Shown one piece after another: positions 1 through 64,000 of a stretch of DNA of 64,000 nucleotides (position 1 is its first letter; the number at the start of each line of letters is the position of its first letter). The stretch is from Rubrivirga marina (GTDB lineage: Bacteria > Bacteroidota > Rhodothermia > Rhodothermales > Rubricoccaceae). The stretch covers positions 1,948,944 through 2,012,943 of the forward strand of contig NZ_MQWD01000001.1 in NCBI RefSeq assembly GCF_002283365.1, in the 5' to 3' direction. The notes under the pieces were generated by a model. That model had not been told where the DNA came from. It saw only the letters and a list, made by a program, of their open reading frames with translations, and made no database searches. The translations under genes were made by a program, and so were the position numbers.

Positions 1-895
1 CCGCGCGGACGCGGTAGCCGTCAGCGCCCGGCACGAAGCGGACGCCGGCGGCCGCGCCGAGGTCCCCGAGGAGGGCGTCGAGGCGGGGGCGCTCGGCGTA
101 GAACGCCGAGACGTGGGCGTCGCGCGGGGTACCGGTCGCGTCGAAGGCCACGCCGTACCGGCGCGCCACCTCGCGGAGCACGGCCGACAGCGGGAGGTCG
201 TCGAACGCCAGCGCGCCGCCGCGCCAGGCGGCCGCCCGCCCGACGTCGGTCGCGTGCGCCTCGATCCCGCCCGCGTCGACGACGACGGCCTCGCCCGGCT
301 CGAGCCGGCGGCTCTCCCCGCTGCCCGTCCGGTCGACCCGGACGCGGCCGTGGACGAGCGCGACGGCCGTCGCGGCGTCCTCGGCCCAGGCCCGCACGTT
401 GAACGCGGTGCCGAGCACCTCGACGCGCGCGTTGTGGGTCGAGACCACGAACGGCACGCTCCCGGGCTCGACCTCGAAGAACGCCTCGCCCGCGAGGGCC
501 ACGCCGCGCTCGTCGCCGAACCGGCGCGGGTGGCGGAGGGTCGCGCCGCCGTTGAGCGTGACCGCCGAGCCGTCGGGCAGCGTCACTGCCAACAACTCGC
601 CCGCCGGCGCCTCGTGGAGGACGGGCCGGGCCCACCACACGAGCGCCAGCACGCCGAGGGCCGCCAGCGCCGCCGTCCCCCAGCCGAGGCGCCGGAGCGT
701 CCGCCCCGGGCGGGCCGTCGGGCGGTCCGCCGCGCGCCGCGCGCCGGGGGCGATCCGGGCACGGAGCGCCGGCCAGTCGGCGGTGGGGACGGCGGGGGCG
801 GCGGCGGCGAGGGCGTCCCAGACCCGGGCGAGGTCGTCGCCGTCGGGCTCGGCGTCGAGCGCCGCGCGGAGCTCGGGGGGGAGGTCAGAGGGCAT
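1..895 (-). CDS. FecR-family anti-sigma factor (3' end outside window)
   Basis: Reading the minus strand from the ATG at 895 gives an uninterrupted protein of about 298 residues that leaves the window with no stop. A cytoplasmic N-terminal part is followed by one membrane helix at about residues 80-97 (LGWGTAALAALGVLALVWWA), then a periplasmic FecR domain containing LPDGSAVTLNGGATLRHP and GTAFNVRAW, and a C-terminal region like DUF4974 (FDDLPLSAVLREVARRYGV). In FecI/FecR systems such proteins relay an outer-membrane signal from a TonB receptor to the ECF sigma factor. The start overlaps the end of the sigma gene by 11 bases, so the two are translationally coupled. By family habit the next gene, beyond base 1, should be a TonB-dependent receptor. 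The call is secure; the substrate is unknown. Confidence 0.88.
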   Translation of the reverse strand, partial: MPSDLPPELRAALDAEPDGDDLARVWDALAAAAPAVPTADWPALRARIAPGARRAADRPTARPGRTLRRLGWGTAALAALGVLALVWWARPVLHEAPAGELLAVTLPDGSAVTLNGGATLRHPRRFGDERGVALAGEAFFEVEPGSVPFVVSTHNARVEVLGTAFNVRAWAEDAATAVALVHGRVRVDRTGSGESRRLEPGEAVVVDAGGIEAHATDVGRAAAWRGGALAFDDLPLSAVLREVARRYGVAFDATGTPRDAHVSAFYAERPRLDALLGDLGAAAGVRFVPGADGYRVRA

Positions 896-1460
896 CGGGG
901 GCGTACGTCTGGAGGCGTTCTCGGAGGGTCCGGAGGCCACGGACGATGTGGTTGTTGACGGTGCGGACCGAGCACGCCATGACCTCGGCGGCCTCGGCGT
1001 GCGAGAGCCCGTCGAACCGCGTGAGCGCGATCGCCGTCCGCTGGCGGTCGGGGAGGGCGGCGAGCGACGCGCGGAGGTGCGCGGCGAGCGAGGCCCCGTG
1101 GGCGGCGTCGTCGGGCCGCGGCGGGCGGGCCCGGTCGAGGGCGTCCGCGTGCTCGTCGAGGAGGGCCCGGCGGGTGCCCGCGTCGCGGGCCGCGTTGAGC
1201 AGGCGGTTGCGGACCGCCCGGGCGAGGTAGGCGCGGACGGACTGCGCGGGGTCGAGCCGCGCGCGCGTTTCCCAGAGGCGGGCGAACGCCTCCTGCACCG
1301 CGTCGTCGGCCTCGGCCGGCGCGTCGGCGAGCGAGCGGGCGATGCGCGTGAGCATGGGGTGGAGGTGGCGGTAGAGCGCCTCGAAGGCGTCGAGGTCGCC
1401 GGCCCGGACCCGCCGAGCCCACTCGTCGAGCGGCGGGTCGGCGTCGGAGGGGGGCGTCAC
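885..1460 (-). CDS. ECF RNA polymerase sigma factor (FecI-like)
   Basis: The 191-residue protein has the two sigma-70 regions expected of an ECF factor. Region 2 (about residues 25-95) includes ADDAVQEAFARLWETRARLD, and region 4 (about 125-180) includes LPDRQRTAIALTRFDGLSHA, followed by a helix-turn-helix ending in VRTVNNHIVRGLRTLRERL. The length is typical of Bacteroidota ECF sigma factors that work with FecR. It is the first gene of a minus-strand pair with the FecR anti-sigma, with 11 bases of overlap. It should direct transcription of a TonB receptor operon lying to the left of the window. The 208 bases between this start and the divergent DUF4397 gene presumably carry both promoters; I could not assign them. 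Confidence 0.92.
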   Translation of the reverse strand: MTPPSDADPPLDEWARRVRAGDLDAFEALYRHLHPMLTRIARSLADAPAEADDAVQEAFARLWETRARLDPAQSVRAYLARAVRNRLLNAARDAGTRRALLDEHADALDRARPPRPDDAAHGASLAAHLRASLAALPDRQRTAIALTRFDGLSHAEAAEVMACSVRTVNNHIVRGLRTLRERLQTYAPDAL

Positions 1461-1668
1461 GGGGCGGGGTCTGAGGGGGCGCTTTCAAGATGTACCCGCG
1501 ACGGCCAGCCAGTGACCAGTCGGCACGGCGGCCCCTCAGGAGGCTCCTGATCCGCCCCGTGGGGACTGGTCATGGCCCCGGGGGTGGCGGGTAGCCCTCG
1601 CGTCCGACGGCCCCGGAGGCGGTCGCCTCCGCCGGCGGACGTCCTGTTCCACTCCTCTTTCTCCTCCC

Positions 1669-2706
1669 ATGTCCCTGGCCACTCGTCCCCTCCTGCTCGG
1701 CGCGCTCGCCGTGCTCCTCACCCTCCCGGCGGCGGCCCAGATTCGCCTCCAGGTGATCCACAACGCCGCCGACCCGGCGGCCTCCGAGGTCGACGTCTAC
1801 GTCAACGGCGCCCTCACGCTCGACGACTTCGCCTTCCGCACGGCGACCCCGTTCCTCGACCTGCCGTCCGACACCGACCTGACGGTCGCCGTCGCCCCCG
1901 GCACGTCGACGAGCGACGCCGACGCCGTCTTCTCGCAGACCTTCGACCTGCCCGAAGGCACGTACCAGCTCGTCGCCAACGGCGTCCTGTCGCCCGACGA
2001 CTTCGCCGACAACCCGGACGGCGTCGACACCGGGTTCCAGCTCCTCGCGGGCACCGACGCCCAGGAAGAGTCGAAGGACCCGGAGGCGGTCGCGGTCCGC
2101 GTGGTCCACGGCGCGACCGACGCGCCGACGGTCGACGTCCGGACCGGCGGCACGGTCCTCGTCGACGACGCGACGTACACAGACGTTACGGGCTACCTCT
2201 CGGTCCCGCCCGCGGCCTACACACTCGACGTGACGACGGCCGACGGCTCGACGACGGCGGCCACGTTCGGCGCCGACCTCTCGGGCGCGGCCGGCGGCGC
2301 GGTGACCGTGCTCGCCTCGGGCTTCCTCTCGCCCGCCGACGACCAGGACGGCCCGGCCTTCGGGCTGCTGGCGGTCTTCCCCGACGGGACGGCCGCGCTC
2401 CTGCCGGTCGGGCCCGTCGCGGCCGACCCGGCGCCCGAGGCGGGCGTGCTCGGCCTCGCCGTGCCCGCGCCGAACCCGGTCGTCGGGCAGGCCCGCGTGG
2501 CGTTCTCGCTCGACGCGCCCGGCCCGGCCCGCCTCGCCGTGTTCGACGCGCTCGGCCGCCGCGTCGCCACCCTCGCGGAGGGCGACTTCGGGGCCGACCG
2601 CTACGAGGCGTTGTTCGACGCGCGCGGCCTCGCCGCCGGGGCGTACGTCGTCCGCCTCGCGACCGACGCCGGCGTCCGCACCCGGACGCTGACGGTCCTG
2701 CGCTGA
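1669..2706 (+). CDS. Secreted DUF4397-domain protein with T9SS sorting domain
   Basis: The 345-residue protein begins with a signal peptide ending in LTLPAAAQ. Two DUF4397-type beta-sandwich repeats follow, at about residues 25-130 (VIHNAADPAASEVDVYVNGA) and 135-250 (RVVHGATDAPTVDVRTGG). The last 80 residues are a type A T9SS C-terminal domain (APNPVVGQARVAFSLDAPG, LGRRVATL, AGAYVVRL). It is therefore expected to be exported by T9SS and attached to the cell surface or released. DUF4397 proteins have no established biochemical role and are often surface structural or adhesion-like. It stands alone, divergent from the sigma gene, and is followed by a strong hairpin. Confidence 0.85.
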   Translation: MSLATRPLLLGALAVLLTLPAAAQIRLQVIHNAADPAASEVDVYVNGALTLDDFAFRTATPFLDLPSDTDLTVAVAPGTSTSDADAVFSQTFDLPEGTYQLVANGVLSPDDFADNPDGVDTGFQLLAGTDAQEESKDPEAVAVRVVHGATDAPTVDVRTGGTVLVDDATYTDVTGYLSVPPAAYTLDVTTADGSTTAATFGADLSGAAGGAVTVLASGFLSPADDQDGPAFGLLAVFPDGTAALLPVGPVAADPAPEAGVLGLAVPAPNPVVGQARVAFSLDAPGPARLAVFDALGRRVATLAEGDFGADRYEALFDARGLAAGAYVVRLATDAGVRTRTLTVLR

Positions 2707-2734
2707 CACACCGGCGAGTCGTTGCCAAGTCGCT

Positions 2735-2765
2735 GCGGCGCCCTTCCGTTGTGGGAGGGCGCCGC
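2735..2765 (+). terminator. GC-rich hairpin after the DUF4397 gene
   Basis: A 10-bp perfect stem (GCGGCGCCCT pairing with AGGGCGCCGC), extended by three more pairs around a GTTGT loop, lies 28 bases after the DUF4397 stop. No T-run follows, so it is either a Rho-independent-like stop with a weak tail or an mRNA 3'-end stabiliser. Confidence 0.6.
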
Positions 2766-2834
2766 GGTGCGTCGGGGGGAGCCGATCTCCCCGGCCGCGC
2801 GTGTACGAGGCGGCCCCCTCGCTCCCGCCTCCCG

Positions 2835-3266
2835 ATGATCGACGCCCGCGCCGTCCACCACCTCGGCATCGCCGTCCGCTCGCTCGACGCCCACCGCGAC
2901 TACTACGAGCGCGTGCTCGGCGCGCGGTTCGAGGGCGTCGAGGAGGTCCCCGACCAGGGCGTCCGGGTGGCGTTCTACGCCGTCGGGCCCCCGACCGCGC
3001 CGGTCCGCCTCGAACTCCTCGAGCCGACGCGCGACGACTCGGCCGTGGCCCGCTTTCTCGACGCGCGGGGCGAAGGGCTCCACCACGTGGCCTACGCCGT
3101 CGACGACATCGCGTCCCGGCTGGCGGCGCTCCAGGCCGGCGGCGTCCGGCTCGTCGACGAGGCGCCGCGCCGGGGCAGCCACGACGCCCAGATCGCGTTC
3201 CTCCACCCGACGGCGACCGGCGGCGTCCTGACGGAGCTCTACGAGCCGGCCTCGGGCCACGGGTGA
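2835..3266 (+). CDS. mce: Methylmalonyl-CoA epimerase
   Basis: The 143-residue protein is one vicinal-oxygen-chelate (glyoxalase-fold) module, the normal size for methylmalonyl-CoA epimerase. It interconverts (R)- and (S)-methylmalonyl-CoA between propionyl-CoA carboxylase and methylmalonyl-CoA mutase. Expected metal-ligand motifs are visible: VHHLGIAV near the start, LELLEPT around residue 58, GLHHVAYAVDD around 80 and LTELYEP at the end. The ATG at 2835 is chosen because it lies just before the first beta strand; the frame stays open a long way upstream only because of GC bias. No other pathway gene is adjacent. A generic VOC protein is the alternative but the match is good. Confidence 0.85.
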   Translation: MIDARAVHHLGIAVRSLDAHRDYYERVLGARFEGVEEVPDQGVRVAFYAVGPPTAPVRLELLEPTRDDSAVARFLDARGEGLHHVAYAVDDIASRLAALQAGGVRLVDEAPRRGSHDAQIAFLHPTATGGVLTELYEPASGHG

Positions 3267-3339
3267 CATCGTGGGATCGTGGGAGGGCTGGGCCAGGCGG
3301 ATGGGGCTAGTCTCCGCCGGCTCCATCCCCCCTGACCCC

Positions 3340-4098
3340 ATGGCCCTCTCCTGGTACTTCTACGGCGACATCGACTGCTACTTCCGCGGCGGCACGTCGG
3401 GCACCGTCACCGACCTCGCCGACGCACTCGCCGCGAGCGGCAACGCGCAGGGCATCGTCGACACCATCGGGTCCTCGACGACGCCCCCGGGGCTGGCGGA
3501 CTCCGTGGCGGGCCTGATCGCGACCGCGGGCGACCGCTGGCCGGGCATCCCGGTCTGGACCGCGGCCGACTGGCCGCTCGACTGGCAGGTCAAGGTCTAC
3601 CCGTCGAGCCAGAGCGGCGTCGACCGGCTCGTGATGCAGCCTGGGGCTGTGGCCTTCCAGTGGCCGCCGGAGGGCGGCGGGAGCCTCAACGTCAACCTGA
3701 CCCCGTCCATCGAGCCCGACGTCGCCGACCCCGACACGGTCCGCTATGGCGACGCGCTGATGCAGGCCGTGGACCAGATGGTCGTGACCCCGGCCGGGCG
3801 GGCGCGGGTGACCCGGGCGGCCGGCGGCGGGCCGGTCGAGACCGTCGACGCCCTCGCGATCCTGAAGCAGATCGACCCGGACCTGGGCAAGACGAAGGCG
3901 CCGCCGGCCAGCTTTACGGTCGCCCTCGACTCGACCCTCACGACGGTCGACACGCGGCTCGAGGTCAACGCCAACGGCGGCGTCCACCTCCAGGTCGGCT
4001 GGATCGCCGTCTCGGGCGGGAGGTCCGAGGAGGACGCCGAGGCGGAGGACGTCGGCCCGGTGATGATGCGGGAGTACCCGTGCGGCTCGTTCAACTAG
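3340..4098 (+). CDS. Hypothetical protein, unrecognised
   Basis: This is a 252-residue protein from the ATG at 3340. I do not recognise a family. It has no signal peptide or membrane helix and begins MALSWYFYGDIDCYFRGGTS. It is rich in Trp, Tyr and acidic residues, with a central Pro/Trp stretch (DRWPGIPVWTAADWPLDW) and a C-terminal part dominated by predicted beta strands (TVALDSTLTTVDTRLEVNAN). It ends in an acidic stretch followed by MMREYPCGSFN. The composition suits a soluble cytoplasmic protein or a beta-rich effector-like domain. It lies between mce and the propeller sensor kinase on the same strand, with 52 bases to the kinase start. Codon usage looks native. Confidence 0.6.
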   Translation: MALSWYFYGDIDCYFRGGTSGTVTDLADALAASGNAQGIVDTIGSSTTPPGLADSVAGLIATAGDRWPGIPVWTAADWPLDWQVKVYPSSQSGVDRLVMQPGAVAFQWPPEGGGSLNVNLTPSIEPDVADPDTVRYGDALMQAVDQMVVTPAGRARVTRAAGGGPVETVDALAILKQIDPDLGKTKAPPASFTVALDSTLTTVDTRLEVNANGGVHLQVGWIAVSGGRSEEDAEAEDVGPVMMREYPCGSFN

Positions 4099-4150
4099 CC
4101 GCCGGCGGGCGCGTCTGGGCCTATGTTCGCGGCCCCCGCAGCCCGTGCCC

Positions 4151-7078
4151 ATGCGCGTCGCCGTCTGGCTGGCGCTCCTCGCGTTCGCCGCCGGCGCGGC
4201 GGCCCAACCGCCGCCGCTCCAGTTCCGCCATCTCGGCCTCCCCGACGGCCTGAGCAGCTTCGCCGTGACGGCCATCGAGGCCGACGACGAGGGGTTCGTC
4301 TGGCTCGGCTCGGAGGCCGCGGCGGACCGCTACGACGGCGTTCGGGTCCGACCGCACGGGATCGGGGCGGAGGAGGAGGGCGGCTACGTCTACGCGCTCG
4401 CCACGACGCCGGACGGCGCCGTGTGGGCCGGCGGAGCGGGGGGGCTGTGGCGCTGGGGGGCGGGCGCGACGTCGTTCCGGCGGGTCCGCCTCGGCGACGG
4501 CGTCGAGGTCCGCGCGCTCGCCGTGGGCGCCGCCGACGAGGGGCACCCGGTCTGGGTGGGGACGGTCGGTGGAGGGCTCTTCCGGATCGGGGGCGGCGAG
4601 GTCCGGCGGTTCTCGGCCGTGCGCGGGCACGTCGCCTCCGACACCGTCCGGGCGCTCGTCGCGCGGGCGGGCGGGGGCGTGGTCGCGGCGACGACGGGTG
4701 GGCTGAGCTGGGTCGGGCGCGGGCCGGCCCGTCACGACCGGTCGCTCGCGGACGTCCGGGCGCTCGCCGAGGTCGGGGGGAGGCTGTGGGCGGGCCGCGA
4801 GACGGGCGACGTGGTCGGGATCGGCGACGGGCGGCGCCAGCGGCTGGTGGGCGAGGGGGCGCCGGTGTGGGCGCTGGCGCCATCCACCGTCCGGCCGGGT
4901 CACGTGTGGGTCGGGTACCGTGGCGGCGGCGTCCGCCTGCTCGACGTCCGGACGGGCACGCTCGGGCCGATGCCGCCCGCGACGGGGCTGGCCGAGGCGT
5001 TCGACCGGGCCGAGGTGCTGTCGCTCGTCGAGCGCGACGGCGTGCTCTGGATCGGGACCACACGCGGGGCCTACCACGCCGACGCGGCCCTCCCGCGGTT
5101 CACGGCCTACCGGGGCGGCGGTGGGCCCCTCGCGGTCCCCGAGGTCATCGGCGTCCACCTGTCGCCGAGCGACCCGGACGTCGTCTGGGCCGGGACCGTC
5201 CAGGGCGGCCTCCACCGGATCGGCCGGCGGACCGGACGGGCCGAGCGGTGGTTCGACGCGCCGCACCCGCTCGCCGTCCTCTTCGCCATCCAGGAAGGCG
5301 ACGAGGGTGACGTGTGGCTCGGCGGCCGGGGCGCGACGCTGTGGCGGTTCCGCCCCGAGGCCGGCGAAAGCGAGCCGTTCGAGCTCGCGCCCGGCCGCGG
5401 CGGCGCCGGCCTCATCGCCGACCTGACGCCGAGCCGGCGGTTTCCGGGCCACCTGTGGGTGAGTACGAGCGAGGCCGGCCTCGTCCGGTTCGACACGCGT
5501 GCGCGGCGCGTCGTGGCCCGCCACGTCGCGCTCGAGGGGCCGGGCCGGATCCCGGCCACCGACGTGTGGCAGGCCGTCGAGGCCGACGGCGCCCTCTGGG
5601 TGGCGACCGATGGCGAGGGGCTCTGGCAGATCGACCTGGCCTCGGGGCGGGCCGAGCGCGTGGCGCCGGAGTGCGGCCTCGGCGCCCGGCTCCTCTCGCT
5701 CGCCGCCGCGCCGGGCGGGCCCCTGTGGGTCGGCGGGCGGGACCGCCAGCTCGCCCGCCTCGACCGCGACGCGGACGGGCGCCCGACCGGCGCGTGCCGG
5801 ATCTACGGCCCGTCCGACGGGCTCCCGCCGGAGGGCGTCGGCGGCCTGTTCGTCGACGGGCGCGGCGACGTGTGGCTCAGCACGAACCTCGGGCTCGTCC
5901 GCTTCGACCCCGAGGCCGAGGTGTTCACGCCGTTCGCCGAGGCCGACGGGCTCGCGACGTCGGAGCTCTACTGGTACGCCCGCGACCAGGGCCCGACGGG
6001 CGAGATCGCCGTCGGCGGGGCCGGCGGGCTGACCGTCTTCGACCCCGACGCCGTGTCCATCGACGACGCGCCGGCCCCGGTCGTGCTCACGGGCCTCCGC
6101 GTCGACGGGCAGCGGCGCCCGCTCGCGGCGCTCGACGGCGGGCTCGTCGTCCCGCACCGCGAGAACGACGTGGCCTTCGAGTACGCCGCGCTCGACCTCC
6201 GCCAGCCCGGCAAGACGCGCTACCGCGTCCGCCTCGTCGGCGCGGCCGACCGGTGGGCCGCGGCCGGCCCGGAGACGCGCTACCCGGCCCTCGAGCCGGG
6301 CCACTACACGTTCGAGGTCGCGGCCACGAACCGCGACGGCTACTGGAGCGCGCCGGTGTCGGTCCCGCTCCGCGTGCGGCCCCCGTTCTGGCGGACGGTC
6401 CCGTTCTGGCTCCTCGTCGTCGGCCTCGTCGGCGCCGTCGGGTTCTCGGCCCACCGCTACCGGATCGCCCAGATCCAGCGCGTCGAGCGGACGCGCCGCC
6501 GGATCGCCGACGACCTCCACGACGGGATCGGGAGCAAGATCTCGAGCGTGGCTCTCCGCCTCGACATGGTCGGGCGGACGGCCGCCCTGCCCGACGCCGC
6601 GCGTGACACGCTCGCCACGCTCTCGTCGACGGCTCGCTCGGTCGTCGGCGACCTCCGCGACACCGTCTGGCTCGTCGACGCCGAGCACGACGACCTCGCC
6701 TCGGTCGTCTCGCGGATGGAGCAGTTCGCCGTCGCCACGCTCGATCGGCGCGGGACGGTCGAGGCCCCGGCGGAGGTCCCGCCCCGGACGCTCTCGATGG
6801 AGGCCCGCCGCGACCTCTACCTCCTCTTTACCGAGGCCCTCCACAACGCCGTCCGCCACGCCGAGGCGGACCGGGTCGACGTCCGCATCGAGGCCGACGC
6901 CGAGCGCGTGGCCTTCGCCGTCGAGGACGACGGGACGGGCTTCGACCCCGCCACCGCCGAGGCCGGCCGCGGCCTGACGACGATGCGCCGCCGGGCCGAG
7001 GCCCTCGGCGGCGCCGTCTCCTGGACGCCCCGCGAGGGCGGCGGCACGGCCGTCCGGTTCGAGGCCGATCTCGGGTGA
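4151..7078 (+). CDS. Propeller-type sensor histidine kinase (Reg_prop/Y_Y_Y/HisKA_3)
   Basis: The protein has 975 residues from the ATG at 4151 (a GTG two codons earlier is possible). A signal peptide ends at AAAQP. Residues 25-680 hold repeated two-component-propeller blades with recurring VWVG, LWIGTT and GDVWL motifs, followed by a Y_Y_Y domain (about 685-755, YRVRLVGAADRW) and one membrane helix (about 760-780). The cytoplasmic kinase begins with a HisKA_3 dimerisation helix (RRIADDLHDGIGSKISS; phospho-acceptor His about 789) and ends in an HATPase_c domain (TEALHNAVRH; DDGTGFD). In Bacteroidota such kinases often sense periplasmic oligosaccharides. The response regulator starts 61 bases downstream, so they form one two-component operon. 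The ligand is unknown. Confidence 0.92.
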   Translation: MRVAVWLALLAFAAGAAAQPPPLQFRHLGLPDGLSSFAVTAIEADDEGFVWLGSEAAADRYDGVRVRPHGIGAEEEGGYVYALATTPDGAVWAGGAGGLWRWGAGATSFRRVRLGDGVEVRALAVGAADEGHPVWVGTVGGGLFRIGGGEVRRFSAVRGHVASDTVRALVARAGGGVVAATTGGLSWVGRGPARHDRSLADVRALAEVGGRLWAGRETGDVVGIGDGRRQRLVGEGAPVWALAPSTVRPGHVWVGYRGGGVRLLDVRTGTLGPMPPATGLAEAFDRAEVLSLVERDGVLWIGTTRGAYHADAALPRFTAYRGGGGPLAVPEVIGVHLSPSDPDVVWAGTVQGGLHRIGRRTGRAERWFDAPHPLAVLFAIQEGDEGDVWLGGRGATLWRFRPEAGESEPFELAPGRGGAGLIADLTPSRRFPGHLWVSTSEAGLVRFDTRARRVVARHVALEGPGRIPATDVWQAVEADGALWVATDGEGLWQIDLASGRAERVAPECGLGARLLSLAAAPGGPLWVGGRDRQLARLDRDADGRPTGACRIYGPSDGLPPEGVGGLFVDGRGDVWLSTNLGLVRFDPEAEVFTPFAEADGLATSELYWYARDQGPTGEIAVGGAGGLTVFDPDAVSIDDAPAPVVLTGLRVDGQRRPLAALDGGLVVPHRENDVAFEYAALDLRQPGKTRYRVRLVGAADRWAAAGPETRYPALEPGHYTFEVAATNRDGYWSAPVSVPLRVRPPFWRTVPFWLLVVGLVGAVGFSAHRYRIAQIQRVERTRRRIADDLHDGIGSKISSVALRLDMVGRTAALPDAARDTLATLSSTARSVVGDLRDTVWLVDAEHDDLASVVSRMEQFAVATLDRRGTVEAPAEVPPRTLSMEARRDLYLLFTEALHNAVRHAEADRVDVRIEADAERVAFAVEDDGTGFDPATAEAGRGLTTMRRRAEALGGAVSWTPREGGGTAVRFEADLG

Positions 7079-7139
7079 TCACGTGAGGCCCCGCCCTCGC
7101 CCCCGTGCTACCCTACGTTTCACCGGTCGCCCGCCATCC

Positions 7140-7820
7140 ATGCCCGCATCCGATCTGTCTTCCGCCGTCGTCTGGCTCGTCGAAGACGACGCCGACTACC
7201 GCGAGGCCGTCGCCGAGCTCGTGCGCGCCCACGTCCGCTCGGTCGAGACGTTCGGGAGCGTCGAGGCCGTCCTCGCCCGCGTCGACGGGATCGGGACCGG
7301 CACGCTGGAGGGCGGCTGGCCCGAGGTCGTCCTCCTCGACGTGAACCTCCCGGGCGTGACCGGCATCGAGGGCCTGAGCGAGCTGAAGTCGCGGCTGCCC
7401 GGCTCCGTCGTCGTGATGCTGACGATCCGCGACGACGCCGACACGATCTACGCCGCGCTGGGGGCCGGCGCGAGCGGGTACCTCCTCAAGAGCGCCTCGC
7501 CCGACGAGCTGTTGGGCGCCATCCGCGAGGCCCGTGCCGGCGGGATGCTCATGCAGCGCCAGGTGGCCCGCCTCGTGCTGGCGTCGTTCGAGGCCAAGAA
7601 GCCCGCGCCCGACTACGGCCTCACGAAGCGCGAGACGGAGGTCCTCGCCGAGATGGTCGACGGCCACACGCAGCCCCAGATCGCCGACCGGCTGTTCGTC
7701 AGCCTCAGCACGGTCAACAGCCACGTGCAGAGCATCTACGCCAAGCTCCACGTCCACAACGGGAGCGCGGCCGTGGCCAAGGCCGTCCGCGAGCGGCTCG
7801 TGGAGTCGAGCGAGGCGTAG
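7140..7820 (+). CDS. NarL/FixJ-family response regulator
   Basis: The 226-residue protein has an N-terminal receiver domain (about residues 8-125) with the DD pair at VEDDADY, the phospho-acceptor Asp67 in VVLLDVNLPG and the conserved Lys in GYLLKSAS. A C-terminal LuxR-type helix-turn-helix (about 155-220) contains LTKRETEVLAEMVDGHTQPQ and RLFVSLSTVNSHVQSIYAKL. The upstream HisKA_3 kinase is the obvious partner. ATG 7140 is preferred over an in-frame GTG at 7083 because the extra arginine-rich residues do not fit a receiver domain. Its targets are not evident from this window. Confidence 0.92.
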   Translation: MPASDLSSAVVWLVEDDADYREAVAELVRAHVRSVETFGSVEAVLARVDGIGTGTLEGGWPEVVLLDVNLPGVTGIEGLSELKSRLPGSVVVMLTIRDDADTIYAALGAGASGYLLKSASPDELLGAIREARAGGMLMQRQVARLVLASFEAKKPAPDYGLTKRETEVLAEMVDGHTQPQIADRLFVSLSTVNSHVQSIYAKLHVHNGSAAVAKAVRERLVESSEA

Positions 7821-7902
7821 GCGGATTTCGGCGGGGTCGGCCGCTTCATGCGGGCCGGTCGCCGGGGGCGAGGCGTGATGGGCCCCGCCTCGGGCAACGC
7901 CA

Positions 7903-7926
7903 GGGGGGCGGGGAGGGGGGGGCGGG
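7903..7926 (+). other. G-run cluster (candidate G-quadruplex) between convergent genes
   Basis: Four runs of 6, 4, 8 and 3 guanines separated by single bases lie between the convergent response-regulator and sensor-kinase genes. This fits the classical G-quadruplex pattern with very short loops on the plus strand. Whether it forms, or serves as a transcription boundary, is inference. Confidence 0.5.
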
Positions 7927-7982
7927 CCGGACTCACGAGCCGCAGTCCGACGTGCCCGATGCCGCGCCCGTCTCGGTCCCCC

Positions 7983-9677
7983 TCACAGACCTGGGCGTTC
8001 ACGTTCAGCCCAGCCGCCCCCCGATGGCAGCTCGAGCGTGACGCGCGTCCCCCGGCCCGGCGTCGAGTCCACGTCGAGCTGCCCGCCGACGAGCGTGACG
8101 CGCTCCCAGACGGTCGGCAGGCCGAGCCCGCTGCCGCCGCGGAGCGCAGCCGGCGCCGGCGGCTCGAACCCGACGCCCTGGTCCACGACCTCGAACCGGA
8201 CGCGCCCGTCGACGCGCTCAGCGCGGACCGTCGCCCGGCCGGTCTCGGCGTGCCTCGCCACGTTGGACAGGAGCTCGCCGACGATCTGGTAGAGCAGGAT
8301 CCGGAGGTGCTCCTCGGGCACCGCGACCCCGGCGGCCTCGACCGCGACGTCGAGCCCGTGGCGCTGGCGGTGTTGCTCGGCGAGCGCGTCGAGGAGGACG
8401 GCCACCTCCTCTTCGCGGAGCACCGGCGGGCTGAGCTCGTGGGAGAGGGACCGCGTGAGGCGGAGGGCCCGGTCGAGCACGGCCCCGACCCGCTCGGCGT
8501 CGGCGACGTGGGCCTCGATCTGCGCGCCGTGGAGGACCTGCTGGAGGTCGTCGTGGAGCACGTAGGCGATCCGTCGGCGGACCTCCTGCTCGGCGATCGT
8601 CAGCGCCCGCGCCAGGTGGCGGACTTCGTACGTCCTCGCCTCGACCTGCTCCTCGAGGGTCTCGTTGGCGTCGCGGAGCGCGGCCTCGGCCCGCCGCTGC
8701 TCGGTGACGTCGGTGAACAGGAGGGCGACCCGCCGCGCCTCGGCGGGCCCGACCCGGAACGCCTCGACCGAGAACTCGCGCCCCAGCGCGGCCGACCCCT
8801 GCTGGAACCGCGCGGGCTCGCCCGTTTCGGCGACGCGGGCGTAGGTCTCGACCCAGTACCGCTCCAGCCCCGGGATGAGCTCGCACGCGGTATGCCCGAC
8901 GGGGTCCACGAGGCCGGTGTGGCGCTGGAAGGCCGGGTTGGCCTCGAGGAACCGGTAGTCCACCGCCCGGCCGCTCCGGTAGATCATCTCGAGCACGCAG
9001 AACCCCTGGTCGATCGACTCGAAGAGCGTCCGGTACTGGGTCTCGGTCTCGTGCCAGGCCGCCTCGGTCGCGGCCCGCCGCGAGACGTCGACGGCCGACG
9101 CGACGAGGCGCGTCACGCGTCCCGCCCCGTCCCACACCGGCTGGACCGTGACGTCGATCGGGAGCCGGCCCGTTTCGGACGTCCGCACGACGGCGCTGTA
9201 GGCGGCCGACTCGCCGCGCGCCGCGCGCTCGCAGGCGTCGCGGACGACGGCCTGGAGGTCCGGGTCGTGGCCGTACCAGTACCCCTCCCAGAACGGACGG
9301 CCGTTGACGTCCTCGGGCGTGACGTCGGAGGCCTCGAACACGGACCGGTTGACCTCGAGGATCGTCCCGTCGGGGTCGAGGAGCGCGACGAACGGGGAGA
9401 CGGCGTCGAGGACGCCACTCAGGAGGGCCCCCTCGCCGGCGTCGGGCCCGAGGCCGAGGGAGACCGGGCGCTCGACGCGCTCCAGCATCGCCACGAGCGC
9501 GTCGATGCTGAACCGCTCGACCTTGCCGCGGACGAGGTCGCTCACGCGCGGCTGCGTCACGCCGAGGCGGGCGGCGGCCTCGGTCTGCGTCAGGTCCTCG
9601 TCGGCGACGTACTGGGCGAGCGCGTCGGCCAGTCGGTGTCGGAGACGGACGTTGGCTGGAGGATCGGGGGACGGCAT
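7983..9677 (-). CDS. XRE/HigA2-like HTH - PAS - PAS - histidine kinase
   Basis: This 564-residue soluble protein has an unusual order. Residues about 12-60 form a helix-turn-helix like HTH_37/HigA2 antitoxins (LTQTEAAARLGVTQPRVSDL, then VRGKVERFSIDALVAMLERV). Two PAS domains follow (about 85-205 and 215-340; the first reads ALLDPDGTILEVN), then a short coiled coil, a HisKA_3-type phospho-acceptor segment (RRRIAYVLHDDLQQVLHGAQ, His375) and an HATPase_c domain (GELLSNVARHAETG; GGSGLGLPTVWERV). There are no membrane segments. It could bind DNA and sense redox or a small ligand in one chain. No response regulator is adjacent on this strand; the convergent NarL-type regulator at 7140 is a possible partner. 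The start is the ATG next to a short AT-rich palindrome. Confidence 0.85.
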   Translation of the reverse strand: MPSPDPPANVRLRHRLADALAQYVADEDLTQTEAAARLGVTQPRVSDLVRGKVERFSIDALVAMLERVERPVSLGLGPDAGEGALLSGVLDAVSPFVALLDPDGTILEVNRSVFEASDVTPEDVNGRPFWEGYWYGHDPDLQAVVRDACERAARGESAAYSAVVRTSETGRLPIDVTVQPVWDGAGRVTRLVASAVDVSRRAATEAAWHETETQYRTLFESIDQGFCVLEMIYRSGRAVDYRFLEANPAFQRHTGLVDPVGHTACELIPGLERYWVETYARVAETGEPARFQQGSAALGREFSVEAFRVGPAEARRVALLFTDVTEQRRAEAALRDANETLEEQVEARTYEVRHLARALTIAEQEVRRRIAYVLHDDLQQVLHGAQIEAHVADAERVGAVLDRALRLTRSLSHELSPPVLREEEVAVLLDALAEQHRQRHGLDVAVEAAGVAVPEEHLRILLYQIVGELLSNVARHAETGRATVRAERVDGRVRFEVVDQGVGFEPPAPAALRGGSGLGLPTVWERVTLVGGQLDVDSTPGRGTRVTLELPSGGGWAERERPGL

Positions 9678-9681
9678 TCAC

Positions 9682-9691
9682 TCTATATAGA
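9682..9691 (-). promoter_or_regulatory. AT-rich palindrome and possible leaderless -10 element of the HTH-kinase gene
   Basis: TCTATATAGA is a perfect 10-base palindrome in otherwise GC-rich DNA, ending 4 bases before the kinase ATG. Read on the minus strand, TATATA is followed by six bases and then ATG, the spacing expected when transcription starts at the start codon. It could also be an operator for the kinase's own HTH domain. I see no good -35 hexamer. Confidence 0.4.
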
Positions 9692-9782
9692 AATCGGCAT
9701 AGCCTGGAGCGCTCCGGGTTCCCCCGAGTCTGGAGGGAGGCGTAGTCCGGCGTATCCTGGGGCCGTACCCGCGCCCGCCGAC

Positions 9783-10892
9783 GTGACCGTTCGCTCTTCC
9801 GTCCTTGCCCTCGCCGCGCTGCTCGGCGCGTGCTCCTCGTCCGCCCCGACGTCGCCGATGGCCACCGAGACCGCTCGACCCCACGCGCCGGCCCCGCCGG
9901 GCTGGCTCCAGCACGACATGGACCGCCCGCAGCCGCCGCGCGTCGAGCCGGCCGACGGCGCGCTCCCCGTGGCGCCGCCGTCCGACGCCGTCGTCCTCAT
10001 CGGGCCCGATGGGTCCGGCCTCGGCAACTGGGAGGCCGACTCCGGCGACCCGGCCCCGTGGCGCGTCGAGGACGGCGCGCTCGTGGTCGAGCCCGGGACG
10101 GGCGGCATCCGCTCGAAGGAGTCGTTCGGCGACGTCCAGGTCCACATCGAGTGGAAGCCGGCCGCCGAGCCCGAGAAGGACGGCCAGAACCGGAGCAACT
10201 CGGGCCTCTTTCTCGCCGACGGCCGCTACGAGGTCCAGATCCTCGACGTCTGGGACAACCGGACCTACGCCGACGGCCGCGCCGCCGCCATCTACGGCCA
10301 GTTCCCGCCGCTCTTCGACGCGACGCGCCCGCCCGACGAGTGGCAGGCCTACGACGTGTACTTCCGCCTCCCCCGCTTCTCGGACGGCGGCGAGCTGCTG
10401 GAGGAGGCGCGGATGACGGTCGTCCACAACGGCGTGCTCGTCCAGAACAACGAGGTCCTGCCGGGCACCACGATCTGGCTCGAGTCGCTCCCCTACGAGC
10501 CCCACGACGGCGGGCGGATCGGGCTGCAAGACCACGGGAGCCCGACGCGCTTCCGCAACCTGTGGGTCCGGCGGATCCCTGAGCGCGAGGCGCCGCCCGC
10601 CGGCTACGCCCGGTTCGACGCCGCCGATCTGACCGACGCCGAGCGCGACCGGCTCGTCGGCCGATACGCCCGCGAGGAGGGCGGCTTCTTCGTCATCGAG
10701 CGGCTGGGCGACGGCCTCGGCCTATCGATGCCGTGGCGCTCGGGCGTCCTCCCGATCGTCCCGCTCTCGCCGACGGAGCTCCAGCTTCAGAACACGGCCG
10801 GCCGGTTCGACGTGACGCTCGACGCGGCCGGCGCGGTCTCCGAGATCGCGTTCACGATGGGGGGGGCGACGTACCGCGCGACGCCGGAGTAG
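9783..10892 (+). CDS. DUF1080 (3-keto-disaccharide hydrolase family) lipoprotein
   Basis: The 369-residue protein starts at GTG 9783 with a lipoprotein signal (LALAALLGACSSS). A DUF1080 concanavalin-like domain spans about residues 65-265, with motifs WRVEDGALVVEPGTGGI, FGDVQVHIEWK, RSNSGLFLADGRYEVQILD and IGLQDHGSPTRFRNLWVR. Some DUF1080 proteins hydrolyse 3-keto-glycosides or bind sugars in the periplasm. The last 90 or so residues (LVGRYAREEGGFFVIERLGD onward) look like an extra lipocalin- or DUF3471-like beta domain. The long open frame upstream of 9783 is GC bias: the lipobox fixes the start. It is divergent from the HTH-kinase gene with a 105-base shared promoter region. The exact substrate is unknown. 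Confidence 0.82.
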   Translation: MTVRSSVLALAALLGACSSSAPTSPMATETARPHAPAPPGWLQHDMDRPQPPRVEPADGALPVAPPSDAVVLIGPDGSGLGNWEADSGDPAPWRVEDGALVVEPGTGGIRSKESFGDVQVHIEWKPAAEPEKDGQNRSNSGLFLADGRYEVQILDVWDNRTYADGRAAAIYGQFPPLFDATRPPDEWQAYDVYFRLPRFSDGGELLEEARMTVVHNGVLVQNNEVLPGTTIWLESLPYEPHDGGRIGLQDHGSPTRFRNLWVRRIPEREAPPAGYARFDAADLTDAERDRLVGRYAREEGGFFVIERLGDGLGLSMPWRSGVLPIVPLSPTELQLQNTAGRFDVTLDAAGAVSEIAFTMGGATYRATPE

Positions 10893-10904
10893 CCGCCCGT
10901 CGTC

Positions 10905-10934
10905 GCCCGCCTCGGCGGCTCGCCCGAGGCGGGC
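10905..10934. terminator. Bidirectional hairpin between convergent genes
   Basis: GCCCGCCTCGG pairs with CCGAGGCGGGC around a short loop, between the stops of the DUF1080 lipoprotein and the convergent four-TM protein. It is a member of the short CCGCCTCG/CGAGGCGG palindrome family found in many gaps here, and probably ends transcription from both sides. Confidence 0.6.
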
Positions 10935-10941
10935 GGGCCCG

Positions 10942-11352
10942 CTAGAGCGCGTCGAGGGGCTCGTTCTCCGTCGTCTGTGCCGGGACGTCGCCGCTGGTGC
11001 CCCGGGGCTCGGGGCGGTTGGCGAGCCACACGCCGAGCAGGACGATCGTGGCGAGCGCCAGCCCGCCGTGGGCCACGATGACGGCGCCCGGCCACGGCTC
11101 GCCCTTCGCCTGGCGGACGAAGAGGTACGCCCCGCCCGAGGCCACGACGAGGAACGAGACGAGGAGCCACCACCCGGCGCCCGCCTGCACCGAGGCGAGC
11201 CCGACCGCCAGCAGCACGATCCCCGAGATCGCGAACAGGCCGTGGGCGATCCCCAACGGCCGCCCGCTCTCGAGCCCGCGGCTGTGGCGGACGGCCATCG
11301 TCAGGCCGATGAGCGCCGCGAAGATGAACGCGAAGAAGGCGATGAGGTACAT
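10942..11352 (-). CDS. Small four-TM membrane protein
   Basis: From the ATG at 11352 this is 136 residues. Four hydrophobic helices are visible: residues about 1-20 (MYLIAFFAFIFAALIGLTMA), 35-55 (GLFAISGIVLLAVGLASV), 60-80 (WWLLVSFLVVASGGAYLFV) and 90-110 (GGLALATIVLLGVWLA). The hydrophilic tail ends TTENEPLDAL. No family was recognised; it resembles small uncharacterised inner-membrane proteins common in Bacteroidota. It is convergent with the DUF1080 gene and divergent from the YceI gene, so it is probably monocistronic. Confidence 0.7.
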   Translation of the reverse strand: MYLIAFFAFIFAALIGLTMAVRHSRGLESGRPLGIAHGLFAISGIVLLAVGLASVQAGAGWWLLVSFLVVASGGAYLFVRQAKGEPWPGAVIVAHGGLALATIVLLGVWLANRPEPRGTSGDVPAQTTENEPLDAL

Positions 11353-11574
11353 GAGAGGGGAGGGGAGAGGCGACGGGCCAACGAAGCGGGAAGCGTCGCG
11401 GGATCCGCGCACGGGCGGTCTTGGGGCGACGCCTGACGCGCCGGCTTCGCGAGGACTCCGCCATCGGGAGGCCTCGGGATCATTTGATTGTTGGAACAGG
11501 TAATAGCCGCCGGGTCCTCGTGGCCCGTCCGAGCACCGCGGCTCGAGCCGCGCCTTCTCATCACCCCCACGACC

Positions 11575-12276
11575 ATGACCATCCGCACCTTGTTCGTCGG
11601 TGTCCTCGCCCTCGGCCTCGCGGCCTGCGGCGCCGAGACCGACGCCCCGGCCGTCGAGACCGACGGCACCGTCACCACGGCCGGCGCCTTCACGGAGCTG
11701 CCCGCCGTCCCGGCGGGCACCTACGCCATCGACCCGGCCCACTCGCGCGCCGAGTTCCGCGTCCGCCACCTCGGCATCTCGACCGTCACCGGCCGCTTCG
11801 GCGACGTCTCCGGGACCTTCACCGTCGGCGACGACCTCGGCACGCTCGACGCGACCGCCGTCATCGACGCCACGACCATCGACACCGGCAACGAACAGCG
11901 CGACGGGCACCTCCAGAGCCCCGACTTTTTCGACGTCGCGCAGTACCCCGAGATCACGTTCCAGTCGACGGAGGTCCGCCCGGCCGAGGACGGCGGGTTC
12001 ATCCTCGTCGGCGACCTCACGATGCACGGCGTGACGCGCCCGGTCGAGCTCGAGGCCGAGTACATCGGCTCGTCCAGCATGGGCGAGACCCAGAAGGTCG
12101 GGTTCTCGGCCCGCGGCGAGATCACCCGCCAGGACTGGGGCCTCACGTGGGCGCAGACGAACGAGGCCGGCGAGGCCCTCGTCGGTGACGAGGTCGAGCT
12201 CATCATCGAGGTCGAGGCCGACCGCCAGGCCGAGACGGCCGACGCCGCCCCGGCCGACACGACGGCCGGCGCCTAG
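11575..12276 (+). CDS. YceI-family lipoprotein
   Basis: The 233-residue protein has a lipoprotein signal (LFVGVLALGLAACGAETD, acylated Cys about residue 18) and then a YceI-like lipocalin domain at about residues 48-215. Family hallmarks are YAIDPAHSRAEFRVRHLGIS near the start, VIDATTIDTGNEQRDGHLQS, FFDVAQYPEITFQST and LTMHGVTRPVELE. YceI proteins bind isoprenoid lipids in a hydrophobic pocket and act in the periplasm or outer membrane; their physiological role is poorly defined. The acidic tail after the domain (EVEADRQAETADAAPADTTA) is low-complexity. Confidence 0.9.
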   Translation: MTIRTLFVGVLALGLAACGAETDAPAVETDGTVTTAGAFTELPAVPAGTYAIDPAHSRAEFRVRHLGISTVTGRFGDVSGTFTVGDDLGTLDATAVIDATTIDTGNEQRDGHLQSPDFFDVAQYPEITFQSTEVRPAEDGGFILVGDLTMHGVTRPVELEAEYIGSSSMGETQKVGFSARGEITRQDWGLTWAQTNEAGEALVGDEVELIIEVEADRQAETADAAPADTTAGA

Positions 12277-12282
12277 GGAACC

Positions 12283-12307
12283 GGGGGACGGGGGACGGGG
12301 AATAGGG
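12283..12307 (+). other. G-run cluster (candidate G-quadruplex) upstream of the SDR gene
   Basis: Guanine runs of 5, 5, 4 and 3 separated by AC, AC and AATA lie 7 bases after the YceI stop and just before the SDR coding region. If it folds on the plus strand it would sit in the 5' leader of the SDR message or at the end of the YceI message. Folding is inferred from the pattern only. Confidence 0.45.
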
Positions 12308-12329
12308 ACTCGCGCCCTCCCCGCTTCCC

Positions 12330-13352
12330 ATCCCTCCTCCCGCCCCCCGTCCGAAGCCCGTCGCCTTCCTCACGGGGGGGACGGGCTTCGTCGGGTCCCA
12401 CCTCGCCGAGGAGCTCCTGCGGCGGGGCTACGCCGTCCGCGCGCTCGTGCGGCGCGACCCGAAGTGGCTTGAGGGCCTGCCTGTTGAGATCGTCTCTGGC
12501 GATCTCCATGACACGGACGCGCTGGCCGCGGGCGTCGACGGCGCCGCCCTCGTCGCCCACGTCGCCGGGCTCACGCGCGCCCGGAGCCAGGCGGAGCTCG
12601 ACCGGGCCAACGTCGACGGCACCCGGGCCGTGCTCGACGCCGTCCGCGACGCGACCGAGGCAGGCGGGGCCGCGCCGCGCGTGCTCGTGACGAGCAGCCT
12701 CGAGGCCATGGGCCCCAACCGGATCGGGCCCGACGGACGCCCCGAGCCGGCGACCGAGGCCGACGTGCCGCAGCCGGTCTCGATGTACGGCCTCAGCAAG
12801 GCGCGGATGGAGGACGCCGTCCGCCGTGACTACGTCGGCCTCGACGTCACCGTCGTCCGCCCCCCGGCCGTGTACGGGCCGCGCGAGGCCGACCTCTACG
12901 AGATGGCGAAGGGCGCCGCGCGGGGCCTGTTCCCGGTGGTCGGCCGCGAGGACGTCCCGCGCGTGTCGATGGTGTTCGTTCGGGATCTGGTCCGCGGCAT
13001 GGCGGATCTCGCGGAGACCGACGCCGCGCGCGGCGAGACGTATTTCGTCGGGACGCCCGGCTCCTCGTGGGCGGAAGTCCGGGCCGCGCTGGAGGCCGCG
13101 CTCGGGAGGACGACGGTCACGCTTCGTGTGCCGGGCGCGGTGATCGGCGCCGTGGGGGCGTTGGCGGAACGCGTCGGCGGGCTCGTCGGCAAGCTCCCGC
13201 CGCTGACGCAGGACAAGGCGGAGGCCGCGCGGCACGCGTGGGTCTGCTCGTCGGAGAAGGCGCGCGAGGCGGTCGGCTACGCGCCCGAGGTGGGGCTGGT
13301 CGAGGGGTGGGCGGAGACCGTCGCGTGGTACCGCGCGCGGGGTTGGCTGTAA
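12330..13352 (+). CDS. NAD(P)-dependent epimerase/dehydratase (extended SDR), start codon unclear
   Basis: The frame encodes an extended short-chain dehydrogenase of about 340 residues. The Rossmann glycine motif FLTGGTGFVGSHLAEELL is followed by ALVRRDPK, a DNVDG-like acidic turn, VTSSLEAMGP and the catalytic YGLSK (YxxxK), then VRPPAVYGPRE. It resembles dihydroflavonol-4-reductase/UDP-sugar-epimerase-like enzymes; the substrate is unknown. No ATG, GTG or TTG occurs between the in-frame TAG at 12303 and the glycine motif. The first GTG (12447) would remove the cofactor site. I placed the start provisionally at the ATC at 12330, which gives nine to ten residues before the first strand; a sequencing error or another rare start is also possible. 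Confidence 0.75.
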   Translation: MPPPAPRPKPVAFLTGGTGFVGSHLAEELLRRGYAVRALVRRDPKWLEGLPVEIVSGDLHDTDALAAGVDGAALVAHVAGLTRARSQAELDRANVDGTRAVLDAVRDATEAGGAAPRVLVTSSLEAMGPNRIGPDGRPEPATEADVPQPVSMYGLSKARMEDAVRRDYVGLDVTVVRPPAVYGPREADLYEMAKGAARGLFPVVGREDVPRVSMVFVRDLVRGMADLAETDAARGETYFVGTPGSSWAEVRAALEAALGRTTVTLRVPGAVIGAVGALAERVGGLVGKLPPLTQDKAEAARHAWVCSSEKAREAVGYAPEVGLVEGWAETVAWYRARGWL

Positions 13353-13509
13353 GGCGGGGGCATCGATCGACCGCTGGACCCTGCTCCGTCCGCTTCGAGG
13401 CCAAGGTGGGGAGGCCGGCGGGTAGTGCATTCGGGCCAGGCGCCGGCCGGCCGCGGACGATACTCTGGGCCCGTCGTCCGCGGCTGTTGCTCCTCACACT
13501 CCCACTCGA

Positions 13510-14370
13510 ATGGCTCGCTCCCTGCTCGCCGCGCTCGTCGCGGTCCTCGCCTTCGCCCAGGCCGCCCAGGCCCAGTCCGACGCCCTCCGCCGCGTCGTCC
13601 TCGCCGACGGAACGGTCCTCGTCGGGTTCGTCGCCGATGAGGGCGCCGACCCGGTCGTCCTCACCACGGAGTCGGGCGTGGAGCAGCGGATCCCGCGGGC
13701 GCAGGTCGTCGAGATCGCGCCGCTCATCGCCGGCCGCTTTTTCCGCCTCGACCCCACGCGGACCCGCCTCGTCCTCTCGCCGACCGGCCGGACGCTCGGC
13801 GGCGGCCGCACGCGCGTCGGCACGCTCCTCTACATCGTCCCGAACGCGACCGTCGGCCTCAACGACCGACTGGACCTGGGCGGCACGTTGTTCTTCTCCT
13901 TCGGCTCCGACTACCTCTCGGCCGTCCCCGTGGTGGGCGCGAAGTTCGGCGTCGTCGACACGGGCTCGTTCGCCCTCGCGGTCGGCGGCAACGTCGGGAC
14001 GGCGCTGGGGGAGGACACCGACGGCACCTTCGTCGCGACGCCCTACGCCGCCGTCACGATCGGCGACGAAATCCGGTCGCTCTCGGCGAGCGTGACCGGG
14101 CTGATCGGGGCGAGCCTCTCGGCCGGCGACATCGACGCGGCCGACGGCGTGCTGCTGGCGGTCGGCGGCGAGGCCCAGCTCAACAACGGCGTCAAGATCC
14201 TCGCCGACGTCGGCGTGCCGATCGCGGAGGGCGGCAGCGGGGCCGTCGTCGCGCCGGGCGTCCGGTTCTTCGGCGACCGCTACTCCGTCGACCTGTTCGG
14301 CGTGCTGGGCGTGGCCGACGGCGAGTTCGGCGGGTTCGCTCCGATCGGCAACTTCGCGTTCAACTTCTAG
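13510..14370 (+). CDS. Secreted or outer-membrane beta-rich protein
   Basis: The 286-residue protein has a signal peptide ending in AQAAQAQS. A small N-terminal domain (LADGTVLVGFVADEGADPVV, then ESGVEQRIPRAQVVEIAPL) looks like the SH3-like barrel that precedes barrel domains in many Bacteroidota proteins. The rest alternates short strands rich in Gly, Ser and aromatics (LNDRLDLGGTLFFSFGSDYL; VGAKFGVVDTGSFALAVGGN) and ends in the aromatic signature FAFNF, typical of outer-membrane beta-barrels. No enzyme motif is visible. It is probably an outer-membrane protein of unknown function, monocistronic between the SDR and the large peptidase-propeller-barrel gene. Confidence 0.7.
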   Translation: MARSLLAALVAVLAFAQAAQAQSDALRRVVLADGTVLVGFVADEGADPVVLTTESGVEQRIPRAQVVEIAPLIAGRFFRLDPTRTRLVLSPTGRTLGGGRTRVGTLLYIVPNATVGLNDRLDLGGTLFFSFGSDYLSAVPVVGAKFGVVDTGSFALAVGGNVGTALGEDTDGTFVATPYAAVTIGDEIRSLSASVTGLIGASLSAGDIDAADGVLLAVGGEAQLNNGVKILADVGVPIAEGGSGAVVAPGVRFFGDRYSVDLFGVLGVADGEFGGFAPIGNFAFNF

Positions 14371-14472
14371 CCGGCGCGGGGTAGGGGACGGCCGCATAAC
14401 CCGCTGCCGGGGTCGTTTCCCCCTTGCCGCCGCCCCACCGCGCGGCTACCCTGACCGACCCGGCCCCGCCCG

Positions 14473-17400
14473 ATGCCTCGCCTCCTCCGCCTCGTCGTCC
14501 TGCTCGCGGTCGCCGCCAGCGCGGCGCCGGCGAGCGCCCAGTACTTCGGGTTCGGCAAGAACCGCGTCCAGTACCGCGAGGCCGACTGGCGGACGCTCCG
14601 GACGTCGCACTTCGACGTCTACTACTACGAGCGCGACGCGGCGCCGGGCGGGCGCGTCCTCGCCGAGTTCGCCGCCGAGGCGGCCGAGGAGGCCTACAGC
14701 GAGGTCTCGGCCCTCTTCGGCACCGACATCGCCCGGCGGATCCCGCTCGTCGTCTACCCGACCCACGCCGACTTCGCCGTCACGAACGTGGCCGAGCTCC
14801 CGGTCTACGCCGAGGGCATCGGCGGCGTGACCGAGCTGTTCAAGAACCGGATCGCGATCCCGTTCACCGGCGACTGGCGCGACTTCCGGCGCGTCGTCCA
14901 CCACGAGCTGGTCCACGCCGTCATCAACGACCTGTACTACGGCGGGTCGATCCAGAGCCTGATCCGCAGCGGCAACCGGCTCCGCATCCCGACGTGGTTC
15001 AACGAGGGGCTGGCCGAGTACAGCGCGCAGGGCTGGGACACGCAGTCCGACATGTACGTCCGCGAGGCGATCCTCGAGGACCGGCTGCCCGACATCCCCC
15101 GCCTCGGCGGGTTCTTCGCCTACCGCGGCGGGCAGGGCGTGTGGGACTTCGTGGCCCAGGAGTACGGCCGCGAGAAGATCACCGAGATCCTCGACCGGAT
15201 CCGCCTCGGGCGGAGCGTCGACGACGCGTTCCGCCGCGCGACCGGGCTCGGGCTCGACGACCTCTCCGAGCGCTGGAAGCGGACGCTCCGGACGGTCTAC
15301 TACCCCGAGGTCGCCGCCCGCGAGGACGTCGAGGCGGTGGCGCGGCCCGTCGCGACCCGGGACGTCGGCGGGGCCGGCTACCACGCGAGCCCCGTCATCA
15401 CGCCGCAGGGCGACCGCGTGGCCTACGTCGCCACCCGCGACGGCCTCTTCGACGTGTACGTCGCCCCGACGGCCGGCCGCGACGCGCCCTGCAAGGTGAT
15501 CGACGGCCAGGACAACGTCCAGTTCGAGAGCCTGCGGATCCTGACGCCGGGCCTCGCGTGGAGCCCCGACGGCCGCCGTCTCGCGGTGGCGGTCACGAGC
15601 GCCGGCCGCGACCAGATCGCCCTCGTCGATGTGCGCGAGGGCGACGTCGAGAGCGTCGACCTGCCGGGCGTCGAGTCGGTCGTGTCGGTCGCCTGGAGCC
15701 CCGACGGCACGCGCCTCGCCTTCGAGGGGACGGCCGGGGCGACCTCCGACATCTACACCGTCGAGCTGGCGACGGGCGCCGTCGCCAACCTCACGCGCGA
15801 CCTGTACTCCGACCACGCGCCGGCCTGGAGCCCCGACGGGCGCTCGCTCGTGTTCCACTCCGACCGCGCCGACGCGCTCGTCCTCGGCCGGGCGACGCCC
15901 CGCGCGGCGTTCGACGGCACGTTCGACACCCGCGCGCTCGGCCGCGGCCAGTTCGACCTGTACCGGCTCGACCTCGACACGCCCGCCCGCCTCGTCCGCC
16001 TGACGACCGAGGCGGTCTGGGACGAGACGGACGCCGCGTTCGCCCAGAGCGCCGACGGAACGGTCCGCCTCCTGTTCGTGAGCGACCGGAACGGGATCCC
16101 GAACCTCTACGAGAAGGACCTCCGCACGCTCGAGGAGCGGCCGCTGACGAACCTCCAGACGGGCATCCTCGACGTCTCGCTCTCGGCCGACGGGAGCCGC
16201 GCGGTCTTCCTCGCGCTCGACGACGGCACGCCGAGCGTGTTCTTCCTCCGCGACCCGTTCGGCCGCGACGACCTGCCCGCGACGCTCGCCCCGAACGTCT
16301 GGGCCCAGCGCCGGATGGGCGGGGCCGACGAGCCGGCCCCGTCGCTCCTCCTGGCCTCCGAGACGACCCGCGAGCGGAACCCGCTCCTCCGCGACGCCGC
16401 CGACGGCCGCCCGCCGGCCGCCCCCCCGCGCCGCGCCGGCCCGCCGACGCCCGAGGACCTCGCCTTCGCCGACTCGATCCTCGCGCTCCTCGGCGACCCA
16501 CCCCCCGACCTCCTCGCCTCGGCCGACACGCTCCTCCTCGACCCGACGGCCCCCGAGCGCGGTCCGCGCGTCGACATCGACGCCTACGAGTTTTCCGACG
16601 CCTTTGACGGTGGGGCCCGCCAGCGGTCTGGCGCCGTCGAGGACCCGTTCGACCCGCCGTTCGCCCGCGACTCGACGGGCGCGCTCCTCGCCCGCGACTA
16701 CCGGCTCCGGTTCTCGCTCGACCTCGTCTACGCCGGCGGCGGCTACGACACGATCTACGGCGTCCAGAGCGTGACGCAGCTCCTGTTCTCGGACATGCTC
16801 GGCAACCACCGGATCGGGCTGGCGACGAACCTCGTCCTCGACCTCCGCAACTCCGACTACGTCCTCTCCTACGAGTACCTCCCGAAGCGGACGGACGTCG
16901 CGGTCCAGGGCTACCACCTCGCCCGCCAGCTCCGGGCGCCGGGCGCCAACACGATCTACCGCTACCGGAACTACGGCGTCATCGCGAGCGCGCGCTACCC
17001 GCTCGACAAGTTCCGCCGCGTCGACGCCGAGGTGGGCCTCCTCGGGGTCTCGCTGACGGACCTCTCGAACCTCGGCGAGCGCGCCCGGAGCCGCCTGTTC
17101 GCCGTTCCCCGCGCGACGTACACCGTGGACAAGACGGTCCCGGGGTACCTCGGGCCGCAGTCGGGAACGCGCTGGGCGGCCAGTCTTTCGGGCGCGCCCG
17201 GTCCCGACGCCTTCTTCGCCACGGCCCTCGCCGACGGCCGGCGCTACTGGTCGGCCGGGCCGGGCTACGCGCTCGCGCTCCGCGGCTCGGCCGGGCTCAG
17301 CCTTGGGCCCAACCCGCAGCGGTTCTACGCGGCCGGCGTCCAGAACTGGGTCAAGACGTCGTTCGACAGCCTCCCGGTTGAGAGCGCCGACGACTTCATC

Positions 17401-17808
17401 TTCGCCACGCCGGTCCTGCCGGTCCGGGGGTTCGGCTTCAACGAGGCCGCCGGCGACCGCTTTGCGCTCGTGAACCTCGAGGCCCGCGTGCCGCTCATCG
17501 CCGCCGTCCTCCCCGGCCCGATCCCGCTCGCGCCGCTCTACAACATCCAGACGGTCGGCTTCATCGACGCCGGCGTCATCGCCGACGGCGGGATCGACGT
17601 GTGGCGGACCGAGTCGGTCGACGACGACGGCGACCCGGCGACGCCGGAGGTCGAGCGCGAGGTGCTCGACGACGTGCTCCTCGGCGCCGGCGTCGGCCTG
17701 CGGACGTTGCTCCTCGGCTACCCCGTCCGCCTCGACTGGGGCTGGCCGTTCGACGGGAAGGAGTTCGGCGAGCGCCGGCTGTACTTCTCCATCGGGCTGG
17801 ACTTTTAG
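14473..17808 (+). CDS. Gluzincin peptidase - TolB-like propeller - outer-membrane barrel fusion
   Basis: This is a 1,111-residue exported protein (signal ending ASAQ). Residues about 25-275 form a peptidase-MA-like gluzincin domain with zinc motif HHELVHAV (His144-Glu145...His148) and the downstream glutamate in WFNEGLAEYSAQG (Glu178). Residues about 290-640 are WD40-like/PD40 repeats as in TolB, with recurring AWSPDGRRLAV, AWSPDGTRLAF and AWSPDGRSLVFHSDR. A Pro/Ala-rich linker (about 645-700) precedes a C-terminal barrel-like region (about 725-1111) that ends YFSIGLDF with a terminal Phe, as in surface-antigen/BamA-like domains. The architecture suggests an outer-membrane protein with a metalloprotease and propeller on the periplasmic side. 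Its substrate is unknown. Confidence 0.82.
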   Translation: MPRLLRLVVLLAVAASAAPASAQYFGFGKNRVQYREADWRTLRTSHFDVYYYERDAAPGGRVLAEFAAEAAEEAYSEVSALFGTDIARRIPLVVYPTHADFAVTNVAELPVYAEGIGGVTELFKNRIAIPFTGDWRDFRRVVHHELVHAVINDLYYGGSIQSLIRSGNRLRIPTWFNEGLAEYSAQGWDTQSDMYVREAILEDRLPDIPRLGGFFAYRGGQGVWDFVAQEYGREKITEILDRIRLGRSVDDAFRRATGLGLDDLSERWKRTLRTVYYPEVAAREDVEAVARPVATRDVGGAGYHASPVITPQGDRVAYVATRDGLFDVYVAPTAGRDAPCKVIDGQDNVQFESLRILTPGLAWSPDGRRLAVAVTSAGRDQIALVDVREGDVESVDLPGVESVVSVAWSPDGTRLAFEGTAGATSDIYTVELATGAVANLTRDLYSDHAPAWSPDGRSLVFHSDRADALVLGRATPRAAFDGTFDTRALGRGQFDLYRLDLDTPARLVRLTTEAVWDETDAAFAQSADGTVRLLFVSDRNGIPNLYEKDLRTLEERPLTNLQTGILDVSLSADGSRAVFLALDDGTPSVFFLRDPFGRDDLPATLAPNVWAQRRMGGADEPAPSLLLASETTRERNPLLRDAADGRPPAAPPRRAGPPTPEDLAFADSILALLGDPPPDLLASADTLLLDPTAPERGPRVDIDAYEFSDAFDGGARQRSGAVEDPFDPPFARDSTGALLARDYRLRFSLDLVYAGGGYDTIYGVQSVTQLLFSDMLGNHRIGLATNLVLDLRNSDYVLSYEYLPKRTDVAVQGYHLARQLRAPGANTIYRYRNYGVIASARYPLDKFRRVDAEVGLLGVSLTDLSNLGERARSRLFAVPRATYTVDKTVPGYLGPQSGTRWAASLSGAPGPDAFFATALADGRRYWSAGPGYALALRGSAGLSLGPNPQRFYAAGVQNWVKTSFDSLPVESADDFIFATPVLPVRGFGFNEAAGDRFALVNLEARVPLIAAVLPGPIPLAPLYNIQTVGFIDAGVIADGGIDVWRTESVDDDGDPATPEVEREVLDDVLLGAGVGLRTLLLGYPVRLDWGWPFDGKEFGERRLYFSIGLDF

Positions 17809-17840
17809 AGTCGGGGCTCCCGGTTCGCGGTTCCGAGTGG

Positions 17841-17864
17841 GCCCGACTCGGCGCCGAGGCGGGC
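17841..17864. repeat. Short GCCCG(A/C)CTCGG...CCGAGGCGGGC palindrome
   Basis: An imperfect 24-bp palindrome (one mismatch) lies 32 bases after the peptidase-propeller-barrel stop. It belongs to the same family as the palindromes at 19648, 25162, 44776, 52393 and 55024, and probably forms a terminator-like hairpin. Confidence 0.55.
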
Positions 17865-17889
17865 AGGGTGGAGGCGCTGGGGGTCTGGG

Positions 17890-18026
17890 TGTCATCCTGA
17901 GCGAGCGGAGCGAGTCGAAGGATCTCTAGCGAATGCGACCTCACTGCGCGCTCTCGGCTACAGCGTGGGGTCCCGTCGCACCAGAGATCCTTCGGCTTCG
18001 GCCTGTGGCCTCCGCTCAGGATGACA
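17890..18026. repeat. TGTCATCCTGAG palindromic element, copy 1 (long type)
   Basis: The 137-bp element has inverted ends, TGTCATCCTGAGCG at the left and CGCTCAGGATGACA (with one variation) at the right, plus an inner inverted pair around GGATCT. It fills most of the 402-base gap between the barrel protein and tig, the only gap over 300 bases in the window. Its core shares TGCGCGCTCTCGGC and GTCGCACCAGAGATCC with copy 2 but not with copies 3-5. It encodes no protein. It looks like a small non-autonomous palindromic repeat (MITE- or REP-like). The remainder of the gap holds only the short palindrome at 17841 and the tig promoter area. Confidence 0.8.
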
Positions 18027-18177
18027 CGGTTGGGGGTGTTCGGCGCCCCGCCAACGGCATCTCCCCGTACAGCGTGCACTCTCCATGCCCTCCTCACCCC
18101 CGGGCGGGCACGCAGCAGATAGGTTCACCGTATCCCCCCGTGCGCGGTGCCCCCAGTTCGGCGCCGCGCACGCCGTC

Positions 18178-18183
18178 TATAGA
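18178..18183 (+). promoter_or_regulatory. Candidate -10 element (TATAGA) of tig
   Basis: TATAGA sits inside the 8-base palindrome TCTATAGA, 27 bases before the trigger factor start, an isolated AT-rich word in GC-rich DNA. A start site about six bases downstream would leave a leader of about 21 bases. No convincing -35 hexamer is seen. Confidence 0.35.
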
Positions 18184-18210
18184 GACCTGCCGCAGAGCGA
18201 CCCCCGACCG

Positions 18211-19635
18211 ATGCAGACCGACGTCCGAGCCCTCAACAGCGTCGACTACGTCCTCGACGTGACCGTCCCCGCCGAGGACCTCCAGCCCCAGATCGACGCC
18301 GCGCTCAAGCGCGAGCGCGCCCAGATGAACCTCAAGGGGTTCCGTCCGGGCAAGGTCCCGATGAACGTGGTCCGCCGGATGGTCGGGCCGCAGGTCGCGG
18401 TCCAGATCGCCGAGCAGGCCATCGGCGAGGCCTACCGGACGGCCGTGGCCGAGAACGAGGAGATCGAGCCGCTCGGGCAGCCGCGCCTCGTCGAGCTCGA
18501 CTTCGACTTCGAGACGGCCGACCAGCCGCTCAAGGCGCAGGTCCAGTTCGGCGTCCGCCCCGAGATCACGCTCGCCGACCTTTCCGACGTGCCCGTGACC
18601 CGCGTCGTCCGCGCCTTCACCGACGAGGACATCGACGCCGACATCCAGCGCCGCCGCGACCTCGCCGCCGAGGAGGAGGACGCGCCCGAGGGCACGGCGA
18701 TCACGACCGAGCACGTCGCGATGGTCGACATCCAGCCCGTCGATCCGGAGGGCAACGCGACGGGCGTCAAGCAGAACGCGGCCCGGATCGTCATGGCCAA
18801 CCCGGACCTCCGCCCCGAGATGGTCGAGGCCCTCGAAGGCCTCACCATCGGCGACGAGACGACCGTCGAGCTCCCGCACCTCCACGGCGACGACGAGGGC
18901 CACGACTACGACGACCACGTCGACCGCTACAAGCTGACCGTCGTCGACGTGCTGGAGCGCGTGGTGCCGGAGGTCGACGCCGACTTTATCAAGTCGCAGA
19001 CGAACGGGGAGAGCGAGGACCTCGATGACCTCAAGGGCCAGATCCGCGAGGAGCTCGAGAGGTCCTGGGCGGCCCGGGCCAACCAGGCCCTCGAGCAGAA
19101 GATGGTCGAGGAGTTCGTCCTCGGCCACCGCGAGACGGTCGCCGTGCCCGAGACGCTCGTGGAGGCCGCGCTCGACACGATGTTCGAGGAGGCCAAGAAG
19201 CAGCACGGCGGCGACCTCCCGCCGACGTTCGACGTGGACGCGTGGCGCGAGCAGAACCGCCAGCAGGCCCAGGACCAGGTCCGCTGGCTCCTCATCAAGG
19301 ACGCGCTGATCGAGGAGGAGGGCCTGGAGGTGACCAACGAGGACTTCGAGGCCGAGTTCGAGAAGCTCTCCGGCGACGGCGCCGACGCCGAGCTCGTCAA
19401 GCAGTACTTCTCGTCGCAGCCGCGACTCCTCGAGCAGATGGGCGACCAGCTCCTCAACCAGCGCGTGTTCGGCGCGCTCGAGGGCCGGTTCCGCGTCGTC
19501 GAGAAGTCGGCCGACGAGATCCGCGCCGAGGCCGAGGCCCGCCGCGAGGCCGCCGCGAAGGCTCCCGTCCAGCTCACGCCTGCCGCCGAGCCGGCCGAGG
19601 CCGGCGAGGAGACGGAGGCCGAGGACGAGGCGTAG
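18211..19635 (+). CDS. tig: Trigger factor
   Basis: The 474-residue protein is a ribosome-associated chaperone with peptidyl-prolyl isomerase fold. The N-terminal ribosome-binding domain carries the signature GFRPGKVP (about residue 46). A divergent FKBP-like middle domain (about 150-250) has an unusually acidic insert ([18 protein letters not shown]). The C-terminal helical arms run from about 260 to 440 and end in an Ala/Glu-rich tail. ATG 18211 is chosen because [19 protein letters not shown] matches the normal trigger factor start; longer in-frame starts run into the repeat-containing leader. clpP lies 223 bases downstream, the usual tig-clpP order, but a strong hairpin separates them. 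Confidence 0.93.
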
Positions 19636-19647
19636 CTCCGACCCCGC

Positions 19648-19667
19648 CCGCCTCGACGCCGAGGCGG
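19648..19667. repeat. CCGCCTCGACGCCGAGGCGG palindrome
   Basis: This is a 20-bp near-perfect palindrome 12 bases after the tig stop and one of the best copies of the short palindrome family in this window. Together with the hairpin at 19701 it gives tig two consecutive stem-loops. Confidence 0.7.
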
Positions 19668-19700
19668 ACCGACTCGCTGGCGAACGGACCCGCCAGCCGC

Positions 19701-19733
19701 CGGCGCCCTCTCCCCGAGTGGGGGAGGGCGCCG
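19701..19733 (+). terminator. Strong GC hairpin between tig and clpP
   Basis: CGGCGCCCTCTCCCC pairs with GGGGGAGGGCGCCG around a short GAGT loop, followed by TTCGTTC. The stem is similar in sequence to the one after the DUF4397 gene at 2735. Confidence 0.65.
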
Positions 19734-19858
19734 TTCGTTCGGACCCGGCCGGCCCTCGGCCGAACGCTCGCCCAAGGGCATTGCGGAACCGCGTCCGCGC
19801 GGCCGGGTGCCAGCCCAAACCCCTCCCGACACGAGCGGCGCCCGTGAGCGCCACCCGC

Positions 19859-20593
19859 ATGAGCCAGCTCCACGACTTCGTCTCGTTCTCCAAGAACCTC
19901 ACGTCCCTCCCGGACGACATCTACTCCGGCCCCCAGCAGACGGCGCCGATCAACGCGCTCGTCCCGATGGTCGTCGAGCAGACGACGCGCGGCGAGCGGT
20001 CGTACGACATCTTCAGCCGCCTGCTCAAGGACCGGATCGTGCTGTTCGGCACGCAGGTCAACGACACGACGGCCAACCTCGCCGTCGCGCAGCTCCTGTT
20101 CCTCGCGGCCGAGGACCCCGACAAGGACATCAACCTCTACATCAACTCGCCCGGCGGCGCCGTCTACTCCGGCATGGCCGTCTACGACACGATGCAGTTC
20201 GTCAAGCCCGACGTGGCGACGATCTGCGTCGGCTTGGCGGCGTCGATGGGCTCCGTCTTCCTGCTCGGCGGGGCCAAGGGCAAGCGGGCGGCCCTCCCGA
20301 ACTCGCGCATCATGATCCACCAGCCGTCGTCCGGCGCGCAGGGCCAGGCCTCCGACATCCAGATCCAGGCCGAGGAGATCCTCTACATCAAGAAGCGGAT
20401 GAACGAGGTGATCGCGCACCACACCGGCCAGACGGTCGAGAAGGTCGAGAAGGACACCGACCGCGACAACTTCATGAGCCCGATTCAGGCCAAGGAGTAC
20501 GGCATCATCGACGCCGTGCTGGGCGCCGGCTCCGGCGAGCCGGCCGAGAACATCGAGAAGATGGAGGACGCCGGCGGCGAGGGCGCCGAGTAG
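19859..20593 (+). CDS. clpP: ATP-dependent Clp protease proteolytic subunit
   Basis: The 244-residue protein is the serine peptidase subunit of Clp. Catalytic residues are visible: Ser129 in GLAASMGS, His154 in MIHQP, and the Asp in the segment after [15 protein letters not shown]. The N-terminal loop region ([20 protein letters not shown]) is longer than in Escherichia coli ClpP and resembles Bacteroidota forms. The C-terminus is an acidic tail ([15 protein letters not shown]). ATG 19859 is preferred; a GTG 15 bases upstream is possible. clpX, often the next gene, is not here: a TonB receptor follows. A terminator with a T-rich tail lies just after the stop. Confidence 0.94.
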
Positions 20594-20619
20594 CGTTCCC
20601 GACTCACTCCCCCGACCCG

Positions 20620-20647
20620 GCGGGCCCGTCCACGAGGGCGGGCCCGC
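20620..20647 (+). terminator. Rho-independent-like terminator after clpP
   Basis: GCGGGCCC pairs with GGGCCCGC across a short loop and is followed by TTCTTCT, the closest to a classical U-tract among the hairpins here. Confidence 0.7.
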
Positions 20648-20728
20648 TTCTTCTGGGGCCGAGGCCCTGCCCGTGGTCTCGGGGGTCTGTGAAGAGCCGC
20701 CAGAGCCCGCGAGTGTCCGTGGATCGAG

Positions 20729-20751
20729 TCCAGATAAGAGCGTAGTCTGGA
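20729..20751 (+). promoter_or_regulatory. Inverted repeat TCCAGA-N11-TCTGGA upstream of the TonB receptor
   Basis: Two 6-base arms, extended imperfectly by GAG/CTC on the outside, lie 23 bases before the receptor start. It could be an operator for a metal-responsive or other repressor, or a leader hairpin. It does not match a Fur box that I know. Confidence 0.3.
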
Positions 20752-20773
20752 TCTCGTCCAAACAAGACGCCCC

Positions 20774-23269
20774 ATGCGCCTCGCTCCGCTCGCTCTCGTC
20801 CTGCTGACCGTCGGTGCCAGCGCTCAACCCGCGACCCTCGCCGGACGTGTCCTCGGAAGCGACGGCGCCCCGCTGCCTGGCGCCGCCGTCGTCGTCGAGG
20901 GGACGGCTCGGGGCGCGGCGGCCGGCGCCGACGGCCGGTTCGAGATCGCCGGCCTCGATGCGGGGCCGGCCGAGGTCGTGGCGACGCTGCTCGGCTACGC
21001 CCCGGCCCGCCAGCGCGTGACGCTCCTCGCCGGCGAGACGGCCGAGGTCGAGGTGGTCCTCCTCGAGACGACGCTCGACGCGGGAGAAGTGGTCGTGACG
21101 GCGCGGGAGACGCTGACCGGCCGGGGCACGCTCGACGTGCCGGGCTCCGGTCATTACGTCGGGCCCCGGGTGATCGAGCGGGTCGGCGGGGGCGACATCC
21201 ACCGCGTGCTCCGGGAGGTGCCCGGCGTGACGATCCAGGAAGAGGACGGCTACGGCCTCCGCCCGAACGTCGGGCTCCGCGGGAGCGGCGCCGAGCGGTC
21301 GAGCGCGATCACGCTGATGGAGGACGGCGTCCTCATCGCGCCCGCCCCGTACGCCGCCCCGGCCGCGTACTACTTCCCGTCGGTCGGGCGGATGGACGGG
21401 GTCGAGGTGCGGACGGGCGCGGGCCAGATCAAGTACGGGCCGGCCACGACGGGGGGCGCCCTCAACCTCCTCGCCGCGCGGATCCCGGAGGGGGCGGAGG
21501 CCCGGGGCGAGGTGGTCCTCGGCCCGAACGACCAGCGGACGCTCCACGCCCGTGCCGGTGCCTCGACCCCGTCGGCGGGGTGGCTCGGCGGGCTCGGCGT
21601 CGGCGCCGTGCTGGAGGTCCGGAGCGACGACGTTGACGGGTTCAAGACGATCACGGGTCCGAGTGGGAGCGCGCTCCTCGCCCCCAACGGCGACCCGTAC
21701 GAGACCGGGTTCGACAAGCTCGACGTGTTCGGCCGCGTCCGTCTCGCCACGCGTCCCGAGGCGGCCGTCTTCCAGAGCCTCACGCTGACCGCCGGCCAGA
21801 CCGACGAGGTCTCCGACGAGACGTACCTCGGGCTGGCGGCCGCCGACTTCGAGGCCACGCCGTACGCCCGCTACGCCGGCAGCCGCTACGACCGGATGGA
21901 CGCCGACCACGAGGCGCTCCGCGCCCGCCACGTCGCCGTCTTTTCCGACCGGCTCGACCTGACGACCACCCTCTACCGGAATGCCTTCGCGCGGAACTGG
22001 TACAAGCTCGACAAGGTGTCGGCCGGAGGGGGGAGCGTCGGGGTCGCGTCGATCCTCGACGACCCGGAGACATACGCCGGCGAGTTGGTCGCCGTCCGCG
22101 GCGAGGGCGCGGGGAGCCTCTACGTCAAGGCGAACAACCGGTCGTACCTCAGCCGGGGCGTGCAGACCGTCGCGGGGCTCCGCCTCGGAACGCCCGCGCG
22201 GGGGGCGCTCGTCGAGGCCGGCCTCCGTGTCCACGCCGACGAGATGGACCGCTTCCAATGGGTCGACGAGTACGCCGCGGCGGCGGGGCAGACGGTGATC
22301 GTCGCCGAGGGCACGCCCGGGACCGACTCGAACCGGATCGAGTCGGCGGAGGCCGTGGCCGGATTCGTCCAGGCCGACATCCAGCTCGGCGCGCTCGCCG
22401 TCACGCCCGGCGCCCGTTTCGAGTCGGTCCGGCTCCGGCGGGAGGACTTCGGAACGGCGGACCCCGAACGGACCGGCGCCGACCTGTCGGTGCGCGAGAA
22501 CACGGTGTCGGCGTTGATCCCGGGCCTCGGCGCCGTGCTCGACGTCGGGCGCGGCTGGCGCCTGTTCGGCGGTCTCCACCGCGGGTTCGCGCCGCCGGAC
22601 AGCCGGCCCGAGACGGACCCCGAGTCGAGCGTCAACGCGGAGGCCGGCGTCCGCTTCGGGGGGGAGGCCGTCGAGGTCCAGGCCGCGCTCTACCACACGG
22701 CCTACCGGAACCTCCTCGGCAGCGACCTCGCCGCGGCCGGCGGGGGGGGCACGACCGACCAGTTCAACGGCGGCCGGGTAGACGCGACCGGTGCCGAGGT
22801 CGGCGTCTCCGCCGACCTCGCCCGCCTCGGCGGTGCGGCGGACGTCGCCGTGCCCGTCCGCGTGGCCTATACCTACACCGATGGGCGCTTCCAGAACGCG
22901 TTCGAGAGCGACTTCGACGCCTGGGGCACGGTGGCGGTCGGCGACGAGCTCCCCTATCAGGCTCGTCACCGACTGTACGTCCGCGCCGGCGTCGAGCGTG
23001 GGGGGTGGGCGGTCGCGCTGCTCGCGAACGCCGTGTCCGACATGCGGGCCGTTGCCGGCCAGGGCGCGATCCCCGAGAGCGAGCGGATCCCGGCCCACGC
23101 CGTGCTCGACGTCGTCGCCGAGGCGCCGCTTCCGGGGGGGCTTGCCCTCACGGGACGCGTCGTCAACCTGACGGACGAGACGTATGTCGTCGCGCGGCGG
23201 CCGGCGGGCCTTCGCCCGGGCCTCCCGCGGACGGCGACGATCGGTCTCCGCGTTCGCATCGGGCGGTAG
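20774..23269 (+). CDS. TonB-dependent receptor, ferric-citrate (FecA)-like
   Basis: The 831-residue protein has a signal peptide (ending GASAQP) and a CarboxypepD_reg-like N-terminal domain at about residues 22-105 (LAGRVLGSDGAPLPGAAVVV). A plug domain follows at about 110-240, with the strongly FecA-like stretch RGSGAERSSAITLMEDGVLI and then APAPYAAPAAYYFPSVGRMD. The remainder is a 22-strand barrel ending in RTATIGLRVRIGR. There is no STN signalling domain, so it is unlikely to pair with the FecR at the window start. It would import a ferric chelate, most simply citrate-type, using TonB energy. A small secreted protein follows. The specificity is inferred from the plug motif only. Confidence 0.87.
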   Translation: MRLAPLALVLLTVGASAQPATLAGRVLGSDGAPLPGAAVVVEGTARGAAAGADGRFEIAGLDAGPAEVVATLLGYAPARQRVTLLAGETAEVEVVLLETTLDAGEVVVTARETLTGRGTLDVPGSGHYVGPRVIERVGGGDIHRVLREVPGVTIQEEDGYGLRPNVGLRGSGAERSSAITLMEDGVLIAPAPYAAPAAYYFPSVGRMDGVEVRTGAGQIKYGPATTGGALNLLAARIPEGAEARGEVVLGPNDQRTLHARAGASTPSAGWLGGLGVGAVLEVRSDDVDGFKTITGPSGSALLAPNGDPYETGFDKLDVFGRVRLATRPEAAVFQSLTLTAGQTDEVSDETYLGLAAADFEATPYARYAGSRYDRMDADHEALRARHVAVFSDRLDLTTTLYRNAFARNWYKLDKVSAGGGSVGVASILDDPETYAGELVAVRGEGAGSLYVKANNRSYLSRGVQTVAGLRLGTPARGALVEAGLRVHADEMDRFQWVDEYAAAAGQTVIVAEGTPGTDSNRIESAEAVAGFVQADIQLGALAVTPGARFESVRLRREDFGTADPERTGADLSVRENTVSALIPGLGAVLDVGRGWRLFGGLHRGFAPPDSRPETDPESSVNAEAGVRFGGEAVEVQAALYHTAYRNLLGSDLAAAGGGGTTDQFNGGRVDATGAEVGVSADLARLGGAADVAVPVRVAYTYTDGRFQNAFESDFDAWGTVAVGDELPYQARHRLYVRAGVERGGWAVALLANAVSDMRAVAGQGAIPESERIPAHAVLDVVAEAPLPGGLALTGRVVNLTDETYVVARRPAGLRPGLPRTATIGLRVRIGR

Positions 23270-23345
23270 CGCAGGCGGAGCAGGAGGTTCGGCGAAACGC
23301 CCGGGGGGACGGCAACCCCGGAGCGCCGTCCCCGTTGCACGGGTC

Positions 23346-23621
23346 ATGCCGCCCCTCGTATCCCTGCTCGCCCTCGTCCTCGTCGCCCTCAGCGGCGGCG
23401 GCGACGCGGCGTGGGCGGCGGCCGAGCGCGGCAGCGCCCCGGTCGAGGTCCCGGCCACGCCCGAGGCGCCGGCGGAGGCCGAAGACGGGGAGACGGAAAA
23501 GGACGCGGTCCCCGTCGAGCAGACCGCCCCGGCGGAGATCGTCGCCGCGCGGCGGAGCGCCGGTGGGGACGATGGGGCCTCGGCATCGGAGCCGCCGGGG
23601 ACCCCGCCCCCAAGGCGCTAA
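23346..23621 (+). CDS. Small secreted Ala/Glu-rich protein
   Basis: From the ATG at 23346 this is 91 residues: a hydrophobic signal (PLVSLLALVLVALSGGGDAA) and a low-complexity acidic, Pro/Ala/Glu-rich remainder ending in PPGTPPPRR. It starts 76 bases after the FecA-like receptor on the same strand. No family was recognised and the coding evidence is mainly the signal peptide and position. It may be a minor periplasmic protein or a spurious frame in GC-rich DNA. Confidence 0.45.
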   Translation: MPPLVSLLALVLVALSGGGDAAWAAAERGSAPVEVPATPEAPAEAEDGETEKDAVPVEQTAPAEIVAARRSAGGDDGASASEPPGTPPPRR

Positions 23622-23664
23622 CCGAGCCCGCGCCGCGCCGGCCCGCACTGTCGGGCCGCCTGGC

Positions 23665-23685
23665 GGTGCCCCGAGGTGGGGCACC
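23665..23685 (+). terminator. Hairpin GGTGCCCC/GGGGCACC
   Basis: A perfect 8-bp stem with a 5-base loop lies between the small secreted protein and nhaA, directly preceded by another small stem (CGGCCCG/CGGGCCG). There is no T-run. It probably separates the receptor unit from nhaA. Confidence 0.5.
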
Positions 23686-23784
23686 CCGGCCGCGCGAGGC
23701 ATGCCGCCGACCGGGCGCCTATTCTGACGGCGCACCGGTCCTCCGCTCGTCCCGGGGCCTGTCGGTCCCGCTTCTCCGACCCTC

Positions 23785-25140
23785 ATGCAGACCCTCATCC
23801 AGCCCTTCCAGTCCTTCTTCAAGACCGAGGCCGCCGGCGGCGTGCTCCTCATGGCCGCCGCGGTCGTCGCCCTGATCTGGGCCAACAGCCCCGCCGCTGG
23901 CGCCTACGCCGACCTCTGGGGCACCTACGTCACCGTCGGCGCCGGTAGCTTCGAAATCTCGAAGCCCCTGATCCTGTGGGTGAACGACGGCCTGATGGCC
24001 ATCTTCTTCTTCGTCGTCGGCCTTGAGATCAAGCGCGAGGTGCTGGCCGGCGAGCTGTCCGAGCCCCGCAAGGCCGCGCTCGCGATCGCCGCCGCGCTCG
24101 GCGGGATGGCCGTGCCGGCGCTCCTCTACACGGCCGTCAACCTCGGCGACGCCCGCGTCGATGGGTGGGGCATCCCGATGGCGACCGACATCGCGTTCGC
24201 GCTCGGCGTGCTCGCGCTTCTCGGGAGTCGCGCGCCCCTGGCCCTCAAGGTGTTCCTCACGGCCGTCGCCATCGTCGACGACCTCGGCGCCGTCGTGGTC
24301 ATTGCCCTGTTCTACACGGCCGAGCTGAACCTCGCCGCGCTCGGCGGGTCGCTCGCGCTCGTGGCCGTCCTCGCCGTCGTGAACCGCCTGGGCATCCAGC
24401 GGCCGGCCGTCTACGGGCTAATCGGCCTCGCGGCGTGGGTCCTCATGCTAAAGTCGGGCGTCCACGCGACGATCGCAGGCGTGCTAGTGGCTCTCACGAT
24501 CCCGGCCACGCGGAAGATCGACGAGCAGGAGTTTGCCGACCGCGCCGACGGCCTCCTCGCCCGCTTCCGCGAGGGGATCGCCGGCTCGCCGACGGACCCG
24601 ACGCCGGACCAGATGGCGGCGCTCCACACGCTCGAGGAGGCCGTCGAGCACGTCGAGACGCCGCTCCAGCGGCTCGAGCACGGACTCCACGGGTTCGTGG
24701 CGTTTTTCGTCATGCCCGTCTTTGCGCTCGCCAATGCCGGCGTTGCGTTCGGCGCCGACGCCGCCGCGCTCGTGACCGACGCGGTCGCACTCGGCGTGAT
24801 GCTGGGCCTCGTCGTCGGCAAGCCGCTCGGCGTGATGCTTCTGGCGTTCCTCGCTGTCAAGACGGGACTGGCCGCGCTGCCGTCCGGCGTCACGTGGCGC
24901 CAGGTGCTCGGCGTGAGCTTCCTGACCGGCATCGGGTTCACGATGTCGATCTTCATCGCGAACCTCGCCTTCGGCGCGGGGCCGCTGCTCGACAGCGCGA
25001 AGATGGGGATCCTCGGCGCGTCGGTCGTCTCCGGCGTTCTCGGGGCCGTCGTCCTCATCGGCGCGTCGCGTCGGGCCGCTCCGGCCCGGGTCGAGGCGGC
25101 CCCGGTCGAGCCGGCGCCGCGATCCGAGGTCCCGGCCTGA
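23785..25140 (+). CDS. nhaA: Na+/H+ antiporter NhaA
   Basis: The 451-residue inner-membrane protein has about 12 hydrophobic helices. It exchanges cytoplasmic Na+ for external H+, important for pH and sodium homeostasis in a marine organism. NhaA hallmarks are FFFVVGLEIKREVLAGELS, the unwound-helix region GWGIPMATDIAFALGVLALL, and the paired aspartates Asp165-Asp166 in VAIVDDLGAVVVIALFYTAE that bind the ion. It is longer than the E. coli protein (388 residues) because of an insert with a probable helix (about residues 245-300, containing LHTLEEAVEHVETPLQRLEH) and a Pro/Ala/Glu tail. Confidence 0.94.
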   Translation: MQTLIQPFQSFFKTEAAGGVLLMAAAVVALIWANSPAAGAYADLWGTYVTVGAGSFEISKPLILWVNDGLMAIFFFVVGLEIKREVLAGELSEPRKAALAIAAALGGMAVPALLYTAVNLGDARVDGWGIPMATDIAFALGVLALLGSRAPLALKVFLTAVAIVDDLGAVVVIALFYTAELNLAALGGSLALVAVLAVVNRLGIQRPAVYGLIGLAAWVLMLKSGVHATIAGVLVALTIPATRKIDEQEFADRADGLLARFREGIAGSPTDPTPDQMAALHTLEEAVEHVETPLQRLEHGLHGFVAFFVMPVFALANAGVAFGADAAALVTDAVALGVMLGLVVGKPLGVMLLAFLAVKTGLAALPSGVTWRQVLGVSFLTGIGFTMSIFIANLAFGAGPLLDSAKMGILGASVVSGVLGAVVLIGASRRAAPARVEAAPVEPAPRSEVPA

Positions 25141-25161
25141 CCCGGCCCGTCACCGGACCCC

Positions 25162-25185
25162 GCCCGCCTCGACGCCGAGGCGGGC
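25162..25185. terminator. Perfect GCCCGCCTCG...CGAGGCGGGC palindrome between convergent genes
   Basis: Arms of 10 bases with a 4-base loop lie between the nhaA stop and the stop of the convergent M24 peptidase gene. The position suggests a bidirectional terminator, and the sequence belongs to the short palindrome family of this genome. Confidence 0.65.
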
Positions 25186-25194
25186 GGTGCCGGC

Positions 25195-26475
25195 TCAGCG
25201 GGAGGGGATCAGGATCAGATCCTCCTGCGGTGGGACGAGCCACTCGGCGCCGTCGTCGGTGATGACGACCATCTCCTCGACCGAGATCGTCTTCGTGTCG
25301 TCGCCCTCCAGCGGCCACGCGTGGAAGCCGTCGAAGGCGAAGGTCATGCCGGGGCGGAGGACGTCGAGCTGACGGCCCGACGGCGTCCGGCCTTCCTGGC
25401 CACCGCCGAGGCTCGGGCCCGAGTCGTGCGCCCAGTAGCCGACGGGGTGGCCGGTGCTCCACATGACCGGGAGCGAGCCGTCCTCTCGCATCACGGCCCG
25501 CTGCGCGAGGTCCACATCGACGCCGCGCGCGCCGGGGCGCATGGCTTCGAACGCGGCGCGGCTCCCGCGCTTGGCGGCCTCCCAGCGCGCCAGCGCCTCG
25601 GCCGGCGGCTCGGTCTCGCCCGGCGCCAGCACGTAGGCGAACCGCTGGATGTCCGTCACCCACATGTCGCCGACGCGGATGCCGAAGTCGGTCTGAATGA
25701 AGTCGCCCGGCTGGATCACGCGGTCCGTCGGATGCGAGTGGCCCCGGTCGCGGCCGGAGTTGACGGCCGGGTTCTGGTCCGGCGCCCACCCGTCGCCGAC
25801 GCCGGCCTCGGCCATCCGGGCCTCCAGGAAGTCGGCGATGTCGCGGTCGGTCGTGACGCCGGGGACGGCCGCGGCGTAGGCCTCCTCCTGCCAGCGCGCC
25901 GTGAGGGCCGCCGCCTCGCGCATGATCTCGACCTCGGCGGGCGTCTTGACGGCGAGCCACTCCGAGATGAGCCGTTCGGCCGAGACGGTCCGGTCCATCC
26001 AGTCGCCGAGGCCGGCCTGCATCCGCTCGTACTGGGTGGAGGAGAGTCCGTCGGCGATCGGCGTCGAGCCCCGGTTGATGGCGACCGCCTCGGGCGCGTG
26101 CTCGTCGAAGAGGGCGACGACCGACGGCCAGACGCCGGCCCCGCGCTCGATCTCAATCACGCGGTCGTGGACGCCGAGCTCGCCGAGGGCCGTGGCCTCG
26201 CCGGCCGGCGACACGGCGATGGGGGAGAGGCCGTCGTCCGTCCGGAAGAAGAGGAAGGCCGCCTCACCGCCCGCGTTCTCACACCCGACGTGCCGGGCCA
26301 TCGGGTCGTTGTCGTTCTCGCGGCACAGGATGAGCCAGGCGTCGACCTCGGCGCGGTCCATGGCCTCGGGGAGGAGCCGGGCGATCCGTTCGGCGCGGAT
26401 CTCGGGCCACGCGCTGGTGGTGGGCTGGGCAAGGGCGGCCGGAACGAGGAGGACGGCGAGGAGGGCGGTGCGCAT
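25195..26475 (-). CDS. Exported M24-family (Xaa-Pro-type) metallopeptidase
   Basis: The 426-residue protein from ATG 26475 has a signal peptide ending LVPAALAQ. An N-terminal creatinase-like domain (about 20-180) is followed by the pita-bread M24 domain. Metal ligands are visible: two Asp in QTDFGIRVGDMWVTDIQRF, His in STGHPVGYWAHDSG and the last Glu in SVEEMVVITDDG. The usual glutamate of the GMxFxxEP motif is replaced by Asp in GMTFAFDGFHAW. The substitution is conservative, and the overall match to exported Xaa-Pro peptidases is good. It shares a 135-base divergent region with the acetyltransferase gene. Confidence 0.85.
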   Translation of the reverse strand: MRTALLAVLLVPAALAQPTTSAWPEIRAERIARLLPEAMDRAEVDAWLILCRENDNDPMARHVGCENAGGEAAFLFFRTDDGLSPIAVSPAGEATALGELGVHDRVIEIERGAGVWPSVVALFDEHAPEAVAINRGSTPIADGLSSTQYERMQAGLGDWMDRTVSAERLISEWLAVKTPAEVEIMREAAALTARWQEEAYAAAVPGVTTDRDIADFLEARMAEAGVGDGWAPDQNPAVNSGRDRGHSHPTDRVIQPGDFIQTDFGIRVGDMWVTDIQRFAYVLAPGETEPPAEALARWEAAKRGSRAAFEAMRPGARGVDVDLAQRAVMREDGSLPVMWSTGHPVGYWAHDSGPSLGGGQEGRTPSGRQLDVLRPGMTFAFDGFHAWPLEGDDTKTISVEEMVVITDDGAEWLVPPQEDLILIPSR

Positions 26476-26610
26476 CGGCGGAGAGAGGGGGCTGGGCCAA
26501 CCTACCCCCTTGCGTGTGGGGCACGCGCCGGCCGGAAGAGTCGGACGGATTGGCCGCGCTGGGGAATCGGATGAGTGCTGATACCTTCGCGCCTCCTCGT
26601 CCCCGCCGCC

Positions 26611-27060
26611 ATGACGATCCGCCCCGCCCGGCCCGACGACGCTGATCACCTGCTCGACATGTGGCTGGCGTCCGTCCGCGCCACCCACACGTTCCTTACG
26701 GAGGCCGACGTACAGGCGCTCTTGCCCGTCGTTCGCGACGAGGCGCTGCCCGCACTCGAGGTGTGGGTCCTGGTCGATGGGGGCGTCCCGATCGGGTTCG
26801 CCGGCCTCGATGGCGCCGCGCTGGAGGCGCTGTTCCTCCACCCGGAGCACGTCGGCCGGGGTGGCGGCCGGCGGCTCGTGGAGCACGCGCGAGCGCTCAA
26901 GGGGCCGCTTACGGTCGACGTCAACGAGCAGAACCCGAAGGCGCTCGCCTTCTACGAGGCCCTCGGGTTCGAGGTGGTGGGGCGGTCGGACACCGACAGC
27001 AGGGGGCGCCCGTTCCCGCTCCTCCACCTGCGGGAGGCCGGGGCCGGAGGCGACGGATGA
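26611..27060 (+). CDS. GNAT-family N-acetyltransferase (YjaB-like)
   Basis: The 149-residue protein is one GNAT domain. It starts TIRPARPDDADHLLDMWLAS, has the acetyl-CoA-binding loop LFLHPEHVGRGGGRRLVEHA (motif A, Q/RxxGxG/A-like) and the motif B segment VDVNEQNPKALAFYEALGFE followed by VVGRSDTDSRGRPFPLLHLR. This pattern is close to YjaB/PhnO-type enzymes, which use acetyl-CoA on small amines or protein N-termini; the acceptor is unknown. The frame stays open past an upstream TTG/GTG, but the ATG gives the canonical GNAT start. Confidence 0.87.
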   Translation: MTIRPARPDDADHLLDMWLASVRATHTFLTEADVQALLPVVRDEALPALEVWVLVDGGVPIGFAGLDGAALEALFLHPEHVGRGGGRRLVEHARALKGPLTVDVNEQNPKALAFYEALGFEVVGRSDTDSRGRPFPLLHLREAGAGGDG

Positions 27061-27153
27061 GCGCACGGCGTTCACCGGAGGTTCGGCGTCGGGCGGTTGC
27101 CGCCCGCGAGTGGCGGGTCTAGATTTGCCGCCCGGTCCGCCCGCAGGACCCAC

Positions 27154-27243
<90 letters not shown>

Positions 27244-27252
27244 ACGACGTCC

Positions 27253-27286
27253 CGCCCCGCTGGCGCCCGCCGCCAGCGGGGCGTTT
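27253..27286 (+). terminator. Rho-independent terminator of tRNA-Ser
   Basis: CGCCCCGCTGGCG pairs perfectly with CGCCAGCGGGGCG over a 5-base loop and is followed by TTTCTGT, starting 11 bases after the tRNA. Confidence 0.85.
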
Positions 27287-27313
27287 CTGTGTCCCCGACT
27301 CCCGGACTCTGCC

Positions 27314-27721
27314 ATGCCCCGCCCCGCCCGCCTCGTCGCCCTGATCGTCGCCGTCGCGGCCCTCGTCGCCCTCGCGCTGTGGGCGTTCGGCCGTGGGGAC
27401 GAGGGCGAAGCCGAGGAGCAGCAGGCCGCCGCGGACCCCGTCGCCGAGATGGAGGCGCTCAACGCGCAGGTCGAGGTCTCGGGCATCTCGCTGGGCGACG
27501 GCACGCTCTCGGCGACGCTGACCAACCGGTCGGGCGTGATGCTGGACCGCGCCGTCGCCCGGTTCGACCTGTTCAGCGGCGGCGAGTCGGTCGCCGACGC
27601 GTCCGTCTCGACGTTCGGCCTCGGCCCGGGGAACTCGGCTGAGGTCTCGACCGACCTGCCCGGGCCGGTGACGATCGACAGCGCGGCGGTCCGCGAGACG
27701 GTCGCGACGCCCGCCCCGTAG
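27314..27721 (+). CDS. Single-TM protein with a small beta domain (FxLYD-like)
   Basis: The 135-residue protein has one N-terminal membrane helix (LVALIVAVAALVALALWAFG), an acidic linker and a compact beta-sandwich at about residues 50-125 (VEVSGISLGDGTLSATLTNR; RFDLFSGGESVADASVSTFG). The pattern of a comparative 'LTN...G..L..A.V.F.LF..G' core resembles FxLYD or DUF3426-type domains that decorate the outer face of the inner membrane. The function is unknown. It follows the tRNA terminator by 27 bases and is convergent with the flavoprotein gene, 6 bases away. Confidence 0.7.
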   Translation: MPRPARLVALIVAVAALVALALWAFGRGDEGEAEEQQAAADPVAEMEALNAQVEVSGISLGDGTLSATLTNRSGVMLDRAVARFDLFSGGESVADASVSTFGLGPGNSAEVSTDLPGPVTIDSAAVRETVATPAP

Positions 27722-27727
27722 TCTACC

Positions 27728-28993
27728 CTACCCCGCCTCGGCGGACCGCTCGGCCGCTCCCGCGGCGGCGGCGAGGCCGGCGAGGCGGCCCGTCGCCCAG
27801 GCCCAGAAGAAGTTGTAGCCCCCGATTGGGCCGAACGCGTCGAGCACCTCGCCCGCGAAGTGGAGGCCCGCGTGGTGCCGGCTCTCCAGCGTCCGCGGGT
27901 CGACCTCGCCGAGGGCGACGCCGCCGCCCGTGACCTCGGCCTTCTTGTAGCCCTCGTCGCCGGTCCACGGCAGCGGATAGGAGGTCAGCGCGTCGAGGAG
28001 GCGGAGGCGCTCATCGCGGCGGAGGTCGGCGCGGTTCCGGTCGGCGGGGACGTCGGCGTCGGCGAGGAGGCGGTCGGCGAGGCGCGTGGGGAGCGTCTGG
28101 CGGAGGGCGGTGATCACGAGGCCCGGGCCGGGCGCGGTGAGCGCGGCCTCCCACGTCTCGGCGTCGTCGGGCGTCCAGGCGACGCGGACCTCGGGCGCCT
28201 CGCCGCGCGCCCGTCCGAGCGCCGTCAGGTGCGACACGTTGAGGACGGCCGGCCCGCTGTAGCCGCGGTGCGTGAAGAGGAACCCGCCCGACGTCTCGAA
28301 CGCGCCCTTCCCCAGCGGCACGCGGACGTGGGCGTCGGGGAGCGAGACGCCCGCGAGGTCGGCGTGCGGGGCCGGGTCGGCGAGGAGCGGAGCGAGGGCG
28401 GGGTACGTGGGCTCGACGCGGTGGCCCTGCCGTGCCGCCAGCCGGAGCCCGAACCCGTCGCTGCCGGTCTTCGGGACCGACAGGCCGCCGGTCGCCACGA
28501 CGACTGCCCGCGCCCGGACCGACTCGCCGCCGCGGACGTCGACGCGCCATCCGTCGCCGTCGGACTCGACCGCCGCCACGTCCGCGTCAAACCGGGTTTC
28601 GGCGCCGGCCTCGCGGACTGCCTCGACGAGCCCGTCGCGGACGTCGGTGGCGCGGTTGGAGACTGGGAACAGCTTGCCCGTCTCGGGCTCGAGGGCGAGA
28701 GGGATGCCGAGGTCGTCCTCGAAAAAGGACCGCTGCTCGGCGAGCGGCCACGACGCCAGGATCCGCCCCATGAGCCGGCGCGACGAGTCGGTGACGAACA
28801 CCCGCTCATCGACGACCGACGGGAGCACGTTGCACCGGCCGCCGCCCGAGACGACGATCTTCTTGCCGCCCTGTCTGGTCTTCTCGAGGAGGAGCAGGCG
28901 GGCCCCGGCGCGGGCCGCGAACGTGGCCGCCAGCAGGCCGGCCGCGCCCGCGCCGATCACGGCGACGTCGGTCGAGTCGGAGGCGGCGGGCAT
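27728..28993 (-). CDS. HI0933/BaiN-type FAD-dependent oxidoreductase
   Basis: The 421-residue protein from ATG 28993 is a flavoprotein of the HI0933/YhiN/BaiN family. It shows the FAD-binding GxGxxG motif in VAVIGAGAAGLLAATFAARA, the family signature GKKIVVSGGGRCNVL, the second nucleotide motif VVVATGGLSVPKTGSDGFG and the C-terminal FAGEVLDAFGPIGGYNFFWA. The Ser/Gly-rich GGRCN region is diagnostic. Members occur widely and mostly have no assigned reaction; the one characterised case acts on bile acid intermediates, which need not apply here. It is divergent from the lacI-type gene. The start excludes an upstream open stretch containing the LacI promoter. Confidence 0.88.
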   Translation of the reverse strand: MPAASDSTDVAVIGAGAAGLLAATFAARAGARLLLLEKTRQGGKKIVVSGGGRCNVLPSVVDERVFVTDSSRRLMGRILASWPLAEQRSFFEDDLGIPLALEPETGKLFPVSNRATDVRDGLVEAVREAGAETRFDADVAAVESDGDGWRVDVRGGESVRARAVVVATGGLSVPKTGSDGFGLRLAARQGHRVEPTYPALAPLLADPAPHADLAGVSLPDAHVRVPLGKGAFETSGGFLFTHRGYSGPAVLNVSHLTALGRARGEAPEVRVAWTPDDAETWEAALTAPGPGLVITALRQTLPTRLADRLLADADVPADRNRADLRRDERLRLLDALTSYPLPWTGDEGYKKAEVTGGGVALGEVDPRTLESRHHAGLHFAGEVLDAFGPIGGYNFFWAWATGRLAGLAAAAGAAERSAEAG

Positions 28994-29090
28994 TGGGCGG
29001 GGGCGTGGGGGAGGGGCCCGAACCCACGAGGCCCCGCGGCGATCCGCGCCCGTCGAGGGCGGGAATCGGAGGGCGGGACGGCGTCCGCCC

Positions 29091-29119
29091 TTGACAGCCC
29101 GGCCGGAAGGGCTTAGAAT
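29091..29119 (+). promoter_or_regulatory. Sigma-70-type promoter of the LacI-family gene (TTGACA-17-TAGAAT)
   Basis: TTGACA (29091-29096) and TAGAAT (29114-29119) are separated by exactly 17 bases. This is the clearest promoter in the window, directly followed by the operator palindrome. It drives the LacI gene and, if there is read-through, the glycan locus. Confidence 0.8.
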
Positions 29120-29124
29120 GGGAC

Positions 29125-29138
29125 TGTAACCGGTTACA
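29125..29138. promoter_or_regulatory. LacI-family operator TGTAACCGGTTACA
   Basis: A perfect 14-base palindrome with a central CpG, the typical shape of LacI/GalR operators, lies 5 bases downstream of the -10 hexamer and so covers the expected transcription start. Binding of the LacI protein encoded 66 bases downstream would block its own promoter. I noticed no second copy elsewhere in the window. Confidence 0.8.
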
Positions 29139-29204
29139 CCTGCGGTTGCAGCCTCTCTGGGCCGGCCGGCCCTTCTTTTTCCTCTCGTCTCGGTAGCGCT
29201 TCCA

Positions 29205-30206
29205 ATGGCCGTCACCATGCGCGACGTTGCTCGGCAGGCCGGGGTCTCGGTCGCCACGGTGTCCCGCGTGTTCAACGAGAGCGGGCCGGTCGGGGAGGAG
29301 ACCCGGCAGCGGATCATGCGGACGGCCGGCGCGCTCCGCTACGTCCCCAACGGGACGGCCCGGAGCCTGACCACCAACACCACCGAGACCGTCGGCGTGC
29401 TCCTCCCGAACCTCTACGGCGAGTTCTACTCGGAGGTGATCCGGGGCGTGGAGGGGGCCGTCCGGGCGCGGCGGTACCACACGCTCCTGTCGTCGGTCCA
29501 CGACGGCCCCGAGGAGCTCGTCGCCGCGCTCCGCACGCTCGTCGGCCGCGTCGACGGGCTCGTGGTGATGTCGCCCGACATCGCGGCCGACGTAATCGAG
29601 GCGAACCTGCCGGAGGGCCTGCCGGTCGTGCTCCTCGGCGCCGCCGTGCCCGGCCACGCGGCCGTGACGATCGACAACGAGGCGGGGGCCGCGGCCATGG
29701 TGGCCCACCTCGCCGGCCTCGGGCACCGCCGGATCGCCCACGTCGCCGGCGGCCCCGGCAACGCCGACGCCCAGGCCCGGCTCGCCGGCTACCGCCGCGC
29801 CGTCGCCGAGGCCGGCCTCGATGCCGACCCCGCGCTCGTGGTCGACGGCGACTTTACCGAGTCGTCGGGCCACGCCGCCGCGCGCGCGCTCCTCGACCTC
29901 TCCGACCGCCCGACGGCCGTGTTCGCGGCCAACGACTCGATGGCCATCGGCGCGCTCCGGGCCGTCCGCGAGGCCGGCCTCGACGTCCCCACCGACGTCG
30001 CCCTCGCCGGCTTCGACGACATCCCCGTGGCCGAATACGTCACGCCGGCCCTGACGTCGGTCCACGTGCCGATCCACGAGCTCGGCGCGCGGGCGGTCGA
30101 GGCCGTCCTCGACGCGATGCTCGACGGCCTCGACGGCGCGGCCGCCACGTCCACCACGCTCCCCACCCGTCTGGTCGTCCGCGAGTCCTGCGGCGCCGGC
30201 GGCTGA
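29205..30206 (+). CDS. LacI-family transcriptional regulator of the glycan locus
   Basis: The 333-residue protein has a LacI helix-turn-helix at residues about 4-25 (MRDVARQAGVSVATVSRVFN) with hinge helix TARSL. A periplasmic-binding-protein-like sensor domain fills the rest, with GVLLPNLYGEFYSEVIRGVE, HRRIAHVAGGPGN, AVFAANDSMAIGALRAV and DVALAGFDDIPVAEYVTPAL. Regulators of this type usually respond to a mono- or disaccharide released by the pathway they control. It starts the long co-directional locus (62 bases to the CBM9 protein), and its own promoter carries a perfect operator, implying autoregulation. The effector is unknown; glucose, sophorose or glucose-1-phosphate would fit the enzymes downstream. 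Confidence 0.92.
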   Translation: MAVTMRDVARQAGVSVATVSRVFNESGPVGEETRQRIMRTAGALRYVPNGTARSLTTNTTETVGVLLPNLYGEFYSEVIRGVEGAVRARRYHTLLSSVHDGPEELVAALRTLVGRVDGLVVMSPDIAADVIEANLPEGLPVVLLGAAVPGHAAVTIDNEAGAAAMVAHLAGLGHRRIAHVAGGPGNADAQARLAGYRRAVAEAGLDADPALVVDGDFTESSGHAAARALLDLSDRPTAVFAANDSMAIGALRAVREAGLDVPTDVALAGFDDIPVAEYVTPALTSVHVPIHELGARAVEAVLDAMLDGLDGAAATSTTLPTRLVVRESCGAGG

Positions 30207-30268
30207 CCCCGAACGTCCCCCCGACGCGGCCGCTCTGGCCGACCCCTCCTTCATTACCCCCAGCGTCC

Positions 30269-32224
30269 ATGCAACGCACTGCTACTCTCCTCGTGCTCGG
30301 CCTCCTGATGGCCGGGCCGGCGCTCGCCCAGCCCGACCGGGTCGGGCAGGACGTCGTCTGGGCCCGCGACATCGGGTCCGCTTCGATCACCCTCGACGGC
30401 ATGCTCAACGAACCCGAGTGGGCCTCCGCCGAGACGCTCCAGTTCCGGTGGAACGACCCGCTCGGGTTCCCGGGCAGCGGCCAGTTCTTCGAGACGAACC
30501 CGTTCGGCCTCACCGACCCGGCGGACCCGACGGACGCCACGATGTACTTCCTCCGCAAGGGGAACGACCTCTACATCGGGATGATGGCCCAGGACGAGTC
30601 CGTCGGCGGGGCCACGAGCCTCTGGAACTTCGACGGGATCATCATGGCCATGACCAACAAGGCCAACCGTCCGGACGACTTCTCGGAGCTCGACGACTAC
30701 AGCGGGTTCGGCGCCGTCCGCGCCGAGTTCTTCTACGCGTGGTTCCACCCGGCGGACACGACAGACACGGGCATGGTGGTCCCGGGGATCGACCCCCGCG
30801 GGTTCTCCAACTTCTTCGGCGTCGGGTTCGGTGACCCGATGGACGCGGAGCGGAACGAGGAGGCGTGGGATTACGCCACGACCGTCGACGGCGTCGCCAA
30901 CGACGACTTCAACGGCGGCTCCGAGTTCACGCCCGACAACGGGTACACGATGGAGATGCGGATCGCGCTCGACTCCCTCGGCTGGAGCCTCTCCGAGCCG
31001 ATGGCCCGCGTCCCGATCAGCCTCGCCGTCGAGGACGCCGACTACGGCTGGCCGCAGGACCCCGAGCAGTACGTCGCGACCCGGACGTGGTGGCAGAGCC
31101 GCTGGGGCAACAACTACAACGAGGGCGTGGCCTACGTGGCCGGCGACCCGAGCGTGACCGTCTCGTCGGGCCCGGCCCCGGCCTACACCGAGCCCGAGTT
31201 CACCGTCCCGAGCGGGCTGAACCTCCCGGAGGTGACCGTCGACGGCATGCTCGATGAGCCCGCCTGGGACGCCATCGACCCGCAGTTCCGCCTCCAGTAC
31301 CAGGCCGACGCCGACTTCCTGGACGCGAACCTGCCGGGCCCCGTGGCCCAGACGAACACGTTCTACTTCCACCCGGATGAGAACCCGGTCCTCGACCCGA
31401 CCATCGGGAACATCTCGATGTTCTACAAGGGCTCGCGGCTCTACATCGGGCTCGACACCGACGACCAGGCCATCAACGGGAGCGAGTCCGAGAACACGCG
31501 GGACGGCTTCCGCCTGATCATCCGGTCGCGGGACAGCACGATCGCCGGCCTCCAGTACGCCGCCGAGCACCTCCGCCTCGACTTCTCGATCGACTCGACG
31601 GGCGCCGTTCGGTTCACCAACGCCCCCGACGAACTCCTCGTGGACGGCGTGGTCGAGACCGGCGTCTCGTTCAAGGGGGCGTCGACGGTCGCCGACCCGA
31701 GCGACATCGACACGGGTTATCAGATGGAGGTCTCGATCGACCTCTCGGCGATCGGCTACGACGGCGACCTCGAGAGCGACGGCGCCCAGATCTACATCGC
31801 GCTGAACTACTTCGACGGCGACTCCCTCGAGGACGACGCCCAGAGCTACGGGACGCGCACGTGGATCGTCGGTGAGCGCGGCAACGGCGCGGCGATCTAC
31901 GGCTACCTCGACCCGGCGACGCTCGTCAACACGGCCGCCGAGGGCGCGCCGGGCGCCGACGTGCTCCAGATCGGTGCCACGTATCCGAACCCGTCGACGG
32001 GCCTGACGACGCTCCGCTACGAGCTGAGCCGGGCCGCCGAGGTCACCGTCGAGGTGTTCGACGTGCTCGGCCGCCGCGTCCAGCGGACGGACGGCGTCGC
32101 TCGCGCCGCGGGCGTCCATGAGGCCACGGTCGACGGCCGCGCGCTCAGCGCCGGCGCCTACGTCGTCCGCGTGAGCCTCGCGGACGGCACGACGGCGACG
32201 GGCCGGATGCTCATCGCTCGCTAG
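30269..32224 (+). CDS. T9SS-exported surface glycan-binding protein with two CBM9-like domains
   Basis: The 651-residue protein has a signal peptide (ending GPALAQ), two CBM9/DOMON-like beta-sandwich domains and a T9SS sorting domain. The repeats open with the same motif, SITLDGMLNEPEWASAE at about residue 38 and TVDGMLDEPAWDAIDP at about 322. Both continue with strands like DLYIGMMAQDES and RLYIGLDTDDQAI, typical of CBM9_1 carbohydrate binding. The C-terminal part (about 572-651: YPNPSTGLTTLRYELSRAAE, LGRRVQR, GAYVVRVSLADG) is a type A sorting domain. It probably captures glycan at the cell surface for the TonB receptor encoded next, doing the job SusD does in classical loci. The ligand is inferred. 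Confidence 0.85.
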   Translation: MQRTATLLVLGLLMAGPALAQPDRVGQDVVWARDIGSASITLDGMLNEPEWASAETLQFRWNDPLGFPGSGQFFETNPFGLTDPADPTDATMYFLRKGNDLYIGMMAQDESVGGATSLWNFDGIIMAMTNKANRPDDFSELDDYSGFGAVRAEFFYAWFHPADTTDTGMVVPGIDPRGFSNFFGVGFGDPMDAERNEEAWDYATTVDGVANDDFNGGSEFTPDNGYTMEMRIALDSLGWSLSEPMARVPISLAVEDADYGWPQDPEQYVATRTWWQSRWGNNYNEGVAYVAGDPSVTVSSGPAPAYTEPEFTVPSGLNLPEVTVDGMLDEPAWDAIDPQFRLQYQADADFLDANLPGPVAQTNTFYFHPDENPVLDPTIGNISMFYKGSRLYIGLDTDDQAINGSESENTRDGFRLIIRSRDSTIAGLQYAAEHLRLDFSIDSTGAVRFTNAPDELLVDGVVETGVSFKGASTVADPSDIDTGYQMEVSIDLSAIGYDGDLESDGAQIYIALNYFDGDSLEDDAQSYGTRTWIVGERGNGAAIYGYLDPATLVNTAAEGAPGADVLQIGATYPNPSTGLTTLRYELSRAAEVTVEVFDVLGRRVQRTDGVARAAGVHEATVDGRALSAGAYVVRVSLADGTTATGRMLIAR

Positions 32225-32231
32225 CCCCTCC

Positions 32232-32265
32232 AGGTGCGGACCGGCCTTCGGGCGGGCCCGCACCT
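32232..32265 (+). terminator. UUCG-capped hairpin after the CBM9 gene
   Basis: AGGTGCGG pairs with CCGCACCT, with an inner GGCC-TTCG-GGC(G)GG stem capped by a TTCG tetraloop, then CCGTTTG. It starts 7 bases after the stop. It may attenuate transcription into the TonB receptor or stabilise the upstream mRNA. Confidence 0.6.
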
Positions 32266-32272
32266 CCGTTTG

Positions 32273-32316
32273 CCCGAGGCGGGCCGAGCCGGACGCTCGG
32301 CCCGGCCCGCCTCGGG
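32273..32316. repeat. Nested CCCGAGGCGGG...CCCGCCTCGGG inverted repeat
   Basis: Arms of 11 bases enclose an inner CCGAGC/GCTCGG pair. This is a long hairpin of the CCGCCTCG family in inverted polarity, 28 bases before the TonB receptor start. Confidence 0.6.
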
Positions 32317-32344
32317 TCCTCGGGTCCTCGCCCTTCGGACTCCC

Positions 32345-35110
32345 ATGCTGACTCGGTTCTCCCTGCGCCCCGCCCGTCTGGTCGCGCTCGCGTTCGCCGC
32401 CCTCGTGCTGATGGCCGCGACCGCGAGCGCCCAGACCGGCAAGCTCTCCGGCCGCGTGACCGACACGAACGGCCAGCCCCTCATCGGGGCCTCCGTCCTC
32501 GTCGTCGGGACCACCTACGGCGCGGCCACCGACATCGACGGCGTCTACAACGTGCTCCGGATTCCCCCGGGCCCGATCTCCGTCCGCGTCAGCAGCATCG
32601 GGTACCAGACCCAGGTGGTCGAGGGGGTCCAGATCGCGTCGAACCAGACGCGCGAGCTGGACGTCACGCTTCAAGACGAGACCGTGACCGGCGAGGAGGT
32701 CGTCGTGACGGCCGAGCAGCCGATCGTCGACGTGACCCAGACGAGCACGGTCCAGACGATCGGCCGGGACGACATCGACGCGCTCCCGGTCCAGGAGCTC
32801 AACGACGTCGTGAACCTCCAGGCCGGCGTCGTCGACGGGCACTTCCGAGGCGGCCGCCTCGGCGAGGTCCAGTACCAGGTCAACGGCGTCTCGGTCAACA
32901 ACCCCTACGACAACTCGTCGACGCTCACGCTCGACCGGTCGGTGCTCCAGGAGGTCCAGGTGATCTCCGGGACGTTCGACGCCGAGTACGGCCAGGCGCT
33001 CTCGGGCGTCGTCAACGCCGTGCTCCGGAGCGGCGACGCGAACCGCTACGAGGCCTCGTTCGAGGTGTTCAGCGGCGACTACGTCAGCCCCGGCAACGAC
33101 TCGACGCAGGTCCGGACGTTCATCGGCGGCATCGACTCGGTCGCGACCGTGGCCTACGCGCCTTACGTCAGCGACGTCGACCCGACGAACCGGCTGAACT
33201 TCCAGGCCAGCCTCAGCGGTCCGGTCCCGCTCGTGCCCAGCACGACCTTCCTCCTCAACGGCCAGCGGTTCGTGAACAACGGTCTCCTGGCGGGCGAGCG
33301 CCGGTTCGTGCCGACTGACTCGAGCGACTTCGAGCGGAACGTGTTCAACGGCTCCGGCGACGGGGCCGTCGTCCCGCTCGAGTACAGCCGGCGGTGGTCG
33401 TACCTCGGCAAGCTGACGAACACCTCGATCTCGAACGTCCAGCTGGCCTACCAGGCCATCGGCGCCTTCCGCGACGCGCTGCCCGGGAACGCGGCCTCCT
33501 ATGGGTACCGGTTCAATCCGGACGGCCTGAGCAAGCAGCACGAGGTCTCGCTCGTCCACGGGTTCGACGTGCTCCACACGCTCTCGAACAACGTGTTCTA
33601 CGAGCTGAGCCTCCGGCAGAACTACTTCGACTACTCCGACTACGCGTTCGAGAGCCTCGGGACGCTGCCCGAGACGGGCACGCGCGTCCCCCTCCCCGAC
33701 GACTCGCCGTACCTGGCGGGCGGCCGGCCCATCGGCTCGCAGAACTACGAGAACGGGGCCATCATCCAGGGCTACGACCTCGGCCGGTTCGTCCAGCGGA
33801 CGAACGCGTACGTGGCCAAGAGCGCCGTCACGGCGCAGGTCACGAACGTCCACCTGCTCAAGGCCGGGTTCGAGATCCAGCGCTCGGACGTCGAGTTCGG
33901 GACGCCCGGCTCGGTCCAGCCGCTCGTGATCAACGGGGTCCAGCGGCTCGGCGTGCTCCGCGACACGCTGGGCGCGCAGGTCATCGACTTCCAGCCGGTC
34001 CAGGGCGCGGCGTTCGTGCAGGACCGGATCGAGTGGGGCGACCTCCGGGTCCGCGCCGGCCTCCGGTTCGAGTACTTCGACGCCAACGCGACCGTCCCGA
34101 GCGACCTCCGGAACCCGGCCAACGCGATCCCCGACGCGCCCGAGTCCCGGCCCGTCGACACGTCGGTCAAGTTCGCCGTGGCGCCCCGCCTCGGCGTGTC
34201 GTTCCCGTTCCTTGACCGGGCGAGCCTGTTCTTCTCGTACGGCCACTTCTACCAGCTCCCCGGGTTGGGAACGTTCTTCAACAACGCCGACTACTCGGTC
34301 CTCCAGGACCTCCAGCAGGGGAACGAGGGCGAGCAGGGGATCCTCGGGAATCCCGACCTCGACCCCGAGTTCACGGCCCAGTACGAGTTCGGGTTCAAGA
34401 GCCAGGTCACGCGCGACCTCGGCCTCGACGTGAGCCTGTTCTACAAGGACATCCGGGACCTCCTCGGCGTCGAGTTCATCCAGACCTACACGGCCGCGCA
34501 GTACGCGCGGTGGACGAACGTCGACTTCGGCAACGTCCGCGGGTTCACGATCGCCGTCGACCAGCGCGCGCTGGGGCCGCTCTCGACCACGCTCGACTAC
34601 TCGTTCCAGATCGCCTCGGGCAACACGTCCGACCCGCGCGAGACGTTCAACCGCGTCCAGAACGGCGACGACGGGCTCCCGCGCGTGGCCCCGTTCGACT
34701 GGGACCAGCGCCACACGCTCAACGCGACGGCCATCGTCTCGGAGCCCGGCAACTACAACGTGACCGGCATCCTCCGGATGGGCACGGGCCGGCCGTACAC
34801 GCCGTCGATCGGGACCGGCTTCGGGGCCAACCTCGAGCCCAACTCGGGCCGGAAGGACCTCTCGGTCGTCGTCGACCTCCGGGCCGAGAAGGTCCTCGAC
34901 GTCGGCGGGGCCGGCGCGACCGCGTTCGTCCGCGTGTTCAACCTGTTCGACAGCTACTACCAGAACGGGTTCGTCTTCGCCGACACGGGGAGCCCGTACT
35001 ACACCCTCAACCCGCAGCAGCAGCTCAACCCCGACCCGACCCGGTTCGCCGACCCCCGGCGGATCGAGATCGGCCTCTCGCTGCGCGGCTCCCGGCCCGT
35101 CCGACGCTAA
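32345..35110 (+). CDS. TonB-dependent receptor of the glycan locus (SusC-like, no SusD partner)
   Basis: The 921-residue protein starts at ATG 32345 with a signal peptide ending TASAQ. A CarboxypepD_reg-like domain (about residues 30-115: GKLSGRVTDTNGQPLIGASV) precedes a plug (about 120-240: VVVTAEQPIVDVTQTSTVQT, VNGVSVNNPYDN, EYGQALSGVVNAVLRSGD). A long barrel follows, ending IGLSLRGSRPVRR. It belongs to the oligosaccharide-type TonB receptors common in Rhodothermia. SusD is absent from the window; the CBM9 protein before it and the 1,095-residue surface protein after it are the likely extracellular partners. It should import glucan oligosaccharides made by the surface GH144 enzyme. The hairpin at 35118 follows the stop. 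Confidence 0.9.
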   Translation: MLTRFSLRPARLVALAFAALVLMAATASAQTGKLSGRVTDTNGQPLIGASVLVVGTTYGAATDIDGVYNVLRIPPGPISVRVSSIGYQTQVVEGVQIASNQTRELDVTLQDETVTGEEVVVTAEQPIVDVTQTSTVQTIGRDDIDALPVQELNDVVNLQAGVVDGHFRGGRLGEVQYQVNGVSVNNPYDNSSTLTLDRSVLQEVQVISGTFDAEYGQALSGVVNAVLRSGDANRYEASFEVFSGDYVSPGNDSTQVRTFIGGIDSVATVAYAPYVSDVDPTNRLNFQASLSGPVPLVPSTTFLLNGQRFVNNGLLAGERRFVPTDSSDFERNVFNGSGDGAVVPLEYSRRWSYLGKLTNTSISNVQLAYQAIGAFRDALPGNAASYGYRFNPDGLSKQHEVSLVHGFDVLHTLSNNVFYELSLRQNYFDYSDYAFESLGTLPETGTRVPLPDDSPYLAGGRPIGSQNYENGAIIQGYDLGRFVQRTNAYVAKSAVTAQVTNVHLLKAGFEIQRSDVEFGTPGSVQPLVINGVQRLGVLRDTLGAQVIDFQPVQGAAFVQDRIEWGDLRVRAGLRFEYFDANATVPSDLRNPANAIPDAPESRPVDTSVKFAVAPRLGVSFPFLDRASLFFSYGHFYQLPGLGTFFNNADYSVLQDLQQGNEGEQGILGNPDLDPEFTAQYEFGFKSQVTRDLGLDVSLFYKDIRDLLGVEFIQTYTAAQYARWTNVDFGNVRGFTIAVDQRALGPLSTTLDYSFQIASGNTSDPRETFNRVQNGDDGLPRVAPFDWDQRHTLNATAIVSEPGNYNVTGILRMGTGRPYTPSIGTGFGANLEPNSGRKDLSVVVDLRAEKVLDVGGAGATAFVRVFNLFDSYYQNGFVFADTGSPYYTLNPQQQLNPDPTRFADPRRIEIGLSLRGSRPVRR

Positions 35111-35117
35111 CGCCCGC

Positions 35118-35154
35118 CCCGCCTCGGCGCCCCCGCGGGCGCTCCCGAGGCGGG
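35118..35154 (+). terminator. CCCGCCTCGG...CCGAGGCGGG hairpin
   Basis: Ten-base arms with an inner CGCCC/GGGCG pair lie 8 bases after the TonB receptor stop and 24 bases before the next start. Confidence 0.6.
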
Positions 35155-35177
35155 CCGATCCGGCCCTCCGCACCGCA

Positions 35178-38100
35178 ATGACTTCGACGCACCGCCTCTC
35201 CGCTGCCCTCGCGCTGCTCCTGGCCGCGCTGGCGCCGGCCGCCGGCGCCCAGGCGCCCCTGCCCACCACGCCGCCCGAGTTCCGCGGCCAGATCAACGCC
35301 GAGCGCCAGGGGCTCCACGACGCCAACCGGATCCGGACCCTGTTCTACAACTACGGCATGGTCGGCGACTTCGAGGGGAACGCCGACCTCAGCGTGTTCC
35401 ACTCGGTCGAGGTCCCCCGCGGCATCGGGCTCAACTACTCCGACGGCATCACGCCGTACGTCCTCGCCCGCGTCACCCAGGAGAACGGGACCCAGGCCTA
35501 CGTCATGCTCACGGGGTTCCGCGAGCGCCAGGCCCGGAGCCCGCTCACCAACCGCATCATGCGGTTCGAGCCGCGCCCGGGCTACGTCGAGACCGACCCC
35601 GAGATCAACGAGGGCACGGCCGTCGCCATCTCGAACGACTTCCGGACGTGGCCCGGCGCGGCCAACCTCAACGAGGAGTTCGACCCGGCCACGGACCCGA
35701 CCGAGTGCTGGTACGACAAGCGGGACGACCCCGACGACCCGGGCTGGTGCGGGTCCTGGAACGGGTTCTTCGGCAAGCGGCCCAACGCCGACCAGGAGTC
35801 GTTCTTCGTCATGGACGACAACTACTACGACGCGTTCGCCTTCTTCCCCGACAGCCGGGACCGGACGCGGCGCGGGCTCGGCCTCCGCGTCGAGGTCCGC
35901 GGCTTCCAGTGGGCCAACCCGCAGGCCCAGGACGTCATCTTCTGGCACTACGACATCGTCAACGAGTCGACGACGCGCTACGACGACATCATCTTCGGGC
36001 TCTACATGGACTCGGGCGTCGGCGGCTCGGGGCTCTCGTGCGACGGCGTCGCCGAGTCCGACGACGACAACGCCCGGTTCGTGCGGAACCTCAACGGGCG
36101 CGACCTCGACCTCGTCTACACCTGGGACGAGGGCGGCCACGGCGTCTCGCTGAGGTCGAACTGCGAGGAGACCGGCTACCTCGGCTACGCCTACCTCGAG
36201 ACGCCCGGCGACGCGACCGACGGCCTCGACAACGACGCCGACGGGATCACCGACGAGCGCCGCGACAACGAGCCCGGCGACCCGGTCGTGGGCCAGGACG
36301 CCATCCGCGCGGCCATGCTGGCCCGGGGCTACGACCTCGCCCAGTTCGAGATCGAGTACGGCCCGCTCGAGCAGCGGCCGGCCTACGTCGCCGGCATCTG
36401 GTTCCCCGGCGACGAGGACCTCGACTGGACCGCCGAGTTCTCCGACACCGGCGCCGACGGCGTCTACGCCGACGACCGGACGTTCGGCAGCGGCGAGCCC
36501 GACACGGGCGAGAACGACGGGATCCCCACGCCCGGCGAGCCCAACTTCAACCAGACCGACATCACCGAGTCGGACCAGATCGGGCTCACGGGGTTCAAGC
36601 TCAACCGGATCCGGGGCTCGGGCGAGGTCGACGGCATCGTGTTCTTCCAGAACGAGAGCCGGTGGCCCGAGCGGCTCTACGAGCAGTTCTCGGACGAGAA
36701 CCCGAACGTCCGCTTCGACCCGACGATCGTCAACAACTACAACATCGGGTTCCTCTTCGCCTCGGGCCCGTTCACGCTCGACGTCGGGCGGCGGGAGCGG
36801 TTCAGCCTCGCGCTCGCCTACGGCTCGAACCTGACGGACCTCCAGGACAACGTCGAGGTCGTCCAGTCGATCTACGACGCGAACTACCAGTTCGCCACGC
36901 CGCCGCCGCTCCCGACGGTCCAGGCGTTCGCCGAGGACGGCCAGGTCACGCTCGTGTGGGACACCCGCGCCGAGCGCTCCATCGACCCGGTCACGAACCT
37001 CAACGACTTCGAGGGCTACCGGGTCTACCGCTCGACCGACCCCAACTTTCTCGACCCGCAGGTCATCCTCGACGGCCGCGGCACCGGGCCCATCGGGAAT
37101 GGCCGGCCCATCGCCCAGTTCGACCTCGACAACGACGTCAACGGGTACTCGAACCTCGCCGTCAGCGGGATCCAGTACTACCTCGGAGACGACACCGGCA
37201 TCACGCACCGGTTCACGGACACCGACGTCGTCAACGGACAGACGTACTACTACGCCGTGACGGCCTACGACTCGGGCTCGGAGGCCTTCAACTTCTACCC
37301 GTCGGAGAACTCGATCACGGTCTCGCGGACGCTCCGCGGCGGGACGATCCTGCCCCCAAACGTGGTCCAGGTCCGACCGAACGCCCGCGTGCCCGGCTAC
37401 GTCGGCGCGACGGCGTCGGAGCCGCAGCGCGTCTCGGGCGAGGGCACGGGCACGGTCACCGTGAACGTCCTGAACTCGGACGTCGTCCCGGAGGGCCGCT
37501 TCCGGGTCGAGTTCGAGGGCTCGGCCGACAGCGTCGCCGCGCGGACGTACTCGCTCGTCGACCTCGACTCGGGCGAGGTCCTGGTCGAGGGCGGGACGGA
37601 CTTCGCGGGGGCCGAGACCGGGCCGATCTCGGCCGGCGTCCAGCCCGTCGTGACCACGCTGGCCGGCGTCACGCCCGACCCCGACGCCAGCGGGTTCACG
37701 TCCGGCTCGACGAGCACGACGCTGACCGGGTCGTACATCGGGCCGCTCTCGCCGAACCTCATCCGCGAGGGGTACCCCGAGGACGTGGTCCTCGAGTTCG
37801 CCGACACGCCGCTCACGACGTCGCGGGCCGCGATCGGGCAGCCGCCGACCCCGGCCAACTTCCGCCCGACCGGGGCCGACTCCGGCTTCGAGTACGAGTT
37901 CTTCTACCGCGAGCTCAGCGGCGACAACACCCTCAACGCGGCCGGCGAGTTCATCGACCTCCTCACGCCCGACCCCGCCTCGGGCGCGCTCCGGGCCACC
38001 TGGCGCATCGAGGTCACCGAGGCCGGCGACGCGCCAGGCGCCGGCGACACGTTCCGCCTCGTGGTCCTCACGCCGTTCGGCCCCGACGACGCGTTCACGT

Positions 38101-38465
38101 TCACGACGACGCCGGCCCGCGTCGACGCCGCGGCGGCGCAGGAGCAGTTCGAGGAGCAGGAGCCGTACGTCGTGCCGAACCCGTACGTCGCCGCGGCCTC
38201 GTTCGAGCCCGAGCGGTTCGCGACGGCCGGCCGCGGCGAGCGCCGCATCGAGTTCCGCGCGATCCCGGCCGGCGCGACGGTCCGGATCTACACCGTCACC
38301 GGCGACCTCGTCCAGACGCTCGCGCACGACGGGATGACGACGGGGATGGTCCCGTGGAACCTCCGCACGAAGGACAACCTCGACGTCGCGCCGGGCCTCT
38401 ACATCTTCCACGTGGACGCCCCGGACGTGGGCGAGCACGTCGGCCGGTTTGCCATCATCAAGTAG
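35178..38465 (+). CDS. Large secreted surface protein with FN3-like region and T9SS-type C-terminus
   Basis: This is a 1,095-residue exported protein (signal ending PAAGAQAP). Residues about 60-570 form a region without a recognised domain, with paired Cys (ECWYDKRDD...GWCGSW), DGLDNDADGITDERRDNEPG (thrombospondin/calcium-type turn) and many aromatic-acidic strands. An FN3-like domain lies at about 575-710 (FAEDGQVTLVWDTRAERSID; FEGYRVYRSTDPNF; TYYYAVTAYDSGS). At about 855-965 is a module shared with the GH144 enzyme two genes downstream. The C-terminus (PYVVPNPYVAAASFEP; IYTVTGDLVQTLAHDG; PGLYIFHVD) is T9SS-like. It sits between the TonB receptor and a PorV-like protein. I infer a surface glycan-binding or scaffold role; no catalytic motif is seen. 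Confidence 0.8.
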   Translation: MTSTHRLSAALALLLAALAPAAGAQAPLPTTPPEFRGQINAERQGLHDANRIRTLFYNYGMVGDFEGNADLSVFHSVEVPRGIGLNYSDGITPYVLARVTQENGTQAYVMLTGFRERQARSPLTNRIMRFEPRPGYVETDPEINEGTAVAISNDFRTWPGAANLNEEFDPATDPTECWYDKRDDPDDPGWCGSWNGFFGKRPNADQESFFVMDDNYYDAFAFFPDSRDRTRRGLGLRVEVRGFQWANPQAQDVIFWHYDIVNESTTRYDDIIFGLYMDSGVGGSGLSCDGVAESDDDNARFVRNLNGRDLDLVYTWDEGGHGVSLRSNCEETGYLGYAYLETPGDATDGLDNDADGITDERRDNEPGDPVVGQDAIRAAMLARGYDLAQFEIEYGPLEQRPAYVAGIWFPGDEDLDWTAEFSDTGADGVYADDRTFGSGEPDTGENDGIPTPGEPNFNQTDITESDQIGLTGFKLNRIRGSGEVDGIVFFQNESRWPERLYEQFSDENPNVRFDPTIVNNYNIGFLFASGPFTLDVGRRERFSLALAYGSNLTDLQDNVEVVQSIYDANYQFATPPPLPTVQAFAEDGQVTLVWDTRAERSIDPVTNLNDFEGYRVYRSTDPNFLDPQVILDGRGTGPIGNGRPIAQFDLDNDVNGYSNLAVSGIQYYLGDDTGITHRFTDTDVVNGQTYYYAVTAYDSGSEAFNFYPSENSITVSRTLRGGTILPPNVVQVRPNARVPGYVGATASEPQRVSGEGTGTVTVNVLNSDVVPEGRFRVEFEGSADSVAARTYSLVDLDSGEVLVEGGTDFAGAETGPISAGVQPVVTTLAGVTPDPDASGFTSGSTSTTLTGSYIGPLSPNLIREGYPEDVVLEFADTPLTTSRAAIGQPPTPANFRPTGADSGFEYEFFYRELSGDNTLNAAGEFIDLLTPDPASGALRATWRIEVTEAGDAPGAGDTFRLVVLTPFGPDDAFTFTTTPARVDAAAAQEQFEEQEPYVVPNPYVAAASFEPERFATAGRGERRIEFRAIPAGATVRIYTVTGDLVQTLAHDGMTTGMVPWNLRTKDNLDVAPGLYIFHVDAPDVGEHVGRFAIIK

Positions 38466-38473
38466 CCGCCGCC

Positions 38474-39502
38474 ATGACCCGCACGCTGACTCCGCCGACC
38501 TGGCGGTTCTCCCTCGTCCTGCTGGCGGCCCTCGCCGCCTCGGTCGCCGCCTCGGCCCAGACCAAGACCGGGACCACGTTCGGCCAGTTCTTGCTGATCG
38601 AGCCCAGCGCCTCCGTCGCGGCCCAGGGCAACGTCGGCGCGACGGCCCGGACCGACGCGCTCTCGACGTATTACAACCCGGGCGCGCTCGGCTTCCAGAC
38701 CGCCTCGAACGTCGGGTTCTCGCACAGCACGTGGCTGGCCGACATCGACTTCAACCACGCCGCGGTCGCGCTCAAGATGGGCTCGGCCTCGACGCTCTCG
38801 CTGGCGGTCACGTCGCTGGCCTCGGGCGACATCGAGGTCCGCACGCCGGACCAGCCGCTCGGGACCGGCGAGCTGTACTCGGTCCAGGACCTCGCCATCG
38901 GGCTCGGCTACGGGCGCCAGTTCACCGACCGGTTCGGCGCGGGCGTCAACGTGAAGTACGTCCGCGAGACGATCTGGCGGAGCTCGGCCCAGACCATCGC
39001 CCTCGACGCGGGCGTGATCTACGAGCTCCCGTTCCGGGCCACCCTCGGGGCGAGCATCACCAACTTCGGCGTCCCGGCCAGCTTCGACGGGACCGACCTC
39101 CGGATCCGGTTCGACCAGGACCCCGACACCTTCGGCGACAACGACAACCTCCCGGCCGCGCTGGAGACCGAGGAGTTCGCGCTCCCCGTCTTCTTCCGCG
39201 TCGGGATGAGCTACCCGGTCCAGCTCGGCGACAGCCGCCTCGTCCTGGCCGCCGACGCCTACCAGCCGAGCGACAACAGCAACAGCGTCTCGGTCGGCGG
39301 CGAGTGGTCCTACGCCGACCTCGTCTTCGCCCGGGCCGGCTACCAGGACCTCTTCCTCGAGGACGCCGAGGGCGGGCTCCGCGTCGGCGGCGGCCTGAAA
39401 TACCGCGTCTCCGGCTTCGACTTCGCCTTCGATTACGCCTGGGCCGACCACGGCAGCCGGCTCGGCGCGACGCAGCGGTTCACGCTCGGCCTCGGCTTCT
39501 AG
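38474..39502 (+). CDS. PorV/UPF0164-family outer-membrane barrel protein
   Basis: The 342-residue protein has a signal peptide ending ASVAASAQT. The typical family opening LIEPSASVAAQGNVGATART, then DALSTYYNPGALGFQT, is followed by a chain of amphipathic strands to the terminal aromatic RFTLGLGF. PorV-type proteins are 14-strand barrels that carry T9SS substrates from the translocon to the attachment complex; others in the family have no known role. It starts 8 bases after the 1,095-residue protein, so they are co-translated. A copy inside a glycan locus suggests a dedicated shuttle or anchor for the T9SS-tagged proteins encoded around it. Confidence 0.8.
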   Translation: MTRTLTPPTWRFSLVLLAALAASVAASAQTKTGTTFGQFLLIEPSASVAAQGNVGATARTDALSTYYNPGALGFQTASNVGFSHSTWLADIDFNHAAVALKMGSASTLSLAVTSLASGDIEVRTPDQPLGTGELYSVQDLAIGLGYGRQFTDRFGAGVNVKYVRETIWRSSAQTIALDAGVIYELPFRATLGASITNFGVPASFDGTDLRIRFDQDPDTFGDNDNLPAALETEEFALPVFFRVGMSYPVQLGDSRLVLAADAYQPSDNSNSVSVGGEWSYADLVFARAGYQDLFLEDAEGGLRVGGGLKYRVSGFDFAFDYAWADHGSRLGATQRFTLGLGF

Positions 39503-39514
39503 ACCCACGTTCCG

Positions 39515-39530
39515 TCCCCCTGGAGGGGGA
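39515..39530 (+). terminator. Small hairpin TCCCCC-TGGA-GGGGGA
   Basis: A perfect 6-bp stem with a 4-base loop lies 12 bases after the PorV-like stop. It is weak as a terminator, with no T-run, and may only modulate read-through to the GH144 gene. Confidence 0.4.
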
Positions 39531-39610
39531 GAGAGGACGGCGGAGTGACGACGGCCACGGCGCCGCTCGCTTCGCCCTCACCCCCGCCTGTCCCGCCTCC
39601 CCGACCCCTC

Positions 39611-42445
39611 GTGTCCCGTCTGCTCGCCCTGCTCGCCGTCCTCCTGACGGCCGGCGCCGTCCACGCCCAGACGGCCACGGCCGTCTTCGACGAGGACGAC
39701 ACGCCGGGCGACGGCGCGTACGCGGCTTCCGACGGCGGCGCCGTCGGCAACGCGACGCTCGACCTCGCGGACGGCCGGCTCCCGATCGCCTCGAGCGGCG
39801 CCGTCAGCGGGGCGGACTACGGCGTCCTCACCTACGCGCATGGCGACGGCGGCGGCTGGTCGCTCCTCGTCGGCGCCCCCGGCTTCCCGGCCCTCGACCT
39901 CACCGAGGCGGACAGTGTCGTCGTTTTCCTCAACGGCCCGGTCGGCGTGCCGGGCGTGGCGCTTCCGCGGCTCGCGCTCCAGGACGCCGACGGCGACCGG
40001 ACGGTCGGCGTGTCGCTCGACTTCGGCACGCGCGTGGGCTTCGCCCCCAACGAGAGCGGGTTCCTCGACGGCTCGGCGACCGACCTCATGGTGTCCGTGA
40101 GCTACGTCGAGTCGCTCCCGGCCGAGGTCGCGCGGCCCGGCTACCCCGAGTCGATCCGCCTCACGTTCGCCGACGAGGTCGTGGCGACCTCGACCGCCTC
40201 GATCGGCTTCCCGGCGCTCCCGGCCCGGTTCACCGTCGCCACGGAGGCGGGCCTGGAGCTCGCGTTTCGGTTCGTGGACACCGACGGGGACGGGACGCTC
40301 AGCACCGACGGCGAGTACGTCGAGGTGCTGACGGAGGACCCGGCGACGGGCTCGCTCCGACAGACGTGGCGCATCGAGGCGCAGAACGACCCGGCGTCGC
40401 CGCCCGCCACGGGCGACGCGTACCGCCTCGGCGTGTTCAACGGCGGCGTCGACGGCGATCCTGGGACGTGGCAGCGCCGGGCCGTCGCCGTCAAGGACTT
40501 CGGGCCCCTCGGCGCCGTCGACGCGGCCCGGATCGCGGGCGTCGTGTTCGAGAACACCGAGGCGACGACGAGCGAGCGGACGCTCTGGATCGACGCGATC
40601 TCGGCGCTCGTCTACGATGGCGACCCCGAAGGCCCGGCCCCGCCGACGGCGATCGTGGCGGAAACGGGCGACCGCTCGGTCCGCCTGAGCTGGACGCCGG
40701 CGGACGGCTCGCTCGGCGTCGTCGTGTTCCGCCAGCCGGCGGCCGGCGGCCCCTACGAGCGCGTCACGCCGACGCCCGTCCGCTTCGACCACTGGTTCGA
40801 CCTCGGCGTCGACAACGGCGAGGCCGTCCGCTACGTCTTGCGATCGACGGCCTCCGGTGGCATCGGCTCGCGGATCCAGGGGCCGGACTCCGGCCCGGTC
40901 GAGGCCGCGGCCGAGGCGGGCGCGCCCGACGTCTACATCGAGGACACGGCGCGGCGCGCGTTCGACTTCTTCTGGGAAGAGGCGAACCCGGCGAACGGGC
41001 TCGTCAAGGACCGGAGCACCGAGGGCTCGGCCTCGTCGATCGCGGCCGTCGGGTTCGGGCTTTCGGCCATCACGGTCGCGATCGACCGCGGCTGGATCAC
41101 GCGCGAGGAGGGCGTCGAGCGGACGCTGAACACGCTCGACTTTTTCGCGACGTGCTCGCAGGGCGACCAGAGCACAGGTGTCTGCGGCTACCGCGGGTTC
41201 TTCTACCACTTCCTCGACATGCAGACGGGGCTCCGCCGCGGCACGACGGAGCTCTCGACCATCGACACGGCGCTCCTCCTCGGCGGCGTCCTCCACGCGG
41301 CGCAGTACTACGACGGCGACGGCGCCGAGGCCGACATCCGCGCCCGCGCCGACCAGATCTGGCGGCGCGTCGAGTGGGACTGGGCCGCCAACCGGCCGCC
41401 GCTCGTGGCGCTCGGCTGGAAGCCCGAGGAAGGGTTCGCCATCTGCAACGGCGGGCTCTGTGACTGGACTGGGTACAACGAGGCCATGATCCTCTACGTC
41501 CTCGGCCTCGGCTCGCCGACGCACCCGCTCCCCGACGACGCCTGGGACGCGTGGACCGCCGGCTACGCGGGTCAGTGGCAGACCCACTACGGCTACGAGT
41601 TCCTCACCTTCCCGCCTCTCTTCGGTCACCAGTACAGCCACGTCTGGATCGACTTCCGACACATGCAGGACGACTACATGCGGGGCCGCGGGATCACCTA
41701 CTTCGAGAACTCCCGCCGCGCGACGCTGGCGTCCCGGGCCTACGCCATCGCCAACCCCGGCAACTTCCCCAACTACTCCGCCGAGGAGTGGGGGCTGACG
41801 GCCTCCGACGACCCGTTCGGCTACCGGGCCCACGGCGCGCCGCCGGCCCAGAGCGACAACGGGACCATCACGCCGACGGCCGCGGGCGGCTCCTACGCCT
41901 TCACGCCCGACCTCTCGCGCGAGGCGCTCCGCACGTTCTACGCCCGCTACACCAACGGCCTCTGGGGCGACTACGGCCTCAAGGACGCCTACAACGTCGA
42001 GGAAGGGTGGTTCGCGAGCGACTACCTCGGCATCGACCAGGGCCCGATCGTGCTCATGATCGAGAACGAGCGGACGGGCGCCATCTGGGAGTCGTTCATG
42101 ACCCACCCGGACGTCCGCGCCGGGCTGGAGCGGGCCGGGTTCGACGTGCCGGCCGTGGCCGAGGAGCCCGAGCCGGGCACCGAGGCGGCCACCCTCAATC
42201 GCCCCGCCCCGAACCCGACCGCCGGCTCCGTCCGCCTCGGCGTGTCGCTCGCCGAGGCCGGCCCGGCCCGCCTGACCGTCCACGACGCGCTCGGCCGCCG
42301 CGTCGCCGTCGTCGCCGACGGGCCGCTCGCGGCCGGGGCGCACGCGCTGTCGTGGGACGCCTCGGCCGTCGCGTCCGGCGTCTACGTCGTCCGTCTGGAG
42401 GCCGCCGGCCTCGTCCGCACCCGCACCGTCGTCGTCACCCGATGA
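39611..42445 (+). CDS. T9SS-anchored GH144-family (PF10091 'glucoamylase') enzyme
   Basis: The protein has 944 residues from GTG 39611, which gives a clean signal peptide (LLALLAVLLTAGAVHAQ); an earlier GTG at 39545 is less likely. In order: an N-terminal beta domain (about 20-160); a module shared with the 1,095-residue protein (about 161-276); a continuation ending DAISALVYDGD; an FN3-like domain (about 343-430); and an (alpha/alpha)6 domain of PF10091/GH144 type (about 438-840). The last carries AFDFFWEEANPANGLVKDRS, RGFFYHFLDMQTG, ELSTIDTALLLGGVL, GYNEAMILYVLGLGSPTHPL, FGHQYSHVWIDFR and YLGIDQGPIVLMIENE, and a T9SS sorting domain closes the protein (about 856-944). Characterised GH144 enzymes are endo-beta-1,2-glucanases. 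Its stop overlaps the GH3 start (ATGA). Confidence 0.87.
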   Translation: MSRLLALLAVLLTAGAVHAQTATAVFDEDDTPGDGAYAASDGGAVGNATLDLADGRLPIASSGAVSGADYGVLTYAHGDGGGWSLLVGAPGFPALDLTEADSVVVFLNGPVGVPGVALPRLALQDADGDRTVGVSLDFGTRVGFAPNESGFLDGSATDLMVSVSYVESLPAEVARPGYPESIRLTFADEVVATSTASIGFPALPARFTVATEAGLELAFRFVDTDGDGTLSTDGEYVEVLTEDPATGSLRQTWRIEAQNDPASPPATGDAYRLGVFNGGVDGDPGTWQRRAVAVKDFGPLGAVDAARIAGVVFENTEATTSERTLWIDAISALVYDGDPEGPAPPTAIVAETGDRSVRLSWTPADGSLGVVVFRQPAAGGPYERVTPTPVRFDHWFDLGVDNGEAVRYVLRSTASGGIGSRIQGPDSGPVEAAAEAGAPDVYIEDTARRAFDFFWEEANPANGLVKDRSTEGSASSIAAVGFGLSAITVAIDRGWITREEGVERTLNTLDFFATCSQGDQSTGVCGYRGFFYHFLDMQTGLRRGTTELSTIDTALLLGGVLHAAQYYDGDGAEADIRARADQIWRRVEWDWAANRPPLVALGWKPEEGFAICNGGLCDWTGYNEAMILYVLGLGSPTHPLPDDAWDAWTAGYAGQWQTHYGYEFLTFPPLFGHQYSHVWIDFRHMQDDYMRGRGITYFENSRRATLASRAYAIANPGNFPNYSAEEWGLTASDDPFGYRAHGAPPAQSDNGTITPTAAGGSYAFTPDLSREALRTFYARYTNGLWGDYGLKDAYNVEEGWFASDYLGIDQGPIVLMIENERTGAIWESFMTHPDVRAGLERAGFDVPAVAEEPEPGTEAATLNRPAPNPTAGSVRLGVSLAEAGPARLTVHDALGRRVAVVADGPLAAGAHALSWDASAVASGVYVVRLEAAGLVRTRTVVVTR

Positions 42446-44769
42446 GACCCGTGAACCGACCCCTCCCGCTCTTCGCCCTCCTGCTGGCGGTCGCCGCCAG
42501 CGCGCAGCCGGGCGCCAGCCCGCAGCGGGCGGCGTTCTACGCCGGCTACGACCTCGACGCCGAGGCCGCCTTAGTCGAGGACCTCCTCTCGCGGATGACG
42601 CTCGACGAAAAGCTCGGCCAGCTCACGCAGTACACCGGCCAGTGGGCCGTGACGGGCCCGGCCGTGCCCGAGACGGGCGAGGACGAGATCCGCGCCGGCC
42701 GCGTCGGCTCGTTCCTCAACGTCTACGGGGCCGACTACACGCGCCGCGCGCAGGAGGTGGCCGTCGAAGAGAGCCGCCTCGGCATCCCGCTCCTGATCGG
42801 CTACGACGTGGTCCACGGCTTCCGGACGGTCTTCCCGGTCCCGCTCGCCGAGACGGCCTCGTGGAACCTCGACGCCGCCGAAATGGCCGCGCGGATCGCC
42901 GCGCGCGAGGCCGCGGCGTCGGGCATCAACTGGACGTTCGCGCCGATGGTCGACATCGCCCGCGACGGGCGGTGGGGGCGGATCGTCGAAGGCGCGGGCG
43001 AAGACCCGTTCTTGGGGAGCCGCTTCGCCGAGGCGCGCGTCCGCGGCTTCCAGGGCCACACCCTCCCCGGCCTCGCGTCGGACTCGACGGTCGTCGCCAC
43101 GGCCAAGCACTTCGCGGGTTACGGCTTCGCCGAGGGCGGCCGGGACTACAACACGACGGACTTCTCAGAGCGGACGCTCCGCGAGGTCGTCCTCCCGCCG
43201 TTCTACGCCGCCGTCGAGGCCGGCGCGCAGACGCTGATGTCGGCGTTCAACGAGATCGGCGGCGTCCCGGCGACGGCCAGCGAGCACCTCTACGGCGACA
43301 TCCTCCGCGACGAGTGGGGCTTCGACGGGTTCGTCATCGCCGACTACACGGCCGTCCGCGAGCTGATGTGGCACGGGATCGCGGCCGACAGCGCCGAGGC
43401 CGGCCGTCGCGCGCTCTCGGCCGGCGTCGACATGAGCATGGTCGACGGGATCTACGCCCGGAACCTCCCGGCGCTCGTCGAGAGCGGCGACCTGCCGATG
43501 GCGGTCGTCGACGAGGCCGTCCGCCGCGTGCTGCGCGTCAAGCGCCGGGCGGGGCTGTTCGAGGACCCGTACCGCTACTCCGACGCCGAGCGCGAGGCCC
43601 GAACGCTCCTCGCCGACGCCCACCGCGCCGCGGCCCGCGACGTGGCCCGCCAGTCGGTCGTCCTCCTGAAAAACGACGGCGACGTGCTGCCCCTCCGCCG
43701 CGACCTCCCCACGCTCGCCGTCATCGGCGCGCTCGCGGCCGACTCGACCTCGGCGATGGGCTCGTGGGCCGGCGCCGGCCGCTGGACCGAGACGACGCCG
43801 ATCCTCCCGGCCCTCCGCGCGGCGCTCCCCAACACCGACGTCCGCTACGCCCCCGGCTACCCCGTCGTCCGCGGCACCTTCCTCGAGATGGTCGACCTCG
43901 CGCTGTCGATGGACACGTCCGGCCACGCCGAGGCGGTCCGCCTCGCGGCCGAGGCGGACGCGGTCGTCCTCGTCCTCGGCGAGCACCGCGAGCTGACGGG
44001 CGAGGCCGCCAGCCGGGCCAGCACGGAGCTGCCGGGCGCGCAGCTGGAGCTGGCGCGGCGCGTGATCGAGGCCGCCGGCGACACGCCCGTCGCGGTCGTC
44101 CTCACGAACGGCCGTCCCCTCGCTCTCGCCGACCTCGACGCGATCGCCCCGTCGATCCTGGAAGTGTGGCATCTCGGGACCGAGATGGGCCCGGCCGTCG
44201 CCGACGTGCTCCTCGGCTATCACAACCCGGGCGGCAAGCTGCCGGTCACGTTCCCGGCCGCGACCGGGCAGGAGCCGATCTACTACAACCGAAAGCGGAC
44301 CGGCCGGCCGCACGACGTGCCGTACGCCTCCGACAAGTACGTTTCGCGCTACCTCGACGTCCCGGTCGAGCCGCTCTACCCGTTCGGCCACGGCCTGAGC
44401 TACACGACGTTCGCCTACGCCGAGCCGACGCTGAGCGCGACGGAGATCGGCATCGACGGCTCGGTCGAGGTCTCGGTCGACGTGACGAACACGGGCGACC
44501 GGGCCGGGGTCGAGGTCGTCCAGCTCTACGTCCACGACGAGGAGCGGAGCACGACGCCGCCGGTCCAGGAGCTCAAGGGCTTCGAGCGGGTCGAGCTGGC
44601 GCCGGGGGAGACGCGGACGGTCACGTTCACGCTCGCGCCGGACGACCTCCTGTTCTGGGGAATGGACGTCCCGGCCTGGACGGTCGAGCCCGGGTGGTTC
44701 ACCGTCATGGTCGGCGGCTCGTCCCTCGACGCGATGAGCCGTACCGCGCGCTTCGAACTCACCGACTAG
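42442..44769 (+). CDS. GH3 beta-glucosidase
   Basis: The 775-residue exported enzyme (signal ending AASAQPG) has the three-part layout of GH3 beta-glucosidases. The TIM-barrel domain (about 35-370) has IPLLIGYDVVHGFRTVFPVP, KHFAGYGFAEGGRDYN and the nucleophile region GFVIADYTAV (Asp301). The alpha/beta sandwich (about 390-600) contains SVVLLKNDGDVLPL and GEHRELTGEA. A C-terminal fibronectin-like domain carries VTNTGDRAGVEVVQLYVHDE. It releases glucose from non-reducing ends of oligosaccharides in the periplasm. Translation is coupled to the GH144 gene by a 4-base ATGA overlap, which links the two activities. By context it would act on sophorose and sophorooligosaccharides. Confidence 0.92.
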   Translation: MRPVNRPLPLFALLLAVAASAQPGASPQRAAFYAGYDLDAEAALVEDLLSRMTLDEKLGQLTQYTGQWAVTGPAVPETGEDEIRAGRVGSFLNVYGADYTRRAQEVAVEESRLGIPLLIGYDVVHGFRTVFPVPLAETASWNLDAAEMAARIAAREAAASGINWTFAPMVDIARDGRWGRIVEGAGEDPFLGSRFAEARVRGFQGHTLPGLASDSTVVATAKHFAGYGFAEGGRDYNTTDFSERTLREVVLPPFYAAVEAGAQTLMSAFNEIGGVPATASEHLYGDILRDEWGFDGFVIADYTAVRELMWHGIAADSAEAGRRALSAGVDMSMVDGIYARNLPALVESGDLPMAVVDEAVRRVLRVKRRAGLFEDPYRYSDAEREARTLLADAHRAAARDVARQSVVLLKNDGDVLPLRRDLPTLAVIGALAADSTSAMGSWAGAGRWTETTPILPALRAALPNTDVRYAPGYPVVRGTFLEMVDLALSMDTSGHAEAVRLAAEADAVVLVLGEHRELTGEAASRASTELPGAQLELARRVIEAAGDTPVAVVLTNGRPLALADLDAIAPSILEVWHLGTEMGPAVADVLLGYHNPGGKLPVTFPAATGQEPIYYNRKRTGRPHDVPYASDKYVSRYLDVPVEPLYPFGHGLSYTTFAYAEPTLSATEIGIDGSVEVSVDVTNTGDRAGVEVVQLYVHDEERSTTPPVQELKGFERVELAPGETRTVTFTLAPDDLLFWGMDVPAWTVEPGWFTVMVGGSSLDAMSRTARFELTD

Positions 44770-44775
44770 CCCCGC

Positions 44776-44795
44776 CCGCCTCGGCCCCGAGGCGG
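44776..44795. repeat. CCGCCTCGGCCCCGAGGCGG-type palindrome
   Basis: Nine-base arms (CCGCCTCGG/CCGAGGCGG) lie 6 bases after the GH3 stop, another copy of the short palindrome family and a likely hairpin terminator. Confidence 0.65.
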
Positions 44796-44822
44796 ACGGA
44801 CCCACCGCCCACCCCACATCCC

Positions 44823-46355
44823 ATGTCCACCCCGTCCGACACGCTCCGCGAGTGGGGGGAGGCCCTCAAGCGCGCCCTCCAGGGCCTCCTCGGCCGGGGC
44901 GATGAGCCGCAGCCGGTCCCGGTCCGGGTGAAGATGCTCGCGTTCGTGCTGCTGGCGGCGTCCGCCGATGCGCAGCCGCGGAACGTGGTGTTCATCCTCT
45001 CGGACGACCACCGCTACGACTTCTTCAGCGCGCACCCCAACGCGCCGGCGTTCCTCCGGACGCCGAACATGGACCGGATGGCGACCGAGGGCGCCCACCT
45101 CGCCAACGCGTTCGTCACGACGAGCCTCTGCTCGCCGAGCCGCGGCTCGATCCTGACCGGCCGCTACGCCCACAACCACGGGATCGTCGACAACACGAGC
45201 CCGATCCCCGAGGGCACGCGGTTCTTCCCGCAGGACCTCCAGGCGGGCGGCTACCGGACGGCCTACGTCGGCAAGTGGCACATGGGCGAGGTCGACGACG
45301 CGCCGCAGCCGGGCTTCGACCGGTGGGTCTCGTTCCGCGGGCAGGGCGCCTACACGGACCCGCTCCTCAACATCGACGGCGCCCAGGTCCAGCACGAGGG
45401 GTACACGACGGACCTCCTGACGGACTACGCCGTCGAGTTCCTCGAGGCGCAGGACGGGTCGGAGCCGTTCTTCCTCGAGCTCTCCCACAAGGCCGTCCAT
45501 GCCGAGTTCAGCCCGGCGCCGCGCCACCGTGGGACCTACGCCGACGTGACGATCCCGTACCCCGAGACGATGTGGCCGACCGAGCGGAACGTCCTCGGCA
45601 AGCCCCACTGGGTGCGGGCCCAGCGCGGGAGCTGGCACGGCGTCGACTTCATGTTCCACGGCGACCTTGGGCCGGGCCAGAGCGGGTTCGACAACTTCTA
45701 CCGCCGCTACACCGAGACCCTCCTGGCGCTGGACGAGAGCGTGGGCCGCGTGCTGGAGACGCTCGAACGGCTCGGCCTGGCGGAGAACACGCTGGTCGTC
45801 TACATGGGCGACAACGGGTTCCTCCTCGGCGAGCACGGGCTGATCGACAAGCGGAACGCGTACGAAGAGTCGATCCGGGTCCCGATGCTGGCCTGGGCCC
45901 CGGGCTGGATCGAGCCGGGCACGCGCGTCGAGGCGCTCGTCCGCAACATCGACGTCGCGCCGACCTTCCTGGAGCTGGCGGGCACCTCGACCTCGATCGA
46001 CATGGACGGGACGTCGTTCCTCGACCTCCTCCCGGGCGGCGCCGAGGCGGGCGGGGCCGGCCGCGAGTTCCTCTACGAGTACTACTGGGAGTACGCCTTC
46101 CCCCACACGCCGACGACGTTCGCGCTGCGGGGCGACCGGTACAAGTTCATCTACTACCACGGCGTCTGGGACACCGAGGAGCTCTACGACATCGCGGCCG
46201 ACCCGGAGGAGCGGGTCAACCTCGTGGAGGCCCTCCCGGAGGTCGCCGCCGACATGCGGAGCCGGCTCTTCGACCGTCTCAGCGAGGACGACGCGATGCG
46301 GGTCCCGATGCGCCGCGGCAACTGGAACGCCGACGAGCGGCTGCTCTACGACTGA
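44823..46355 (+). CDS. Type I (formylglycine) sulfatase
   Basis: As annotated the protein has 510 residues. The sulfatase domain shows the metal-binding VVFILSDDHRYDFF, the formylglycine motif LCSPSRGSILTGRYAHNHG with Cys103 in C-x-P-S-R, then KWHMGEV, ELSHKAVHAEF and YMGDNGFLLGEHG. These are all the expected S1-family signatures, for exported aryl- or carbohydrate-sulfate hydrolysis. Oddly, a signal-like segment (MLAFVLLAASADAQ) begins only at residue 38. The first 37 residues are an amphipathic helix and a PQPVPVRVK stretch, so the true start may be ATG 44934. The next gene encodes the activating formylglycine-generating enzyme. The substrate is unknown; by context a sulfated glucan. Confidence 0.87.
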   Translation: MSTPSDTLREWGEALKRALQGLLGRGDEPQPVPVRVKMLAFVLLAASADAQPRNVVFILSDDHRYDFFSAHPNAPAFLRTPNMDRMATEGAHLANAFVTTSLCSPSRGSILTGRYAHNHGIVDNTSPIPEGTRFFPQDLQAGGYRTAYVGKWHMGEVDDAPQPGFDRWVSFRGQGAYTDPLLNIDGAQVQHEGYTTDLLTDYAVEFLEAQDGSEPFFLELSHKAVHAEFSPAPRHRGTYADVTIPYPETMWPTERNVLGKPHWVRAQRGSWHGVDFMFHGDLGPGQSGFDNFYRRYTETLLALDESVGRVLETLERLGLAENTLVVYMGDNGFLLGEHGLIDKRNAYEESIRVPMLAWAPGWIEPGTRVEALVRNIDVAPTFLELAGTSTSIDMDGTSFLDLLPGGAEAGGAGREFLYEYYWEYAFPHTPTTFALRGDRYKFIYYHGVWDTEELYDIAADPEERVNLVEALPEVAADMRSRLFDRLSEDDAMRVPMRRGNWNADERLLYD

Positions 46356-46391
46356 TGACCATCAGGGTCCGAGGATCGGGGAGCGGGGGAC

Positions 46392-46409
46392 GGGCCGAAG
46401 GCTCGGCCC
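46392..46409 (+). terminator. GGGCCGA/TCGGCCC hairpin after the sulfatase
   Basis: A perfect 7-bp stem with loop AGGC lies 36 bases after the sulfatase stop and just before palindromic element copy 2. There is no T-run. Confidence 0.45.
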
Positions 46410-46417
46410 TGAATCCG

Positions 46418-46560
46418 TGTCATCCTGAGCGGAGGCCGCGCAGCGGCTGGAGTCGAAGGAACTCTGGCGAGCACGCACTTCGATGCGCGCTCTCGGCGTC
46501 GGATGGAGCCCCCGTCGCACCAGAGATCCGTCGACTCGCTCCGCTCGCTCAGGATGATAC
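46418..46560. repeat. TGTCATCCTGAG palindromic element, copy 2 (long type)
   Basis: The 143-bp element has inverted ends TGTCATCCTGAGCGGAG and CGCTCAGGATGATA. It shares its core (TGCGCGCTCTCGGC, CCCGTCGCACCAGAGATCC) with copy 1 at 17890. It ends 4 bases before the start codon of the formylglycine-generating enzyme, so its right arm (CAGGATGATACGCGG) supplies the leader, including an AGGA that could act as ribosome-binding sequence 10 bases from ATG. Confidence 0.8.
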
Positions 46561-46564
46561 GCGG

Positions 46565-47515
46565 ATGGGCCGGCGTGTTGTCCCCCTTCTCCTCCTCGCG
46601 CTGGCGGTCGCCGTCGGCGGGTGCGGGTCGGGCGACGCGTCGGCCGAGGCGGCCTCGGTGGAGCCGTCGAGGGAGGCCGCGCCGCCGCCCGCCGACCTCG
46701 TGATCCCCGACGGCCAGGTGTGGGTGCCGGGCGGGCCCACGACGATCGGCGTCACGGCGGGCGAGAGCGGGATGCCGCACGAGCGGCCGGCGTTCGAGGC
46801 CGAGGTCGCGCCCTTCCTCCTCGACCGCTCGCCCGTCACCGTCGCCCGCTTCCGCACGTTCGTCGACTCGACCGGCTACGAGACGCAGGCCGAGCGCTTC
46901 GGGGACGGCGCCGCCATGGACCAGTCGACCGGCCAGTGGGCGCTCATCCCGGACGCGCAGTGGCGGACGCCGTTCGGCCCCAACCAGCCCCCCGCCGAGG
47001 CGGACCACCCCGTCACCCAGATCGCCTACACCGACGCCGAAGCGTTCTGCACGTGGGCAGGCGGCCGGCTCCCGACGGAGGTCGAGTGGGAGCACGCCGC
47101 CCGCGGCGCCGTCGACGACCGGAGCCCCTACGCCTGGGGCGACGACCTCAACGAGGACGGGCGCCCGAACGCGAACACGTGGACCGGCTCGTTCCCTGGC
47201 AACGACACGGGCGCCGACGGCTACCGGGGCGGCACGAACCCCGTCGGCCGCTTCGGCGAGACGCCGCTCGGGCTGACCGACATGGGCGGCAACGTCTGGG
47301 AGTGGACGGCGAGCTGGTACCGCCCCTACGACCAGCGCGACGCGCCCTTCACGCCGACGGCCACGAGCGAGCGCGTCCAGCGCGGCGGCTCGTACCTCTG
47401 CCACCCGTCGTACTGCCACGGCTACCGCGTGAGCGCGCGGAGCCACGCGACGCCCGAGTCGTCGTTCGCCCACGTCGGCTTCCGCTGCGCCACCGACCTC
47501 CCCGAGGGCTCATGA
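46565..47515 (+). CDS. Formylglycine-generating enzyme (sulfatase activator), lipoprotein
   Basis: The 316-residue protein has a lipoprotein signal (LLLLALAVAVGGCGSG) and an FGE-sulfatase domain from about residue 45. The key point is GGSYLCHPSYCHGYRVSARS, where Cys279 and Cys284 keep the spacing of the copper-binding catalytic pair in true aerobic FGEs, followed by SFAHVGFRCATDLP. Also typical are WVPGGPTTIGV, FCTWAGGRLPTEVEWEHAAR and DMGGNVWEWTASWY. It should convert the sulfatase cysteine to formylglycine in the periplasm. Its position directly after the sulfatase supports this. Its stop overlaps the GH2 start by ATGA, coupling the two genes. ATG 46565 is fixed by the lipobox and lies next to a palindromic repeat. 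Confidence 0.9.
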   Translation: MGRRVVPLLLLALAVAVGGCGSGDASAEAASVEPSREAAPPPADLVIPDGQVWVPGGPTTIGVTAGESGMPHERPAFEAEVAPFLLDRSPVTVARFRTFVDSTGYETQAERFGDGAAMDQSTGQWALIPDAQWRTPFGPNQPPAEADHPVTQIAYTDAEAFCTWAGGRLPTEVEWEHAARGAVDDRSPYAWGDDLNEDGRPNANTWTGSFPGNDTGADGYRGGTNPVGRFGETPLGLTDMGGNVWEWTASWYRPYDQRDAPFTPTATSERVQRGGSYLCHPSYCHGYRVSARSHATPESSFAHVGFRCATDLPEGS

Positions 47516-50058
47516 TCGGCCGCGCGCTCCTGCTCGCCCTGCTGACGGCGGCGTCCGCCAGCGCCCAACGGACCCAGACCTCGCTCAACGACGCCTGGCG
47601 CTTCTGGAACGCCGACGCGCCCGGCGCCGAAGCCCCGGCCTTCGACGACGGCGCGTGGGACCGCGTCGACCTCCCGCACACGTGGAACGCCGAGGACGCC
47701 TTCGACGACGAGCCCGGCTACCGCCGCGGCGCCGGCTGGTACCGCCGCACCCTCCGCCTCGGCCCTTCGACTTCGCTCAGGGGAGCCGCCGAGGCGGGCA
47801 CCCCCGGGCGGCGGTTCCTCCATTTCGAGGGCGCGAATCAGGTCGCCGACGTGTGGGTCAACGGCCAGGACGTCGGCGGTCACGTTGGCGGGTACACGGC
47901 GTTCGTGCTCGACGTGACCGACGCGCTGCGAGAGGGCGAGAACGTCATCGCGGTCCGCGTCGACAACAGCCACAACCCCGACATCCCGCCGCTCGACGCC
48001 GACTTCACGTTCTACGGCGGGATCTACCGCGACGTGTGGCTGATCGAGACCGACCCGGTCCACATCCCCTTTCGCGGCAACGCGACGAACGCATGGTTCG
48101 ACACGCCCGGCCTCGCGGAGGGCGACACGCGCGTCCGCGCCCGCGCCCGGGTGACGAACAGCGGCGGGATCCCCGTGACGGTCGAGCTCGCCCACCGGCT
48201 GATCGACCCCGACGGCGCCGAGGTGACGGCGTGGAGCACGACGCACGAGCTCCGGCCGGGCGGGGCGGTACTCGACGAGGAGTGGAGCGAGCCGGTCGAG
48301 GCGCCGCGCCTGTGGTCGCCGGAGACGCCCCACGTCTACCGTGTCGAGACGCGCGTCGAGGTGGACGGGGAGACGCGCGACCTCGTCACGAGCCCGTTCG
48401 GGTTCCGCTGGGTGGCGGTCGACGGCGACGGGTTCATGCTCAACGGCGAGCGCCGTCAACTCCACGGCACGAACCGCCACCAGGACGTCGAGGGCGACGG
48501 GAACGCGCTCCCCGACGACCTCCACCGCCGCGACGTCCGCCTCGTCAAGGAGACCGGGTTCGACTTCCTCCGCCTCGCGCACTACCCGCAGGACGAGGCC
48601 GTGCTCCACGAGACCGACCGCCTCGGGTTGATGGTGTGGGAGGAAATCCCCGTCGTCAACACGATCACGCAGTCGGAGGCCTTTGCGCAGAACGCCGAGC
48701 AGCGGCTGCGCGAGATGATCGTCCAGCACTACAACCACCCGTCGGTCGTGATCTGGGGCTACATGAACGAGATCCTCCTCCGGATCCCAAACCCGACGCC
48801 GGAGGGCTACGTCGACGACGTCCGCGCCCTCGCGGAGCGGCTGGAGCGGGGCGTCGAAGAGGTCGACCCCACGCGGCTCACGGCGATGGCCGTCTCGTTC
48901 AACGAGGCCGAGTACCGGATCGCGGACGTCTCGGACATCTTCGCCTTCAACCTCTACTTCGGCTGGTACCACGACACGTTCGCCGACCTCGGCGTGTTCA
49001 TGGACAGCCTCCACGCCGCGCACCCCGACGTCCCGCTCATGCTGAGCGAGTACGGCGCCGGCTCCGACGAGCGGGTCCACGCCGACCGGCCCGTCCGGTT
49101 CGACTTCTCGACCGAGCACGCCGAGAACTTCCACCACGCCTCGTTCCAGACCGTCCGCGACCGCCCGTGGATGGTGGGCAGCGCCGTCTGGAACCAGTTC
49201 GATTTCGGCTCGGCCGGGCGGCAGGACACGAAGGACGGGATCAACCAGAAGGGCCTCCACTTTTTCGACCGGACGCCGAAGGACGTCGCGTTCCTATACC
49301 GGGCGATGCTCCTCGACGAGCCCGTGATCCGCGTCGAGCGCGACCACCTCCACCGCGCCGGGCCCCGCCGCCAGTCGGTGCGGGTGTTCACCAACGCGGC
49401 CGAACTGGGCCTCTCCCTCGACGGCGGCCCGCCGATGCGGGGCGTCCCCGACGACGGGCTGGCGGTCTTCGAGGTCGAGCTGGCCCCCGGTGCGAACCGG
49501 GTCGACGTGATGGGCCTCTGGGGCGACGCGATGCACCACGACACGGCCACGCTCCACTACACCGACACCGGGGCCTTCTTCGAGGGCGGACCGGACGCGC
49601 CGCCTGAGGTCGCGCTCAACGTCGGCGCCGACCACAGCTTCACCGGCCCGTCTGGCCTCGTCTACGTCGCTGAGGCCGACTGGCCCGGCGCGGCGCCCGA
49701 CGGCGAGGCCCGCCGCACCCACCACCGGATCGGGGCGACGGAGGACGACGCGCGCTTCCAGTCGGCTCGCGAGATGCCCGAGGCGTGGACGCTGCCCGTC
49801 CTGCCGGCCGGGGCCTACGACCTCACGCTCGGTGCCGTCGGCACGGGCGAGGCACCCCAAACGGTCGCCGTCGACGTCGTGGCCACTCCTCTCGGTTCGC
49901 CGGTGGGCACCCTCCGCCTCGACCTCGCCGAGCGCTGGCGGGCCGTCGAGGGACGCGTCCGGTTCACGCTCCCCGAGCGCGCCGCGCCCGTCCTCCGGTT
50001 CTCGGGGGGCGACGGCGCCCCGCCCGTCCTCTCCACCCTCGTCCTCCGCCGCCTGTAG
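47512..50058 (+). CDS. GH2 exo-beta-glycosidase
   Basis: The 848-residue exported enzyme (signal ending ASASAQ) has the GH2 sugar-binding domain (about 20-190: RFLHFEGANQVADVWVNGQD, GGIYRDVWLIET), an immunoglobulin-like domain and the TIM barrel (about 310-610). The acid/base is Glu420 in VVIWGYMNEILL and the nucleophile is Glu513 in LMLSEYGAG. A C-terminal region includes a malectin-like part (EVALNVGADHSFTGPSGLVY). An unusual stretch at residues 84-100 (GPSTSLRGAAEAGTPGR) interrupts the first domain and is derived from repeat sequence. The family covers beta-galactosidases, glucosidases, glucuronidases and mannosidases. Here it probably removes side residues or sophorose ends, but specificity cannot be read from sequence. 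Confidence 0.88.
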   Translation: MIGRALLLALLTAASASAQRTQTSLNDAWRFWNADAPGAEAPAFDDGAWDRVDLPHTWNAEDAFDDEPGYRRGAGWYRRTLRLGPSTSLRGAAEAGTPGRRFLHFEGANQVADVWVNGQDVGGHVGGYTAFVLDVTDALREGENVIAVRVDNSHNPDIPPLDADFTFYGGIYRDVWLIETDPVHIPFRGNATNAWFDTPGLAEGDTRVRARARVTNSGGIPVTVELAHRLIDPDGAEVTAWSTTHELRPGGAVLDEEWSEPVEAPRLWSPETPHVYRVETRVEVDGETRDLVTSPFGFRWVAVDGDGFMLNGERRQLHGTNRHQDVEGDGNALPDDLHRRDVRLVKETGFDFLRLAHYPQDEAVLHETDRLGLMVWEEIPVVNTITQSEAFAQNAEQRLREMIVQHYNHPSVVIWGYMNEILLRIPNPTPEGYVDDVRALAERLERGVEEVDPTRLTAMAVSFNEAEYRIADVSDIFAFNLYFGWYHDTFADLGVFMDSLHAAHPDVPLMLSEYGAGSDERVHADRPVRFDFSTEHAENFHHASFQTVRDRPWMVGSAVWNQFDFGSAGRQDTKDGINQKGLHFFDRTPKDVAFLYRAMLLDEPVIRVERDHLHRAGPRRQSVRVFTNAAELGLSLDGGPPMRGVPDDGLAVFEVELAPGANRVDVMGLWGDAMHHDTATLHYTDTGAFFEGGPDAPPEVALNVGADHSFTGPSGLVYVAEADWPGAAPDGEARRTHHRIGATEDDARFQSAREMPEAWTLPVLPAGAYDLTLGAVGTGEAPQTVAVDVVATPLGSPVGTLRLDLAERWRAVEGRVRFTLPERAAPVLRFSGGDGAPPVLSTLVLRRL
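47761..47811 (+). repeat. Repeat-derived in-frame insertion inside the GH2 gene
   Basis: CCCTTCGACTTCGCTCAGG followed closely by GCCGCCGAGGCGGGC lies within the coding region. The first part matches the arm sequence of the TGTCATCCTGAG elements and the second is a half-palindrome of the short family. It keeps the frame and adds about 15 residues between a strand (RRTLRL) and the next (RFLHFEG) of the sugar-binding domain. Confidence 0.6.
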
Positions 50059-50071
50059 TGGCTCTGCCCCC

Positions 50072-50181
50072 TGTCATCCTGAGCGCAGCGGAGGACCCCG
50101 CCGGACTCGGCCGGGTCGCCCATCGTGCCGCCGAGGCGGATCGACACGAGATCCAGCGTCGCCCTGCTCTTCAGGATGACG
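50072..50181. repeat. TGTCATCCTGAG palindromic element, copy 3 (short type)
   Basis: The 110-bp element has ends TGTCATCCTGAGCGCAGCGG and CTCTTCAGGATGACG. It contains GCCGAGGCGG and CACGAGATC, shared with copy 4. It fills the gap between the GH2 stop and the GH144-SGNH lipoprotein start, ending 44 bases before that ATG. Confidence 0.8.
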
Positions 50182-50225
50182 TGGAGGAGAAGGGAGCCCC
50201 TTCCGTTCCACCTCTCGCCCTGCCC

Positions 50226-52382
50226 ATGCGCCGCCTCTTCCCGCTCCTCGCCCTGCTGGCGGTCGCCGCCTGCGCGCCGTCGGCGCCGGTCGCGACCCCG
50301 CCGGGCCCCTCCGCCTCGAGCGTCGAGGCGGCCCCCCTCGCCTACGAGCTCTCGCCCGAGGAGGAGGCGTTCCTCGACACGCTCCAGCACCGGACGTTCC
50401 GCTGGTTCTGGGAGACGACGCCCGAGAACGGGCTCGTCCACGACCGCTACCCGAGCCGCGACTTTTCGAGCGTCGCCGCCATCGGGTTCGGGCTGCCGGC
50501 CTACGGGATCGGCGCCGAGCGCGGCTACGTCACGCGCGCCGAGGCCGCCGAGCGGACGCTCACGACGCTCCGCACGCTCTACGAGGCGCCGCAGGGCCCC
50601 GAGCAGGTCGGCACGGCCGGCCACCGCGGCTACTTCTACCACTTCCTCGAGTACGACGACGCCACGCGCTTCCGCAACGTCGAGCTTTCGACGATCGACA
50701 CGGCCCTGCTCATGGGCGGCGTCCTGTTCTCGCGCGAGTACTTCGACGGCGACACCGAGGCGGAGCGGGCCATCCGCGCCTACTCCGACTCGCTCTACCA
50801 ACGCGTCGAGTGGCCCTGGGTGCGGAACGAGGGCGCGACGGTCCTCTCGATGGGCTGGCACCCCGAGAGCGAGTACATCCCGGCCGAGTGGAAGGGCTAC
50901 AACGAGGGGATGATCCTCTACCTCCTCGGCCTCGGCTCCCCGACGCACCCGCTCGACCCGGACACCTGGACGGCCTGGACGGATACCTACGAGTGGGAGG
51001 AGTTCTACGGCTACGAGCACGTCAACTTTACGCCGCTCTTCGGGCATCAGTACTCCCACCTGTTCGTCGATTTCCGCAGCATTCAAGACCAGTGGATGCG
51101 CGACAAGAGCGCCGAACTGGGCGAGCCCTACGACTACTTCGAGAACAGCCGGCGCGGGACGCTCAGCCAGCGGGCCTACGCCATCGACAACCCCGGCGGC
51201 TGGGCCGACTACTCGGCCGAGATCTGGGGGCTCACGGCGAGCGACGGCCCGAGCGACCAGGCCGTCGAGGTTGACGGCGAGACGCGCCAGTTCCACACCT
51301 ACTGGGCCCGCGGCGCCAGCGCCGACCACATCAACGACGACGGGACGCTCGCGCCGACGGCCACGGGCGGCTCCATCCCGTTCGCCCCGGACATCACGAT
51401 CGCGGCGCTCATGGCGATGGCCGAGCGCTACCCGGATCTGTGGACCGAGGACTACGGCTTCCGCGACGCGGTCAACCCGACGTTCGTGTTCGAGGACGTC
51501 CCGATCAAGCGGAACTCGGAGGTCACGCCGTACGGCTGGGTCGACCACGATTATCTGGGCATCGACCAGGGGCCGATCCTCATCATGGCCGAGAACTTCC
51601 GGTCGGGGCTCGTTTGGGAGACGCTCAAGGAGAGCCCGTACCTCGTCCACGGCCTCCGGCGCGCCGGCTTCCAGGGCGGCTGGCTGAGCGGGGCGGAGGT
51701 CGAGATGCCCGCGCCCATCGACTTCCCGGAGACGGCCGAGGCGTCGCAGCCGAATGAGGACCGCCTGCTCGTCGTCGTCCTCGGCTCGTCGACGGCCGAG
51801 GGGACCGGGCCGTCGCATCGGGACAGCACGTGGGTCAACCGCTTCCGCGAGTACCTCGAGGGCGTCGACGTGCGGTTCGACGTGCTGAACCTCGCGCGCG
51901 GCGGCTACTCGACGTTCCACCTCGCCCCGGCCGGCACCGCGGCGCCGGACCACATCCGCGGCGCGCCGGACCCGCAGCGCAACATCGACGCGGCCCTCGC
52001 GCGCGACCCGGACGCCATCGTCATCAACCTCCCGTCGAACGACGCGGCCTCCGGCGTCGACACCGAGACACAGCTCGCCAACTTTGCCGCGATGGTGGCC
52101 CGCGCTGAGGCCGCCGGGGTCCCAGTCTGGATCACGACGACGCAGCCCCGCGGCCTTGACCCCGAGTGGATCGCCGTCCAGGAGGAGGTCCGCGACGCCC
52201 TCCTCGCGACCTACGGCGACCGCGCCATCGACTTCTGGTCCGGCTTCGCCGACGCCGACGGGGCCCAGGCCCAGCGCTGGGACTCCGGCGACGACGTCCA
52301 CTACAACGACCCCGCCCACCGCATCTTCTTCGAGCGCGTCCGCGACGCCGGCGTCGCCGCGACCGTGCTCGCCGCCAACTGA
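50226..52382 (+). CDS. GH144-family enzyme fused to an SGNH/GDSL hydrolase, lipoprotein
   Basis: The 718-residue protein has a lipoprotein signal (PLLALLAVAACAPSAP). Residues about 45-500 are a PF10091/GH144-type domain closely matching the T9SS paralogue: FRWFWETTPENGLVHDRYPS, RGYFYHFLEYDDA, ELSTIDTALLMGGVLFSREY, YNEGMILYLLGLGSPTHPLD, FGHQYSHLFVDFRSIQDQW and YLGIDQGPILIMAENF. Residues about 513-718 form an SGNH hydrolase: block I LVVVLGSSTAEGTG, block II NLARGGYST, block III INLPSNDA and block V DDVHYNDPAH with the Asp-x-x-His pair. The combination suggests cutting glucan chains while removing ester groups, such as acetyl or succinyl, in the periplasm. The individual assignments are solid; the joint role is inference. 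Confidence 0.87.
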   Translation: MRRLFPLLALLAVAACAPSAPVATPPGPSASSVEAAPLAYELSPEEEAFLDTLQHRTFRWFWETTPENGLVHDRYPSRDFSSVAAIGFGLPAYGIGAERGYVTRAEAAERTLTTLRTLYEAPQGPEQVGTAGHRGYFYHFLEYDDATRFRNVELSTIDTALLMGGVLFSREYFDGDTEAERAIRAYSDSLYQRVEWPWVRNEGATVLSMGWHPESEYIPAEWKGYNEGMILYLLGLGSPTHPLDPDTWTAWTDTYEWEEFYGYEHVNFTPLFGHQYSHLFVDFRSIQDQWMRDKSAELGEPYDYFENSRRGTLSQRAYAIDNPGGWADYSAEIWGLTASDGPSDQAVEVDGETRQFHTYWARGASADHINDDGTLAPTATGGSIPFAPDITIAALMAMAERYPDLWTEDYGFRDAVNPTFVFEDVPIKRNSEVTPYGWVDHDYLGIDQGPILIMAENFRSGLVWETLKESPYLVHGLRRAGFQGGWLSGAEVEMPAPIDFPETAEASQPNEDRLLVVVLGSSTAEGTGPSHRDSTWVNRFREYLEGVDVRFDVLNLARGGYSTFHLAPAGTAAPDHIRGAPDPQRNIDAALARDPDAIVINLPSNDAASGVDTETQLANFAAMVARAEAAGVPVWITTTQPRGLDPEWIAVQEEVRDALLATYGDRAIDFWSGFADADGAQAQRWDSGDDVHYNDPAHRIFFERVRDAGVAATVLAAN

Positions 52383-52392
52383 CTCCCACTCT

Positions 52393-52416
52393 GCCCGCCT
52401 CGATGCCGAGGCGGGC
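52393..52416. repeat. GCCCGCCTCG-ATGC-CGAGGCGGGC palindrome
   Basis: Ten-base perfect arms lie 10 bases after the GH144-SGNH stop and 16 bases before palindromic element copy 4. It is a likely terminator hairpin. Confidence 0.65.
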
Positions 52417-52432
52417 GCACCCGTCCCCTCCA

Positions 52433-52543
52433 TGTCATCCTGAGCGGAGCGAAGGATCTCGTCGGACTCACTCGCTTCGCCCGTCGTCGCGCCGAGGCGG
52501 GCCGGCACGAGATCGTTCGGCGCTCCGCTCCTCAGGATGACAC
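52433..52543. repeat. TGTCATCCTGAG palindromic element, copy 4 (short type)
   Basis: The 111-bp element has inverted ends TGTCATCCTGAGCGGAGCG and CGCTCCTCAGGATGACA-C. Inner pairs are GGATCTCG and CGAGATCG, plus the GCGCCGAGGCGGG half-palindrome. It ends 18 bases before the start of the ABC solute-binding protein gene. Confidence 0.8.
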
Positions 52544-52561
52544 GAGAGACGGTGAATCCCC

Positions 52562-53836
52562 ATGACCCTCCGCCCGCTCCTGCTCCTCCTCGGCGTCGCG
52601 CTCGGCTCCCTCGGTGGGTGCGCCGAGGCGGACGAGGGCGAGGTCGTGCTCGAGTTCTGGGCGATGGGGGCGGAAGGCGAAAAAGTCCAGCCGCTCATCG
52701 AGCGGTTCGAGGCCGAGCACCCCGGCATCCGCGTCGAGGTCCAGCAGCAGCCGTGGACGTCGGTCCACGAGAAGCTCCTGACGGCGTTCGCCGGCCGCTC
52801 GACGCCCGACGTCTCGCAGTTCGGCAACACGTGGGTCGCCGAGATGCAGGCGCTCGGGGCGCTGGAGGACCTGACGCCGTACGTCCATCGGTCGGAGGCC
52901 GTCGACGAGGGCGACTACTTCGGCGGGATCTGGGACACCAACGTCATCGACGGCCGGCTGTGGGGCGTCCCGTGGTACGTCGACACGCGGATCCTCTTCT
53001 ACCGGACCGACCTGTTCGCCGAGGCCGGCTACGACGCGATGCCGACGACGTGGGACGGCTGGCTGGAAGCGATGCGCGCCGTGCAGGCCGTCCAGCCCGA
53101 CGGCGGGTACCCGATCCTGCTGCCCGTCAACGAGTTCGAGCCGCCGCTCATCCTCGGGCTCAACACCGCCGAGCTCCTCCGCGACGGCGGGCGCTATGGC
53201 AACTTCGCGAGCCCCGCGTTCCGCGAGGCGTTCGCCTTCTACGTCGGCCTCTACCGCGAGGGCCTGGCGCCGGCCACGTCGGGGACCGAGATCTCGAACC
53301 TCTACCAGGAGTTCGACCGCGGCCGGTTCGCGAGCACCATCACGGGCCCCTGGAACATCGGCGAGTTCCAACGTCGGCTGACCGAGCACCCGGACGACTG
53401 GGGCACGGCGCCCATCCCCGGCCCGACGGCCGGCACGCCGGGCGTGTCGGTGGCCGGCGGCGCGAGCCTCGTCATCTTCGAGGCGTCCGAGCACAAGGCC
53501 GAGGCGTGGGAGCTCGTCGAGTTCCTGTCGCGGCCCGAGGTCCAGATCGAGTTCAACCGGCTGACGGGCGACCTCCCGCCGCGGGCGTCGGCGTGGGAGG
53601 CCTCGGGGCTCGCGGACGACCGGTACGCGCGGGCCTTTTTCGAGCAGCTCGGGCGCGTCCGCCCCACGCCCAAGATCCCGGAGCAGGAGCGGATCGCGCA
53701 GACCATCCGGACCTACGGCGAGGCCGCCGCCCGCGGCCAGATGACGATCGACGAGGCCCTCGCCGCGCTCGACGCGGATGTCGATCGGATCCTCGAGAAG
53801 CGCCGCTGGCTCCTCGACCGCGAGGCAGAGGGATGA
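52562..53836 (+). CDS. ABC transporter sugar-binding lipoprotein (family 1)
   Basis: The 424-residue protein has a lipobox at LGSLGGC (Cys20) and is a bacterial extracellular solute-binding protein of the family 1 oligosaccharide cluster. Typical features are EVVLEFWAMGAEGEKVQPLI, FEAEHPGIRVEVQQQPW, DVSQFGNTWVAEM, WGVPWYVDTRILFYRTDLF, GRFASTITGPWNIGEFQ and AWELVEFLSRPEVQIEFN. It would capture oligosaccharides in the periplasm and deliver them to the two permeases encoded next. Solute-binding proteins next to beta-1,2-oligoglucan phosphorylase genes are known in Firmicutes (Listeria), so a sophorooligosaccharide ligand is plausible here. No ATPase gene is present in the window. Confidence 0.92.
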   Translation: MTLRPLLLLLGVALGSLGGCAEADEGEVVLEFWAMGAEGEKVQPLIERFEAEHPGIRVEVQQQPWTSVHEKLLTAFAGRSTPDVSQFGNTWVAEMQALGALEDLTPYVHRSEAVDEGDYFGGIWDTNVIDGRLWGVPWYVDTRILFYRTDLFAEAGYDAMPTTWDGWLEAMRAVQAVQPDGGYPILLPVNEFEPPLILGLNTAELLRDGGRYGNFASPAFREAFAFYVGLYREGLAPATSGTEISNLYQEFDRGRFASTITGPWNIGEFQRRLTEHPDDWGTAPIPGPTAGTPGVSVAGGASLVIFEASEHKAEAWELVEFLSRPEVQIEFNRLTGDLPPRASAWEASGLADDRYARAFFEQLGRVRPTPKIPEQERIAQTIRTYGEAAARGQMTIDEALAALDADVDRILEKRRWLLDREAEG

Positions 53837-53855
53837 AGACCCGATCCCCACTCCG

Positions 53856-53964
53856 TGTCATCCTGAGCGCAGCGAAGGATCTCGCCCGACCCGATCGCCG
53901 CGCTCGCACCAGCCGATCCGTCGGCCGACACGAGATCCTTCGGTGCTCCGCTCCTCAGGATGAC
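53856..53964. repeat. TGTCATCCTGAG palindromic element, copy 5 (short type)
   Basis: The 109-bp element has inverted ends TGTCATCCTGAGCGCAGCG and CGCTCCTCAGGATGACG. Inner arms AAGGATCTCG and CGAGATCCTT pair perfectly. It fills the gap between the solute-binding protein and the first permease, ending 20 bases before that ATG. Confidence 0.82.
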
Positions 53965-53984
53965 GAGGGGAGAGGTTCCGGCCG

Positions 53985-54992
53985 ATGAGCACCGTCACCC
54001 ACACCGACGAGGACCTCGCCACGACGCTCGGCCCGCCGGCTGCGCCCGTCTCGGCGCCGAGGCGGACGGACCCGGGGCGGACGGATCCCGGCCGCGGGTG
54101 GCGGCCGTCGCTGCCTGAGAGCGCCGCCAGCCGCGCGGCCCTGTTCTTCATCGCGCCGTCGCTCCTCGTCATCGGGGCGTTCTTCTTCCTGCCCGTCGCC
54201 GCCGCGCTCGCGCTCAGCCTCACCGACTTCGACCTTTACGCGCTCGCCGACCCCGGCACGGCGCGGTTCGTCGGGCTCAAGAACTACGTCGAGCTCGCGG
54301 GCGACCCCGACTTCTGGCAGGCCCTCCGGAATACGGCCTACTTCGTGGTCGTCGGCGGGCCGCTGTCGGTCGCCGTCTCGCTCGGCGCCGCGCTCCTCGT
54401 GAGCTCGAAGCTGACGCGGTGGAAAGGGTTGTGGCGGACGGTCTTCTTCGCGCCCGTCGTCACGACGCTCGTGGCCGTGGCGGTCGTCTGGCGGTACCTC
54501 TACAACGCCGAGTACGGGCTCCTCAACTCGGCGCTCGGCGCGGTCGGGATCGAGGGCGTCGACTGGCTGGGCGACCCGGCGTGGGCGATGCCGGCGATCA
54601 TCGGGCTGGCCGTGTGGAAGAACTTCGGCTACAACATGATCATCTTCGTGGCCGGGCTGGCGGGCGTGCCGGAGGAGCTCTACGAGGCGGCCGAGCTTGA
54701 CGGCGCCGGGTGGTGGGCGCGGTTCCGCCACATCACGGTCCCGGAGCTCGCGCCGACGTTCCTGTTCGTCGGCGTCATCACGATGATCGGGTACTTCCAG
54801 CTGTTCGCCGAGCCCTACGTCATGACCGAGGGCGGGCCGCTCCGGGCGACGGTCAGCGTGGTGTACCTGATGTACGAGGAAGGCTTCAAGTGGTGGAATC
54901 TGGGCTACGCCTCGGCCGTCGCCTTCGTCCTGTTCGCCCTGATGATGGTCGGGACGCTCATCCAGCTCCGCCTCCAGCGGTCCGACCCGTGA
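53985..54992 (+). CDS. ABC sugar transporter permease 1 (MalF/UgpA-like)
   Basis: The 335-residue protein has six membrane helices from about residue 50 (ALFFIAPSLLVIGAFFFLPV onward) and the cytoplasmic EAA loop ELYEAAELDGAGWWARFRHI, followed by TVPELAPTFLFV, which docks the ATPase. It belongs to the binding-protein-dependent sugar permeases and pairs with the second permease. The first 48 residues are unusually long, Pro/Arg-rich and partly encoded by a short palindrome (APRRTDPGRTDPGRGW). This may be a neutral extension. The gene follows palindromic element copy 5. Confidence 0.92.
   Translation: MSTVTHTDEDLATTLGPPAAPVSAPRRTDPGRTDPGRGWRPSLPESAASRAALFFIAPSLLVIGAFFFLPVAAALALSLTDFDLYALADPGTARFVGLKNYVELAGDPDFWQALRNTAYFVVVGGPLSVAVSLGAALLVSSKLTRWKGLWRTVFFAPVVTTLVAVAVVWRYLYNAEYGLLNSALGAVGIEGVDWLGDPAWAMPAIIGLAVWKNFGYNMIIFVAGLAGVPEELYEAAELDGAGWWARFRHITVPELAPTFLFVGVITMIGYFQLFAEPYVMTEGGPLRATVSVVYLMYEEGFKWWNLGYASAVAFVLFALMMVGTLIQLRLQRSDP
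54046..54065 (+). repeat. CCGTCTCGG-CG-CCGAGGCGG palindrome inside the permease gene
   Basis: A member of the short palindrome family lies within the start of the permease 1 coding region, encoding VSAPRRT in its poorly conserved N-terminal tail. It is followed by two partial direct repeats of CGGACGGA(C/T)CC. Confidence 0.6.
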
Positions 54993-55023
54993 GCCCACGT
55001 TCCCTCCGCTCCGCCCACCCGAT

Positions 55024-55043
55024 CCGCCTCGGCGTCGAGGCGG
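55024..55043. repeat. CCGCCTCGGCGTCGAGGCGG palindrome between the permeases
   Basis: A short-family palindrome with 8-base arms in the 67-base gap between the two permease genes, 16 bases before the second start. Confidence 0.65.
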
Positions 55044-55059
55044 GCGGACCCGTCGCCCG

Positions 55060-55881
55060 ATGAACCGCCGCCTCGCCACGACGCTTCTCCACGGCGCGCT
55101 CCTCGTGGGCGCGGCGCTCACGGCGTTCCCGCTCCTGTGGATGGTCTCGGCGTCGCTCATGCCGACCGGCGAGGCGAGCACGTTCCCGCCGCCGCTTCTC
55201 CCGAGCGCACCGACGGTCGAGCACTACCTCGCCCTGTTCGCACGGGCCGACATGGGGCGGTACCTCCTCAACAGCGCGCTCGTGGCGACGGCCGTCACGC
55301 TCGTGTCGCTGTTCATCAACTCGCTGGCGGGCTACGCCTTCGCGAAGCTCCGCTTCCGGGGCCGCGAGCGGCTGTTCAAGGCGCTCCTGGCCGCGCTCGT
55401 GATTCCGGCGCAGGTGGCAATGCTCCCGCTCTTCCTCGAGATGCGCGCGCTGGGCCTCGTCAACTCGTACGCCGGCGTGATCGTCCCGGCGGCGGCCAGC
55501 ATCTTCGGCATCTTCCTCATCCGCCAGTTCGCGCTGTCGATCCCCGACAGCCTCCTCGAGGCGGCCCGGATCGACGGGGCGACGGAGTTCGAGATCTACT
55601 GGCGCGTGGCGCTCCCGCTCCTCCGGCCCGTCCTCGTGACGCTGGCCCTGTTCACGTTCATGGGCTCGTGGAACGACTTCATGTGGCCCCTCATCGTCCT
55701 CACCGACGACGACCTGTACACGCTGCCCGTCGCGCTCGCGACGCTCACGCGTGAGCGGGTCCAGGACAACGAGTTCATGATGGCCGGGGCCGTCGTGACC
55801 ACGCTGCCCGTCCTCGTCGTCTTCCTCGCCCTCCAGCGCCAGTACGTCCGCGGCATCATGCTCGGCGGCGTCAAGGGCTGA
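55060..55881 (+). CDS. ABC sugar transporter permease 2 (MalG/UgpE-like)
   Basis: The 273-residue inner-membrane protein has six helices, with a large first periplasmic loop (SLMPTGEASTFPPPLLPSAP) and the EAA loop SLLEAARIDGATEFEIYWRV followed by ALPLLRPVLVTLALF. It ends RQYVRGIMLGGVKG, a common C-terminus in this family. It forms the channel with permease 1. The GH94 gene starts 20 bases downstream, so import and phosphorolysis are encoded in one message. Confidence 0.93.
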   Translation: MNRRLATTLLHGALLVGAALTAFPLLWMVSASLMPTGEASTFPPPLLPSAPTVEHYLALFARADMGRYLLNSALVATAVTLVSLFINSLAGYAFAKLRFRGRERLFKALLAALVIPAQVAMLPLFLEMRALGLVNSYAGVIVPAAASIFGIFLIRQFALSIPDSLLEAARIDGATEFEIYWRVALPLLRPVLVTLALFTFMGSWNDFMWPLIVLTDDDLYTLPVALATLTRERVQDNEFMMAGAVVTTLPVLVVFLALQRQYVRGIMLGGVKG

Positions 55882-55901
55882 CCGCTTTCTCGATCCCTCC
55901 C

Positions 55902-58900
55902 GTGGAGCTCGCTACGTCGACCACCGTCTCGCCCGCCGACTTCGGCCGGGCCGTCCCGCCCACTCGGCTGCTGTCGAGCGGCCCGCTCTCGGCGGCCGTC
56001 ACCGCCGGCGGCACGGGCGTCGTCTGGTACGAGGACGCCGAGGGCGCCGTCGACCTCACGCGCTGGCGGGCCGACCGCGTCGAGGACGCCGACGGCGTGT
56101 TCGTCTTCTTCCGCGACCTCGACTCCGGTCGCGTGTGGAGCGCGGGCTGGCAGCCGCTCGGGGCCGGGGGTACCGCCTATGAGGCCCGCTTCGGACCGGG
56201 CACCGTCGAGATCGTGCGGGAGGACGGCGGCGTCGAGACGCGGCTGTGCCTCGCCGCGGCCGGGGGCGCGTTCGTCGGCCGCGTCACGCTGCGAGCCCTC
56301 GACGGGCGGGCGCGCCGGATCGAGATGACGACGTTCGCCGAGATCGTCCTCCACCACCGCGGAGCGGACGCGGCGCACCCGGCGTTCTCGAAGCTGTTCG
56401 TGCAGACCGAGAAGGTGGAGGACCGCCCGGCGCTCGTCGCGAAGCGCCGCCCGCGGACCCCCGAGGACCCGCCCGTCTGGCTGAGCCACTGGCTCGACGG
56501 CGCCGCCGAGGCGGTCTCGTGGGAGACCGACCGGTTCGCGTTCGTCGGCCGCGGGCACACGCGCCGCGACCCCGCCGCGCTCGCCGAGGCGGGCCGCCTC
56601 GGTGGGACCGTGGGCGCGGTCCTCGACCCCGTCGTCGCCCTCCGCACGGTCGTGGACGTGCCTGCGGACGTGCCTGCGGGCGAGCCGGCGACGCGGGCGT
56701 TCGGGCTCGCCGGCGGGCGCTCGTGCGACGCCGTCCTCGACACGGCCGCGACCCTCGCCGACCTCGACGCCGTCGCCGCCGCCATCCGCTCCGCGGCCGA
56801 CTCGGCTGAGACCACTCGCCAGCAGGCCGGGGTAGACGAGGCGACCGCCGAGGCGGCCCAGGCCCTCGTCGGCCCGCTCCTGTTCGGGGACCCCGGTCTC
56901 CGGGCGCCGGCCGAGACGATCGCTGCCGTCGAGCCCGGCGCTGACCCGGGCGCGCTCGCGCTCGGCGGAACCGGCCGGCGCGTCGTGATTCGGGTGCGGA
57001 CCGACCGGGGCGTCGCGGCGGCCCGGCGGCTCGCGGAGGCCCGCGCGACCTGGGCCCGCCTCGGGCTCGACGTGGAGGTCCTCGCGCTCTGCGACGCCGA
57101 CGTGCTCCCCGAGGTCGTCGGAATCGCGGGCGTCCGCCCCGTCGCCGTTGACGCGTGGAGCGAGGCCGACCGCGCGCTGGCCGCGGCCCGCGCCCACGTC
57201 TGGGCCGACGACGCGTTCCCGGCGCCGACCGCGGCGCCCGCGACCCCGCCCACCTCGGCACCGAGGCCGGACGTGCCGGCGGGCGACCTCGCACTCGATC
57301 CCTCCGCGCTCCGCGAGTGGAACGGCATCGGCGGCTTCTCGCCCGACGGGACGGAGTACGTGATGCACCTCCGCCCAGACAGTCACGGCCGGCTCGCGCT
57401 CCCGCCGCTGCCGTGGACGAACGTGATTGCGAATGAGTGGGGCGGGTCCTTCGTCTCGGAAGTCGGCTCGGCGTCGTCGTGGAGCGCGAACAGCCGCGAG
57501 AACCGCGTGTCGCCGTGGTCGAACGACCCGGTCGAGGACCCGCACACCGAGGCGCTGTACGTGCAGGACGAGGCGGCCGGCACGCTCTGGTCGCCCACGG
57601 GCGGGCCGGTCTCGGCGAACGCACCCGTCGAGGTCCGCCATGGGTTTGGGTATTCCACGTGGCGCACGTCGGTCGAGGGCATCGAGCAGCACACGACGCA
57701 GTCGATCGCGCCCGACGCCTCGGCTCGGCTGACGGTCGTCCGCCTGACGAACACGTCCGACGAGACTCGCCGGCTGGCCGTTGCGGCCAGCGCGCGCGTC
57801 GTGCTCGGCGCCCTCGCCAGCGAGTCCGACCGGATGGTGGTGACGGAGCGTGACGGCGACACGGTGTTTGCCCGCAACGCCGTGCGCGGCGAGTTCTCGG
57901 AGCGCGTCGCCGTCGCCTGTGCCGTCGCGCCGGAGGGCGCCGAGGTCTCACTCACGGCCGACCGGGCGGCGTTCCTGGGCCGGTACGGCTCGCCCGCCGC
58001 GCCGCGTGCGCTCGTCGAGGGCGGCCCGCTGGACGGCGCCCTCGGCGCCGGGCTCGACCCGCTCGTGGCGCACCGCGTGGCTCTCGATCTGGCGCCTGGC
58101 GAGACGAAAGCGATCGCGTTCGTCCTTGGTGAGGCCGACACGCGCGCCGCGGCGGAGGCGCTGGCGGCCCGGTTCGCCCGCCTCGGCGCCGTCACCGAGG
58201 CGGTCGAAGCCACGACGCAGTTCTGGGCCGAGACGACGGGCGCGCTCCAGATCGAGACGCCCGAGCCCGCGCTCGACCTCATGGCCAATGGCTGGCTCCT
58301 GTACCAGAACCTCTCGTGCCGTCTCTGGGGGCGGACGGCGTTTTATCAAAGCGGCGGGGCCTATGGCTACCGCGACCAGCTCCAGGACACGTCCGCGCTC
58401 GTCTACGCCCGGCCCGACCTCACGCGCGCGCAGATCCTCCGCAACGCGGCCCACCAGTTCGAGGAGGGGGACGTGCTCCACTGGTGGCACCCGCCGCTCT
58501 CGAAGGGCATCCGCACCCGCTTCGCCGACGACCTCCTCTGGCTCCCGCTCCTCGCGTCGTCCTACGCCGCGACGACCGGCGACGACGGCGTGTTCGACGA
58601 GGACGTCCGCTTCCTGACGGCGCCGCTCCTCAAGGACGGGCAGGACGAGGTGTTTCTCCAGCCGACCGAGGCGGGCACGGGGAGTGTCTACGAGCACGCC
58701 GCGCGGGCCATCGACCGGTCCCTCGCGGTCGGCGCGCACGGGCTGCCGCTGATGGGCGTCGGCGACTGGAACGACGGGATGAACCGCGTGGGGCGCGAGG
58801 GGAGAGGGGAGAGCGTCTGGATGGGGTTCTTCCTCGCCGCCACCCTCGACGCGTTCCTCCCGCACGTCGAGGCCCGGGGCGACCAGGAACGCGCCGACCG

Positions 58901-59735
58901 GTACCGCCGGCACCGCGCGCACCTCCAGGCGGCGCTCAACGACGCCGGCTGGGACGGCGGGTGGTATCGCCGCGCGTTCTACGACAACGGCGCCGTGATG
59001 GGCTCGAAAGAGAGCGACGAGTGCCAGATCGACGCGCTCGCGCAGGCCTGGGCCGTCCTCTCCGGCGTGGCCCCGGAGGGTCGGGCGGAGCAGGCGCTCG
59101 ACGCGATGGAGGAGCGGCTGGTCGACGAGGACGCCGGCATCCTCCGCCTGCTCGACCCGCCGTTCGACACGACCCCGAACGATCCGGGGTACATCAAGGG
59201 CTACGTGCCGGGCGTCCGCGAGAACGGCGGGCAGTACACGCACGCCGCGCTGTGGGCCGTCCGGGCGCTCGCCGAGGCCGGCCGCTGCGAGCGCGCCGCG
59301 CCGCTCCTCGCGATGCTCTCGCCCGTCCGCCACGGCGACTCGCCGGAGGCCGTCGCGACCTACCAGGCCGAGCCGTACGTCATCGCGGCCGACGTCTACG
59401 GCGTGGCGCCCCACGTCGGGCGCGGCGGGTGGACGTGGTACACCGGGTCGGCCGGGTGGATGCTCCGCGTCGCCGTCGAGTCGATCCTCGGGTTCGGGAT
59501 CGAGCGCGGCGAGGCGATCACCCTGCGCCCGTGTGTCCCCGAGAGCTGGCCCGGCTTCTCGCTCCGCTACCGCCTGCCCGACGGGTCCGGAACGGTCTAC
59601 ACGATCCGGGCCGAGCGCGGCCCCGAGGCGGGGCTGGTCGTCGACGGCGAGCCGGCCCCGTCCGCCTCGGGCCTCTGGCGGGTGCCCCTCGTGCGCGACG
59701 GCGCCGAGCACGAGGTCGTCCTGACGCTGGCGTGA
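55902..59735 (+). CDS. GH94 phosphorylase resembling the C-terminal part of cyclic beta-1,2-glucan synthase
   Basis: The 1,277-residue cytoplasmic protein starts at GTG 55902. Residues about 20-320 form a GH94-type beta-sandwich region with NdvB-like motifs (DLTRWRADRVEDADGVFVFF; RIEMTTFAEIVLHH; AHPAFSKLFVQTE). A variable linker (about 440-475) contains palindrome-derived TSAPRPDVPAG. A second beta-sandwich starts with EWNGIGGFSPDGTEYVM, and the (alpha/alpha)6 catalytic domain (about 775-1215) has EGDVLHWWHPP, the general acid Asp958 in GDWNDGMNRVG, GVRENGGQYTHAALWAVRAL and GGWTWYTGSAGWML. No glycosyltransferase domain or membrane helix is present, so it is a degrader and not a synthase. Expected reaction: phosphorolysis of beta-1,2-oligoglucan to glucose-1-phosphate. 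It is longer than cellobiose phosphorylases (about 800). Confidence 0.88.
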   Translation: MELATSTTVSPADFGRAVPPTRLLSSGPLSAAVTAGGTGVVWYEDAEGAVDLTRWRADRVEDADGVFVFFRDLDSGRVWSAGWQPLGAGGTAYEARFGPGTVEIVREDGGVETRLCLAAAGGAFVGRVTLRALDGRARRIEMTTFAEIVLHHRGADAAHPAFSKLFVQTEKVEDRPALVAKRRPRTPEDPPVWLSHWLDGAAEAVSWETDRFAFVGRGHTRRDPAALAEAGRLGGTVGAVLDPVVALRTVVDVPADVPAGEPATRAFGLAGGRSCDAVLDTAATLADLDAVAAAIRSAADSAETTRQQAGVDEATAEAAQALVGPLLFGDPGLRAPAETIAAVEPGADPGALALGGTGRRVVIRVRTDRGVAAARRLAEARATWARLGLDVEVLALCDADVLPEVVGIAGVRPVAVDAWSEADRALAAARAHVWADDAFPAPTAAPATPPTSAPRPDVPAGDLALDPSALREWNGIGGFSPDGTEYVMHLRPDSHGRLALPPLPWTNVIANEWGGSFVSEVGSASSWSANSRENRVSPWSNDPVEDPHTEALYVQDEAAGTLWSPTGGPVSANAPVEVRHGFGYSTWRTSVEGIEQHTTQSIAPDASARLTVVRLTNTSDETRRLAVAASARVVLGALASESDRMVVTERDGDTVFARNAVRGEFSERVAVACAVAPEGAEVSLTADRAAFLGRYGSPAAPRALVEGGPLDGALGAGLDPLVAHRVALDLAPGETKAIAFVLGEADTRAAAEALAARFARLGAVTEAVEATTQFWAETTGALQIETPEPALDLMANGWLLYQNLSCRLWGRTAFYQSGGAYGYRDQLQDTSALVYARPDLTRAQILRNAAHQFEEGDVLHWWHPPLSKGIRTRFADDLLWLPLLASSYAATTGDDGVFDEDVRFLTAPLLKDGQDEVFLQPTEAGTGSVYEHAARAIDRSLAVGAHGLPLMGVGDWNDGMNRVGREGRGESVWMGFFLAATLDAFLPHVEARGDQERADRYRRHRAHLQAALNDAGWDGGWYRRAFYDNGAVMGSKESDECQIDALAQAWAVLSGVAPEGRAEQALDAMEERLVDEDAGILRLLDPPFDTTPNDPGYIKGYVPGVRENGGQYTHAALWAVRALAEAGRCERAAPLLAMLSPVRHGDSPEAVATYQAEPYVIAADVYGVAPHVGRGGWTWYTGSAGWMLRVAVESILGFGIERGEAITLRPCVPESWPGFSLRYRLPDGSGTVYTIRAERGPEAGLVVDGEPAPSASGLWRVPLVRDGAEHEVVLTLA

Positions 59736-60541
59736 CGCGGCTCCTTCTCCTCGCGGCGCTGGGACTCGCGTCGTGCGCGGCCCCGCCCGCGTCGGCCCCG
59801 CTCGCGACGGTCGACGTGGTCACGCTCAACCTGTGGCACGACCAGGACGACTGGCCCGCCCGCCTCGGCGTCATCGCGGACACCCTCGGCGCGCTCCGGC
59901 CGGACGTCATCGTGCTCCAAGAGGTGTTGCAGGACTCGGCCAAGGGGCTGGCGAACCAGGCCGAGACGCTCGGCGCCCGCCTCGGCTATGCCGTCGTGTT
60001 CGCGTCGGTGAACGGACCCGACGAGCCGAAGCGCTACGGCAACGCCATCCTCAGCCGGCACCCGGTCCGCGACACGAGCTGGGTCCGGCTCCGCCCGCTC
60101 ACCGACTACCGCGTCGCCGCCCGCGCCCGCCTCGACGTCGACGGGCGCCCGCTCGACGTGCTCGTGACGCACCTCCACCACACGGTCGAAGGCGATTCGA
60201 TCCGCGCCGTCCAGGTCGCCGACCTCCTCGCCTTCCTCGACCGGACCGCCGAGGCGCCCTGGGTCGCCGCTGGCGACTTCAACGCGCCGTCCGACGCGCC
60301 GTCGCTCGCCCCGCTGGCGGACAGGGCCGCGAGCGCGTTCGACGCGATCCACCCGGGCGCGGAGGTGTCGACGCTGGTCGAGGCGCTCGGGCACACGCCC
60401 CGGTGGATCGACCACGTGTTCGCGGGCCCGGGCCTCCGGCCAGTCGACGCGCGGATCGTCCTCGGGGACCCCGTCGGCGGCGTCCAGCCGTCGGACCACC
60501 GCGGCGTGTGGGCGCGGCTGCGCTGGGCGCCGGCCGAGTAG
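59732..60541 (+). CDS. Endonuclease/exonuclease/phosphatase-family lipoprotein
   Basis: The 269-residue protein starts at GTG 59732, overlapping the GH94 stop (GTGA), and has a lipobox (LLAALGLASCAAPP). The EEP fold signatures are complete: VVTLNLWHD, VIVLQEV, YGNAILSRHPV, LVTHLHHTVEGD, VAAGDFNAPSD, RWIDHVF and SDHRGVWARLR. It is thus a metal-dependent phosphodiesterase or phosphatase on the outer side of the membrane. Family members include sphingomyelinase-type and sugar-phosphate-acting enzymes as well as nucleases. Coupling to GH94 suggests a role in the glucan pathway, for example removing phosphodiester-linked groups, but this is inference. Confidence 0.85.
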   Translation: MTRLLLLAALGLASCAAPPASAPLATVDVVTLNLWHDQDDWPARLGVIADTLGALRPDVIVLQEVLQDSAKGLANQAETLGARLGYAVVFASVNGPDEPKRYGNAILSRHPVRDTSWVRLRPLTDYRVAARARLDVDGRPLDVLVTHLHHTVEGDSIRAVQVADLLAFLDRTAEAPWVAAGDFNAPSDAPSLAPLADRAASAFDAIHPGAEVSTLVEALGHTPRWIDHVFAGPGLRPVDARIVLGDPVGGVQPSDHRGVWARLRWAPAE

Positions 60542-60565
60542 CCCCGCCTCGGCTACCTTCGACGC

Positions 60566-61693
60566 ATGGAGGCGGTCTACCTCATCGGCGCGGCCCAGGG
60601 CGTGTTTCTCGCGGCGGTTCTGGCGAGCCGGGGCTCGCTGCCCAACCGGCTCCTCGCCGGGCTCGTCCTCGCGTTCTCGGTCGACCTCGCGGTGGCGGTC
60701 TACCACGCCTCCGAGGCCGCCCTCCGCCACCCGGCGCTCATCGGGCTCGACCTCCCGATCGCGTTTCTCTATGGGCCGCTCCTCTACCTCTACGTCCGGG
60801 CGTTCGCCGACGGCACGGCGCGGCTCCGCCCGTCCGACGCGTGGCACCTCGCCCCGTTCGTCGTCGCCGCCCTGTTCTTCGTGCCGCTCTTCCTGCGGAC
60901 CGGCCCGGAGAAGCTGGCGATCCTGGCGGATCCGAGCCGGGCGCTCCAGACGCAGGCCCTGGTCGTCATCAACCCGTTGAAGATGCTCCACGGCGCGGTG
61001 TACCTCGCGCTCTCCGTGGCGGTCTTGCGCCGGGCGGTGCGGCAGTCCGGGGAGGCGCCGGCCGAGCACGTCCGGCTGCGGTGGCTCCAGATCCTCATGG
61101 CCGGTGTCGTGGCGATGCTCGGCCTCTCGGTGGTGCTCTACGTGCTCGGCGGGCGCGACTCGGTCGTGGGCATGGACCCGGACGCGCCGTTCGACGACCT
61201 CACGCTGCTGGCCGTGACCGTGTTCGTCTACGCCATCGGCTACTTCGGGCTGCGGCAGCCGGAGATCACGACGGCCGCGGCGCTCGCCCCCGACGAGGAG
61301 CCGTCCGCCGAGCCCTACGCCCGCTCCGGCATGACGGCCGGCGAGGCCGCGGGGTACCGGGACCGCCTCGTCGCGCTGATGGAGACCGAGCACCTGTACC
61401 GGCGCGGCGACCTCACGCTCCCGGACCTCGCCGGCGCGCTGGGCGTCACGCCGCACAACCTGACCGAGGTGCTGAGCACCCAGCTCGGGCAGACGTTCTA
61501 CGAGGTCGTCAACGGGTACCGCGTCCGCGAGGTGCAGGCGCGGCTGGCGGACCCGGCCTACGCCGACTGGACGGTCCTGGCGATCGGGATGGAAGCCGGG
61601 TTCAACGCGAAGTCGTCGTTCAACGCGGCGTTCAAGCGGCACGTGGGGATGACACCCTCCGAGTACCGCCGCCGGCACGCCGAGGCCGTCTGA
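60566..61693 (+). CDS. AraC-type regulator with N-terminal membrane domain
   Basis: The 375-residue protein has seven or so hydrophobic segments in residues 1-245 (from YLIGAAQGVFLAAVLASRGS to LLAVTVFVYAIGYFGL). A cytoplasmic AraC-type HTH_18 domain follows at about 270-370: LTLPDLAGALGVTPHNLTEV, FYEVVNGYRVREVQARLADP, TVLAIGMEAGFNAKSSFNAA and FKRHVGMTPSEYRRR. Such membrane-anchored AraC regulators are common in Bacteroidota; few have known ligands. It begins 24 bases after the EEP gene and is followed by a TonB receptor starting 120 bases downstream. It may control either the glycan locus or that receptor. Confidence 0.88.
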   Translation: MEAVYLIGAAQGVFLAAVLASRGSLPNRLLAGLVLAFSVDLAVAVYHASEAALRHPALIGLDLPIAFLYGPLLYLYVRAFADGTARLRPSDAWHLAPFVVAALFFVPLFLRTGPEKLAILADPSRALQTQALVVINPLKMLHGAVYLALSVAVLRRAVRQSGEAPAEHVRLRWLQILMAGVVAMLGLSVVLYVLGGRDSVVGMDPDAPFDDLTLLAVTVFVYAIGYFGLRQPEITTAAALAPDEEPSAEPYARSGMTAGEAAGYRDRLVALMETEHLYRRGDLTLPDLAGALGVTPHNLTEVLSTQLGQTFYEVVNGYRVREVQARLADPAYADWTVLAIGMEAGFNAKSSFNAAFKRHVGMTPSEYRRRHAEAV

Positions 61694-61706
61694 GCCGGCT
61701 GTGCGG

Positions 61707-61797
61707 GTCCAGCCCCGCGGGTCTGGACGCGTAGATGGGTCCCGGCGGACGGGCGTGGTCGAACGGGTGGGCCTCGGCAGGCGAGCCTCGGGACCCA
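61707..61797 (+). terminator. Two inverted repeats between the AraC gene and the TonB receptor
   Basis: GTCCAG/CTGGAC (61707-61728) forms a small hairpin and TGGGTCCC/GGGACCCA (61736-61743 and 61790-61797) a longer one enclosing about 46 bases. They fill the 120-base gap and may be terminator or leader structures. No promoter is clear. Confidence 0.45.
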
Positions 61798-61813
61798 CCT
61801 CGTCCCCCTGCCT

Positions 61814-64000
61814 GTGCTCCGCCCCTTCGCCGTTCTCGGCCTCCTCCTCCTGGCCTCTGCAGCCCTCGCTCAGACGCAGACCGTCCGCGGCCTCGTCGTC
61901 GACCGCGACACCCGCGTCCCCCTGATCGGCGCGACCGTCGTGGTGGCCGACTCCGACCCGCTCCTCGGCGCCTCGACCGACGCCGACGGCCGGTTCGTAC
62001 TGCGCGCCGTCCCGCTCGGGCGGCAGACGCTCCACGTCCGCTCGCTCGGCTACGAGCCGAGGGCGATTCCGAACGTCCTCGTTCGGGCAGGCCAGGAGAC
62101 CGTCCTCGAGGTCGCGCTCGCCGAGGCGGTCGTCGAGGCCGGCGAGGTGGTCGTGACCGCCGCGGCCCGCGACGGCCGGCCGACCGACGAGATGTCGGCC
62201 GTCAGCGCCCGGTCGTTCTCGGTCGAGGAGGCCCGCCGCTACGCCGGCGCCGCCGACGACCCGGCCCGCCTCGCGACCGCGTTCGCCGGGGTCGCCACGT
62301 CCGGCAGCGGCGTCCAGGACAACGCCATCGCGATCCGCGGGAACGCGCCGAAGGGCGTCGGCTGGCGGCTCGAGGGCGTCCCGATCCCGACGCCGAGCCA
62401 CTTCGCCGGGCTGAGCGTCGCCGGCGGCGGCGGGCTCACGCTCTTCAGCGGCCGGCTCCTCGCCGACTCCGACGTGTTCACGGGCGCCTTCCCCGCGGCC
62501 TACGGCGACGCCCTCGCGGGCGTGTTCGACATGCGGTTCCGGACGGGCAACCCGGCCACGCGCGAGCACACGGCCCAGGTCGGCGTGATTGGCGTCGAGG
62601 TCGCCTCCGAGGGGCCGATCCGAACGGGCGGCGCGGCCACCTACCTCGCCAACTACCGCTACTCGACGCTCGGCCTGCTCCTCCCGCTCCTCCCGACGGA
62701 GGGCGGCATCACGTACCAGGACCTCGCCTTCAAGCTGGCGGTCCCGACGCGCCGCGCCGGCCGGTTCGAGGTGTGGGGACTGGGCGGGCTCGACGCCCAG
62801 GACGACGTCGAGACACGTGACTCGACGGCCTGGGAGTACGAGCTCTGGGACCGCTCGCGCGTCGGCCTCGACCTCGGGGTCGGCGCGGTCGGGGCCTCGC
62901 ACCACCTCGTCCTCGGCCCCCGGACGACCCTCCGGACGAGCGTGGCCGCCACGGGCCGCCGCACCGCCTACCGCCAGCAGCGGCTCGACGACGACCTCGC
63001 GCTCCAGCCCGAGCTCCGGATCGAGGCGGTCGACGCGCGGGCCATCGTCGGCTCCGTCCTCACGCACAAGACGAGCGCGCGCCACCTCAACCGAACGGGC
63101 CTCACGGCACAGGCCCTGTTCTACGACCTCGACGTCCGGACGGCGATCCGTCACCGGCCGCCGCTCGTGCCGGTCACGGTGGGGGAAGGTCGGAGCCTGC
63201 TCGTCGAGGCGTTCACGCAGTCGCGCGTGACGCCCGCGCCCGGGCTCGACGTCACGCTCGGGGTCCACGCCCAGCACCTCGCGCTGACGGGGGCGACAGC
63301 CATCGAACCGCGGGCGGGCCTCTCGTGGGAGGTCGCGCGGGGGCAGGCGCTGAGCCTCGGCTACGGTCTCCACAGCCAGGCCGAAGACCTCCGGTTCACC
63401 CTCGCGGAGACGCCCGACGGCAGCCAGCCCAACCGCGACCTCGGGTTCGCCCGTGCGCACCACGTCGTGGCCGGTTACCGGCGGGCGCTCGGCGGGGCAG
63501 CGCGCGTCCAGGTCGAGGCCTACGCCCAGCGCCTGTTCGACGTGCCGGTCGTGCCCGGCACCAGCACCTCGCTCCTCAACCTCCGCCAGGACTGGACGTT
63601 CGCCGAGCCGCTGACGAACGACGGCGCGGGCTCGAACGTGGGCGTCGAGGTGACGCTGGAGCGCCCCCTCCGCGCCGGCACCTACGGCCTCCTGACGGCC
63701 TCGCTGTTCCGCTCGCGCTACCGAGGCGGCGACGGCGTCTGGCGGCCGACCCGCTACGACCAGGGCTACGCCGTCAACGCGCTCGTCGGGAGGGAAGTCC
63801 AGATCGGGGACGACCTGCTGGGTCTGAACCTCCGGCTGGCGGCGCTCGGCGGCGAGCGCCGGAGCCCGGTCGACGAGGCCGCGTCGGCCGTGCGCGAGGA
63901 GGTCGTGTACGACGAGGCGCGGGCGTTCTCGGAGCGGATGCCGGCGATCTGGCTCGTCGACCTCACGGCGACGTACCGGTTCAACGGGCGGCGGGTGTCG
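61814..64000 (+). CDS. TonB-dependent receptor (3' end outside window)
   Basis: From GTG 61814 an uninterrupted frame of 729 codons runs to the window edge. It has a signal peptide (VLGLLLLASAALAQ) and a CarboxypepD_reg-like domain (about residues 20-105: VRGLVVDRDTRVPLIGATVV, RSLGYEPRAIPN). A plug (about 110-245: AEAVVEAGEVVVTAAARDGR, NAIAIRGNAPKGVGWRLEGV, AYGDALAGVFDMRFRTGN) leads into barrel strands up to VDLTATYRFNGRRVS. The RGNAPKG-VGWRLEGV plug form is that of a receptor group common in Bacteroidota with unknown substrates. It may be regulated by the AraC protein encoded directly upstream. Probably some 50-100 residues are missing. Confidence 0.85.
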   Translation, partial: MLRPFAVLGLLLLASAALAQTQTVRGLVVDRDTRVPLIGATVVVADSDPLLGASTDADGRFVLRAVPLGRQTLHVRSLGYEPRAIPNVLVRAGQETVLEVALAEAVVEAGEVVVTAAARDGRPTDEMSAVSARSFSVEEARRYAGAADDPARLATAFAGVATSGSGVQDNAIAIRGNAPKGVGWRLEGVPIPTPSHFAGLSVAGGGGLTLFSGRLLADSDVFTGAFPAAYGDALAGVFDMRFRTGNPATREHTAQVGVIGVEVASEGPIRTGGAATYLANYRYSTLGLLLPLLPTEGGITYQDLAFKLAVPTRRAGRFEVWGLGGLDAQDDVETRDSTAWEYELWDRSRVGLDLGVGAVGASHHLVLGPRTTLRTSVAATGRRTAYRQQRLDDDLALQPELRIEAVDARAIVGSVLTHKTSARHLNRTGLTAQALFYDLDVRTAIRHRPPLVPVTVGEGRSLLVEAFTQSRVTPAPGLDVTLGVHAQHLALTGATAIEPRAGLSWEVARGQALSLGYGLHSQAEDLRFTLAETPDGSQPNRDLGFARAHHVVAGYRRALGGAARVQVEAYAQRLFDVPVVPGTSTSLLNLRQDWTFAEPLTNDGAGSNVGVEVTLERPLRAGTYGLLTASLFRSRYRGGDGVWRPTRYDQGYAVNALVGREVQIGDDLLGLNLRLAALGGERRSPVDEAASAVREEVVYDEARAFSERMPAIWLVDLTATYRFNGRRVS

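Follow-up and report, generated by a model that had tools for sequence, protein, structure and literature searches.

An Omp85 barrel with a TolB-like propeller and a gluzincin-type zinc-peptidase head in Rubrivirga marina and its relatives

What would a single polypeptide do with a zinc peptidase, a propeller and an outer-membrane barrel? The question is raised by one gene in a 64,000-nucleotide stretch of the Rubrivirga marina genome (hereafter the window), which an earlier note, made without database searches, had read as a three-part chain, perhaps acting in envelope quality control or peptidoglycan-linked processes. The three-part reading is borne out by Pfam, an AlphaFold2 (AF2) model and fold matches. 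The features are as follows.

14473..17808, plus strand: whole gene, 1111 aa, with signal peptide, gluzincin, TolB-like propeller and Omp85 barrel
14473..14538, plus strand: putative Sec signal peptide, residues 1-22 (ASA/Q), read by eye; pLDDT low at 12-23
14683..15288, plus strand: Peptidase_MA_2 (gluzincin-type) domain, residues 71-272 (Pfam 46.8 bits, cut-off 32.4)
14902..14916, plus strand: HELVH, residues 144-148, a motif in the sequence, conserved in the alignment
15004..15006, plus strand: E178 within WFNEGLAEY, by position in the sequence, conserved in the alignment
15343..16275, plus strand: TolB-like propeller, residues about 291-601 (PD40 and TolB matches; AF2 strands, six blades counted)
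16405..16677, plus strand: linker, residues about 645-735, of low AF2 confidence and poor conservation, with no recognised POTRA
16711..17805, plus strand: 16-strand Omp85 barrel, residues 747-1111 (Pfam, AF2, fold matches)
17422..17433, plus strand: VRGF, residues 984-987, in loop 6, the long loop between strands 11 and 12
18085..19635, plus strand: downstream neighbour, a trigger factor ORF with Trigger_N and Trigger_C matches

The reading frame at 14473-17808 ends in a TAG stop codon and, as the earlier note had it, in a final Phe, which is also the last residue in 60 of the 68 loci with the stop included. AF2 modelled the full-length chain from a 69-row alignment with a pLDDT of 84.8 and a pTM of 0.84. 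An antisense frame (14446-17895, minus strand) was rejected as a gene: conservation across phyla is in the plus-strand protein, and we therefore take the antisense frame as a by-product of the 73-74% GC. A scan for promoters and terminators found zero sites.

The proposed gluzincin site of His144, Glu145, His148 and Glu178 was found residue for residue, and the Peptidase_MA_2 match agrees with it. In gluzincins the glutamate of HExxH is catalytic and is not a zinc ligand; we take H144 and H148 to be zinc ligands, E145 to be the catalytic residue and E178 to be the third ligand. The chance expectation of an HExxH from the composition of the window protein is 0.004, and N-terminal segments matched Peptidase_MA_2 at E<=0.01 in 20 cases out of 20. 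The profile of the head gave no credible match to solved structures (best E 0.69), and no peptidase appeared among the matches listed in the 50 rows of the fold comparison, so that it is Pfam, the motif and the full-length model that support the assignment of the head. The Pfam scan of the window protein listed no Peptidase_M48 match at E<=1, and identification as an M48 peptidase was rejected on this test.

The propeller is recognised by PD40 (77.2 bits, cut-off 20.9) and has its fold in common with TolB: VIA-align placed residues 314-601 on 3iax with a Z of 26.8 and an rmsd of 2.5 over 244 residues. Unlike TolB, this propeller shares its chain with a protease and a barrel, and the Pfam scan of the window protein gave no TolB_N match before it at E<=1, on which ground the protein was rejected as TolB itself.

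The C-terminal region, which had been called only barrel-like, is predicted as a barrel and is specifically an Omp85 barrel of the BamA/TamA fold. AF2 places 16 strands within 747-1107, Pfam matches Omp85 (PF01103) over residues 900-1111 (28.1 bits, cut-off 24), and the fold matches include BamA chain 8xnb (Z 23.7, rmsd 3.9, 300 residues, over 749-1111) and TamA chain 8us1 (Z 21.5, alignment range 35-1111). R985 of VRGF is invariant in the 69 alignment rows, and VRGF/Y is named as the Omp85 loop-6 motif in passages of PMC12611786. A generic porin or autotransporter barrel was rejected on the profile, the loop-6 motif and the fold match. Predicted alone and without an alignment, the barrel reached a pLDDT of 30.1, and that model was left unused. 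The Pfam scan of the window protein found no POTRA at E<=1, the pre-barrel region being a low-confidence linker; the protein thus shares the 16-strand barrel and loop-6 motif of BamA, TamA and TamL but has a propeller and a peptidase where they have POTRA domains.

The closest named class is WD40-Omp85, a subfamily that Heinz and Lithgow named in 2014 (PMC4104836), section 10 of which defines the Omp85 superfamily by its barrel. The window protein has what marks the subfamily, an N-terminal TolB-like propeller and a C-terminal Omp85 barrel without POTRA, whereas section 10 gives WD40-Omp85 no head domain, and the word "peptidase" is absent from the main text of that paper; the window protein has a gluzincin head. 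The "Metallo" class in the same paper is separate from WD40-Omp85 and is based on PF00149, in Pfam's description a calcineurin-like phosphoesterase. As late as 2024, WD40-like Omp85 proteins were described as not well characterized in a passage of PMC11116518. Another likeness is to BepA, described in parts of PMC8423444 as a periplasmic M48 Zn-metallopeptidase with LptD as its target, its site of action being probably the BAM complex. BepA likewise is a HExxH zinc peptidase of outer-membrane assembly, and the window head would be expected at the same periplasmic face; BepA, however, belongs to M48 and stands alone, with no barrel attached, whereas the window head is Peptidase_MA_2, with M48 not among its matches. 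PlpD, as portrayed in parts of PMC11116518, likewise joins an enzyme head to an Omp85 barrel, but its head is patatin-like and it carries a POTRA and no propeller, as against a zinc peptidase, a propeller and no recognised POTRA here.

Of 198 genomes sampled from the GTDB phylum, 98, one of them the window genome, have one near full-length match at E=0, going by the table of best E with three candidates scored per genome, and the matches listed agree with this count; the protein was split into two halves in one frame in 3 further genomes, and 1 held the N-terminal half alone. Alignment A1 joined the window protein with 68 loci, 12 of 80 having been left out as cut off, broken or misread, and conservation over the full length runs from 33 to 74% identity. 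The zinc site, that is HExxH with the downstream glutamate ligand, is intact in all 80 rows that include it (the window and 79 of 80 loci; L081 starts after the site and was excluded from this count), and E145 is as conserved across them as the zinc ligands. L012, L043 and L055 all show HELVH and WF-x-EGLAE when translated in the right frame with nothing joined, the frames of L043 and L055 being broken in the sequence record. Both paralogues in the window genome retain the site, as do 11 of 11 aligned paralogue-type proteins, E145 included. In the tree a single branch does not set off group I (2 changes): both paralogue groups arise within it, so the groups may not be strict orthologues of one another. 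The gene is also carried by a Rhodothermus sp. metagenome-assembled genome (L054).

A divergent clade tells a different story. All 11 members examined have lost HExxH and kept the full-length family match and the loop-6 RG; among the matches listed, they come from genomes of four families. Proteolysis therefore cannot be all that this architecture is conserved for. The earlier note had named zinc-site loss in orthologues as fatal to its reading: the site stands in the main family and in the paralogue-type proteins and is gone from all the members of this clade that were examined.

Gene neighbourhoods point toward the outer membrane in some relatives. Among the 75 loci whose upstream sequence extends for 600 bp or more, 28 have an RNase R gene next upstream. 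Of the 65 that extend 3.5 kb or more upstream, 22 have a TamB-like gene before RNase R, and these are all 22 RNase R loci reaching that far. The order tamB-like, rnr, protease-Omp85 gene recurs in 10 of 20 genomes which, like the 16 regions, were chosen to span families and are not a random draw. By phylum, among loci with at least 3.5 kb upstream, the linkage is found in 4/4 Balneolota, 12/15 Ignavibacteriota and 0/10 Rhodothermota. The TamB-like identification rests on profile searches and on the AsmA match of one full-length member; 16 of the 22 proteins fall short of Pfam TamB at E<=1, and Pfam scans of two TamB-like proteins gave no match. One locus runs lpxD, lpxC-fabZ, lpxA, two hldE-type genes, AsmA/TamB-like, rnr and the protease-Omp85 gene, with two other genes interspersed. 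In at least 4 of the 20 chosen genomes the same strand carries, no more than 16 kb away, a BamA-like Omp85 for which several POTRA matches were obtained. Each of the 20 has 4-10 Omp85 matches, counting the protease-Omp85 protein, together with two or more POTRA-bearing frames. In the window genome the linkage to tamB is absent: TamB lies elsewhere, adjoining a POTRA-bearing Omp85. A downstream gene that looks similar to the window's, of trigger factor type by eye, was seen in 8 of 80 loci. Searches of open-licence PMC papers, a body outside which lie most subscription papers and all preprints, returned no print report of the tamB-like/rnr neighbourhood, of a clade keeping the architecture without HExxH, or of the strictly kept zinc site in this family.

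We suggest, at about even confidence, that the protein is an outer-membrane biogenesis and quality-control factor, working much as a protease of the BepA type would if joined to an Omp85 barrel; BepA itself and PlpD, whose head stays in the periplasm, are the precedents. After Sec export, the barrel would sit in the outer membrane with the zinc-peptidase head and the propeller hanging into the periplasm, a placement drawn by analogy from other Omp85 proteins. The propeller would be a docking site for a client chain or a partner; the barrel, with its loop-6 VRGF lock, would engage either a TamB-like bridge or clients still unfolded, whether barrels or lipoproteins; and the peptidase would trim or remove stalled clients. 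Periplasmic topology, clients, proteolysis and a TamB or BAM partnership are all parts that we infer. Of the roles raised in the earlier note, envelope quality control gains from the Omp85 identity and from the tamB/lpx/bamA neighbourhood in relatives and loses from the absence of that neighbourhood in the window genome. The peptidoglycan-linked role found no support and was rejected, as no peptidoglycan-binding domain was found by Pfam in the protein or among the profile-scanned neighbours, a minority of the neighbour clusters. Several observations run against the biogenesis and quality-control proposal: the window genome has TamB elsewhere and trigger factor downstream, and none of the 10 Rhodothermota loci is linked; an RNase R gene stands between tamB and the protease-Omp85 gene, so that their linkage may be no more than a shared chromosomal block; separate, POTRA-bearing Omp85 proteins could do the insertion; and M48 peptidases are present in 15 of 15 genomes tested, the window genome having separate M48 proteins. 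Absence of the zinc site from all examined members of the divergent clade, where proteolysis is thus dispensable, runs the same way.

The same neighbourhoods could be read otherwise, with the protein as a TamA-like outer-membrane partner of TamB-type bridges, inserting lipid or protein through a POTRA-less barrel while the propeller docks and the peptidase is a minor accessory. The tamB-like gene two genes upstream, the TamA fold match and the loop-6 RG retained by the clade without a zinc site all speak for this; yet TamB in the window genome adjoins a POTRA Omp85 instead, the protein has no POTRA, the zinc site is strictly kept in the main family, and RNase R lies between the two genes. We consider this reading unlikely, if worth keeping in view. 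Rather less probable is a non-proteolytic scaffold, in which the metal site would be structural or peptide-binding and the protein, a TolB/BamB-like propeller on an Omp85 barrel, would serve as a periplasmic platform. The full-length proteins that survive the loss of HExxH are what such a platform would leave, and canonical TolB_N (PF04052) matched in 0 of 15 genomes tested, as against 3 of 14 control genomes, so that a TolB-like platform would have a place to fill; but E145, a catalytic non-ligand in gluzincins, is kept just as the ligands are in the main family and paralogue-type proteins. A surface or secreted protease exported through its own barrel seems very improbable. Such export was reportedly once proposed for PlpD, and the order, enzyme head then Omp85 barrel, is the same. 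Section 10 of PMC4104836 raises the option for an Omp85-enzyme class, but the head of PlpD, the studied case, remains periplasmic according to passages of PMC11116518, and a propeller of about 300 residues, folded in the model, would separate head from barrel. That the fusion is a chance or mis-annotated one without joint function, for which high GC and overlapping ORFs speak and nothing else, has practically no chance of being right, being already refuted by full-length conservation in 68 loci; the pTM of the model also speaks against it.

Returning to the biogenesis and quality-control proposal, its broader form can be offered only tentatively: a self-contained outer-membrane assembly checkpoint, in which an Omp85 barrel carries its own client-docking propeller and zinc protease, occurring across several phyla, next to lipid A and TamB genes in some of them, with the protease lost and the insertase or platform retained in one lineage. 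If this were true, at least part of the "WD40-Omp85" proteins would be real protease-Omp85 fusions, and nature would have run an experiment separating insertion from proteolysis. With the gluzincin head strictly kept in the main family, a related clade lacking the zinc site, and ties to tamB, lpx and bamA genes in part of the lineages, what had been "unknown function" becomes a hypothesis open to test: certain bacteria may make quality control of the outer membrane a property of the insertase-type barrel. Clades with and without the zinc site allow a direct comparison. As to where the latter belongs, PorU/PorV-like neighbours recognised by eye in one locus suggest that the divergent clade is from Bacteroidia.

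The open reading frame under study encodes three parts that score above the Pfam cut-offs, and the residues for which the earlier note had claimed a zinc site, H144, E145, H148 and E178, are at the right positions in its product:

14473-17808, plus strand: gene under study, 1111 residues
residues 71-272: Peptidase_MA_2
PD40 repeats
residues 900-1111: Omp85 domain

By eye, the N-terminus carries a putative Sec signal peptide ending ASA|Q, and the Pfam scan found no POTRA domain in the protein. Against NCBIfam, TolB matches were partial and far under that family's cut-off, and Omp85/TamA matches were weak; a PDB sequence search with the protein found TolB. The AlphaFold2 model, with the 69-row alignment A1 (68 loci plus the window protein) as input, has a pLDDT of 84.8 and a pTM of 0.84. 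Its propeller resembles TolB 3iax (Z 26.8, rmsd 2.5, 244 residues; Foldseek E 8.4e-13) and its barrel BamA 8xnb (Z 23.7, rmsd 3.9, 300 residues; Foldseek E 1.8e-11), with TamA 8us1 also among the structural matches (Z 21.5). By our count the strand list of the model gives the barrel sixteen strands, from 747-759 to 1102-1107, with a long loop (945-995) that joins strands 11 and 12 and holds VRGF at 984-987; in the model this is the Omp85 loop-6 arrangement. Structural comparison of the model and profile search gave no solved-structure match for the peptidase head, and the barrel alone, folded without an alignment, gave no usable model.

One scan of genome contigs returned 163 stretches encoding a relative, the best 80 of which were analysed. 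The phylum on record for these loci is Rhodothermota, Balneolota, Ignavibacteriota, Candidatus Kryptoniota, Fidelibacterota or Bacteroidota, or none is given; a single locus filed under Pseudomonadota may, at a guess, be a binning error. Of 198 genomes sampled in the GTDB phylum to which the window belongs, 98 (among them the window genome itself) each carry one match that is nearly full-length, at E=0. The HExxH motif is intact in 80 of the 80 rows that hold the site (77 plus three re-read, one of the 81 rows being left out as its locus starts too late), and E178 is conserved to the same extent (80/80). No TolB_N match was found in any of 15 genomes, the window genome among them, despite the TolB-like propeller fused in the studied protein. 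The window genome encodes two further proteins with the same three-part order, hence three in all; their loci and products are as follows:

locus L097, 1346-4378, minus strand: peptidase-propeller-Omp85, HExxH intact
locus L098, about 5075-8332, plus strand: peptidase-propeller-Omp85, HExxH intact
paralogue P0001, 1010 aa: HELVH, WFTEGLAE, LRGF; all three parts above the Pfam cut-off
paralogue P0003: HELVH, FVIEGMAE, VRGY; in Pfam, the propeller alone above the cut-off

Because Pfam scores only its propeller, the head and barrel of P0003 are assigned from the A1 alignment, the motifs and, in the genome search, a match to PF01103. HELVH and the glutamate are kept in all 11 paralogue-type proteins aligned.

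A WD40-Omp85 subfamily was defined by Heinz and Lithgow (2014), who liken it to BamA and BamB fused (PMC4104836). Unlike the proteins considered here, that subfamily has no described peptidase head in section 10 of the paper or by term search of its main text, and the paper's "Metallo" class rests on PF00149, which per Pfam is a calcineurin-like phosphoesterase. In the literature searched, largely titles and abstract openings, no paper was found to describe this subfamily as carrying a peptidase head. By term search, WD40 is absent from a paper on TAM evolution (PMC4494059), and peptidase and propeller from one on the Bacteroidota BAM (PMC12611786); the abstract on TamL (PMC12045153) does not mention such a protein.

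At the outer membrane, Omp85 barrels are known to assemble proteins or to move them. By analogy with the head of PlpD, which is periplasmic (PMC11116518), the head and propeller of the studied protein most likely face the periplasm. At that face its zinc peptidase would recall BepA, which either promotes the maturation of LptD or breaks it down, probably at BAM (PMC8423444). It is from the roles of Omp85 barrels, the PlpD-like periplasmic head and the likeness to BepA that we propose that the studied protein may be an outer-membrane assembly and quality-control factor carrying its own protease, a reading to which we give an even chance and in which we infer the proteolysis, the clients and the partners. 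As rivals, that it is a partner of TamB appears unlikely to us, and that it is a pure scaffold quite improbable.

Among the 75 loci that have 600 bp or more upstream, 28 have RNase R as the same-strand upstream gene (Balneolota 7/7, Ignavibacteriota 14/17), identified by RNB (379 bits) in one member and by TIGR02063 in another. Where at least 3.5 kb lies upstream, a long TamB-like protein precedes RNase R in 22 of 65 loci, these being all the RNase R loci of that reach. The TamB-like alignment profile matches TamB structures (E 1.9e-10) and, in the window genome itself, the TamB frame (E 4.8e-32); Pfam TamB is matched by 6 of the 22 members, and AsmA by one full-length member. Among 20 genomes picked to span families, the order tamB-like, rnr, studied gene occurs in 10, with rnr alone in one more, and four encode, on the same strand and within 16 kb, a BamA-like protein that POTRA profiles match several times. 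One locus reads lpxD, lpxC-fabZ, lpxA, hldE kinase, hldE adenylyltransferase, tamB-like, rnr and studied gene, with two other genes between. Against this, none of the 10 Rhodothermota loci with enough flank has a tamB-like gene upstream, and in the window genome TamB adjoins a POTRA-Omp85, whereas the studied gene has trigger factor next downstream.

A divergent full-length member, one per genome, occurs in at least 11 genomes (families f17, f30, f31 and f40) and scores 390-509 bits against the A1 profile among the matches listed. HExxH is found nowhere in these 11 proteins, whose aligned site reads, for example, YKITE, YQITR or QGIAR; the E178 position is glutamate in two and otherwise S, T, G, N or D, and the loop-6 RG is retained in all. 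Since Pfam recognises little of them (in four scanned, no head or Omp85 match, and PD40 above the cut-off in one), their three-part make-up rests on the full-length A1 matches. In a 36-row quick tree, unrooted and with a program warning of long branches meeting, seven divergent members are one side of a branch (SH-aLRT 100); group I, another group of the family, cannot be split off there by a single branch, since the two sets of paralogues arise within it. The zinc site is kept in group I and in both sets of paralogues, so one loss is the simplest reading. The existence of a clade without the site points to a job for the remaining parts of the protein that is independent of proteolysis.

Other neighbours were noted in passing. 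By eye, five loci of divergent members (within L127-L132) have YicC-like, MBL-fold and PssA-like neighbours, and L127 has PorU/PorV-like genes nearby. Seven Balneolota loci (L024-L030) have a convergent gene just downstream, one scanned member of which has T9SS_plug_1st, a type IX secretion plug domain. An LpxH-like phosphoesterase lies upstream on the opposite strand in seven Fidelibacterota loci (e.g. L077, 4144-4920, minus strand), its match scoring 111.3 bits where NCBIfam sets the cut-off at 134.

Elsewhere in the window lie two adjacent large frames that Pfam does not match at E<=1e-5, and either may be a non-coding frame in this high-GC window. These and other features are:

13510-14370, plus strand: upstream ORF, 286 aa, exported-looking; no family match above cut-off in Pfam or NCBIfam
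30269-50058, plus strand: polysaccharide-use-like block, with a protein bearing a type IX secretion C-terminal tail, a TonB-dependent receptor, two large ORFs, and GH3 and GH2 enzymes
35178-38465, plus strand: large frame, 1095 aa
38449-41463, plus strand: large frame, 1004 aa
52562-53836: solute-binding protein, after the polysaccharide-use-like block

What the first reader, a model, noticed from the sequence alone, without database searches (positions are those of the whole stretch)
37755..38075. A ~110-residue module shared by the 1,095-residue surface protein and the GH144 enzyme
Residues about 855-965 of the surface protein and 161-276 of the GH144 enzyme align along their length, with matched anchors: GYPEDVVLEFADT with GYPESIRLTFADE; AAIGQPPTPANF with ASIGFPALPARF; LLTPDPASGALRATWRIEV with VLTEDPATGSLRQTWRIEA; and GDTFRL with GDAYRL. 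I do not recognise it as a named domain. Two otherwise unrelated surface proteins of one locus sharing it suggests a docking or glycan-binding module.
Basis: seen in the sequence. Interest (0 to 1): 0.7.

Follow-up and report, generated by a model that had tools for sequence, protein, structure and literature searches.

The report
Surface-protein domain copied into neighbouring glucanase
A bacterial enzyme predicted to cut beta-1,2-glucan carries, wedged inside its sugar-binding-like domain, a copy of an unnamed domain from the neighbouring cell-surface protein, which suggests that both proteins grip the same partner or sugar in an uptake system that has not been worked out.

Summary
The shared module is real: 42% identity over 132 residues, E 5e-24, shuffle z about 40. 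It extends a little beyond the stated coordinates and matches no Pfam or NCBIfam family. AlphaFold gives both copies the same strand order at high confidence; nothing solved in the PDB resembles it.

In the surface protein the module is the second half of a ~240-residue domain found in 77 of 198 genomes sampled from the phylum. In 14 of 14 other surface-protein loci examined, the gene bearing it lies between a TonB receptor and a PorV-like barrel.

In the GH144 enzyme the module is an insertion splitting a CBM30-like domain. GH144 relatives outside the window's order, including solved enzyme 5z06, have that domain uninterrupted; seven genomes of the order share the insertion. The surface protein itself is a regular neighbour of GH144. 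The likeliest history is a copy of the neighbour's domain landing in the enzyme gene, then vertical inheritance.

Residues special to GH144-locus modules (Arg863/Arg197, Tyr853/Tyr187 and others) are kept in both proteins and absent from related modules elsewhere, which favours a shared, retained binding role. Whether it binds glucan or a protein cannot be decided from sequence.

The parts
37680..38066 (+). Module in the surface protein (P0001 residues 835-963)
   Evidence: BLASTP with the GH144 copy, E 5e-24; confident model
38067..38108 (+). Last strand of the surface-protein module (LTPFGPDDAFTFTT, residues 964-977), missing from the enzyme copy
   Evidence: alignments A2 and A3; models
37383..37679 (+). 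N-terminal half of the same ~240-residue domain (P0001 residues 736-834), absent from the GH144 enzyme
   Evidence: this half matches surface proteins, not the GH144 enzymes; model covers both halves
35178..38465 (+). Large surface protein, 1095 aa, with signal-peptide-like start and type IX-like C-terminal domain
   Evidence: C-terminus weakly like the PorZ C-terminal domain, E 0.002
38169..38462 (+). Type IX-like C-terminal domain of the surface protein (residues 998-1095)
   Evidence: weak matches; read from sequence
38474..39502 (+). PorV/PorQ-family outer-membrane barrel
   Evidence: NF033709 E 1.3e-51, above cut-off
32345..35110 (+). TonB-dependent receptor with N-terminal carboxypeptidase-regulatory-like domain
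   Evidence: PF00593 E 9.5e-26, PF13620 E 1.2e-19; ATG start inferred
39545..42445 (+). GH144 enzyme, 966 aa, with type IX sorting tail
   Evidence: PF10091 E 1.1e-78; GH144 structures 5gzh, 5z06, 8xul; TIGR04183 above cut-off
39671..40036 (+). First part of the CBM30-like domain of GH144 (residues 43-164)
   Evidence: CBM30 in 5 of 11 homologues, best E 5.9e-8; CBM30/CBM11 structures found with the model
40046..40438 (+). Inserted copy of the module in GH144 (residues 168-298)
   Evidence: gap in uninserted relatives; absent from 5z06 at this point
40439..40624 (+). Second part of the CBM30-like domain (residues 299-360)
40634..40864 (+). FN3-like domain of GH144 (residues 364-440)
   Evidence: PDB 3mpc Fn3-like match, E 8.5e-4
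40928..42142 (+). GH144 catalytic domain (residues 462-866)
40277..40318 (+). EF-hand-like acidic loop DTDGDGTLSTDGEY in the GH144 module (residues 245-258)
   Evidence: weak EF-hand hits; acidic pattern kept in module relatives
37911..37952 (+). Same loop, partly degenerate (ELSGDNTLNAAGEF), in the surface protein (residues 912-925)
   Evidence: alignment
37764..37766 (+). Arg863 codon of the surface protein, invariant in GH144-locus modules
   Evidence: 33 of 33 surface proteins, 7 of 7 enzymes, 0 of 18 other modules
40133..40135 (+). Arg197 codon of GH144, the counterpart of Arg863
42442..44769 (+). GH3-type glycosidase gene of the same locus
   Evidence: ORF, start; homologues in the same place in related loci

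Best explanation
The module is the C-terminal half of an unnamed, probably calcium-stabilised beta-rich domain that sits just before the type IX-like sorting domain in a large family of surface proteins. Such proteins are encoded between a TonB receptor and a PorV-like barrel, so this one most likely stays on the cell surface as the receptor's outer partner, held by its PorV-like barrel (inferred, by analogy with PorZ-PorQ). In this locus the system most likely takes up beta-1,2-glucan fragments. In an ancestor within the window's order (taken to be Rhodothermales) a copy of the module from the locus's own surface protein was inserted into a loop of the CBM30-like domain of the GH144 gene about 2 kb downstream, and has been inherited since. 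Because the enzyme copy keeps the locus-specific residues, it most likely still does what the surface protein's copy does: recognise the same target, either the glucan or a protein of the uptake complex, so that cutting happens next to the receptor. Shown: homology, insertion site, distribution, gene order, residue retention. Inferred: direction of transfer, calcium, binding, role.
For: Homology. Insertion: GH144 relatives L016, L017, L024, L025 and PDB 5z06 have the CBM30-like domain without the module, while seven GH144s of the window's order carry it at the same place. The surface protein with the module is present beside GH144 even where the enzyme lacks it. GH144 modules group by host protein, six of seven together (98/91), within the surface proteins of the same order. 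Catalytic domains of all seven lie in one clade, 97% SH-aLRT. TonB receptor - surface protein - PorV order in 14 of 14 other surface-protein loci and in the GH144 loci with complete contigs. Locus-specific sites kept at 84% in enzyme copies, against 92% for structural sites and 52% over all columns. The genome encodes SprA of the type IX system.
Against: No binding data. Topology tests reject neither a single GH module clade (p 0.21-0.24) nor a tree with the surface copies held together (p 0.275), so the direction of transfer rests on distribution. Retention of locus-specific sites could partly be inheritance, because the enzyme copies descend from that group. The module shows few conserved aromatics, unlike most carbohydrate-binding modules (reading of the alignment). 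The enzyme copy lacks the N-half and the last strand. One GH144 of the order (G009/L013) shows no module, but its gene is cut short at the 5' side.
Confidence: 0.5

Rival explanations
1. The module binds beta-1,2-glucan directly: a new carbohydrate-binding module used by both the surface protein and the enzyme.
For: It sits inside a CBM30-like domain of a glucanase. Arg863/Arg197 and Tyr853/Tyr187 are typical of GH144-linked modules and absent from modules of other loci, as expected for ligand-specific residues.
Against: The full domain also occurs in loci without GH144 and in esterase-like proteins, so sugar binding would have to vary. No aromatic platform is evident. No fold match to any CBM.
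Confidence: 0.3
2. The module is a protein-docking element that holds the enzyme and the surface protein to the TonB receptor, or to each other, on the cell surface.
For: The domain family is linked to a TonB receptor and PorV-like barrel; residues differ between triads as cognate partners would; an enzyme gaining its neighbour's domain would be recruited to the same complex.
Against: The esterase-like copy of the own genome lies outside a triad (L173). No complex was predicted or measured.
Confidence: 0.35
3. The inserted module is a structural passenger that became fixed: a stable beta domain tolerated in a loop of the CBM30-like domain.
For: Insertion of an autonomously folding domain into a loop can be tolerated (general knowledge); acidic EF-hand-like loop that may stabilise the fold.
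Against: Retained in seven genomes of five families at 35-71% identity over the N-terminal region, with locus-specific sites conserved nearly as well as structural ones.
Confidence: 0.2
4. The module acts through the CBM30-like domain on one end of the active-site cleft and so sets exo- against endo-action.
For: A GH144 homologue with an extra N-terminal region is an exo-enzyme releasing sophorose (PMC8861115, PMC11842490); the solved GH144 5z06 has the CBM30-like domain.
Against: The position of the insert relative to the cleft was not modelled; the full-length enzyme was not folded.
Confidence: 0.1

Closest known systems
BDI_3064, GH144 enzyme of Parabacteroides distasonis (PDB 5z06)
   Same: CBM30-like N-terminal domain ahead of a GH144 catalytic domain; sequence and fold matches
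   Different: Only three residues where the window enzyme carries the ~130-residue module
CBM30 (PF21582; PDB 1wmx, 1wzx, 2c24) and CBM11
   Same: Fold of the part of the GH144 N-terminal domain outside the insert; PF21582 found in 5 of 11 homologues
   Different: The window protein itself does not reach Pfam's CBM30 in a direct scan; the module is not part of CBM30
Beta-1,2-glucan gene cluster of Ignavibacterium album (IALB_1177-1187, PMC8861115)
   Same: GH144 enzymes with a TonB-dependent transporter proposed to import the fragments
   Different: The passages read mention no module-bearing surface protein or PorV-like partner; it was not compared here gene by gene
PorZ-PorQ and type B cargo with PorP/SprF (type IX secretion)
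   Same: A type IX exported protein thought to be kept at the surface by its own PorV-like barrel (review PMC10202324)
   Different: The triad here adds a TonB receptor; retention of the C-terminal domain on the barrel was not tested
SusC/SusD nutrient uptake pairs
   Same: TonB receptor with a cell-surface partner and glycoside hydrolases in one locus
   Different: No SusD among the four proteins scanned; the receptor is far below the SusC/RagA cut-off (82.7 against 368 bits)

Membership tests
CBM30-like domain (GH144 residues 43-164 + 299-360) | Profile match to PF21582 | tested here: inconclusive
   5 of 11 homologues match, best E 5.9e-8; the window protein does not match on its own
CBM30-like domain (GH144 residues 43-164 + 299-360) | CBM30 fold | tested here: met
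   Foldseek probability 1.00, TM normalised to the target up to 0.66 with 1wzx
CBM30-like domain (GH144 residues 43-164 + 299-360) | Binds beta-glucan | not testable with these tools
   needs a binding assay
GH144 | Catalytic domain homologous to characterised GH144 enzymes | tested here: met
   8xul E 1.9e-116, 5z06 E 1e-68, 5gzh E 3e-64
GH144 | Beta-1,2-glucanase activity | not testable with these tools
   not assayed
EF-hand / calcium loop | Acidic loop D-x-D-x-D-G with a closing acidic residue | tested here: inconclusive
   Pattern present in the GH144 copy, below Pfam cut-offs; partly degenerate in the surface protein; closing D/E in all rows
Type IX sorting domain of the surface protein | Match to TIGR04183 or PF18962 | tested here: not met
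   Only weak FlgD_ig and PorZ C-terminus hits; the GH144 tail does match TIGR04183 above cut-off
SusC/RagA | TIGR04056 above its cut-off | tested here: not met
   82.7 bits against a cut-off of 368.25
PorV/PorQ family | NF033709 above its cut-off | tested here: met
   176 bits against 90

The most novel reading that the evidence does not exclude
The TonB receptor - module-bearing surface protein - PorV-like barrel triad is a widespread nutrient-uptake machine without SusD, in which a type IX exported protein takes the place of the SusD lid; the module is its recognition element, and in the window's order the glucanase borrowed it to join the complex.
Probability: 0.3. Interest if true: 0.85.

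Novelty: new variant of a known kind. Interest (0 to 1): 0.6.

Why it matters
It marks a testable target in a domain family that occurs several times per genome in many genomes of the phylum yet has no Pfam or NCBIfam entry. The borrowed copy is a natural experiment: half a domain moved into an enzyme while keeping locus-specific residues points to the part that recognises something. It could show how bacteria that pair TonB receptors with type IX exported proteins take up glycans.

Tried and rejected
Chance similarity: rejected. Known domain: rejected for Pfam and NCBIfam, with the window proteins and with all 39 homologues. Known fold: no confident PDB match for the surface region; virus-capsid hits in both fold searches have TM below 0.15 and were discarded. 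The recoverin EF-hand hits of the profile (E 0.002) reflect only the acidic loop. Recent gene conversion between the two genes: rejected, since enzyme modules group by host protein and not by genome. A first alignment of the enzyme region with added module rows (A4) misplaced the uninserted relatives; it was replaced by A6, in which those relatives enter as separate unchanged pieces. G009/L013 first looked like an uninserted enzyme of the same order, but the gene is cut short and is not counted. A fourth sequence was a filler and is not used. Paper searches found no description of the triad in the open library; subscription papers and preprints are not held, so this is weak evidence of novelty.

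Full report
What was checked. The surface protein (P0001, window 35178-38465) and the GH144 enzyme (P0002, 39545-42445) share one stretch, residues 835-964 and 168-298, at 42% identity, 96 bits, E 5e-24. A shuffle test puts the score about 40 standard deviations above chance. The quoted anchors are all present; the true start is a little upstream, at PDASGF / PNESGF (37680 and 40046). Neither Pfam nor NCBIfam has a family here, for the window proteins or for 39 homologues beyond scattered weak hits.

What the module is in the surface protein. It is the second half of a ~240-residue region. AlphaFold models the region with mean pLDDT 92.8 and pTM 0.83, almost wholly as beta strands; a PDB fold search gives nothing below E 0.001 and only TM scores under 0.3. 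A profile of the region finds matches in 77 of 198 genomes drawn from the phylum, up to 12 per genome, mostly in proteins of 1000-1300 residues. The window's own genome has eight matches, among them an esterase-like protein (L008/L173). In 14 of 14 examined surface-protein loci other than GH144 loci the gene order is TonB receptor, surface protein, PorV-like barrel.

The GH144 locus. The subfamily that P0001 belongs to is tied to GH144. The four genes TonB receptor - surface protein - PorV-like - GH144 recur in the window's order, and, as far as contigs allow, in Ignavibacteria, Caldithrix and Krumholzibacteriota relatives. In 10 of 11 further surface-protein loci from the phylum the triad has a GH144 gene nearby; the eleventh ends at a contig edge. 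A published Ignavibacterium album cluster with GH144 enzymes and a proposed TonB transporter for the fragments (PMC8861115) looks similar; the passages read do not mention the surface protein.

What the module is in the enzyme. It is an insertion. In the GH144 relatives L016, L017, L024 and L025 the N-terminal domain runs straight through, for example NLAQYLPSGIDGDTTTWQ, where the window enzyme has LDFGTRVGF, then the module, then GVDGDPGTWQ. L142, L143 and L146 are likewise uninterrupted. That N-terminal domain is CBM30-like: Pfam CBM30 matches 5 of 11 homologues, best E 5.9e-8, and the AlphaFold model (pLDDT 89.8) finds the GH144 enzyme 5z06, CBM30 and CBM11 in the PDB, with the alignment spanning the insert. 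In 5z06 the two halves of the domain are three residues apart at the insertion point. The module strands in the enzyme model start at 168, 193, 204, 222, 235 and 256, the same spacing, within a residue, as those in the surface model (155, 180, 192, 210, 223, 243). The enzyme copy lacks the N-half and the final strand.

When and from where. Seven genomes of the order, in five families, carry the insertion: G000, G001, G010, G013, G015, G023, G050. Their catalytic domains lie in one clade with 97% SH-aLRT support, together with one truncated gene. Their modules group by host protein, six of seven together with 98/91 support, and fall among surface proteins of the same order and locus type. Topology tests on about 139 columns cannot reject one origin (p 0.21-0.24), nor a tree with all surface copies held together (p 0.275). 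The direction, surface protein to enzyme, therefore rests on distribution: the module is in the GH144-linked surface proteins throughout, and in enzymes only within this order as far as sampled.

Is the enzyme copy under selection for the same job? Among positions conserved in 33 surface modules of the GH144-linked subfamily, 11 are also common in 18 modules of other loci (structural) and 10 are rare there (locus-specific). The seven enzyme copies keep the consensus at 92% of structural and 84% of locus-specific positions, against 52% over all columns. Arg863/Arg197 is invariant (33/33, 7/7, 0/18). Tyr853/Tyr187, Gly865/Gly199, Phe874/Phe208, Phe908/Phe241, Thr918/Thr251 and Glu924/Glu257 are kept in all seven enzymes. 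One, Asn860, is lost in all seven. Common descent accounts for part of this, so it is support and not proof.

Calcium. All module groups share an acidic loop, D-x-D/N-x-D-G ending in D or E, with weak EF-hand hits. In most copies from other loci and in the esterase-like ones the loop is one residue shorter. A calcium-stabilised loop is plausible and untested.

Mechanism offered. The surface protein is probably the outer partner of the TonB receptor, kept at the surface by its PorV-like barrel, as PorZ is thought to be held by PorQ (review PMC10202324). The genome encodes the SprA translocon, and the enzyme carries a type IX sorting tail. The module recognises the glucan or a component of this complex; the enzyme, by carrying a copy, is brought to the same target. 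Which of the two it recognises is open, and I put them at about equal odds.

Limits. No binding, complex or full-length enzyme structure was available. Literature searching covered open papers only.

Noticed in passing
L169-L172, L174-L183 (for example L169:7640-14920, minus strand): Strict gene order TonB receptor - large surface protein - PorV-like barrel in 14 of 14 loci; possibly a distinct nutrient-uptake arrangement without SusD.
   Followed up: partly
L008/L173 (G000:C1:998377-999141), L131, L160: Esterase-like secreted proteins carrying the whole ~240-residue domain before the sorting tail, outside a triad where the neighbourhood was seen.
   Followed up: partly
L120:13237-14931, L121:13153-14634, L123:11431-13128 and others: Many related loci hold a second, CBM-less GH144 of a separate clade downstream of the first.
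   Followed up: no
L013:3401-5143 (same as L108, genome G009): GH144 gene cut short at its 5' side within the CBM30-like domain; no TonB, surface or PorV homologue on the piece held.
   Followed up: partly
window 44823-46355: Sulfatase-like gene downstream of GH3; a homologue lies in the same region of L117, L118 and L125.
   Followed up: no
window 38169-38462: The surface protein's C-terminal domain is closest, weakly (E 0.002), to that of PorZ, the type IX protein thought to keep its C-terminal domain bound to PorQ.
   Followed up: no
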